From Oscillospiraceae bacterium (lineage in GTDB: Bacteria > Bacillota > Clostridia > Oscillospirales > UBA929): a stretch of 38,066 nucleotides of DNA. The notes under the pieces were generated by a model. That model was not told the DNA's origin and did not search any database. It was given only the letters and a program-made list of their open reading frames with translations. How positions within the stretch are numbered: the first letter of the stretch is position 1; each line of letters opens with the position of its first letter. The position numbers and the translations under genes were made by a program. Below are positions 1 to 38,066 of this stretch, piece after piece. The DNA lies in assembly GCA_031255175.1 (NCBI GenBank), contig JAIRTA010000148.1, forward strand, positions 1-38,066, in the 5' to 3' direction.

Positions 1-118
1 AGGAGGTGATGACAGCCGCTCCGTCTCCGTCGCCATGCGATGCCGCATTTTTTCTAAAATATAGAAATTCCGCCCCGCTTGTTTGACAGAAGTGCACAAA
101 AAATATTTCTCTTTGCCA

Positions 119-147
119 TTGACTTTGCGTATTCCCTGTAATATAAT
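119..147 (+). promoter_or_regulatory. sigma70/sigmaA-type promoter upstream of the GH2 gene
   Basis: TTGACT (119-124), 17-nt spacer, TATAAT (142-147); about 100 nt upstream of the ORF at 256. Confidence 0.75.
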
Positions 148-255
148 GAACTGTCGGCAGCCTGTCCGCCCGTTTGGGGGTGATTTGGCTGCCGCGCGCG
201 CCCCTATATTATAAACCCCGCTCGCGCGGGTAATAGGAAGGAAGGAAAGAGTCGT

Positions 256-3200
256 ATGAAATCTCGCAAGTATTTCTCTCTGGCCCTCGCGCTGACGCTG
301 CTTCTGACAATGTTCCCAATTTTTACCATGTCAGAGGCGCGGGCCGACGACCCGGACGTCGTCAACATCCCTGTCAGTGAGGACGCCCACACCCAAATGT
401 GGAGCGCCCAAGACCTCAACAACTACGGCGGCATGTGGATATTGAAGATCTGCAGGCCCAACGCCGACGCCGCCGATGCCTCAAATGACAGCCTGTACGG
501 GCGGTTCGGCGAATTGTCGCAGCCCGGAGACGCCAACACGGCGTATCTCAAGTTTACCGGCCTGACCGAGGACCAGCTCGCCAGGGTAGAAAAGGCCGAG
601 CTTATTCTGACCCATATGGGCAGAAGAAACGCCGCCCGCAGCACCAGCCAGAATTTGATTGTGCGGTCTGTCGGGAACAATTGGACCGAGGGCGGCGGCG
701 GCGCCAGTTCCTCCACCACGGCCGCCACCGGAAGCATGATCTCCGGCGGCTACGCGAGGGACGCGGCCAACGGCCTCTATGCCGTGCCGACCGGAGCGCT
801 CGGAGAACCCAAGGAGGACGGCACGGGGCTTCTCGCGCGCTCTTCGCCTTCGTTTAACCCCCAGTCCGGCGGATACGCGCAAAACCCCAACTACAACGGC
901 CACAACAACTTAAACGCCTCCGCCGCGGTCTCCGGCGCGAGGATCACAACCGACATCACCGCGATTGTCAAAGCGCTGCCCAGGGGCGAAACCGCCTTGA
1001 GCCTGGCCGTGAGTGCGGACGACGCCGGTTGTCAGCAGACGTTTTTTGTGAGCAAAGAGGGCGCCGCGGCTCTGGGCAACGCCACAGCCGACATGATCCC
1101 CACCCTCAGGCTCACGCTGGGGGCGCCGGTGGTTTTGGAAGAAAAAACCTTCACGGTGACGCTCTCGGACGACGCCCATGTTGAGGGATGGAACGCCTCC
1201 GGCAAGAGCACGAACTACGGCGGCGCAACTTACATGCGGGTGCAGCGGCCGAACGGCGCCGGCGTCTCTGTGAACGACGCCGTTTACGGCCCCTTCGGCG
1301 AGTGGCAGCTCGGGGACCCGGTGGACGGAAAATCGGCGCTGTTGAAATTCAAATTCACCGACGAGCAGTGGGCCGACATAGCGGCGGCGGCGGTCGTCGA
1401 GGCTGAGCTCAGCCTGACGCTTTTCGGCAGACGATACACCGACCGGAACGGCGCCGATGAACAGCTGCGCGTGCGGGGCGTCACAAACGACTGGACCGAG
1501 GGCGGCCTGTCGTGGAACGAAATGACGGACTCCTCGGGCGGCGAGGCCGTCTTCTACCCCCGCACCTACCTGCCGGGGACAGAGACGCTGAGCCCCGGCG
1601 TCATCATAGAGGAATCGCAGGCGTTCAACTCCGCCAGGACCGCCGGCGACACAAGCAGTTTGCAGGCCAGCGGCACCCCCGCCGCCAACGCGACAGTGGA
1701 CGGCAGGCAGATCAAGACAGACGTCTCCCGCACCGTCAAGGCCATGAATATGGCCGACGTGTCGAAAGAACTGAGCCTTGGCATAAGCACGAAAAGCGCC
1801 AGATGCCAGGAGCTTCTCCTGCTGAGCAAAGAGGGCGCCGCGTCCGCCACCCTGGGCGTGATCGCCTCCGGCACGGACGGCGCCGAAAGGGCGAAACTCG
1901 CCCCGTCGCTCACGGTCACCCTGAAGATCCCCGCCGCGGCGGACGTCAAGTACAGCGCGCAGGCGGACGGCGCCGCCGGCACGGCCGTGTCCACCAAAAT
2001 CGATTTTACCTTTGACAAAGACGTGACCGGTCTGACCGCCGACGCGATTGCGCTGGATCCGCCCGGCGCGGCCGATTTGGGGGCCCTGACGGGCGACGGC
2101 AGGCATTGGTCGGTGGCCCTGAGCAACGTCGTCCCCGGCCCGGTCACCGTCGCGCTGCGCGCCATTCCGGGCTTCCGTTTTGCGCCGGACGGCGACGGCG
2201 CCGACGTCACCGCGCTCCACAGAACCGCCGCCGCGCCCGTCACATACGGCGTCACGCAGAACGGGAACGCGGGCCTTACGACCTCCGAGATCGAAATCAC
2301 CTTCAGCGCGCCGGTTGCCGGTCTGCCCGCCGGCGCCGTCAGCCTCTCCCCCGCCGCCGCCGGCACATTGGGCGCGCCGGTCGGGTCGGCCGGCAACACC
2401 GTCTGGAGAATTCCGGTCGGCAACATCGGCGCGACCGCGGCCGTCACCGTCTCCATAGCCGACAGCCTCGACTACACGTTCACCCCCGCCGCGGCGGACG
2501 CCGACCGCATCACGCTTTACAAAAAAGCGCTCGAGACCGCCGCGTACAACGTCACGCAAAACGGCGGCGCATCCGACACCACATCCGCCGTCACCATAAC
2601 CTTTGACATCGCGGTGCACGGCCTGACGGCCGACGCCATACAGATCTCCCCGGCCGCCGCGGCCGCCAAAGGCGCCGTCTCGGCCTCGGCCGACAACAAG
2701 ACCTGGACGCTCGCGGTGTACGACGTGACAGCCGGAGACGTCACCGTCACCGTCACCGACAACCCGGAGTACACATTTGTACCGGGAACAAACACCGTCA
2801 CGCTTTTCAGCGTCGCGGGGGGCATTGACATTCTGCCCGGGACACCGGCGAAAAACCCCCTCACCTTCAACGAGTGGACCACCCCGCAGGATGTAAAAGT
2901 GAACCAAGTCCCCTCCCGCTCGGTCATCGTCCCGTTCAAAGACGCGGCGAGCGCGAAGGCGAACCCGACGCTGCGGCTGTCGCAGCTCTCGCCCGACTCC
3001 AACATCATCATGCTAAACGGCGTGTGGAAGTTCAACTACGCAAAAACCCCCGCGGGCAAGCCCGACGTAAACGGCGTGACCAGCATCCCCTCCGACTTCA
3101 CCATCGACATAAACGTGCCGTCGAGCTGGCAGACCAACATGCAGTACGCCGGCTGGTACAGTGACAGCACGGACACGATGGACTGGCCCATCTACCGCAA

Positions 3201-6200
3201 CCAGCGGTACGCGTGGATGGTCGGCGGAGACGGCGTCTCGGGCGGAAGTTTCGGCTCCGCCGGCTTCGCGACCGGCCAGAATTCCATCAACGCCGCAAAC
3301 AACGCCTTCAACCCCGTGGGCACCTACATGCGCACGGTCAACATCGACGCGGCGGACATCGGCGGCACCCGCTTTATCATAACGTTCCTGGGCGTCGAGT
3401 CCGGGTTCTACCTCTACGTCAACGGCAGCCCCGTGGGGTACGGCGAGGACAGCTTCACCTCCTGCGAGTTTGACATCACGGAGTTCGTCAAAGCGGGGGA
3501 GAACCTGATCACGGCGCAGGTCTACCGCTGGACCACCGGCAGCTACCTCGAAAACGCGGATGTCATCAACTATTCCGGCATCTACCGCGACGTGTACATC
3601 ACCAAGCAGCCCAAGGTGTCCATCTTTGACTACCGCGCGGACACCGACTTCGTGAGCAGCACCGACTACAGCAGCGCCACTTTCAAGCTGACCGTGGACG
3701 TCGAAAACACCTCCGAGGCCGCGGCCCTCGGCTACACCGTCGCGGCGGCTCTGTACGACGCCGAGGGCAACCCCGTGGGCGGCGCGTCCGGCCTCAACCG
3801 GGCGATCTCGTCCCTGCCCGCGGGTTCGAGGGCGAAGGTCCCGTTTGAGACGACCGTCGCGAACCCGAAGATGTGGTCGGCCGAGGTCCCCTATCTGTAC
3901 ACACTGGTCATGGAGCTGAAAGACGCCGGCGGCACGACGCTGGAGGCGGTCTCGAAACGCATTGGGTTCCGCAATTTCTATATGTACAACGCGGGCACGA
4001 CCAATTCTACGTCGTACATGGCGATCAACGGCCAAAACGTCATGCTCTGGGGCGCCAACCGCGGCCAGAACCACGCCCGGGGCGGCCGTTACATCCCGTA
4101 TGAGGACGTCGTCAAAGACGTGCGGTCGGCCAAAGAGATGAACCTGAACTCCTTCCGCACCAGCCACATGCCCCCCTGCCCGCACCTGATCGAGCTGTGC
4201 GACGAATACGGCATCTACATCATGGACGAAGTCGCCGTCGAAACCCACGACGGCCGCACCAACATCAGCCCCCCCGGCAGCACCGGCTATTCGGGCAACT
4301 TCGGAGGCGGGGATTCGCGGTATACAAACGCCTTCAGGGCCCGTATGACGGACATGGTCATGCGCGACCGCAACAACGCCAGCGTCGTCATATATTCCCT
4401 GGGCAACGAGGCCGGTACCGGCACCAACTTTGAGTTCATGATGGACATCATCAAGGGCGGCAGCAGGCTCGGCATCACCCAGGAGGCGCTTGACCCCAAG
4501 AAAATCATCCACTACCAGGGCTGGAACGACAACAACCGCGTCGACATCGTCGGCACCATGTACCCCGGCTACACCAACAACGCCTCCACCAACGCCAAGC
4601 CCTACATCATGATGGAGTACCTCCACGCGCTTGGCAACACCGGCGGCGCTTTTGACAAGTACGCCAACCACTTTGAGAGCAATCTGCGCGTGCAGGGCGG
4701 GTACATCTGGGAGTACAACGACCACTCCGTCTACACGATCAAGCCGGCGGCGGCGCTGCCGGACCGCACGCGCCCCGACATCGACAACCCGGCGGACGCG
4801 GACAAGTTCTTCTTCGGCTTCGACGGGACCTGGAAGCAAAACAGCGGCACCATGACCACAAACGGCAGCTTCTGCGCAGACGGCATCAACTTCCCGGACC
4901 GCTCGCACAAGCCTATGGTGGCCGAGATCAGCAAGCAGCAGCAGGGCCTCAAGTTCGCCCAGACCGCGGCGATGAAGGACGCGAAGCAGGTCATGATCCT
5001 CAACGGTTACGCGTTCCTCAACGCCAACCATTTCGACATTGTGTGGTCCATTCTCGAGGACGGCAAGGTTCTCGAATCCGCGGCCTTCGACCCCGCCGCC
5101 GTGGACCTCGCGGCCAACCGGAACAGCCTCACCCCCAACGTCCCCTACCCGCCCACATACCCCGAAAACAGCTCGCAGGCGTCCGACGGCGCCAGAAGGA
5201 ACTTCAACGGCACCACAAAGACCGTCGCCGTGCCGTATTCCGACTTCGCCAGAAAGCCGGGCGCGGAATATCTCCTCCTCATTGAGTACAAGCTGCGGCA
5301 AGACACGCCGTACGCCGCCGCCGGCTATGTCCAGGGCAGCGAGCAGTTCACGCTCCCCGAAGGGGTTCGCGGCAGCGACAAGTACGCGGAGATCAGAAAG
5401 ATGAATCCGCTCAGCGTCGACGAAACCGGCGACGTGATCCGTATCGCGGGCACGGCCGAGGGCAAGCCCTTCACGGTCGCCTTCAACCGCGCCACCGGCC
5501 TTATGTCCGCGTACAATGTCGACGGCAAAGACCTCATCACCAGGGCCCCCGTCGGCTCGTTCTACCGCCCGGAGACCGACCAAAACAGCTCGATAGGCGG
5601 CAACGGCTACGATACGACCCGTAAGGAGTCCTACACGGACTGGGCCGACCAGGGCGAGGACATGAGCGTCGTCAATGTGGACGTCAACGCCGACGACGCC
5701 CGCGTCACAAAAGTCAGCTTCTACTCACAGCTGAAGAACGGCAGCTTCTTTGAGACAAAATACGACGTCTACGGCAACGGCTCCGTCGTGGTGTCGTCCA
5801 AGCTGACGCCGTCTCCCGCCGCCCCGCAGCAGCTCGGCGAATTCGGCATGTGGATGAAGGTGAACTCCGCTTTTGAGAACGTGGCGTGGTACGGCCGCGG
5901 GCCCATCGAGACATACTGGGACCGCAAGTCCGGCCAAAACATCGGCGTCCACAAGGGCACGGTCACCGACCAGTACGTCCCCTACGTGCGCATTCAAGAA
6001 AACGGCAACAAGGCCGACGTCCGCTGGATCTCCCTCCGCGACGGAGAAACCGGCCCCGGCCTGCTGGCGAGCATGACATACGGCGTGGATTACACCGGCT
6101 CGCCCCTCGAAGCGGTCGCCCTGCACTACGAACCGAAGGCGCTGAGTTCCTACTTCTCGAAGAACCTTCACACCTATCAGGCCGCCCGGTCGAATGAGCC

Positions 6201-8058
6201 CGTGCTTCGCCTGCTCACCCACCAAAAAGGCGTGGGCAACCGGGACTGGGGCACCGAGCCGCCGGACGCCATCATTGCCAAGAACAACGCGAGCCTGCTC
6301 GAATACACCTACACGCTCACCCCGCTGTTCGCCGGCGACGACGCTATGGACAAATCCAAAAACATCATCATCCCCGCCGACGTCCCGCCGATGCTCAAAA
6401 CCGTCTACATCGACGGCGCGCCCATGACCGGCTTCAACGAAAAGGTCAGGGAATATTCCCACGCCATCGGGGCGAACGCTCCGTTCCCCACGGTGACCGT
6501 GGAGACTTACGACGGCGTGGAATACACCATCACCCCGGCGCAGGGCACAACGAGGCGGACCGTCATAAACCTGGCGATCGGGCCGGACGAGGACGCCTAT
6601 ACCATCAACTGGATCCGCAACTTCGACTTCCTGGACGGCATTTCGCTCAGCGGGACGCCGCTTCCAGGATTTACCAGGTCCAACCGCACGTTCGCGGCCG
6701 AAGCGCGGAGCGTGCCCACCGTCACCGTGACGCCCGCGGCCGGCATCACCGACATCACCATCCAGCAGCCGACCAGGGCCAACCCAAGGGCCGTGATCAC
6801 GGTCGAAAACGACTTTGGAGACCGGCAGGTCTACACCATAGACACTGTCGTCACCAACTACTCGACCCTCTGGTTCTCGGATTTTGAGGACAACAGCGTC
6901 TGGTCGTTCACGGCGAACAACAGTGACACCGCCAACGGCTCCGGCACCACCATAGGCGGGTTCGCGATCACCACGACCGACGAACCGCTCGACGGCAACG
7001 ACACATACAAATGGAAGTGGTCCGGCTCGGGGGGCAACACGGGCTACAGGGGCTCGACCAAGGTTTTCTCCCCGGCGACCACGGAAAACGACCTCCTGAT
7101 AAAGTTCGACTGGTACCCGGGCCTTTTGAGCAACACCTCCGGAAACAGAACCGAAGCGCAGATTTTGACGGGCGTCGGCGGCGCCAACACCCGGATCCTC
7201 ACGCTGGCCGCCCAAAACAACTCGCGGCTGTATGTCTACACGGGCAACACCTCGTCGAATTCGGGGACAACCATAGGCGCCGGGGCGGACTGGCCGACGC
7301 TGACCACCAGCAACACCACCTGGTATCAGGTTGAAATCTACCTCACCAGGGATACGGGCATCGCAAACGTCGTGGTCACAAATAAGTTCACCGGCGCCGT
7401 CGCCCGCGCGTCGAACATAGACACCGGCGTCCCCAACTGGTCATTCGGCCGGGTCCGGTTTGTCTGCACACGCTCCAGCGGAAACGCGGGCGGCACCATG
7501 TACATCGACGACTTCGGGGTCTACAGGAACACGGGCAGCGGCGCCATCGACACATCCGGCCTCGACGCCATGATCGCGCTGGCCGAGGCCCTGCTTCCGG
7601 ACGAGGCCATGTACGACGCCGACCAGTGGGCCGCCTTTGCCGCGGCGCTCACCGCGGCCAGGGCGGTATCCGCCGACCCGGGCGCCGCGCAGGCACAGGT
7701 GGAGGACGCGCGGGAGGCGCTCCTGGCGGCTATGGACATGGAGTTCCTGACCGGCCTCGCGGCCAAGGTCTCGCTGACCAAGGCCGACGGCAAGGCCACG
7801 GCGCGTTTCGCCCTCTACAATTACGCCGAAGAGGACGTCAAGGCGCTGTGCATCGTCGCCGTGTACGACAGCACAGGGCGGATGGTGAACACCAAGATGC
7901 TGGACGTCTCGGCGGACGCCGGCACGGCCAAGACAGAAGACCTCACCTTCGATCTGCCCGCGGGCCATCGGGCCGGCGCCTTCATCTGGAGGATGCCGCA
8001 CGGCGATTACCCGGACGCGTACGTCCCGCTCTGCGAGACGGCCGACATCGCAGGCTGA
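256..8058 (+). CDS. Very large secreted GH2 (LacZ-like beta-galactosidase family) protein: signal peptide, two DNRLRE/CBM96-like N-terminal domains, three Ig-like repeats, GH2 core, FIVAR-like C-terminal segment
   Basis: 2600-aa ORF; hydrophobic N-terminus MKSRKYFSLALALTLLLTMFPIFTMSEARA; GH2 motifs SLGNEAGTG (acid/base) and PYIMMEYLHALGNTGG (nucleophile), IWEYNDHSV; repeated 'Y.V.Q.G.A...TS.I.ITF...V.GL.A.A' modules. Confidence 0.88.
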   Translation: MKSRKYFSLALALTLLLTMFPIFTMSEARADDPDVVNIPVSEDAHTQMWSAQDLNNYGGMWILKICRPNADAADASNDSLYGRFGELSQPGDANTAYLKFTGLTEDQLARVEKAELILTHMGRRNAARSTSQNLIVRSVGNNWTEGGGGASSSTTAATGSMISGGYARDAANGLYAVPTGALGEPKEDGTGLLARSSPSFNPQSGGYAQNPNYNGHNNLNASAAVSGARITTDITAIVKALPRGETALSLAVSADDAGCQQTFFVSKEGAAALGNATADMIPTLRLTLGAPVVLEEKTFTVTLSDDAHVEGWNASGKSTNYGGATYMRVQRPNGAGVSVNDAVYGPFGEWQLGDPVDGKSALLKFKFTDEQWADIAAAAVVEAELSLTLFGRRYTDRNGADEQLRVRGVTNDWTEGGLSWNEMTDSSGGEAVFYPRTYLPGTETLSPGVIIEESQAFNSARTAGDTSSLQASGTPAANATVDGRQIKTDVSRTVKAMNMADVSKELSLGISTKSARCQELLLLSKEGAASATLGVIASGTDGAERAKLAPSLTVTLKIPAAADVKYSAQADGAAGTAVSTKIDFTFDKDVTGLTADAIALDPPGAADLGALTGDGRHWSVALSNVVPGPVTVALRAIPGFRFAPDGDGADVTALHRTAAAPVTYGVTQNGNAGLTTSEIEITFSAPVAGLPAGAVSLSPAAAGTLGAPVGSAGNTVWRIPVGNIGATAAVTVSIADSLDYTFTPAAADADRITLYKKALETAAYNVTQNGGASDTTSAVTITFDIAVHGLTADAIQISPAAAAAKGAVSASADNKTWTLAVYDVTAGDVTVTVTDNPEYTFVPGTNTVTLFSVAGGIDILPGTPAKNPLTFNEWTTPQDVKVNQVPSRSVIVPFKDAASAKANPTLRLSQLSPDSNIIMLNGVWKFNYAKTPAGKPDVNGVTSIPSDFTIDINVPSSWQTNMQYAGWYSDSTDTMDWPIYRNQRYAWMVGGDGVSGGSFGSAGFATGQNSINAANNAFNPVGTYMRTVNIDAADIGGTRFIITFLGVESGFYLYVNGSPVGYGEDSFTSCEFDITEFVKAGENLITAQVYRWTTGSYLENADVINYSGIYRDVYITKQPKVSIFDYRADTDFVSSTDYSSATFKLTVDVENTSEAAALGYTVAAALYDAEGNPVGGASGLNRAISSLPAGSRAKVPFETTVANPKMWSAEVPYLYTLVMELKDAGGTTLEAVSKRIGFRNFYMYNAGTTNSTSYMAINGQNVMLWGANRGQNHARGGRYIPYEDVVKDVRSAKEMNLNSFRTSHMPPCPHLIELCDEYGIYIMDEVAVETHDGRTNISPPGSTGYSGNFGGGDSRYTNAFRARMTDMVMRDRNNASVVIYSLGNEAGTGTNFEFMMDIIKGGSRLGITQEALDPKKIIHYQGWNDNNRVDIVGTMYPGYTNNASTNAKPYIMMEYLHALGNTGGAFDKYANHFESNLRVQGGYIWEYNDHSVYTIKPAAALPDRTRPDIDNPADADKFFFGFDGTWKQNSGTMTTNGSFCADGINFPDRSHKPMVAEISKQQQGLKFAQTAAMKDAKQVMILNGYAFLNANHFDIVWSILEDGKVLESAAFDPAAVDLAANRNSLTPNVPYPPTYPENSSQASDGARRNFNGTTKTVAVPYSDFARKPGAEYLLLIEYKLRQDTPYAAAGYVQGSEQFTLPEGVRGSDKYAEIRKMNPLSVDETGDVIRIAGTAEGKPFTVAFNRATGLMSAYNVDGKDLITRAPVGSFYRPETDQNSSIGGNGYDTTRKESYTDWADQGEDMSVVNVDVNADDARVTKVSFYSQLKNGSFFETKYDVYGNGSVVVSSKLTPSPAAPQQLGEFGMWMKVNSAFENVAWYGRGPIETYWDRKSGQNIGVHKGTVTDQYVPYVRIQENGNKADVRWISLRDGETGPGLLASMTYGVDYTGSPLEAVALHYEPKALSSYFSKNLHTYQAARSNEPVLRLLTHQKGVGNRDWGTEPPDAIIAKNNASLLEYTYTLTPLFAGDDAMDKSKNIIIPADVPPMLKTVYIDGAPMTGFNEKVREYSHAIGANAPFPTVTVETYDGVEYTITPAQGTTRRTVINLAIGPDEDAYTINWIRNFDFLDGISLSGTPLPGFTRSNRTFAAEARSVPTVTVTPAAGITDITIQQPTRANPRAVITVENDFGDRQVYTIDTVVTNYSTLWFSDFEDNSVWSFTANNSDTANGSGTTIGGFAITTTDEPLDGNDTYKWKWSGSGGNTGYRGSTKVFSPATTENDLLIKFDWYPGLLSNTSGNRTEAQILTGVGGANTRILTLAAQNNSRLYVYTGNTSSNSGTTIGAGADWPTLTTSNTTWYQVEIYLTRDTGIANVVVTNKFTGAVARASNIDTGVPNWSFGRVRFVCTRSSGNAGGTMYIDDFGVYRNTGSGAIDTSGLDAMIALAEALLPDEAMYDADQWAAFAAALTAARAVSADPGAAQAQVEDAREALLAAMDMEFLTGLAAKVSLTKADGKATARFALYNYAEEDVKALCIVAVYDSTGRMVNTKMLDVSADAGTAKTEDLTFDLPAGHRAGAFIWRMPHGDYPDAYVPLCETADIAG

Positions 8059-8100
8059 CCCGGCCGCGCGCCGGACTTTTCGTGAAACGCACATCAAAAA

Positions 8101-8134
8101 CAGGCCCCCGCGACCGGTCGGTCGCGGGGGCCTG
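8101..8134. terminator. Bidirectional intrinsic terminator between convergent genes
   Basis: Perfect 15-bp stem CAGGCCCCCGCGACC/GGTCGCGGGGGCCTG with 4-nt loop GGTC, A-run on the left and T-rich on the right; lies between the + GH2 stop and the - ATPase stop. Confidence 0.75.
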
Positions 8135-8163
8135 CTCCTTGTTTCAGCCTTTGGGGGGACGGT

Positions 8164-9261
8164 CTACCGGATGGCTTTTTCCGTCTCCCCGTCGAAGACG
8201 TGAAATTTGTCTATGTCGAAGGACAGCTTGACGGCATCCCCCGAACGGACCCCGAATTTCGCCGGAACCCGCGCGCGGACGCGGTTGCCGTTGAAGTCGA
8301 GATAGAGGAACAATTCGGGCCCCATCATCTCGACAATGGCGACGTCGCAGGAAAAAACGCCGTTGGTCTTCTCGTCGCCGCCGCACCAGTGGATGTCCTC
8401 CGGCCTTATGCCGACGATGACGGGTTTGCCCGCGCAGCGCCGCAGCGCGGCGGTGCGGCCTTCCGGCAGCCGCACGCGCGCGTCGCAAAATTGCAGGAAC
8501 ACATCGGCGCCCTCCACGGCGGCGGACGCGTCCAAAAAATTCATCTCGGGCGAACCGATGAAGCCCGCCACAAACTTGTTGTCCGGGGCGTCGTACAGCT
8601 TTTGCGGCGTGTCGATCTGCTGGATCTCGCCGCTCTTCATCACGATGATGCGGTCGGCCATTGTCATGGCCTCCGTCTGGTCGTGCGTGACGTAGACGAA
8701 CGTCGTCCCCAGCTTGCGCTGGAGCTCTATGATCTGGCCGCGCATCTCGGTCCGCAGCTTCGCGTCCAGGTTGGAAAGCGGCTCGTCGAGCAAAAACACG
8801 GCGGGGTCGCGCACCATCGCCCGGCCGAGCGCCACGCGCTGGCGCTGCCCGCCCGACAACTCCTTCGGTTTTCGGTTCAAATATTCGGATATATCGAGTA
8901 TGGCGGCGGTTTCGCGCACTTTTTTGTCGATCACGTCTTTGGGGACTTTGCGTATTTTGAGGGCGAACGCCATGTTTTTATATACGGTCATGTGCGGGTA
9001 CAGCGCGTAGTTTTGAAAAACCATCGCGATGTCCCTGTCTTTGGGGGCTATGTTGTTTACCACTTTCTCCCCTATGAGGATCTCGCCGGACGTCACCGCT
9101 TCCAGGCCCGCGATCATACGGAGCGTGGTCGATTTCCCGCAGCCGGAGGGCCCCACGAGTACGACAAACTCCTTGTCTTTGATCTCAAAGTTTAAGTCCG
9201 GTACAACCGTCACGTGGTTCCCGTAGGTTTTGACCACATGCTTGAAAGTAATCCCCGCCAT
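8164..9261 (-). CDS. Sugar ABC transporter ATP-binding protein (UgpC/MsmK/MalK type)
   Basis: Walker A GPSGCGKST, signature LSGGQRQRVALGRA, Walker B VFLLDEPLSNLD, C-terminal TOBE-like region. Confidence 0.93.
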   Translation of the reverse strand: MAGITFKHVVKTYGNHVTVVPDLNFEIKDKEFVVLVGPSGCGKSTTLRMIAGLEAVTSGEILIGEKVVNNIAPKDRDIAMVFQNYALYPHMTVYKNMAFALKIRKVPKDVIDKKVRETAAILDISEYLNRKPKELSGGQRQRVALGRAMVRDPAVFLLDEPLSNLDAKLRTEMRGQIIELQRKLGTTFVYVTHDQTEAMTMADRIIVMKSGEIQQIDTPQKLYDAPDNKFVAGFIGSPEMNFLDASAAVEGADVFLQFCDARVRLPEGRTAALRRCAGKPVIVGIRPEDIHWCGGDEKTNGVFSCDVAIVEMMGPELFLYLDFNGNRVRARVPAKFGVRSGDAVKLSFDIDKFHVFDGETEKAIR

Positions 9262-9286
9262 TGTGTTTCTCCTTCTCCCGGAACGG

Positions 9287-10654
9287 CTAACCGTCGATTA
9301 CCGCGGTGGATATCGACGCGCCGGGCATACGAATTTCCGTGGCTTTTCCGTTGATACGCAGGACAACCTTCTTCTCGTCGGCGCCGCGGTTGAGGATGAC
9401 GGCGACAACGGCGCCGTCCGGATTTTGCAGCGCGGTCACACCCAGATCGGTGGTGCAGCGGGAGAAAGCGACCCTGCGCGCGCCCGGCCGGATGTGTCGG
9501 GAGAAATGGGAAATGTATGAATACACAGGGCGCTCCTCCAATTCGGACATGCGCAGGTCGAACAAAAACGGAGCGTCGCAGAAGTTGCCGGCGTGATTGG
9601 GGCCGCCGTCCTGGTCGAGGACGACATTCCAGTCATAAAAGGCGTGCATACCGGCGTTGATGTTCCCTATCAGCTCGTGGGCGTACTTGGCCGCCACGCC
9701 GACGTCGTTCCTGTCGAACTTGAGAAACTCCACACACGCCTCAGACTGCACCAGTTTGAAGTGGGGGAAGCGCTCGCGGACGAGATCGACGGCCTCGAAG
9801 TGGTCCCCGCTGTACCAGTGGAACGCGGCGCCCTCGAAGACGCCGGGCGCCGCGTCCGCCATTGCGGCGGCGCGCTCGTACAGCCGCTCCTTGTTGTGGT
9901 CCCAAAAAAGCAGTTTCACCGCGCCGTGGCCGTTCTCATCGAGGGCGGGCCGGAGATAATTGACAAGAAAATCCCGCTCCTCCTCCGCCGTATATACGCA
10001 TGAATCCCATATTTGCACGGCCTTCGGCTCGTTTTGGGCGGCGAGCCGGACGATGTGAAAACCGATCTTTTTGAGCTCCGTGACGTACCGGCAGATGTAG
10101 CGCGCAAACAGCGGATAGTACCGCTTGCGCAGCCTGCCGCCGCCGTTGCGCTGGCCGTTTGACTTCATAAAGGCGGGCGGGCTCCACAGAGACGCCATGA
10201 GCGGTATGGGTTCCCCGTACGCGTCCTGCGCCGCGTCCAGAAGCGGCTTTATGTACTTGACGGCCCTGTCGAGGGTGAATGTGGCAAGCGTCTCGTCGTT
10301 TGGCTCCACGGCTTCGTAGTGCTCCACAGAAAAATCGCAACTGTCTAAGTGGATCCTCCCCGCCGTATATCCCGCGCCGCCTTCTCCGAAATACGCCCTG
10401 ATCAGGCGCTTGCGCTCCCCCTCCGGCATCCGCGCGAACACATAGCCCGCCGCGTCTGTAAACGCGCCTCCAAACCCCTCGAACGTCTGGTATGTTATCT
10501 CGGGGTGGATGTTGACGACGTCGTTTTCAATACCGCCGTCGTCGGAAAAACCGTGGACAGACGCCGTTTGGGTCCTCTTGCCGCCGCCGAACGCGGTTGT
10601 AAACAGGCGAAGCGTCTGGGGGTCGAACCGGGCCGTATTTGTCATATCTGTCAC
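9287..10654 (-). CDS. Glycoside hydrolase family 30 (glucosylceramidase-like)
   Basis: FEGFGGAFTDAAGYVFARMPE, LASLWSPPAFMKSNGQRNGGGRL, RLAAQNEPKAVQIWDSC, HWYSGDHFE, VQSEACVEF; typical GH30 clan A motifs. Confidence 0.9.
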   Translation of the reverse strand: MTDMTNTARFDPQTLRLFTTAFGGGKRTQTASVHGFSDDGGIENDVVNIHPEITYQTFEGFGGAFTDAAGYVFARMPEGERKRLIRAYFGEGGAGYTAGRIHLDSCDFSVEHYEAVEPNDETLATFTLDRAVKYIKPLLDAAQDAYGEPIPLMASLWSPPAFMKSNGQRNGGGRLRKRYYPLFARYICRYVTELKKIGFHIVRLAAQNEPKAVQIWDSCVYTAEEERDFLVNYLRPALDENGHGAVKLLFWDHNKERLYERAAAMADAAPGVFEGAAFHWYSGDHFEAVDLVRERFPHFKLVQSEACVEFLKFDRNDVGVAAKYAHELIGNINAGMHAFYDWNVVLDQDGGPNHAGNFCDAPFLFDLRMSELEERPVYSYISHFSRHIRPGARRVAFSRCTTDLGVTALQNPDGAVVAVILNRGADEKKVVLRINGKATEIRMPGASISTAVIDG

Positions 10655-11400
10655 CTCTCGTGATTTTTACGGTATTCGGACGGACTCATGCCTTTTATCT
10701 TCTTGAAGATAATGGAAAAATATTTTTCGTCGCGGTAACCGACTTTGTACGCCACCTCGTAAGTTTTGATCTTGTTGTCCACAAAGTAGTCGCAGGCGCG
10801 CTCCACCCTGATCTGGTTGAGGCAGTCCGTAAACCCGCACCCCACGGTGCGCTTGAACAGCGTGGAGAGATAATTCGGCGTGATCCCTATATGCTCCGCG
10901 ACGATCGTCAGCGTCAGTTCGTCGGGGTAATGGTCGTTCATGTAGTCGAGGGCGTTGCTGATAAACCGGTTCATAACGGCCGGCACAACCGGCTTTTTGG
11001 GCTCGCTTGCGCGAAACGGTTCTCTTTTGCAGGCGGCCCAAATGGCGCGGAGAATGTCGGACGTGCCCGTGGGTTTGAGCAAATATTCCACCGCGCCGTA
11101 GCGCAGCGCCAGTTGGGCGTATTCGAACTCGTCGTGGCTCGACACAATGATGGTTCTGGGCAGTATGCCAATGGCGGACGCCTCTTTCATCACCTCGATG
11201 CCGCTCTTGACCGGCATTTTGATGTCCAGGAGCATGACATCGGGGTTGTGCCGAATGATGATGTCGATCGCCTCCTGCCCATTGGCCGCGCAGAAAATCT
11301 CAGACACATATTCGGCGTTTTTGCTGATGAAGGACTTCAGGCTCTCTCGCACCCGTTCCTCGTCCTCAGCAATCAGCAGGCGTATTCCTGAATCGCTCAT
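10651..11400 (-). CDS. Response regulator, REC + AraC-type HTH (YesN-like)
   Basis: N-terminal LLIAEDEERVRESL, VMLLDIKMPVKSG; C-terminal AraC HTH ...HIGITPNYLSTLFKRTVGCGFTDCLNQIRVERA...YKVGYRDEKYFSIIFKKIKGMSPSEYRK. Overlaps GH30 and kinase genes by 4 nt. Confidence 0.93.
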   Translation of the reverse strand: MSDSGIRLLIAEDEERVRESLKSFISKNAEYVSEIFCAANGQEAIDIIIRHNPDVMLLDIKMPVKSGIEVMKEASAIGILPRTIIVSSHDEFEYAQLALRYGAVEYLLKPTGTSDILRAIWAACKREPFRASEPKKPVVPAVMNRFISNALDYMNDHYPDELTLTIVAEHIGITPNYLSTLFKRTVGCGFTDCLNQIRVERACDYFVDNKIKTYEVAYKVGYRDEKYFSIIFKKIKGMSPSEYRKNHER

Positions 11401-13202
11401 AGCCTTGCCTCATTTCGTCTTATCAATGGTAGTTTGATACGAACTCTTGTGCCGATGTTCGGCTCACTCTCAATGGCAAGTTCGGCCGCGGCGCCGTAGC
11501 GCAGGTTCATACGCTCCTTTACATTTCTGACGGCGTAGTGCCCCACCCTCTGGTACGCATACCGGCTGTCGTCCTTTGCGCACAAGATCTCCTGCACCTT
11601 CTCGCCGGGCATACCGATGCCGTTGTCCTCGATGACAAACGAGAGGAAATCGCGGTCTATACAGCCGGTGATCCGGACGTAGCCCAGTGTTCCATTTTTT
11701 TCCACTCCGTGGACAATGGCGTTTTCTACAAAGGGCTGGATGATCAGCTTTGGAATTTGGTAGGAGAGCAGTTCGCTGTCCACGTCAATGCTGTAGTCCA
11801 ATTTTTTGTCGAAACGCAGTTTTTGGATCTGCAGATAGTGGCGCACGATTTTTAACTCCTGCTCCACCGAGACCTCGCTGTTTCCGTTGGACAACAGCAT
11901 ACGAAACAATTCGGACATGGCCAATATATCGTCCGCAAGCCCTTCCTGGCTGCATTCCGTCGCCTGCCAGTAAAGGGCGTCCAGCGCGTTGTAGAGGAAG
12001 TGGGGGTTGATCTGGGCTTGGAGTGCGTTCAGTTCGCTCTGTTTCTCCCTGAGCGCCAGGACGTAATTTTTGTCGATCTGCTCGCGGATGTCTCTCACCA
12101 TCGTGTTGAACGTCTCGGCCAACTCGGAGATCTCGTCGCTGCCCTCGACGCGCACCTGCTGGTTGAAGTCGCCGCTCTTAAACTTGTTCATGGAGGCGTA
12201 GAGCAACGTGATCGGCCGGGTGACGATCCGTGAGGCGAACGAAGACAGCGGCCAGATGCCCGCCAAAAGGGCGAACGCCGACAGGCACGTGACCAAAAAC
12301 CCGCTCCTCGCCCACGCGTCCCAATCTCTCTTCTTTGAGAGATAAAAGATCGTCTGGCCCGACGTCTCGCGGCGCTGGGAGAATATGTAATATTTTCCGT
12401 ATTCCAGCGGCTCGCTCGCGGCCTCCGGGGGGCGCGCCTCCAACCACACGGCGGCCTCGTCCGGCACGTCGCCGTACCGGAATATCTCGTTGCCGCCGGC
12501 GTCGAGGATCAGGACGCCCTCGTTGCTTTGGGGCATGGCGTTCGCGCATATGCTCTCGTACCCGTCCAGATTGATGCCGAGCGACAAAAACCCCAATTTG
12601 CGGCTCTTTGACAGATCGTACAATTCGCTGCAGGCGACGATCTTGTCTGAGTGGTTGTTGATAAAAAGCCCGACGTCGTCGCTGTCGATCCGGGTCCACA
12701 CAACGGCGCCGTTCCCCTCCACGGCCCGCTTGTACACGTCCAGGTCCCGGAGGTTTGCGATGTCGGGGGTGAACACGCTCCTGTCGCGGCTCACGGAGAA
12801 GGGCGTGAGCCCGTTTTCCGGGTAGAGGACGACGGTCGCGATCTTTGTTTTGACGGCCAAGATGTCTTTGATGACGTTGACCGGCGTCTTGTTCACCCAA
12901 AAGAAGGGATCCTTGGCCGTCTCCCGGGGGTCGGCGGTCAAGATCCGCTCTATCTCGTAATTGATGGAGAGATATGTCGCGATCTCCAGCATATCCTGCT
13001 CCAGGTATCCGATGTTTTCGTCGATCGACGAGACGGCGCGCTGATATTGCCGCGTGCGTTCGCTTATGACGGCGGAGCGGCTGTTCCAGTAAATCGCAGT
13101 TTCCGTCGTAAGAAGCGCCGGCAGAAGAACGGCATAGATGCTCAAAACGATCTTATGCTTGATCCGCATCCCCAAATGATGGTTTTTCTTTATGCCGCAC
13201 AT
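11397..13202 (-). CDS. Sensor histidine kinase (YesM-like, HAMP + His_kinase)
   Basis: N-terminal TM, HAMP region, QINPHFLYNALDALYWQA motif, C-terminal HATPase VENAIVHGVEKNG / IEDNGIGMP. Confidence 0.93.
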   Translation of the reverse strand: MCGIKKNHHLGMRIKHKIVLSIYAVLLPALLTTETAIYWNSRSAVISERTRQYQRAVSSIDENIGYLEQDMLEIATYLSINYEIERILTADPRETAKDPFFWVNKTPVNVIKDILAVKTKIATVVLYPENGLTPFSVSRDRSVFTPDIANLRDLDVYKRAVEGNGAVVWTRIDSDDVGLFINNHSDKIVACSELYDLSKSRKLGFLSLGINLDGYESICANAMPQSNEGVLILDAGGNEIFRYGDVPDEAAVWLEARPPEAASEPLEYGKYYIFSQRRETSGQTIFYLSKKRDWDAWARSGFLVTCLSAFALLAGIWPLSSFASRIVTRPITLLYASMNKFKSGDFNQQVRVEGSDEISELAETFNTMVRDIREQIDKNYVLALREKQSELNALQAQINPHFLYNALDALYWQATECSQEGLADDILAMSELFRMLLSNGNSEVSVEQELKIVRHYLQIQKLRFDKKLDYSIDVDSELLSYQIPKLIIQPFVENAIVHGVEKNGTLGYVRITGCIDRDFLSFVIEDNGIGMPGEKVQEILCAKDDSRYAYQRVGHYAVRNVKERMNLRYGAAAELAIESEPNIGTRVRIKLPLIRRNEARL

Positions 13203-13227
13203 AGAACACCGCCCCGACTGATATTGT

Positions 13228-14073
13228 TTACCCCTTTACGGCGCCCATGCTCACGCCTTTTGTGATGTGTTTGCTCAGCAATACGTATATGAGGATGGCC
13301 GGCGCGGCGGTGAGCGTCATGACGGCGAATTGCACCGCCGCGTTCGCGCGGTACTGCCCCGTGAACTCCAGGATCGAAAATGGAAGTGTTTTCCATTTCG
13401 ACGTGCTCAGGTATGTACTGGCCATCATAAATTCGTTCCAATTGTTTAAATATGTCATGATGACGACGGTGATGAGCGACGACTTCATCATGGGCGTGAT
13501 GACGCTGCCGAGAAGACGGAAGGTCCCGCAGCCGTCGATGATGGCGGCCTCCTCTATCTCCTTCGAAACGGACTCCATATAGCTCGCCGCGAGGAAAAGC
13601 CCCTGCGGCAGTGAGAACGCCACGTAAGGCAAAAGAAGTGACCACAGTGTATCACGGACCCCCAAAAAGTCATATATCATATAATTTGGAATCAACGTCG
13701 CGTGGATCGGGATCATCATCCCCAGCAGGATGATGTTTTTGGCGGTCTGCGAAAACTTCCAGCGCATTCTCGTGACGGCGTAGGCCGAGCAGATGGAGAG
13801 CGCCAGCACAATGGCGACCGCGAGCGTATTGACAACCAGGCTATTTTTTAAGTATAACAGAAAATGTCCGTCAGTGAAAGCCTTCGGATAGTTCCCCCAC
13901 TGAATTTCCCGGGGAATGATGAGCAGATTTGAGGTAAAGAACTCGGTGTTGCTGGCAAAGGAGAAATCGATGAGCCATATCAGCGGAAAGAGCTGCACGG
14001 CCGAAAACAGCGTGAGCGCGACCCAAATGATGCCCCGCCCCAGGGAGAATTTTGTTTTTATCTTGTCCGTCAC
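13228..14073 (-). CDS. Carbohydrate ABC transporter permease (MalG/AraQ type)
   Basis: Multi-TM; EAA-like loop KEIEEAAIIDGCGTFRLLGSVITPMMKSSL. Confidence 0.93.
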   Translation of the reverse strand: MTDKIKTKFSLGRGIIWVALTLFSAVQLFPLIWLIDFSFASNTEFFTSNLLIIPREIQWGNYPKAFTDGHFLLYLKNSLVVNTLAVAIVLALSICSAYAVTRMRWKFSQTAKNIILLGMMIPIHATLIPNYMIYDFLGVRDTLWSLLLPYVAFSLPQGLFLAASYMESVSKEIEEAAIIDGCGTFRLLGSVITPMMKSSLITVVIMTYLNNWNEFMMASTYLSTSKWKTLPFSILEFTGQYRANAAVQFAVMTLTAAPAILIYVLLSKHITKGVSMGAVKG

Positions 14074-14076
14074 GGC

Positions 14077-14952
14077 TCAGCCCTCCCTTCGAAACAGCCG
14101 GTTGAGGAACAATGTGGTAAGAAGACAGATGATGACAAACACGACGCTTATCGTATTGCCGTACCCGTAGTTGCCCGACTGAAACGCCTGCTTATACAGA
14201 TAGGTCGCCACAAACTGCGTCTCGTTCCCGGGGCCGCCCTTTGTCAGGAGATAGACCGTCTCCATCTGCTTCAGCGCCGAGATGAGGGCGAGCGTCACGT
14301 TCACTTGGATCACGGGGCGCATCAGCGGCAGGGTGATCGCGAAGAACATCTTTTTGTCGTCGCAGCCGTCGATGGCGGCGGCCTCATACAACACGGGGTC
14401 GATGTTCTTCACGCCCGTGTAGTAGATGAGCATACCCCAGCCGAAGCCGTGCCACACGAGCACGATGAGCACCGACCAGATGGCCCGCCCCGTGCCGAGC
14501 CAGTTGACGCCCTCCCCGCCGAAGAAGCGCGCGATCACGTTAAAAAGCCCGAAATTCGTGTTGTAGACGTATTTCCATAAAGTGGCAATCACGGCGGAGG
14601 ATATGATGTTGGGGACAAAGTACGCGCTCTTAAAAAACGTCTCCGCGCGGCCGCCGATCCTGTCCAGCAGCCACGCCGCGAAGATCGCTATCGGGTGCTG
14701 GATGAGAATAAAGCCCGCCGCGAGCAGCGCCGAATTGAGCAAGGCGTTCCAAAACGCCTTGTCCTTTGCGAGGGCGGAGTAGTTCTCAAACCCCACGAAC
14801 GTGAACCGGCCGATGCCGGAACTGTTGGTGAAGCTGTAAACAAAGCTGAGGAGAATCGGCGCGAGCACGGCGAACACGAAGGCGATCAAGCTCGGCGCGA
14901 TGAGAATCGCGATGACGCGTTTGTCCCTGAGCATCTTTTCCATATCACTCAC
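14077..14952 (-). CDS. Carbohydrate ABC transporter permease (MalF/UgpA type)
   Basis: Multi-TM; EAA loop PVLYEAAAIDGCDDKKMFFAITLPLMRPV; adjacent to the second permease and SBP. Confidence 0.93.
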   Translation of the reverse strand: MSDMEKMLRDKRVIAILIAPSLIAFVFAVLAPILLSFVYSFTNSSGIGRFTFVGFENYSALAKDKAFWNALLNSALLAAGFILIQHPIAIFAAWLLDRIGGRAETFFKSAYFVPNIISSAVIATLWKYVYNTNFGLFNVIARFFGGEGVNWLGTGRAIWSVLIVLVWHGFGWGMLIYYTGVKNIDPVLYEAAAIDGCDDKKMFFAITLPLMRPVIQVNVTLALISALKQMETVYLLTKGGPGNETQFVATYLYKQAFQSGNYGYGNTISVVFVIICLLTTLFLNRLFRREG

Positions 14953-14976
14953 CCCTTACCGGCGGCCGGAAGCCGT

Positions 14977-15117
14977 ATAATACCCGTGAGCGATAACAAA
15001 CCGCCACAACCGACCGTCTTTTTGCCCTCCGGCCGCGCTGTCCTACCGGCGTCCGCCCGGCCGGAGGGCAAAAATCCTGCGGATATTTTCGGCAGATGTT
15101 ACCGCTCGCGGGTATAA
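14977..15117. repeat. Nested inverted-repeat structure in the intercistronic region between SBP and permease genes
   Basis: Inner perfect 17-bp arms TTTTTGCCCTCCGGCCG (15019-15035) / CGGCCGGAGGGCAAAAA (15058-15074); outer 18-nt arms ATACCCGTGAGCGATAAC / GTTACCGCTCGCGGGTAT, 16/18 complementary. Confidence 0.75.
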
Positions 15118-15124
15118 CAAACCG

Positions 15125-15156
15125 GCGGGTGCCGGGGGGGGGATTCCGGCACCCGC
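15125..15156. repeat. GC-rich hairpin immediately downstream of the SBP stop (possible attenuator/3'-end stabiliser)
   Basis: 11-bp stem GCGGGTGCCGG/CCGGCACCCGC around a loop containing a run of G (+ strand). Confidence 0.6.
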
Positions 15157-15173
15157 GGGTTCCTCTGCTGTGA

Positions 15174-16454
15174 TCAGTCCGCCAGCGCGTTTATCGCACC
15201 CTCCGGGGTGATGGATTTGATGGAGATCTGCTGTGACAGGTCTTCAAACTTCGTCTTGAAATCGGCCGAGCCGAGATCGTTGATCGTCGTGCCGCTGATG
15301 GACGTGGCGCCCGCGAAGATGTCGATCAGCTGAAGCTGGACGGGGGTCTCGCTGCCGGTCTTGTATTGGGAGAAGTCCTGCGCCGACATACAGACGTTGT
15401 TTTCCCAGGCAATCTTTGTCCAGTTTTCCGGCTTGTAGATGTAGTTGAGAAGTTTTACGGCCTCGTCTTTGACGGGGCTCTTCGCGATCACGGAGTGGCC
15501 GCCGCCGTTCCATGCCGCGATGTCCGTCGCGACGCCGACGCCGCCGGACACGACAGGCATTGTGAAGGCGCGGATGTTTTCACGGATCTCCGGATCGATC
15601 TCCTGGTTGTTGGCCATGCTCATCTCCCAGCTGCCCATGTAGAACATGGCGGCCTGGCCGTTGATGAACAGATTCTGCGCCGTGCCGTAGTCCTGCTGTT
15701 CAAACCCGGGCTGGAACAGATTGGCGTCGTAAGCGTCTTGGAGGAGCCGGGCCGCCTCGGCGTACATCGGGTGCGAAAAGTCGCCGCCGGATATGGCTTT
15801 TAAGGTCTCCGGCTGGTAGGCCGTCCCCCCGATCTTGACGAGCAAGTCTGTGATGAATATGGAGATGGGCCACTTGTCGTTGCCGTCCATCGCGACGGGC
15901 GATATGCCGGTGGCCGCGATCTTGGGGGCGAGCGCGAGCAATTCGTCATACGTGGTCGGAATCGACCAGTTGTTGTCGCTGAACAGCTTTTGGTTGTAAT
16001 AGAAAGCGATCATATCCGTGTTTCTCGGCAGGCCGTACAGTTTGCCGTCTTTGGAGAACCCGGCGAGCGAACCCTCAACAAACCCGTATTCGCTGTAATC
16101 ACCGGGGTTGAGTTCGGCGATCAGCCCGGCGTCGATGTACCCGTCTAAGAAAGACGGCTGCCCCCATACGCTGATGAGGTCGGGCAAGCTCGTCCCCGAG
16201 GCGTATGCCTTCATCTTGATCTTGTACGCTTCGTCGTCCAGCGCCTCCACTTGGATCTCGACGTTTGGATTCTCGGCGATGTACTGGTCGAAAATCTTCT
16301 GCTCCACGAGCCCTTGCCCCGTTGTTCTGTCCGGCAGATTGCTGAATACCTTGATGACGGTTTTGCCCCCGTTTGCCGGCTGGCCGCTCGGCGAACACGC
16401 CGCCGCTCCGAAGAGCATAACGGCCGCCAGGAATAACACTAGGATCCTTTTCAT
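15174..16454 (-). CDS. Extracellular sugar-binding lipoprotein (SBP family 1)
   Basis: Lipobox-type signal MKRILVLFLAAVMLFGAAACSPSG; SBP family pattern; start chosen at ATG 16454 (preceded by GGAGAGGGGA RBS) rather than the ORF-track start 16475. Confidence 0.9.
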   Translation of the reverse strand: MKRILVLFLAAVMLFGAAACSPSGQPANGGKTVIKVFSNLPDRTTGQGLVEQKIFDQYIAENPNVEIQVEALDDEAYKIKMKAYASGTSLPDLISVWGQPSFLDGYIDAGLIAELNPGDYSEYGFVEGSLAGFSKDGKLYGLPRNTDMIAFYYNQKLFSDNNWSIPTTYDELLALAPKIAATGISPVAMDGNDKWPISIFITDLLVKIGGTAYQPETLKAISGGDFSHPMYAEAARLLQDAYDANLFQPGFEQQDYGTAQNLFINGQAAMFYMGSWEMSMANNQEIDPEIRENIRAFTMPVVSGGVGVATDIAAWNGGGHSVIAKSPVKDEAVKLLNYIYKPENWTKIAWENNVCMSAQDFSQYKTGSETPVQLQLIDIFAGATSISGTTINDLGSADFKTKFEDLSQQISIKSITPEGAINALAD

Positions 16455-16676
16455 CAATGATTCCCCTCTCCACAAGTTTGTGTGGTGGTATTTGCGCGGA
16501 AGATCTAATCTCTGTATCTATTATAGCGCGATTTTCGGTCAATTGTGTCATAGTATCTTTAAAAAAGGTGGGCTATCCTACACAGGTCACCGAATCTCTC
16601 CGCAGGTGCGAGGGCGAACCAGCGCCGCCGCGGGTAAACCGGCGGCGGCGCTGATCCGCTTGCTCACGCTGCTATA

Positions 16677-19600
16677 TCAATTAGAGGGAATGGTGAAACT
16701 CTCTGTGAGGGGCGCGTAGGTTTCGCTGTCCCAGATGTACCCGGTGCGGTTGGCGCCGCCCGGCAGCAGCAGGCTGTACTTCGTGTTGGACAGCCACGAG
16801 CCGATGGCGGTGCTCTTGTCGGCAAACGGCTGCGGGCCGCGGGCCTCTCCGCCGACGATTTCCGAGTTGCCGCCGACGCCGCCGTTTACGAGCACCGAAC
16901 CCTTGATGGTGATCTGCTCGGTCATCATGTCCGCCAGTCTCCCGCCGTCCGCGTAGCTGGCGACGATGGCGTTCGCCGTCCGCGCCGTCGCCGTCCTGTT
17001 GAGTATGCTCAGGCCAACGAAGTCGTCGTAGACGCCGACGTCGCCGAGGGTGATCTCAGAACCGGAGGGCGTCAGTCTCGACCAGTACTCATTGTCGGGG
17101 TGGAACTCGTTTGGCGCGAGGAACATCGTCGGCCCAACCCCGCCGTTGTTGCCGGGGCCCTCGCCGTTGATGACGTGCGCGATCTCGCCTCTCCTCTGCG
17201 AGATGGAGAGTGTCCCGACCTGGTGGATCTTGATGTTGGCGTTCTCGGCCGGCGTGATGAAGGCCGACCAGATTGTGCGGAACGGGACACTCATATTCTG
17301 GACGAACACGTCATACGACACAAGGCCCCAGCCCTCGAAGTTCTTCACGTCGTCGCCGACGCGGAAGGCGGCGTACCCCTGCTGTCTTTCGGACAGCGGC
17401 CCGATGTAATCGTACTTGGGGTCTGCCAGCGACGTGTCGCGCCAGGCGCCGGGCACGCCCTCGTCGGTCTCCGGCGGGTCGTACGGGCGCTCGTTTTGCA
17501 GGTAGAAGCAACGCCCGTCATCGCCGTTCCAGAGGACGTCGTACTTCTGGAAGTGCTCGGCGTGCAGGCCGTACGTAATCACGTGGTCGCCGTTTACCAC
17601 CAGGCCGTTGTCCGTCTGGTTGAGCGTCCACCCGACTTGGTCGCCGTGGTCGGCGCGCCAGATCCACGCGTGGTCGAGGATCGTGTAGTCGGCGTTTATG
17701 ATGAGGCCGTTCTTTGCCTTGTAGGGGACGTTTGTGGGCAGCCCGCCGACACGTATAATGGCGTCGGAGAGCACGATCGGGCTCGCCTTCATCTCCGGGG
17801 TCTCTGTGAAGCCGCCCTCGCCGACGACAAGCAGCGCCTCGCTGGCGTTGGCAAAGTCGTTTCCGGCGGCGGGCCCGGCGTCAAACAGGAGGCCGGCGAC
17901 GCGCACGCCGGGTACGTCCGCCACTTGCACGCAGACGTTCCCGTTCAGCGGACGGAGCGAGGCCTCGCCCACGCCGAGCAGCACGGCGTTCGGCTCGGTG
18001 ACGCGGATCTCTTTGTCGAGCTTGTACACGCCGGGGGTAAAGAAGATGTTGCCGTCTTTTGTCTTCATGCCGGCGATGATCTGATCGGCGTTCATGGCCT
18101 CATTGGCCACGAAGAAGTCGCTCAGCAACCGGCTCTCGCCCGGGCCCATGCCCCCGTTTTCTTTGCCGGCGCCCCACGAGAGGCCGACGGCGTCTTTGCG
18201 GTAACCGGGCACAAACACTTTGTAGTCGCCGGTGCCGTCGTTCGCGTCCACATCGAAGTAGAGGAACGGTTTTTCTGCGATCATCGGCGTGTGCGCCACA
18301 TCGACGACGATCCATGAGTAGGACTGGTTCCACTGGGTCCCGTCCTGTGTCGTGTTGCCCTGCATGACGCCGTTCCAGATGAGGCCGTCTGTGCCGGCCA
18401 TCGCGTTGTTGCGGGTGTAGAACTGCTGCTGCCCCTGGTAGGTCTGCCAGCCCGTGTAGCTGTCGGCCAGGAAGCCGCCGCTCGCGGAACCGCCGAGCTG
18501 GAACGTGAGCGAGCCCGTTTTCACCCTGCGGACGGGGGAGGCCTGCGACACGGCGAACACATTCCCGCCGGCCATAGTCTCCATATTTTCAAATGTGCGC
18601 CAGAAGTTCTGCGTGACGTTGCCGCCGCCGTTGTAGCCGCCGCCTTCCCAGGAGAACACCTGCACCGACTGCGTCTGCACGTCGGTCGGCAGCTTGCCGA
18701 GCCCGGCGATGTGCATGTAGAAGTTGAGGTACATGCCCAAGTACGTAAAGTCGGCCGCGTGCCCCTTGGCGGGCCTGAACAGGAGCGCGACGCGGTCGTC
18801 GGTGAACTGGTTGTTGGCGTCCGCGCCGGGAGGGGAATTGCTGCCTATGCGGCCGCCCCAGAAGAACGCCCTGGAGTAGTTGTCGGTGACCGTTGCCACC
18901 GTGAGCGGGGCGTCGTTCTCGGTGAAGATCTCGGTGTTCGGGAACGTCGTGATCTCAAGGGAAACCACGTCCGACAACGGGCTGTCGATGTAATCGCCGT
19001 TTCCGTTGTACGCGGTCACCTTGTACCAATCCCACACGTGGTCGGTTCCAAGGTTGTACGTCGTCGTCGCCGCGTCGGTGACGGCGACCTGCGTGGTAAA
19101 CGAGGCGGGCGCGTATCTGCCGAGCCCGCGGTAGAGTTTGTAGCCGGTCGCGCCCGCCACGGCGTCCCACGAGACGACCGCGCCGTTGCCGTCGCCCGTC
19201 ACTTTGACGTTCTGGGGAGCGGGCAGGGCACTCTCGGCGTTGATGACGTTGAGAGCCACGGCTTTTTCCGTCCCGGCGGCGTCATTGAACTTGAGCGCGA
19301 TGCTGTGCGCGTCGCCGTTCGCCAGCGCCAGCGCGGAGAGCGCGGCGGCCTCAATGACAACGGTGGGAACCCTGCCGCTGCGGAGGGTGTAGGCGACGGG
19401 GCTGCCGTCGAGAAGCAGGGACGCGATGCCGGTCGCCCGGAGAGACCCGAAGCCCATCTTCACGTCGATGACCACGTCTTCGGGGATCTTTTTGTTGAAC
19501 GTCACGAGGGACGTGCCCACGCTCGGAGTCTCCCCGCCGGGGATGTTGGCGGTGATCAGCAGCCCGTCCGAATCGTTGTTGGCGGTGTCCGTCACGACCT

Positions 19601-21500
19601 TGTACACGCTGACGTTGTCCACGGGTGCGTCGTCGGTGAACGAGTACACGCCGCCGCTGTCTCTATAGATGAGAGCGTCGTCGTCCGTCATCTCGATCCA
19701 TTGCGCGCCGTCTTGCCTGAACACGCGGAATCCGGCGAAATAGTTCGGCGCGGGCCCTGCCGGCGCCTGCCATGTGAATGTGACGTTTGTGGCGGTCTCA
19801 CTGGTGACCGTCCCGTTTACGGCGTTGCCCGGTATGTAGCTGTCCGGCGGAACGATGATGAAATTCGACGACGCCACTTGCGCCACGGTGCGGGCCGTGC
19901 CGTCGGCGTTCACCGCCGCCCAGCCGGGGTTGTTCCACGCGCCGTGGATCTTGACCGCGCCGTCGCCCTGCGGGAGGATCGCCATAGCGGTGGCCTGGTT
20001 GTATGTCCCGCCTTGCTCCCACGCGCCCCAGGAGTCGCCGTACATAGACATATTTCTCTGCGCCGGCGTGGGGGTTGTCAGCATAGACTGGAAGCGGAAC
20101 GGGAATGTCTCGGTATACGCGGCCGCCACATTGCGGTCGATGGACCACTGCGCGTGCGCGCTGTCGGCCGAGGTGTACGTCGCCGACAATGCGCCCTGCG
20201 GGTTCGCCTGCCAGGGATTGTCCTGTCTGACGCCGACAAGCGCGCCCACATCCGGCGAGAAAATCAGCCAGCTGGTCGGATGCGCGATGTCGTCGAATAC
20301 TTCGACGCCGACGTCAAATGTCTGCGGCCCGGCGCCCTTGGTGAACGTCACGTGGATCACGTGCGCGCCCTCCGCCAGGCGGAGCAGCGCGTCCGCTTTG
20401 ACGGTGACCGTCCTGCCGTCCCAATCGACGGTGTACTCGCTGTCGGCGATAAGATTTGCCTCGGCGCCGTCGATGTTGACGGACGCGACGCCCGTGGCCC
20501 CTTCAGGGGTGCCGAAACCGGGGTCGAAGGCGATGACTTGATCTTTCGGGACAGGCTGTTTGAAGAATTTCAACGCCGCCGTCTGCACGGTCGGCGGCAG
20601 GGTCGAAGGCATGGTGATGCTCGCGCTCGCGCCGACCACAGCATTATCGCCCTTGTGCCAATAGTCTTCGGCGATGAACCTATAATAATAGGTATTTCCG
20701 GGCGTCTTGGGCGACGCGTCAATGAGCCGCGTCACATACCCGGCCTGCTGCGCCGCGCCGGCGAGGTTCACGGTGACCGCGTCTGCGAAGTTCCCGTCGG
20801 TCGCCCGCTGCAGAATCAGCCTGGACGCGTACGCGGTGGGGTTCGGCCACACGACCGTGACGGAGCTGCCGTCCGGCGTGGTGAGGGACGACGGCACCGG
20901 CGGAACCGGGACGTGCCCCTGCGGCGGGATGATGATGAACTCGTCGGGGCTGCTGGCCGAACGGCGAAGAATGTTCGCGTCGTTCACTGTGAGCCCCTGC
21001 GCGCCGGCGTTCATCGGGTACACAGTGCCGCCGTTGCCGCCGCCGCGGATGATGACCGTATCGGACGCGGACCCCGGCGTCACATAAAAGCCGTCGGCGT
21101 TGCCGTTGATTCCGCCTTCGACATAAACGGCGCCGTCATACATCTTAAACGCCAGACCGGCGGCGTGCCCGTTGGCAGCCTCCGCTATGACCATGCGGAA
21201 CATGCCGGCGGCGGTCGGTATGGCGCTCGCGTTGTAGTTGGTGAGCGTCCACTGGGCGGCCGGGTCGGACGGGTCGTCCTGCGTGGCCACGATCCCTCCG
21301 GGGTTCGCGCCGTACCCGGCGCTCTCGAGGTGCTGCACATACGACTGGGCCTTCGGAGAATACAACAACCAGTGCGTGTTGTTGTTTTCCGCGAGAGGTC
21401 CGACGGCCGCCTGCACACTGGAGATGGGCATCGCCGGCGATATCCCCAGCATCATGATAAGGGCGACCAGCAAAGATACGATTCTTTTTTTCGCGATCAT
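16677..21500 (-). CDS. Large secreted multidomain protein: ricin-B-like/carbohydrate-binding N-terminal modules, Fn3-like modules, C-terminal right-handed beta-helix/pectate-lyase-like (GH55-like?) domain
   Basis: Signal peptide MIAKKRIVSLLVALIMMLGISPAMPISSVQA; start at 21500 with AGAAAGGAG RBS; repeated 'WLIFSPD/WLLYSPK ... AQW' modules; 'APQNVKVTGDGNGAVVSWDAVAGATGYKLYRG' Fn3; 'FFTPGVYKLDKEIRVTEPNAVLLGVG...' beta-helix start. Confidence 0.75.
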   Translation of the reverse strand: MIAKKRIVSLLVALIMMLGISPAMPISSVQAAVGPLAENNNTHWLLYSPKAQSYVQHLESAGYGANPGGIVATQDDPSDPAAQWTLTNYNASAIPTAAGMFRMVIAEAANGHAAGLAFKMYDGAVYVEGGINGNADGFYVTPGSASDTVIIRGGGNGGTVYPMNAGAQGLTVNDANILRRSASSPDEFIIIPPQGHVPVPPVPSSLTTPDGSSVTVVWPNPTAYASRLILQRATDGNFADAVTVNLAGAAQQAGYVTRLIDASPKTPGNTYYYRFIAEDYWHKGDNAVVGASASITMPSTLPPTVQTAALKFFKQPVPKDQVIAFDPGFGTPEGATGVASVNIDGAEANLIADSEYTVDWDGRTVTVKADALLRLAEGAHVIHVTFTKGAGPQTFDVGVEVFDDIAHPTSWLIFSPDVGALVGVRQDNPWQANPQGALSATYTSADSAHAQWSIDRNVAAAYTETFPFRFQSMLTTPTPAQRNMSMYGDSWGAWEQGGTYNQATAMAILPQGDGAVKIHGAWNNPGWAAVNADGTARTVAQVASSNFIIVPPDSYIPGNAVNGTVTSETATNVTFTWQAPAGPAPNYFAGFRVFRQDGAQWIEMTDDDALIYRDSGGVYSFTDDAPVDNVSVYKVVTDTANNDSDGLLITANIPGGETPSVGTSLVTFNKKIPEDVVIDVKMGFGSLRATGIASLLLDGSPVAYTLRSGRVPTVVIEAAALSALALANGDAHSIALKFNDAAGTEKAVALNVINAESALPAPQNVKVTGDGNGAVVSWDAVAGATGYKLYRGLGRYAPASFTTQVAVTDAATTTYNLGTDHVWDWYKVTAYNGNGDYIDSPLSDVVSLEITTFPNTEIFTENDAPLTVATVTDNYSRAFFWGGRIGSNSPPGADANNQFTDDRVALLFRPAKGHAADFTYLGMYLNFYMHIAGLGKLPTDVQTQSVQVFSWEGGGYNGGGNVTQNFWRTFENMETMAGGNVFAVSQASPVRRVKTGSLTFQLGGSASGGFLADSYTGWQTYQGQQQFYTRNNAMAGTDGLIWNGVMQGNTTQDGTQWNQSYSWIVVDVAHTPMIAEKPFLYFDVDANDGTGDYKVFVPGYRKDAVGLSWGAGKENGGMGPGESRLLSDFFVANEAMNADQIIAGMKTKDGNIFFTPGVYKLDKEIRVTEPNAVLLGVGEASLRPLNGNVCVQVADVPGVRVAGLLFDAGPAAGNDFANASEALLVVGEGGFTETPEMKASPIVLSDAIIRVGGLPTNVPYKAKNGLIINADYTILDHAWIWRADHGDQVGWTLNQTDNGLVVNGDHVITYGLHAEHFQKYDVLWNGDDGRCFYLQNERPYDPPETDEGVPGAWRDTSLADPKYDYIGPLSERQQGYAAFRVGDDVKNFEGWGLVSYDVFVQNMSVPFRTIWSAFITPAENANIKIHQVGTLSISQRRGEIAHVINGEGPGNNGGVGPTMFLAPNEFHPDNEYWSRLTPSGSEITLGDVGVYDDFVGLSILNRTATARTANAIVASYADGGRLADMMTEQITIKGSVLVNGGVGGNSEIVGGEARGPQPFADKSTAIGSWLSNTKYSLLLPGGANRTGYIWDSETYAPLTESFTIPSN

Positions 21501-21843
21501 AAACAGTGTACTCCTTTCTACTCCTTGTTTCCATATAAAGCGCGAGGGCGCCATACGAAGAGACGGTTGCCTGCTTGCAACTGCGCACGTTGACAAACAC
21601 AGCCCCCCCTCGGACGTCAGCGTTCGGAACCAAGCCCACAAGTCCACCGTGCGCATATGGAACCGGCACCGCACTTCGCAGTGTCCCTCCGTTTGTGGGA
21701 AGCAAACGGGAGACGCGTCAAAACGACGGCGCCCCCGGTGCCACCCTCAAGTGCCTATAGTATAGCACACGGCATAGTCGGATTCACCATATTATCTTAT
21801 AAAATAGTCTGCGATATTATGATTTATCTGTCTAAGGTGGTAA

Positions 21844-21890
21844 AGACGTACAGCAGGAAGAAATTGGAAATTTCTTCCTGCTGTACGTCT
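21844..21890. repeat. Perfect 22-bp inverted repeat with 3-nt loop
   Basis: AGACGTACAGCAGGAAGAAATT-GGA-AATTTCTTCCTGCTGTACGTCT read directly. Confidence 0.9.
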
Positions 21891-22112
21891 CCTTAATATT
21901 TGTCGCAGTTCTTTTTTCAAACCTGTGATTATCGCAGACGCTCCCATCGAAAGTGGAAACGCTAAAGTGTCCCCCATGTCAATACACAAAAAGGGAAAAA
22001 GAAGTGTGCGACTGCCTGTAGAGAGGTCAACTGTCAGGGGAAGTGTGGGAGTTTGCCCCCTGTCGCCGGGGTGTGCGGCGGGGGTGGGGGCGAAAACGGC
22101 CTGCGTGTGTGT

Positions 22113-22149
22113 GAAAAAGCGGGGCGCGACCGAACCGGCCGCGCCCCGC
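22113..22149 (-). terminator. Intrinsic terminator downstream of hpf
   Basis: On the minus strand GCGGGGCGCG...CGCGCCCCGC stem followed by TTTTT; about 20 nt downstream of the 22169 stop. Confidence 0.75.
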
Positions 22150-22168
22150 AGGTGTTTTGGTGCAAAAT

Positions 22169-22714
22169 TTAGTGTTCTTCGATCATGCCGTAGTCGCCGT
22201 TGATGCGTTTGTAGACCACGGCGAAGGCGCCTCCGTTTTCGAAGTTGCGAAACGCGAAAAATTCGTGGTTTAGGAGGTTCATTTGAAGAATTGCCTCCTC
22301 CGGCGTCATCGGCTTGAGGGCAAACTTCTTCACGCGGATGATGCTGAACTCCTGCTCCTCATCCACCACCGGATCCGCCATAGCGGTGGGCACTTCGCGC
22401 TCAAACGCGCCTTGCCGCAGCCGCTTTTCGAGTTTTGTCTTGAATTTATGGATCTGCCTCTCGATGTAGGCCACGGCGCTGTCAATGGACGCGTACATAT
22501 CGTTTGTGGACTCGGAGGCCCTGTACGCCGTTCCGCTGTGGGAGACGGTGATCTCCACTTGGTGGCGGCCCCGTTCCACGGCAAACACCACACGCGCCTC
22601 GGCGTCGTGTTTGAAGTAGCGGTCCAGCTTGGTCAGTTTTTTCTCGGCGTACTCGCGCAGTGCGTCTGACGCTTCCAGCTTTTTGTCTGTAAATTGGACT
22701 TTCAATCCGAACAT
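22169..22714 (-). CDS. hpf: Long-form ribosome hibernation promoting factor (HPF/YfiA/RaiA)
   Basis: MFGLKVQFTDKKLEASDALREYAEKKLTKLDRYF...; C-terminal VRVKKFALKPMTPEEAILQMNLLNHEFFAFRN..GAFAVVYKRINGDYGMIE; start at 22714 with AAGGAG RBS. Confidence 0.93.
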   Translation of the reverse strand: MFGLKVQFTDKKLEASDALREYAEKKLTKLDRYFKHDAEARVVFAVERGRHQVEITVSHSGTAYRASESTNDMYASIDSAVAYIERQIHKFKTKLEKRLRQGAFEREVPTAMADPVVDEEQEFSIIRVKKFALKPMTPEEAILQMNLLNHEFFAFRNFENGGAFAVVYKRINGDYGMIEEH

Positions 22715-22856
22715 CTCCTTCCAAACGGGGTATTTCGCGAAACCGGAAAGCAACCGGCGCGCGGTTCGGCCCCCTCAGCCCCAGTATACCACACGCGGCG
22801 GAATTTCGCCACCTTTTTCGTCCCGCTCTTCCGGGAGACGTGCGCCGCCTCTGCGG

Positions 22857-24044
22857 TCACTCCGCACGCCGCCCCGAGAGAAATACGGCCGCGGGGGCGG
22901 CCTCCAGCGACAGCGGACGGCCGCGCCAGATGACCATGTCCGCGTCCAGCCCCGGGCGCAGCCGCCCCACGCGGTGGTCGAGCCGGGCAATGTCGGCGGC
23001 GGCGGCGGTGACGGCGCGCAGCGCCTCCTCCGCCGGCAGCCCCGCCTTGGCCGCAAGGCCCGCGCACAGCGGGAGGTGCTCCGGGGGAATGACCGGCGCG
23101 TCGGTGCAGAGCGCGGCCGGGACGCCGGCCCGGTACAGCGCGGCCGGCAGCGCAAACGACAGACTCTTGAGCTCCGGCTTCGAGCGGTCGACGAGCAGCG
23201 GCCCGGCGACGACGGGCACGCGCTCCGCCGCCAGCAGATCGGCCACCGAGGCCGCGTCCGTGCCGTGGATGATGACGGCGTTCAGCGCGAATTCCCGCGC
23301 GATGCGCAGCGCCGTGAAGATGTCGTCGGCGCGGTGGGCGTGGATGTGGGCCGGCACCGCGCCCGCGAGCACGGGCAACAGACTCTCCCACTTCATATGG
23401 TAGTCCGGCGGGTCGCCGCGGCCCCGCGCCGCCCTCTCTTTGCGCGCGCCGTAAGCGCGTGCCTGAAAGAGCGCCTCGCGGATGAGCGCCGCCGTCCCCA
23501 TCCGCGTGAACGGGGCGGCCTTCCGGCCCGCGTACACGCGCTTCGGGTTCTCCCCCATCGCGAATTTCATGGCCGCGGGCGCGCGCAGCACCATGTCGTC
23601 CACACGGCGGCCGTCCGTCTTCAGCGCGGCCATCTGCCCGCCCACCGGGTTGGCGCTGCCCGGCCCGGTGACCACGGCGGTGACGCCGGCGCGGCGCGCG
23701 TCGGCGAAGCAGCGGTCCCGCGGGTTGACGGCGTCGAGCCCCCGCATGTGCGGCGTGACAGGGTCGGAGGCCTCGTTGCCGTCCTCCCCCATCTCCCCCA
23801 CGGCGTCCTCAAAGACGCCGATGTGGCAGTGGGCGTCGATGAGGCCGGGCGTCACCGCCGCGCCGGCGGCGTCTATGTCGTCCGGCCCCGCGGCGGGGCA
23901 TGTCTCCGAAGCGCCCGCCGAGTGGATACGCACACCCTCCGTACGCACCCATCCCCCCGCCAACACGGCGCCGTCCATCGTATGCAGCTCGGCATTATAA
24001 ATCAACACGACCCACACCCCCCAAATCTGCAAAACCCGCTGCAA
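22857..24044 (-). CDS. Amidohydrolase (imidazolonepropionase-like)
   Basis: VTPGLIDAHCHIGVFED metal-binding motif, IHAHRADDIFTALRIA, LCTDAPVIPPEHL, VGRLRPGLDADMVIWRG. Confidence 0.85.
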   Translation of the reverse strand: MQRVLQIWGVWVVLIYNAELHTMDGAVLAGGWVRTEGVRIHSAGASETCPAAGPDDIDAAGAAVTPGLIDAHCHIGVFEDAVGEMGEDGNEASDPVTPHMRGLDAVNPRDRCFADARRAGVTAVVTGPGSANPVGGQMAALKTDGRRVDDMVLRAPAAMKFAMGENPKRVYAGRKAAPFTRMGTAALIREALFQARAYGARKERAARGRGDPPDYHMKWESLLPVLAGAVPAHIHAHRADDIFTALRIAREFALNAVIIHGTDAASVADLLAAERVPVVAGPLLVDRSKPELKSLSFALPAALYRAGVPAALCTDAPVIPPEHLPLCAGLAAKAGLPAEEALRAVTAAAADIARLDHRVGRLRPGLDADMVIWRGRPLSLEAAPAAVFLSGRRAE

Positions 24045-24049
24045 TTTTC

Positions 24050-24964
24050 TTACTCTCTCTCCCGTAAAAACCTCGAAACCGATGTGGCGGCGGTGGCCCC
24101 GTCGGCGCAGGCTGTTATGATTTGGTAGATGGGTTTTTGGCGGAGGTCGCCGGCCACAAATACGCCGGGGATGGGAGTGTGCCCACCCTCGGGCGCCTCC
24201 ACCCGCCCCTCCGCGTCCAGCGGCAGCGCCCCCCGCAGCAACGCGGTGTCCGGCTCGACGCCCACCGCGACAAAGACAGCCGACACCGGCAGCGTCTCCT
24301 CCGCCCGCGTCTTCACGCCCCGCACCCGGAGCGCCTGCACGGACTTGTCCCCCAAAATCTCCTCGGCCGTGTGCTCAAGCCGAAACGTCACGTTCGGCAG
24401 CCGGCGCAGGGCGGCCTCGAGACGCCGGCCCCCGCGGAAGGCGTCGCGCCGGTGCACCAGCGTCACCTGCCGGCAGACGCCGGCCAGGTAGGCGGCATCC
24501 TCCAGCGCCGTGTCGCCGCCGCCGACCACCGCCACGTCCTGGTCTTTAAAAAACGCGCCGTCGCAGACCGCGCAGAACGAGACGCCGCGCCCGGTCAGCC
24601 GCTCCTCTCCGGGGATCGCCAGCTTCCTCCGCTGCGTGCCCATCGCGAGGATCAGCGCGCGGGCCGGGATCTCCGACCCGGTCACGACGGTCAGCGCGCC
24701 CGGGTCCAACCGCAGCGCCCGCACCTCGCCCGTCAGCATCTCGGCGCCCAACCCGCGCGCGTGGGCCTCCATGCGCCGGGCGAGCTCCGCGCCGTCGATC
24801 ATCTCAAAGCCGGGGTAATTGACAATATCGGCCGTGGCGGTCATCTGCCCGCCCGCGAAGCCCCGCTCCGCCACGGCGACGGACAGACCGGCGCGCGCGG
24901 CGTAGATGGCGGCGGTCAGCCCCGCCGGCCCGCCCCCCACAACAATCAAATCTCTCACGCGCAT
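24050..24964 (-). CDS. trxB: Thioredoxin-disulfide reductase
   Basis: MRVRDLIVVGGGPAGLTAAIYAARAGL FAD motif, CAVCDGAFF redox CxxC, VVGGGDTALEDA NAD motif, GVFVAGDLRQKPIYQIITACADGATAA. Confidence 0.92.
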   Translation of the reverse strand: MRVRDLIVVGGGPAGLTAAIYAARAGLSVAVAERGFAGGQMTATADIVNYPGFEMIDGAELARRMEAHARGLGAEMLTGEVRALRLDPGALTVVTGSEIPARALILAMGTQRRKLAIPGEERLTGRGVSFCAVCDGAFFKDQDVAVVGGGDTALEDAAYLAGVCRQVTLVHRRDAFRGGRRLEAALRRLPNVTFRLEHTAEEILGDKSVQALRVRGVKTRAEETLPVSAVFVAVGVEPDTALLRGALPLDAEGRVEAPEGGHTPIPGVFVAGDLRQKPIYQIITACADGATAATSVSRFLRERE

Positions 24965-25150
24965 TCCTCCCCCAGACTGTGTGAAAATACCCGCCAAAGC
25001 GGGTTGTGCCCGCAACCGGCACACATATTTTTTATTGCCGATTCGCGGCAATAAATCCTCATTGTCCCGCCTATTGTGTTGAAAAAATTCCGATTTTTAT
25101 AATAATTCCGCCCCGGCCGCTTCTTCGCGGAAAAGCGACAAAACTTCTAA

Positions 25151-25179
25151 TTTACAAATTTAGGAAATTATGATATTCT
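25151..25179 (+). promoter_or_regulatory. Promoter-like sequence on + strand between trxB and thrS
   Basis: TTTACA (25151-25156), 17-nt spacer, TATTCT (25174-25179); no + strand CDS follows. Confidence 0.45.
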
Positions 25180-25185
25180 ATTACT

Positions 25186-25294
25186 GACCCGGCGCCGGGC
25201 GCCTGTCCGGAGGCGTCCGGTTCCGGTGATTGCATGGCCGCCTATCTTTATCCCATAACCCACTTGGGCCGCCCTTTCGGGCGGCCGCTTTTTT
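25186..25294 (+). ncRNA. Candidate small non-coding RNA (family unknown)
   Basis: About 110 nt between promoter-like sequence and an intrinsic terminator; GC-rich self-complementary segments (CCCGGCGCCGGG; CGCCT..AGGCG). Confidence 0.35.
25267..25294 (+). terminator. Intrinsic terminator oriented on + strand
   Basis: GGCCGCCC-TTTC-GGGCGGCC stem followed by GCTTTTTT. Confidence 0.75.
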
Positions 25295-25309
25295 GGGGGA
25301 AGGCGGACA

Positions 25310-27058
25310 TCACAGCACCCGGCGGGCCACCTCGTCGGCCAGCCGCGCCGCGAAGTCGTCCGGCGTCATGGCACCGAGGTCGCCCCGGCGGCGGTCGCGC
25401 ACCGACACCTGCCCGGCCTCGACCTCCTTGTCGCCCACGACCAGCATATAGGGCACTTTTTGCACCTGCGCCTCGCGGATCTTAAAGCCGATCTTTTCGT
25501 TGCGCTCGTCCAGTTCCGCGCGGCAGCCCTCCGCGCGGAGCCTGTCATACAGCCCGCGCGCGTAGTCGTGCTGCCGCTCGGTGATGGGCAGGATAACCAC
25601 TTGCGTCGGCGCGATCCACAGCGGGAGCGCGCCAGCGTATTTTTCAATCAGCAGCGCCAGCGTCCGTTCGTAACAGCCGAGGGAGGTGCGGTGCAGCACG
25701 TAGGGGTGCCGCTTTACGCCGTCGCTGTCGGTGTATTCCATGCCGAAACGCTCCGCCAGCTGGAAGTCGATCTGGATCGTGATCAGCGTGTCCTCTTTGC
25801 CGTGGACGTTGCGGATCTGAATGTCCAGCTTTGGGCCGTAGAACGCGGCCTCGCCGTCGACCTCCTCATAATCGATCTCCATGCGGTCCAGGATGGCGCG
25901 CATACGGTCCTGCGCGTCGCTCCACTGCGCGGGCGACCCGATGTATTTCTCCCGGTTGTTTTCGTCCCATTTTGAAAAGCGGTAGGAGACGTCGTCGTCC
26001 AGCCCCACGGCCTTCAGCATGAAGGCGGCGAGGTCGAGGCAGCCTTTGAATTCCTCTTCGAGCTGTTCCGGCGTACAGGCGATGTGCCCCTCCGAGATCG
26101 TGAACTGCCGCACCCGTATGAGCCCGTGCATCTCGCCGGAGGCCTCGTTGCGAAACAGCGTCGAGGTCTCGTTCAGGCGCATCGGCAGGTCGCGGTAAGA
26201 GCGCGTGCGGGAGAGATAGACCATGAACTGAAACGGGCAGGTCATCGGCCGCAGGGCAAAGACCTCGGCCTCCTCGTCGTCTTCCCGGCCGATGACAAAC
26301 ATGCCATCCCGGTAATGATCCCAGTGGCCGGAGATCTTGTAGAGGTCGCGCTTCGCGAACAGGGGCGTCTTGGTCAGCAGATACCCGCGCCGCTGCTCCT
26401 CATCCTCCACAAAGCGCTGCAACAGCTGGACGACGCGCGCGCCCTTCGGCATGAGGATCGGCAGGCCCTGCCCGATGGTTTCGACGGTGGTGAAGAACTC
26501 GAGCTCGCGCCCGAGACGGTTGTGGTCCCGCTTTTTGGCCTCTTCCAGCGCCGTCAGGTGGCGCTCCAGATCTTCCTTGTTGTCAAAGGCGGCGCCATAG
26601 ATCCGGCAGAGCATCTTCCGGTTGCTGTCGCCCCGCCAGTAGGCCCCTGTCGCGGAGAGGAGCTTGAAGGCCTTCACCCGCCCGGTGTGGTCGACATGGG
26701 GGCCGGCGCACAGGTCGGTGAACTCCCCCTGTTTGTAAAACCGTATGGGCTCCTGCGGCGGCAGCTCCCGGATCATCTCCTGCTTGTAGGGCTGGTTTTC
26801 CATGAGCGCCAGCGCCTCTGCGCGCGGCAGCGTGAAAGTCTCGATGCGGTACCGCTCGCGGACAATGCGCTTCATTTCCTTTTCAAGCGCCTCCAACTCC
26901 TCGGCGGTAAAGGGCTTTTCTACGTCAAAATCGTAATAAAACCCCGTCTCGATGGAGGGCCCGATGGCCAGTTTCGCGTCGGGATGCAGGCGGAGCACCG
27001 CCTGCGCCAAAATATGAGATGCGCTGTGCCGCAATGTAGACAGAGGAAATTCCGCCAT
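25310..27058 (-). CDS. thrS: Threonyl-tRNA synthetase lacking the N-terminal TGS domain
   Basis: Editing domain HSASHILAQAVLRLHPDAK, class II motifs MTCPFQFMVYLSRTRSYRDLPMRLNE, TISEGHIACTPEQ, anticodon-binding domain QVVILPITERQHDYARGLYDRLRAEG; 582 aa beginning directly at the editing domain. Confidence 0.95.
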   Translation of the reverse strand: MAEFPLSTLRHSASHILAQAVLRLHPDAKLAIGPSIETGFYYDFDVEKPFTAEELEALEKEMKRIVRERYRIETFTLPRAEALALMENQPYKQEMIRELPPQEPIRFYKQGEFTDLCAGPHVDHTGRVKAFKLLSATGAYWRGDSNRKMLCRIYGAAFDNKEDLERHLTALEEAKKRDHNRLGRELEFFTTVETIGQGLPILMPKGARVVQLLQRFVEDEEQRRGYLLTKTPLFAKRDLYKISGHWDHYRDGMFVIGREDDEEAEVFALRPMTCPFQFMVYLSRTRSYRDLPMRLNETSTLFRNEASGEMHGLIRVRQFTISEGHIACTPEQLEEEFKGCLDLAAFMLKAVGLDDDVSYRFSKWDENNREKYIGSPAQWSDAQDRMRAILDRMEIDYEEVDGEAAFYGPKLDIQIRNVHGKEDTLITIQIDFQLAERFGMEYTDSDGVKRHPYVLHRTSLGCYERTLALLIEKYAGALPLWIAPTQVVILPITERQHDYARGLYDRLRAEGCRAELDERNEKIGFKIREAQVQKVPYMLVVGDKEVEAGQVSVRDRRRGDLGAMTPDDFAARLADEVARRVL

Positions 27059-27152
27059 AGCTGCCCCACCCCTTTTTGAAAGATCGGCGCCGGCCCGCGC
27101 GCGCCCTTGTTTGTATTATGGCATAGGCTGAAGATAAAATCAAGGGCGCCGC

Positions 27153-27485
27153 TCACATCGCCTGCCGGCCGTTGGCGCTCAACTCCTCGAGGCGCTTCAC
27201 CTCGGCCTCGATCAGCCCTTGCCCCGCTTCGGTGATGAGATAGATCTTTCGCCGGTCCGCCTCGGCGATCAGCTCAATCAGATCGTCGGCCTGGAGCTTG
27301 CCCAAACTGTTGTACACCGTACCCGCACCCAGACGGATCCGCCCGTTTGTGATGCGCTCCACATGCCGCATGATCCCGTACCCGTGCTGCGGCTCGATCA
27401 GCGACAGCAGGATATAATACATCGTCTCCGTCATCGGCATGTACATCTTTTTTGCTCTTTCCACCGTCATGACGTCTTCCCCCAA
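27153..27485 (-). CDS. PadR-family transcriptional regulator
   Basis: MTETMYYILLSLIEPQHGYGIMRHVERITNGRIRLGAGTVYNSLGKLQADDLIE, winged-helix PadR pattern; true start may be a more internal ATG. Confidence 0.9.
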   Translation of the reverse strand: MGEDVMTVERAKKMYMPMTETMYYILLSLIEPQHGYGIMRHVERITNGRIRLGAGTVYNSLGKLQADDLIELIAEADRRKIYLITEAGQGLIEAEVKRLEELSANGRQAM

Positions 27486-27620
27486 TCCTCCGCTCAGAAT
27501 TTGTATATCTCTTTTCTTTCTCGTCTTATCTCTTTTTCCCGCGTATGTCAGGGTTTGCGTGGGGTTTGCGCAATGTAGGGGCGCGCCTTGTGTGCGCCCT
27601 CCCCTTTTCCCCGGCGCGCG

Positions 27621-28577
27621 TCAGGGTTTGCGGGCGGTCAGGCAGTGCCAGTCGCGCAGTGTGTGCGCTTCGTCGCACGCGAAGCCGGCGTGCCGGAGTG
27701 CCGCGCGCACCTCCGCGAGCCGCGCCCCTATGATCCCCGAGACCACAAACAGACCGCCGGCGCGGAGCCAGGCGGGCGCGAGAGGGCACAGCGCAATCAC
27801 CACATCCGCCACAATGTTGGCCGTGATGATGTCGTAGGGCGGCGCGAGCGGCGCCGTCCCCGCCAGCGGGTCGCCGGCCGCGGCCCGAAACCGGGGTTCC
27901 GCCAGGCCGTTGCGCGCGGCGTTTTCGCGCGCCGTCCGCACCGCGTGGGGGTCGATGTCGACCGCGTCGGCCCGCGCGGCCCCCAGCAAGAGCGCGCAAA
28001 TGGCCAGGATGCCGCTGCCGCAACCGAGATCCAGCAGGCGTTCGCCGCCCCGCACCCGCCGCTCCAGCGCCTCCAGGCACAGGAACGTCGTCTCATGCTC
28101 GCCCGTGCCGAAACTCATGCCGGGGTTGTTGAGGAACACCGCCCGGTCCTCCGGGTTGTCGACGGGCTCCCACGCCGGCTGGATCAGCAGGCGGCGGCCG
28201 ATGGGCACGGGCCTGTAGAACTGCTTCCAGCTCTCGGCCCAGTCCTCATCGCGCACCGTCTCCACCCGCAGCGCCAGCGTGCCCAACGCCCCGGAGCTGT
28301 CCGCCCGCAGCGCGTCCAGGCCCGCGCGCACACGCGCCAGCGCGCGCTGCCCGTCCTCATCCGCCGGCAGGTAGAAGCCCACGCGGCAGACGCCCTCCAA
28401 GCGGCGGCACAGGGCCTCGTCCACCAATTCCCACGCCCGGCGGTCCTCCCCCAAAAATGTGCGAAATTCGGCTTCGTCCTGGATCGCGAGGGTCTCCACC
28501 CCCAGCGCGGACAACCGGGCACACACTGTGTCCATGCCCTCATGCGTCGTGTCGATCTCCGCCGACAGCCACTCCAC
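27621..28577 (-). CDS. prmA: Ribosomal protein L11 methyltransferase
   Basis: PGMSFGTGEHETTFLCLEALE, LLDLGCGSGILAICALLLG, YDIITANIVADVVIAL. Confidence 0.93.
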   Translation of the reverse strand: MEWLSAEIDTTHEGMDTVCARLSALGVETLAIQDEAEFRTFLGEDRRAWELVDEALCRRLEGVCRVGFYLPADEDGQRALARVRAGLDALRADSSGALGTLALRVETVRDEDWAESWKQFYRPVPIGRRLLIQPAWEPVDNPEDRAVFLNNPGMSFGTGEHETTFLCLEALERRVRGGERLLDLGCGSGILAICALLLGAARADAVDIDPHAVRTARENAARNGLAEPRFRAAAGDPLAGTAPLAPPYDIITANIVADVVIALCPLAPAWLRAGGLFVVSGIIGARLAEVRAALRHAGFACDEAHTLRDWHCLTARKP

Positions 28578-28722
28578 AGGACCCCTCCCCTTTTGGCATC
28601 CGCCTCGTCATATGGCCCGGGTGTCAATAATCCCGGCCTTCGGGACGCCCTTTTGGCACTTGAACCATTATATCAGCCCGCGGCGCGCGGGACAATAAAA
28701 AGATGCAAAATCCGGGCGCACA

Positions 28723-28753
28723 AAAAACCACGGCGGAACCCGCCGTGGTTTTT
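28723..28753. terminator. Intrinsic terminator (A/T flanked on both sides)
   Basis: AAAAACCACGGCGG-AAC-CCGCCGTGGTTTTT, 14-bp stem; downstream (minus strand) of the surface protein gene. Confidence 0.75.
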
Positions 28754-28882
28754 CGTCTCTTCTCTCTTTCTTCCACACGCAAAACAAAAATGCCGCAAAA
28801 GCATATGCGATCCCAGTACGCCGCGTCATCTAAATCTTGTCATAAAGCGGCTAGGTGGCACGGCGTACTAAATACGCGCCGC

Positions 28883-30592
28883 TTACGGTTCGCGGGTCTC
28901 CGACTTAAATTGTTTCCGTTTTTTCTCCCCCCAGTAGTAGAGGAACCCAAGCACCAGCAGAAGCACGCCGACGAAAAACAGATCGGTGAGATCAAAGCCT
29001 CCCGTATAAGGCACATCGGGCTTGGTCGGCGGCCCAAGCGGCGGCGTTGCGTCTCCGATGTCCTCGCCGCCGCCCGTCCCGTCGCCGGGTCCCTCCGGCT
29101 GCTCCAGCGGGGGCGGCGTATCGACCACGTCGTCGCCACCGCCCGGCGGCGGCTCCGGCGGTTGCTCCGGCACCACGCGATAGACCAGCGTAACGGCATA
29201 GTTGCTGCCGCTCAGCAGGAAGTCCGGTGGGTTCGGGATATATCCGATGAAGGTGTAATTTTCAATGGTATCGACTGCCGCGTCGAAGGCGTACGTAAAC
29301 CGGGAGCCCTCGTTTCGGGGCGGCAGCGTCCTGCTCGGCCTGAGGGTAGCGCCCAGTTCATCCTGGTAGTAGATGACGGGGACAATTGTCCTCGGGGTGC
29401 TTCCCCCCCCGCCCGTCGGCGGCGCCACATACCATTCGTAGACCAATGTCAAAACATTCTCTTCGCTGTTGGCGACCAGCACAAGCGTGGGCTGGCCCGT
29501 CTGCGCCGTGGAGGAAGCCCCCGCTCTGTACTGTTGCGTATACCGGTATATGTTCCCGTTGTACACAATGTCCGCGATCGGCGTCGGCACGTTCCATGTG
29601 TCTCCTACGCGCAAACCCGACGACGAGGCCGGCGTGACCTCGTCCGGCTTCAATATCGTGCCGTCGACGGCCTGGTGTCTCAGCGTATACCCCACCGTGA
29701 GCGGTGACGGGTTCGGCACCGTCTTCGCCTCCGCGTAGAGCTTCCACTCCAGCCGGAACTCGAGATTCATGTAGTGGTTGTCGTGCGTACAATCCGGCGC
29801 GTCGCAGTTTTGCGGGTGCCTGCCGGTGGCCGGGTCGATGCGGACGCTGTGGTTCGGTTCCTCCCCCGGCGAGGCGGGCGCGATCGCGTTGAGGGAGCCG
29901 TCCCAATAGAACCAATAGTGGATGTAGAGCACATCCTCCGGTTCGATCTCGTCCAGCACTACTGTATTCTCTCTCGACAGATGGCTCACCCAATCGAGCT
30001 CCGTCTGCCGCCGCTGGATCTGCGGTACGCCGGCCGGCAGCGGCGTTTCGAGCTCCCGCAATCTCTTGGCTCTGCCCGCGTCCCGGAAATAATCGTGCTC
30101 TTCGTTCCCCGGCTCGCTCAGGTAATCGGCCTTGAACAACTGGGTGTAGACGCGGAAGGTGAACTTGTCCGCCGCGCGGCGCGTCCCGGGCGCCCCCATG
30201 TCGGGAAACAGCGCGGAGAGGTGCGGGGAGAGAACCACCGGCAGAGCCGGCTGGGTGCCCATTCTCATTGTGTTTTTGTACCGGAACGTGATCACAAAGG
30301 AGTCGCCCGGCTGGACGGCATCCAATTTTAGGGAATTCCAGTCGACGGGGACGTCTGGGTCGTCTTCCGCCTCGAAGACCACAACCGGACCCAACTCGGC
30401 GTCATCAAACACCTCCCCCACAAGGTTGACGACCACCACCTGCGTCTGGCCGTTCACGTCCACCCGGTTCAGGTCCGCGGGGGGGTACTGTTCTCTCGGC
30501 TCGGGGAGATCGTAGGCACTCGCGCCTATAGGAAGACACAAGGCCAACGCCATGAGCACACAGAGTGCTCCTGCGATTTTTCTCGCGTTCAT
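28883..30592 (-). CDS. Cell-surface protein with C-terminal sortase-type signal (VPYTGG) and SHIRT/MucBP-like repeat modules
   Basis: Signal peptide MNARKIAGALCVLMALALCLPIGASA (start 30592); C-term DVPYTGGFDLTDLFFVGVLLLVLGFLYYWGEKKRKQFK = sorting motif + TM + positive tail. Confidence 0.75.
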   Translation of the reverse strand: MNARKIAGALCVLMALALCLPIGASAYDLPEPREQYPPADLNRVDVNGQTQVVVVNLVGEVFDDAELGPVVVFEAEDDPDVPVDWNSLKLDAVQPGDSFVITFRYKNTMRMGTQPALPVVLSPHLSALFPDMGAPGTRRAADKFTFRVYTQLFKADYLSEPGNEEHDYFRDAGRAKRLRELETPLPAGVPQIQRRQTELDWVSHLSRENTVVLDEIEPEDVLYIHYWFYWDGSLNAIAPASPGEEPNHSVRIDPATGRHPQNCDAPDCTHDNHYMNLEFRLEWKLYAEAKTVPNPSPLTVGYTLRHQAVDGTILKPDEVTPASSSGLRVGDTWNVPTPIADIVYNGNIYRYTQQYRAGASSTAQTGQPTLVLVANSEENVLTLVYEWYVAPPTGGGGSTPRTIVPVIYYQDELGATLRPSRTLPPRNEGSRFTYAFDAAVDTIENYTFIGYIPNPPDFLLSGSNYAVTLVYRVVPEQPPEPPPGGGDDVVDTPPPLEQPEGPGDGTGGGEDIGDATPPLGPPTKPDVPYTGGFDLTDLFFVGVLLLVLGFLYYWGEKKRKQFKSETREP

Positions 30593-30705
30593 TTTTCTCG
30601 TCCTTCCCACCGATAGAGGATATTGCTTGGAACATCCTCTTACGTTCCCAGCGACCGCCCCACCGGGCGGCGCGCATCTCCTTACCTCCACTGGTGCTTA
30701 GTGTA

Positions 30706-30734
30706 ATATTACCACAACTCGTTTCTTTTGTCCA
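30706..30734 (-). promoter_or_regulatory. Promoter for the surface-protein gene
   Basis: Minus strand TGGACA-17 nt-TAATAT. Confidence 0.55.
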
Positions 30735-30923
30735 GTGTTTGTTCGATCAAACGCCAAAAAAACATGGCGTTGCCAAATATACTCGGCAGTTTTGGGTCAA
30801 ATTGCTGTAAAATGCGTTGACCCCGGCCATTTTTACGGGGCGTCCTTTGCCCTGGGACGTGGGAATCCGGACGGCCCCGCGCGGGCGATGACAGCCCAAA
30901 ACCGCCCGCGCGCCCGGGCCCCC

Positions 30924-30965
30924 ATTGTCAACTGTCAATTATCAATTGTCAATTGTCAATTGTCG
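30924..30965. repeat. Heptanucleotide tandem repeat, about 6 copies of ATTGTCA
   Basis: ATTGTCA ACTGTCA ATTATCA ATTGTCA ATTGTCA ATTGTCG read directly. Confidence 0.9.
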
Positions 30966-31019
30966 AGGCCCGGCGCGGGCGTATGGGTCTGGGCATCAAC
31001 CGCCTCACCCGGCGGAATC

Positions 31020-31451
31020 TTACACCGCGAGAGAGGCGGACTGCTGCTGGAACCGCCCGAGGAGCGCCTCCAGTGTGAGGTGGTCCGTCACGTTGTCCAC
31101 GGCGTCGCGGATGTCCTCGATGACCCCGATGAGCACGCAGCTCTCCAGGTGCCCGCAGTGGACGCCCTCCCGGCCGCAGGCCGTCGTTGGGAGCACATTT
31201 TCCGTCAGCCGCAGCACGTCGCCCACCGTGATGTCCATGGGATGCCGGGCCAGGCGGTACCCGCCCCGCACGCCGCGCATGCTGTCCACCAGCCTCGCCT
31301 TGATGAAGCAGGAGACAATCTGCTCCAGATATTTCTCCGGCAGAGACTCCCGCTCCGCCACTTCCCGCAGGGAAATCACGCCTTGTTCGTACTCCGCGGC
31401 CAGCACCAACATAAAGCGCAGGCCATAGCGCCCCCGTGTAGAAATACGCAT
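31020..31451 (-). CDS. Rrf2-family transcriptional regulator with conserved Cys cluster
   Basis: MRISTRGRYGLRFMLVLAAEYEQGVISLREVAERESLPEKYLEQIVSCFIKARLVDSMRGVRGGYRLAR; CGREGVHCGHLESC. Confidence 0.92.
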   Translation of the reverse strand: MRISTRGRYGLRFMLVLAAEYEQGVISLREVAERESLPEKYLEQIVSCFIKARLVDSMRGVRGGYRLARHPMDITVGDVLRLTENVLPTTACGREGVHCGHLESCVLIGVIEDIRDAVDNVTDHLTLEALLGRFQQQSASLAV

Positions 31452-31697
31452 AACCCTTCCTCCTGACAACGATTTTCTGTGTCTTTTTCTTTATCTCTAC
31501 TTCCGCGCTCTCCGGTGCGTCCCAACGCCGTCCGCGCGCGAACGGCCGCCCATGCGGCCCTCTCCGGCCGTACCCGCGGCCGGATACCTATACCCTTATA
31601 CGAAAACCGGCCATTTGTCAAGACTTCTCAAAAAAATTCCGTGTTTATTTTATAAAAAATTCTCACGCGCCGCCGGTCGTCCCCGACGGTCGAACCC

Positions 31698-31726
31698 TTG
31701 ACAAAGAAACTGTCTCGTATTATAGT
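31698..31726 (+). promoter_or_regulatory. Strong sigmaA-type promoter upstream of iorA
   Basis: TTGACA (31698-31703), 17-nt spacer, TATAGT (31721-31726). Confidence 0.75.
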
Positions 31727-31872
31727 TTGGTTCGGGTGCCAAATAGCGCCCCATTGCCGCGGCGCGCCGACAAAAAACAAGAATTTTGGTTGCGAGGCGC
31801 GATGCGGCCCGGTTGATTTGAAATGACTGACATTTGACGTTGCGGCCGGACGGCCGCGATGGAGGGAGACCG

Positions 31873-33810
31873 ATGGAGAGACGACTGCTGATGGGCAACG
31901 AGGCGATTGCCCTGGGGGCCGTGCGCGCGGGGGTCACCTGTGTGACGGGCTACCCGGGCACGCCCTCCACCGAGATTTTGGAGACCGTGGCCCGGCTGCG
32001 GGACGAGCGGATCTACACGGAGTGGTCCGTCAACGAGAAGTCCGCCCTGGAAGTGGCCGCGGGCGCCGCCTGCGCGGGCGCGCGGGCGATGGTCACGATG
32101 AAGCAGGTGGGCCTGAACGTCGCCTCCGACCCGCTCATGAGCCTGAATTATGTGGGGGTGCGGGGCGCGCTCGTCGTCGTCGTCGCGGACGACCCGGGGC
32201 CGATCTCCTCGCAGACGGAGCAGGACACCCGGCATTTCGGCCTCTTTGCCAAGCTCGCGGTGTTCGACCCCTCCACGCCGGAGGAGGCCTACCTGATGGC
32301 GGCGGACGCGTTTGCCTGTTCCGAGGCCCAGGGCCGGCCGGTGCTGCTGCGCCCGACCACACGCGTCTGCCACAGCTACGCCTCCGTGACCCTGCTGGAC
32401 GAACTGCCCCGCCGCGTGCCGGAGGGATTCTCCAAAGACGGCGGCCGGTGGGTGATCTTCCCGCGCCTCTCGTACCAAAACCATCTCAAGATCGAATCGG
32501 AACTGCACACCCTGCGCGACACGTTTTCCGATTACCCGCGCAACATCCTCACGGGGCGCGGCCGCCTGGGGATCGCGGCGGGGGGCGTCAGCTACACGTA
32601 CGTCCGCGAAGCGCTGGCGGATGCGGAGGCCGATTGCAAGCTGCTGAAGGTCTCGACCGTCCCCTTCCCGGAGGCACTGGGGCTGTCGTTTCTCGAGGGC
32701 CTCGACGAGGTGTTGGTGGCGGAAGAACTGGACCCCGTCATCGAAGACGCGCTTGTGCGCCTCTGCGGGCGGCACGGTCTGCGCGTGACGGTCCGCGGCA
32801 AAGGCACCGGCGACATGCCGAACGCCGGGGAAAACACCGTCGCCGGCGTTCGTCTCGCCGTACGGCGTTTTTTGCACCTCCCCACACCCGGGGACGACGA
32901 CCAAAAGCGCGGCATCCAGCACACAGAAGAAATAAACTTCTCTGTATCTAAAGGCGACGGCCAAATGTGCGGCATTCAGCACACAAAAGAAATAAACTTC
33001 TCTGTATCTAAAGGCGACGGGACGCCCGAAGAGATCGGGGCGGCGCCGACGCCGCCGGCCCGTCCGCCGGTGCTCTGCGCGGGCTGCCCGCACCGCGGCG
33101 CCTTCTTCGCGGTGAAGGAGGCGGTCGGCCGCCGGAAGGCCGTCTACTCCGGGGACATCGGCTGTTACACCCTGGGCAACGCCCCGCCGCTCGACATGGT
33201 GGACACCTGCCTGTGCATGGGGGCGGGGCTCACGATGGCGCAGGGCCTGGACCGCGTGGAACCGGACGTCTTGCACTTCGCCTTTCTCGGAGATTCCACA
33301 TTTTTCCATTCCGGCCTGCCGGGCCTTGTGAACGCCGTCTACAACGGGGCCGACGTGATCCTCTGCATCCTCGACAACGGCACGACCGCGATGACGGGCC
33401 ACCAGCCCCACCCGGGCATCGGCCGGACGGCCACGGGCGCGGCGGCGGCCAAGGTGGACATCCACACCCTTGTCTCCGCCCTCGGCGTCGCGGCGCTGGC
33501 GCGCGTGGACGCGCTTGATCTGGCCGCCGCCAAACAGGCGGTGACGGAGATGCTGGACATCCGGGGCGTGCGCGTCCTGCTCTTCGAGGGGCCATGCGTC
33601 GCCATCTGCCGGGGGGGCGTGCCCTGCGCGGTGGATGACGACGCCTGCACGGGCTGCGGCCGCTGCGTGCGGCAGCTCGGCTGCCCGGCCCTGGCGCGGG
33701 CGCCGGAGAGCCGGAAGGCGCGGATCGACCCCGTTTTGTGCGCCGGGTGCCGCCTCTGCGCGGCGCTTTGCCCGGTATCCGCGATCAAAGGAGGCGGACG
33801 GCCGTGTTGA
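31873..33810 (+). CDS. iorA: Indolepyruvate:ferredoxin oxidoreductase subunit alpha
   Basis: MERRLLMGNEAIALGAVRAGVTCVTGYPGTPSTEI, TPP domain GDIGCYTLGNAPPLDMVDTCLCMGAG, C-terminal 2x[4Fe-4S] CTGCGRCVRQLGCPA / CAGCRLCAALCPVSAI. Confidence 0.95.
   Translation: MERRLLMGNEAIALGAVRAGVTCVTGYPGTPSTEILETVARLRDERIYTEWSVNEKSALEVAAGAACAGARAMVTMKQVGLNVASDPLMSLNYVGVRGALVVVVADDPGPISSQTEQDTRHFGLFAKLAVFDPSTPEEAYLMAADAFACSEAQGRPVLLRPTTRVCHSYASVTLLDELPRRVPEGFSKDGGRWVIFPRLSYQNHLKIESELHTLRDTFSDYPRNILTGRGRLGIAAGGVSYTYVREALADAEADCKLLKVSTVPFPEALGLSFLEGLDEVLVAEELDPVIEDALVRLCGRHGLRVTVRGKGTGDMPNAGENTVAGVRLAVRRFLHLPTPGDDDQKRGIQHTEEINFSVSKGDGQMCGIQHTKEINFSVSKGDGTPEEIGAAPTPPARPPVLCAGCPHRGAFFAVKEAVGRRKAVYSGDIGCYTLGNAPPLDMVDTCLCMGAGLTMAQGLDRVEPDVLHFAFLGDSTFFHSGLPGLVNAVYNGADVILCILDNGTTAMTGHQPHPGIGRTATGAAAAKVDIHTLVSALGVAALARVDALDLAAAKQAVTEMLDIRGVRVLLFEGPCVAICRGGVPCAVDDDACTGCGRCVRQLGCPALARAPESRKARIDPVLCAGCRLCAALCPVSAIKGGGRPC
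32901..33020 (+). repeat. 60-bp tandem duplication inside iorA (two copies, 4 mismatches)
   Basis: 32901-32960 vs 32961-33020; encodes QKRGIQHTEEINFSVSKGDG / QMCGIQHTKEINFSVSKGDG. Confidence 0.95.
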
Positions 33811-34439
33811 ACCTCATCATCGCGGGCGTGGGCGGCCAGGGCACCGTGCTGCTCTCCCGCTTGGTCGGCCAGGCGGCCCTCGACAAGGGCTTCGACATCC
33901 GCGGCAGCGAGACCATCGGCATGGCGCAGCGCGGCGGCAGCGTGGTGAGCCACGTCCGCGTCGGCGCGGACATTCATTCCCCGCTGATCCCCCCGAAGGG
34001 CGCCGGATTGATCATCGCGTTCGAGCCGGGGGAGGCGGTGCGCGCGCTCCCGTTTTTGTCGGCGGACGGCGCGATGGTGGTCTTCGACCGGCCGGTGCAC
34101 GCCGCATCCGGCGCGCCGGACGGCGGCGCCTACGACGCGGCGGCCATGCTTGCATATCTGCGCGCGCAGGTGGGACGGCTGACGGTTGTGGAGGGCGCCC
34201 GCGCGCTGGCGGCGTGCGGCGGCGCAAAAGCCATCAATGTGGCGCTGCTCGGCGTCGCGGCGGCCGGCGGCCTGCTCCCGTTTGACCTGGCGGACGCCGA
34301 ACGGGCGCTCCGGGCGCGGATCCCGGCGCGGCTTCTCGACATGAACCTCCGCGCCCTGGCCTACGGCGCGTCGCTGGCGGACGGGACGCCGGCGGACGCA
34401 TACACAGACACAGACGCCCCGCGGGGCGACCGACCATAA
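33804..34439 (+). CDS. iorB: Indolepyruvate oxidoreductase subunit beta (2-oxoacid:acceptor oxidoreductase gamma-type)
   Basis: VLNLIIAGVGGQGTVLLSRLVGQAALDKGFDIRGSETIGMAQRGGSVVSHVRVG; GTG start at 33804 preceded by AAAGGAGG, overlapping the iorA stop. Confidence 0.92.
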   Translation: MLNLIIAGVGGQGTVLLSRLVGQAALDKGFDIRGSETIGMAQRGGSVVSHVRVGADIHSPLIPPKGAGLIIAFEPGEAVRALPFLSADGAMVVFDRPVHAASGAPDGGAYDAAAMLAYLRAQVGRLTVVEGARALAACGGAKAINVALLGVAAAGGLLPFDLADAERALRARIPARLLDMNLRALAYGASLADGTPADAYTDTDAPRGDRP

Positions 34440-34505
34440 AAATTGCGGCTGCGGGCACCGCGCGCAGCCGTACTGGACCGCCGCGAAGCGGCCATCAAAA
34501 TAAAA

Positions 34506-34546
34506 CTTTTGGCTGCTTGTGCGCGCAGCTCGCAAGCAGCCAAAAG
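34506..34546. repeat. Hairpin in the iorB-paaK intergenic region
   Basis: 14-bp arms CTTTTGGCTGCTTG / CAAGCAGCCAAAAG. Confidence 0.8.
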
Positions 34547-34570
34547 GCAGATTGACAGGGGGAAGCAGTC

Positions 34571-35806
34571 ATGGACATGACGCCGGAGATGCTGGCAAAA
34601 ATCCGCGCCTCACTCGCGCACGCTCTGGAGGGAGACTTTTACCGAACCCGCTTTCGCGGCGTGATCCCGGACGACATCCGCACCCGGGCGGACTTTGAAA
34701 AACTTCCGTTCACAGAAAAGGAGGACCTGCGGGATGCCTATCCGCTCGGCCTGCTGGCGGTGCCCGACGAGGCGGTCGTCCGCATTCACTCCTCCTCCGG
34801 TACCACGGGCACGCCCGTCATCATCCCCTACACGCAGAAAGATGTGGACGACTGGTCCCTCATGTTCCGGCGCTGCTACGAGACCGCGGGCATCACAAAC
34901 AAAGACCGCATTCACATCACCCCGGGGTACGGGCTGTGGACCGCAGGCATCGGCTTCCAACTCGGCGCGGAACTGCTGGGCGCGATGGCGATCCCTATGG
35001 GTCCCGGCAACACGGACAAGCAGATTCAGATGATGATGGACATGAAGTCCACCGTGCTCGGCGCGACGTCCTCCTACGCGCTGCTGCTCGCCGAGGAGAT
35101 CGAACGGCGCGGCGTGCGGGACCGGATCCACCTGAAAAAAGGCGTCATCGGCTCGGAACGCTGGGGCGAAAAAATGCGCCGGCGCATCGCCAGCGAACTG
35201 GGCGTGGAACTCTACGACATCTACGGCCTCACCGAAATCTACGGCCCCGGCATCGGGATGAGCTGCCGGCACGAGTGCGGCATGCACATGTGGACCGACT
35301 TCTTATACTACGAGATCATCGACCCGAAGACCGGTCTGCCGGTGCCGGAGGGGGAGGTCGGCGAGATCGTGATCACAACACTCCAAAAAGAGGGCGCGCC
35401 GCTGATCCGCTACCGCACGCACGACCTGACCCGGGACCTCCCCGGCCCATGCGCCTGCGGCCTCGACTTCCCGCGGATCGACACGCTGATCGGGCGCTCG
35501 GACGACATGGTGAAGGTGAAGGGCTCGCTGATCTACCCCAGCACGGTGGACACGCTGCTGGCCCAGGTGGACGGCGTCAGCAGTGAATACCAGATTATGA
35601 TCGACCACTTAAACGGCAAAGACATCCTGACGCTGTTCTTCGAAACGCCGCTCGAAGACCGGGACACCCGCAAGGCACTGGAAAAAACCGTGGAGGCCGA
35701 CTTCAAAAAGATGATCGGCATCGTCCCGAAAGCCAAAGCCGTCGGCCTGGGCGAACTCCCCCGCAGCGAAAAGAAATCCACCCGCATCTTTGACAATCGC
35801 TATTGA
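34571..35806 (+). CDS. paaK: Phenylacetate-CoA ligase
   Basis: AMP-binding motif HSSSGTTGTPVIIPYTQKD, IYGLTEIYGPGIGMSCRHECGMH, YRTHDLTRDLPGPCACG, GRSDDMVKVKGSLIYPS. Confidence 0.94.
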   Translation: MDMTPEMLAKIRASLAHALEGDFYRTRFRGVIPDDIRTRADFEKLPFTEKEDLRDAYPLGLLAVPDEAVVRIHSSSGTTGTPVIIPYTQKDVDDWSLMFRRCYETAGITNKDRIHITPGYGLWTAGIGFQLGAELLGAMAIPMGPGNTDKQIQMMMDMKSTVLGATSSYALLLAEEIERRGVRDRIHLKKGVIGSERWGEKMRRRIASELGVELYDIYGLTEIYGPGIGMSCRHECGMHMWTDFLYYEIIDPKTGLPVPEGEVGEIVITTLQKEGAPLIRYRTHDLTRDLPGPCACGLDFPRIDTLIGRSDDMVKVKGSLIYPSTVDTLLAQVDGVSSEYQIMIDHLNGKDILTLFFETPLEDRDTRKALEKTVEADFKKMIGIVPKAKAVGLGELPRSEKKSTRIFDNRY

Positions 35807-35900
35807 CAGACCGGATGCCGGACGGCGGCCCAAGCATCGGATGCCGGCACAATACAAATAAAGACGGCATCGGCTCTATGGCCGCAATAGAATTTGAAGT

Positions 35901-35934
35901 ATTGACGCGGAAATGATCGCATTTCCGCGTCAAT
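35901..35934. repeat. Perfect 15-bp inverted repeat, 4-nt loop
   Basis: ATTGACGCGGAAATG-ATCG-CATTTCCGCGTCAAT; no T-run follows. Confidence 0.9.
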
Positions 35935-35937
35935 GCA

Positions 35938-36665
35938 GTGTGGGAAAATTCCGAGGAGAAGAAAATTGCATCCAATTATAGTGTAGTGGTGAAGGAACTG
36001 CGTGAAGGTATGCATTATTATGTCGGCACTGACGAAGAAGCATATTATTATAGTGGCCCACCATCTACGAATATTAAAAGCACCTCGTCGCCACTGCCGT
36101 CTCCGACAACGACGCCATCTCCGGCACCAATGCCGTCACCTGCGCCAACAGTGACGTCATCGCCGTTGCCGATTTCGACTCCACTGGTGACGCATTTTAG
36201 CACGCATTGGGATAAACAATGTGATAGAAGATGCCACTTATGCTATGATTATTTTTACGAATACCCGGGCATATGAAAATAATCGAGCATTTGAAAAAAA
36301 GTATGATAATCGTGGTGGCATTTTGCTTGATATGGCAGATAATACTCTAAAAAACTCCAATATATCTGCATGACGATGCAAGACGAATTCAAAATGCCGC
36401 AAATCGGACTCGACAAGAAATAACTGTAGTGGGGAGCAGAGCGGAAGGAACAGCAACAGCTACATCCGATTGGGATTATTTCATGTCTGGGAATTCGGCA
36501 CAAAGACATTCGGCGGCGAGTTCTGTTCCAAGCGGCACTGCAGGTGGAGAAATAAATTCGATTGGAAGAGAAACAGGGATCGATATTTTCACTAACAACC
36601 CTAACTCGTCAAAATATCAACCACTCGATCTAACAAAGCCATATATCACATTTTATCCAAAGTGA
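35938..36665 (+). pseudogene. Orphan Rhs-CT-like toxin module: P/S/T-rich linker + nucleotidyltransferase-motif C-terminal domain, with apparent frameshifts
   Basis: Linker SVVVKELREGMHYYVGTDEEAYYYSGPPSTNIKSTSSPLPSPTTTPSP...; downstream in shifted frames ARIGINNVIEDATYAMIIFTNTRAYENNRAFEKKYDNRGGILLDMADNTLK | TPIYLHDDARRIQNAANRTRQEITVVGSRAEGTATATSDWDYFMSG...GIDIFTNN (GS-x10-DxD NTase signature). Confidence 0.65.
35976..36183 (+). repeat. Copy 1 of the 208-bp linker repeat
   Basis: Ungapped match to 37565-37772 with 4 substitutions. Confidence 0.95.
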
Positions 36666-36680
36666 TAGGAGAAATGTATC

Positions 36681-37142
36681 TTGAAGATTCTAACAACCCA
36701 AGAATTAATATTACTTAATCAATATGTCCAAGGCGTTGTGTCAAGAGATGAGATAGACGGTTGGTTTCTATCTCTCGATGAAGCTGATAAGCAAGCAGTA
36801 GTGAGGAATACGTGGATATTAGCTATACAGGCACAGGTCAGGGAAATGGATATCCCGGTTGCGATCGTGGCTTCTGAATTGAAATCTACTCACACGCCGG
36901 TTGTTATGCTTACTAAAGGAAACACTTCATTACACAATAGAGGATATAAGCTCTCGACATTAAAGGGAGCAATATTAACACAAGCATTTTTATTTGTATT
37001 GGAATGTTTTGTTTCAGCTGAACGCAGAAGAAAAGAAAAAGAAGGGTCATCAGAGTGCCATCATTGGTGGCACAAAGATCTTTCTGACAGAGAAATTGTG
37101 CAAGAGATATTAAGAAATCATGGTAGCGAAATAAAATTGTAG
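36681..37142 (+). CDS. Putative immunity protein (resembles DUF5958)
   Basis: Intact 153-aa ORF 15 nt after the toxin stop, TTG start preceded by AGGAG; LNQYVQGVVSRDEIDGWFLSLDEADK..., ASELKSTHTPVVMLTKG, HHWWHKDLSDREIVQEILRNHG. Confidence 0.55.
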   Translation: MKILTTQELILLNQYVQGVVSRDEIDGWFLSLDEADKQAVVRNTWILAIQAQVREMDIPVAIVASELKSTHTPVVMLTKGNTSLHNRGYKLSTLKGAILTQAFLFVLECFVSAERRRKEKEGSSECHHWWHKDLSDREIVQEILRNHGSEIKL

Positions 37143-37265
37143 ATACCACATTCATTCGGATTATTACAGCACTGATGATATACGCCACACACGCCTGCAA
37201 TATGATGAAATGAAGCAATACAAGTCTGCCCCAAGGGGCGGGGAATAAGACCCTCTTCTTTATTC

Positions 37266-37560
37266 AATCGGCTGAAGACAGTCAAAGACCACAACAATGT
37301 ATTGCTGGTGACATATACGCCGGTAACCAGCTGACCCAAACGGACGGCGAGGACCGGACGATGACCTACACCTACAACGTCCGCAACTTGCCTGTCACCC
37401 GCAGCGATCCAGAGGGTGTGGGCATTAGACGCCAAGACGGTGAGCATCACCTACCGGGCGGACGGCACAGTGGCCACAGAGACAGACCGCAACGGCGTGA
37501 CCACAACCTACACCTACGACATCCACGGCCGGACGCTGGGCAAAACGGCGGGCGGTAGCA
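37266..37560 (+). pseudogene. Degenerate Rhs/YD-repeat fragment
   Basis: NRLKTVKDHNNVLLVTYT | YAGNQLTQTDGEDRTMTYTYNVRNLPVTRSDPEG | ALDAKTVSITYRADGTVATETDRNGVTTTYTYDIHGRTLGKTAGG, spread over different frames. Confidence 0.7.
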
Positions 37561-38000
37561 CAATTTATAGTGTAGTGGTGAAGGAACTGCGTGAAGGTAT
37601 GCATTATTATGTCGGCACTGACGAAGAAGCATATTATTACAGTGGCCCACCATCTACGAATATTAAAAGCACCTCGTCGCCACTGCCGTCTCCGACAACA
37701 ACGCCATCGCCGGCACCAATGCCGTCACCTGTGCCAACAGTGACGTCATCGCCGTTGCCGATTTCGACTCCAATTGTCCGATATGGCGGTATGGATATCA
37801 GCGATAAGTTGTTGCAATTTGTATCTGATTATGAGACATACCATGAAATGCCGTACAGGGGTCAAGATAGCCAGAATCGTACTGTGGCGTATGGGCATGT
37901 TATAACAGAGGAGGATGGCACAAAGTATGACAACGGAATATCCGAGGAAGCGGCATTGAGGGTGTCCCAGGCGCCGTGGAAATTCGATATCGCAGGATAG
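37416..38000 (+). CDS. Rhs C-terminal fragment: YD repeat - 208-bp linker - truncated GH24 lysozyme-like domain
   Basis: TETDRNGVTTTYTYDIHGRTLGKTAGG ... MDISDKLLQFVSDYETYHEMPYRGQDSQNRTVAYGHVITEEDGTKYDNGISEEAAL then abrupt loss of family similarity. Confidence 0.6.
   Translation: MWALDAKTVSITYRADGTVATETDRNGVTTTYTYDIHGRTLGKTAGGSTIYSVVVKELREGMHYYVGTDEEAYYYSGPPSTNIKSTSSPLPSPTTTPSPAPMPSPVPTVTSSPLPISTPIVRYGGMDISDKLLQFVSDYETYHEMPYRGQDSQNRTVAYGHVITEEDGTKYDNGISEEAALRVSQAPWKFDIAG
37565..37772 (+). repeat. Copy 2 of the 208-bp linker repeat
   Basis: Ungapped match to 35976-36183 with 4 substitutions. Confidence 0.95.
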
Positions 38001-38066
38001 CAGCGAATCGCTCTGAATAGCTCGCTCAAGCTGAGAGGAAGGCCCCAGTGGCCTCATAATTTGAGA

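What the first reader, a model, noticed from the sequence alone, without database searches (positions are those of the whole stretch)
35938..36665. Orphan polymorphic-toxin C-terminal cassette with a nucleotidyltransferase signature
Seen: after the P/S/T-rich linker the coding sequence leads into ITVVGSRAEGTATATSDWDYFMSG (GS-x10-DxD) and downstream GIDIF, which match the catalytic signature of pol-beta/MNT-type nucleotidyltransferases. There is no Rhs core directly upstream; homology to an Rhs junction starts at about 35976. Established: Rhs/WapA/CDI loci carry displaced 'orphan' CT-immunity modules that recombine into the main gene. Inference: this is a displaced toxin module that may modify RNA, protein or nucleotides by NMP transfer.
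Basis: partly seen in the sequence, partly recalled or inferred. Interest (0 to 1): 0.72.

Follow-up and report, generated by a model that had tools for sequence, protein, structure and literature searches.

The report
Orphan Rhs nucleotidyltransferase toxin–immunity cassette
Without a delivery gene of its own, this bacterium keeps a broken copy of a bacterial weapon tip that probably attaches nucleotides to targets in rival cells, together with an intact gene that probably protects against it; the same pair sits at the end of intact weapon genes in two other phyla, which gives a likely job to a protein family (DUF5958) that had none.

Summary
Confirmed, with corrections. 35976-36183 is a P/S/T-rich Rhs linker repeated at 37566-37772. 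It leads into a tip with GS-x10-DxD and GIDIF. The tip gene is not one reading frame: coding changes frame twice (36188-36274 and 36348-36371), so this copy is a broken orphan. The conserved tip itself (36372-36662) is uninterrupted.

The same tip ends intact Rhs proteins in an Enterobacteriaceae genome (74% identity) and a Streptomyces plasmid (54%, Rhs plus HINT). Profile comparison places it with minimal Pol-beta/MNT nucleotidyltransferases (93% probability; 100 column shuffles reach at most 1.8%).

It is DUF5958 (PF19383), and a DUF5958 gene directly follows the tip in all three phyla. On Streptomyces plasmids DUF5958 also directly follows a Fic gene (3 of 16 loci examined) or sits near barstar/SMI1-type immunity genes. 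I conclude that DUF5958 is probably the immunity protein of this toxin.

The toxin class is not new: Ntox45 (2012) is an Rhs/HINT tip with a DxD motif, later tied to Pol-beta NTases, listed without an immunity partner. New are the DUF5958 pairing and the wider phyletic range. Target and activity are untested; the tip's structure prediction failed.

The parts
35976..36183 (+). Rhs/tip junction and P/S/T-rich linker, copy 1 (SVVVKELREGMHYYVGTDEEAYYYSGPPS...TPSPAPMPSP...)
   Evidence: 98% identical to 37566-37772, sharp edges; in the frame of ORF 35938-36276
36184..36370 (+). Stretch between linker and tip, read in another frame (...INNVIEDATYAMIIFTNTRAYENNRAFEKKYDNRGGILLDMADNTLKNSNIS); the frame changes at each end, so this copy is broken
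   Evidence: stop-codon map by frame; its end 'NIS' matches the start of the tip in an intact relative; no relative found for it alone
36372..36662 (+). Nucleotidyltransferase toxin tip, GS-x10-DxD plus third carboxylate (GIDIF); stop at 36663
   Evidence: differences from L004 are mostly at third codon positions: 20/11/52
36681..37142 (+). DUF5958 (PF19383) gene, 153 aa, intact: predicted cognate immunity protein
   Evidence: PF19383 E 1.5e-34; DUF5958 directly follows the tip in L004 and L007 too
37312..37565 (+). Fragment of Rhs (YD) repeats of a second module, itself split over two frames
   Evidence: YD_repeat_2x 21.3 bits and RHS_repeat 19.4 bits; frames
37566..37772 (+). Junction and linker, copy 2, fused in frame to the Rhs fragment
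37773..38000 (+). A different, short second tip (ISDKLLQFVSDYETYHEMPYRGQDSQNRTVAYGHV...), lysozyme-like by eye; ends at a stop 66 bp before the contig end
   Evidence: no Pfam or PDB hit, so the lysozyme reading is only a visual resemblance

Best explanation
This is a displaced (orphan) C-terminal cassette of an Rhs polymorphic toxin: junction/linker, then a roughly 100-residue minimal Pol-beta/MNT-type nucleotidyltransferase tip, then a DUF5958 gene that encodes its immunity protein. In intact relatives the tip rides at the end of an Rhs protein, is released in a neighbouring bacterium and, by inference, uses GS-x10-DxD plus the GIDIF aspartate to bind Mg-NTP and transfer an NMP (most likely AMP) to a target, most likely a protein; DUF5958 protects the producer. 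In the window copy the tip gene is broken at two frame changes and has no start or export part of its own. It can at most act as a donor for recombination through the shared linker, or is decaying, while the intact DUF5958 gene may still protect against kin that carry the toxin. Shown: anatomy, homology, pairing with DUF5958. Inferred: catalysis, protein as target, immunity function, recombination.
For: The tip lies at the C-terminus of continuous Rhs proteins in two other phyla. DUF5958 comes directly after the tip in all three: E 1.5e-34, 1.8e-23, 2.3e-38; start/stop overlap in L004, near-abutting in L007, about 15-bp gap in the window. The family is otherwise absent from the other 397 sampled genomes of the window's phylum and the other 368 of the class of L004's genome. 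Profile-profile comparison with MNTs gives 93% probability, and its global alignment puts GIDIF on the third MNT carboxylate; 100 column shuffles reach at most 1.8%, and DUF5958 as a negative control 0.95%. MntA's GSx10DxD is experimentally an adenylylation motif, with D71 as third Mg ligand (PMC7641770). The linker is repeated 1.6 kb downstream in front of another tip. Tip and DUF5958 have GC3 of 30% and 32%, against 84% in the neighbouring PaaK-like gene, as expected of acquired DNA. Further DUF5958 genes sit near barstar genes in 7 of 16 plasmid loci, one of which also holds an SMI1/KNR4 gene. Orphan Rhs-CT modules that lack starts and recombine into the main gene are experimentally known (PMC3967940).
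Against: Structure prediction of the tip failed (pLDDT 50). NTP_transf_2 scores stay just under Pfam's cut-off, and the strong part of the profile match covers only 29 columns around GS-x10-DxD. Only three tips are known here, two of them outside the window's phylum. No full-length Rhs with this linker is in the assembly: the one intact Rhs found (C60, 3397 aa) has a different tip. No activity or immunity was tested.
Confidence: 0.75

Rival explanations
1. The roles are reversed: a HEPN/MNT-like (type VII) toxin-antitoxin pair, in which the nucleotidyltransferase is the antitoxin and the helical DUF5958 protein is the toxin it adenylylates.
For: The NTase resembles MntA, precedes its partner as in MNT-HEPN pairs (PMC3710099), and DUF5958 is predicted mostly helical, though at low confidence.
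Against: The tip is the C-terminal end of Rhs proteins, a delivered-toxin position; DUF5958 lacks the HEPN motif RX4HXY in all 13 members tested; DUF5958 often stands alone or near immunity genes, unlikely for a toxin.
Confidence: 0.07
2. The tip is a nucleotidyltransferase toxin, but acts on RNA (for example tRNA 3' ends, as MenT toxins do) or on small nucleotides rather than on a protein.
For: MenT nucleotidyltransferase toxins extend tRNA acceptor ends (PMC11541572, PMC10435456); Ntox45 stands in the 2012 table just before the heading 'Other toxins that act on nucleic acids', which suggests its authors first grouped it with nucleic-acid toxins.
Against: Nearest sequence matches are MNT protein adenylyltransferases; DUF5958 also pairs with Fic, a protein AMPylator family. 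Both are indirect.
Confidence: 0.3
3. The window cassette is a dead remnant with no present role; the pairing there is history only. (This can be true of the window copy while the best explanation holds for the family.)
For: Two frame changes in the tip gene, a split Rhs fragment and a short second tip in the same array.
Against: DUF5958 and the conserved tip are uninterrupted; the frame changes could be assembly errors, which cannot be checked without reads; displaced cassettes are by nature unexpressed and may still be used by recombination.
Confidence: 0.35

Closest known systems
Ntox45 (Zhang et al. 2012, PMC3482391; tied to Pol-beta NTases in PMC5512222)
   Same: Polymorphic-toxin tip, alpha+beta with DxD motif, with RHS and HINT architectures, in Actinobacteria; the Streptomyces relative has just this architecture.
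   Different: Ntox45 is listed from Actinobacteria, alphaproteobacteria and Bacteroidetes with no immunity partner; here there are members in the window's own phylum and in gammaproteobacteria, and a constant DUF5958 partner. Its alignment was not available, so membership is unproven.
MntA of the HepT/MntA (type VII) toxin-antitoxin system
   Same: GS-x10-DxD, SDWD motif, third aspartate, about 100 residues.
   Different: Here it is a toxin tip fused to Rhs, and its partner is DUF5958, not HEPN.
Orphan Rhs-CT/immunity modules (Salmonella LT2, PMC3967940)
   Same: Displaced tip plus immunity gene, no start, shared stretch usable for recombination.
   Different: The shared stretch is a P/S/T-rich linker of 208 bp rather than 522 bp shared with the main rhs gene, and no matching main gene is in the assembly.
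MenT nucleotidyltransferase toxins
   Same: Nucleotidyltransferases that are toxins.
   Different: To my knowledge larger, intracellular TA toxins of another family acting on tRNA; not sequence-matched here.

Membership tests
Rhs polymorphic-toxin orphan CT/immunity module | Same tip found fused to a full Rhs protein elsewhere | tested here: met
   L004 and L007
Rhs polymorphic-toxin orphan CT/immunity module | Stretch shared with another rhs module | tested here: met
   35976-36183 = 37566-37772, 98%
Rhs polymorphic-toxin orphan CT/immunity module | Immunity gene directly downstream (toxin-immunity order) | tested here: met
   DUF5958 3 of 3; order as in PMC3482391. Protective function itself not tested
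Rhs polymorphic-toxin orphan CT/immunity module | A main rhs gene in the same genome with matching junction | tested here: inconclusive
   None found: the intact Rhs on C60 lacks this linker; but the assembly is in 159 contigs and C59 ends inside the array
Pol-beta/MNT nucleotidyltransferase superfamily | GS-x(n)-DxD and third carboxylate | tested here: met
   GS, both D of DxD and the third D are invariant in the three tips
Pol-beta/MNT nucleotidyltransferase superfamily | Score over the Pfam NTP_transf_2 cut-off | tested here: not met
   20.7, 15.2, 19.1 vs 21 bits; so not filed under PF01909 itself
Pol-beta/MNT nucleotidyltransferase superfamily | Pol-beta fold | tested here: inconclusive
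   model pLDDT 50; profile-profile 93%
Ntox45 | alpha+beta tip, DxD, RHS/HINT architecture | tested here: inconclusive
DUF5958 (PF19383) | Pfam model over cut-off | tested here: met
   119.5 bits vs 23.6
Type VII TA (HepT/MntA) | HEPN partner with RX4HXY | tested here: not met
   absent in 13 DUF5958 members

The most novel reading that the evidence does not exclude
DUF5958 is an immunity family against NMP-transferring toxins of two unrelated folds, the Pol-beta NTase tip and Fic. It would then protect by acting on the modification or the shared target rather than by plugging one toxin's active site.
Probability: 0.15. Interest if true: 0.7.

Novelty: new member of a known kind. Interest (0 to 1): 0.45.

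Why it matters
It gives a testable function to a protein family of unknown function (no paper in the library mentions DUF5958), supplies a candidate immunity partner for a toxin class listed without one, and provides intact relatives on which nucleotide transfer by an Rhs tip could be measured. If the Fic association holds, it points to a general antidote against NMP-transfer toxins.

Tried and rejected
Structure prediction of the tip from two sequences failed and of DUF5958 was weak (pLDDT 58), so no fold search was run on either. No relatives of the tip in phages, viral contigs, E. coli (DNA search only), 57 other related genomes, 397 others of the phylum or 347 others of L004's family. DUF5958 has no PDB relative by sequence. 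PADLOC gave only weak PDC-S09 and cyclase hits to the tip. RelA/SpoT was not pursued: the motif is GS-x10-DxD and no such family matched. Aminoglycoside resistance was rejected because the domain is about 100 residues and sits at Rhs C-termini. The stretch before the tip (36184-36370) found no relative.

Full report
What is in the window. The finding lies near the right end of a 38-kb contig (C59 of a 159-contig, 2.5-Mb assembly). A PaaK-like ligase ends at 35806. After it, with no Rhs core, comes a 208-bp block (35976-36183) that returns at 37566-37772 with four differences and sharp edges on both sides. It encodes SVVVKELREGMHYYVGTDEEAYYYSGPPS and a P/S/T-rich linker. At copy 2 the block is fused in frame to Rhs (YD) repeats and followed by a different tip. 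At copy 1 it is followed by the tip of this finding. The two copies share a junction and carry different tips, which is the arrangement of polymorphic-toxin cassettes.

Frames. Stop positions show the linker frame open to 36274, a second frame open between 36188 and 36371, and the tip frame open between 36348 and 36663. The last residues of the middle frame (NIS) and the first of the tip frame (DDARRIQ) together match the continuous NISPNDATRIQ of the Enterobacteriaceae relative, so the second break lies inside the conserved region. I searched the pieces apart and mended nothing. Whether the breaks are real or assembly errors cannot be told without reads. The Rhs fragment at about 37312-37565 is also split between two frames.

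The tip. In frame +1, 36372-36662 encodes DDARRIQNAANRTRQEITVVGSRAEGTATATSDWDYFMSG...GRETGIDIF...PYITFYPK. A scan of bacterial and archaeal genomes found one relative: L004, Enterobacteriaceae bacterium B14, 68% over the best segment (74% in the alignment). A tblastn of plasmids found one more: L007, Streptomyces sp. NBC_00390, 51.5% (54%). In both, the tip is the C-terminus of a continuous Rhs protein, after an RHS core in L004 (PF03527 E 7.6e-13) and after Rhs repeats plus a HINT domain in L007. Across the three tips the GS, both aspartates of DxD, the GIDIF aspartate, and residues of an RHS...S.P.G...GE stretch are invariant. Differences between the window and L004 fall at codon positions 1/2/3 as 20/11/52, so the protein sequence has been conserved.

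Is it a nucleotidyltransferase? NTP_transf_2 is the best-scoring Pfam family for the window and L007 tips, and the only NTase family for the L004 ORF, always just under its cut-off (20.7, 15.2, 19.1 vs 21 bits). MntA is the first NCBIfam hit (E 0.009) and MNT antitoxin the first PDB hit (E 0.22); none of these is significant alone. I therefore took 18 MNT proteins from genomes of the same order and compared profiles: probability 93% over 29 columns. One hundred column-shuffled versions reached at most 1.8%, and DUF5958 as a negative control 0.95%. Forced global alignment puts the GIDIF aspartate on the third MNT carboxylate. In MntA, GSx10DxD mutants lose adenylylation and D71 is the third Mg ligand (PMC7641770). 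AlphaFold on two sequences gave no usable model (pLDDT 50). I regard the NTase assignment as probable, not proven.

The partner gene. The next gene, 36681-37142 (153 aa, intact), is DUF5958 (PF19383, E 1.5e-34). In L004 the next gene, whose start overlaps the tip's stop, is DUF5958 (1.8e-23), and in L007 the next, nearly abutting, reading frame is DUF5958 (2.3e-38), although it is missing from the gene table. DUF5958 is rare outside Streptomyces: 1 of 398 genomes of the window's phylum and 1 of 369 of the L004 class, these being the two tip-bearing genomes themselves. The DUF5958 proteins differ far more (23-28% identity to the window's) than the tips (73 and 53%), yet the pairing holds. I looked at 16 further DUF5958 loci on plasmids (15 Streptomyces, 1 Spirosoma). 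Three directly follow, with a 4-bp overlap, a Fic protein with the motif HPFEDGNAR. Seven lie near a barstar-family gene, and one of these loci also holds SMI1/KNR4 and DUF4253/DUF4240/DUF4265 genes. The rest looked solitary, unannotated or had other neighbours. Zhang et al. describe SUKH (SMI1/KNR4) and other immunity genes gathered in 'polyimmunity loci' (PMC3482391). Position, order, constancy and neighbours all point to an immunity protein. The paper library has no mention of DUF5958.

Origin and state. Tip region and DUF5958 have 40% and 38% G+C, and GC3 of 30% and 32%, in a 61% G+C window whose neighbouring gene has GC3 of 84%; the cassette looks imported. The genome holds one intact Rhs of 3397 aa on contig C60 with another tip and without this linker, and an Rhs core end at the edge of C100. 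The main gene that shares this linker may lie in an assembly gap, or be lost. Orphan Rhs modules without start signals that recombine into the main gene are known from Salmonella (PMC3967940).

Mechanism, with steps marked. Shown: a tip-plus-DUF5958 cassette, homologous tips on Rhs proteins, MNT-like active-site motif. Inferred from families: delivery by Rhs, NMP transfer from Mg-NTP. Inferred weakly: the acceptor is a protein (MntA and Fic are both protein AMP-transferases). RNA remains open: Ntox45 stands in the 2012 table next to nucleic-acid toxins and MenT toxins act on tRNA. The reversed reading, NTase as antitoxin of DUF5958, is unlikely because the tip sits at the delivered end of Rhs proteins and DUF5958 lacks the HEPN motif.

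Compared with what is known. Zhang et al. 2012 list Ntox45: alpha+beta, DxD motif, RHS and HINT architectures, no immunity partner. In 2017 a later paper linked it to minimal Pol-beta NTases and MNT antitoxins and suggested NMP transfer to proteins (PMC5512222). The Streptomyces relative has exactly that architecture, so this is likely the same class, though I could not test it against the Ntox45 alignment. So the toxin is a new member of a known kind. What appears new is the DUF5958 partner, the spread to further phyla, and the hint that DUF5958 also serves Fic toxins.

Noticed in passing
37566-38000: Second orphan tip behind linker copy 2, lysozyme-like by eye (DYETYHEMPYRG..TVAYGHV) but with no Pfam or PDB hit; short, ends 66 bp before the contig end.
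   Followed up: partly
L012 3348-4402, L013 3333-4384, L014 3333-4381: Streptomyces plasmids: DUF5958 overlaps by 4 bp the end of a Fic gene with an intact-looking HPFEDGNAR motif, behind a third unknown gene.
   Followed up: partly
L016 3372-4414: DUF5958 overlapping a 2'-5' RNA ligase/2H phosphoesterase gene (PF13563 E 3.7e-19) on a Streptomyces antimycoticus plasmid.
   Followed up: no
L032 (C60) 6639-16832: Intact 3397-aa Rhs protein in the same genome, with an SLH-like start region by eye; its hydrophobic tip was not searched.
   Followed up: no
L007 8293-8676: The DUF5958 gene behind the Streptomyces Rhs-HINT toxin is missing from the plasmid gene table used here.
   Followed up: yes
DUF5958 alignment A6: Most Streptomyces DUF5958 proteins share a C-terminal CxxxCxHxWH pattern that could bind a metal; only partly kept in the window copy (SECHHWWH).
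   Followed up: no
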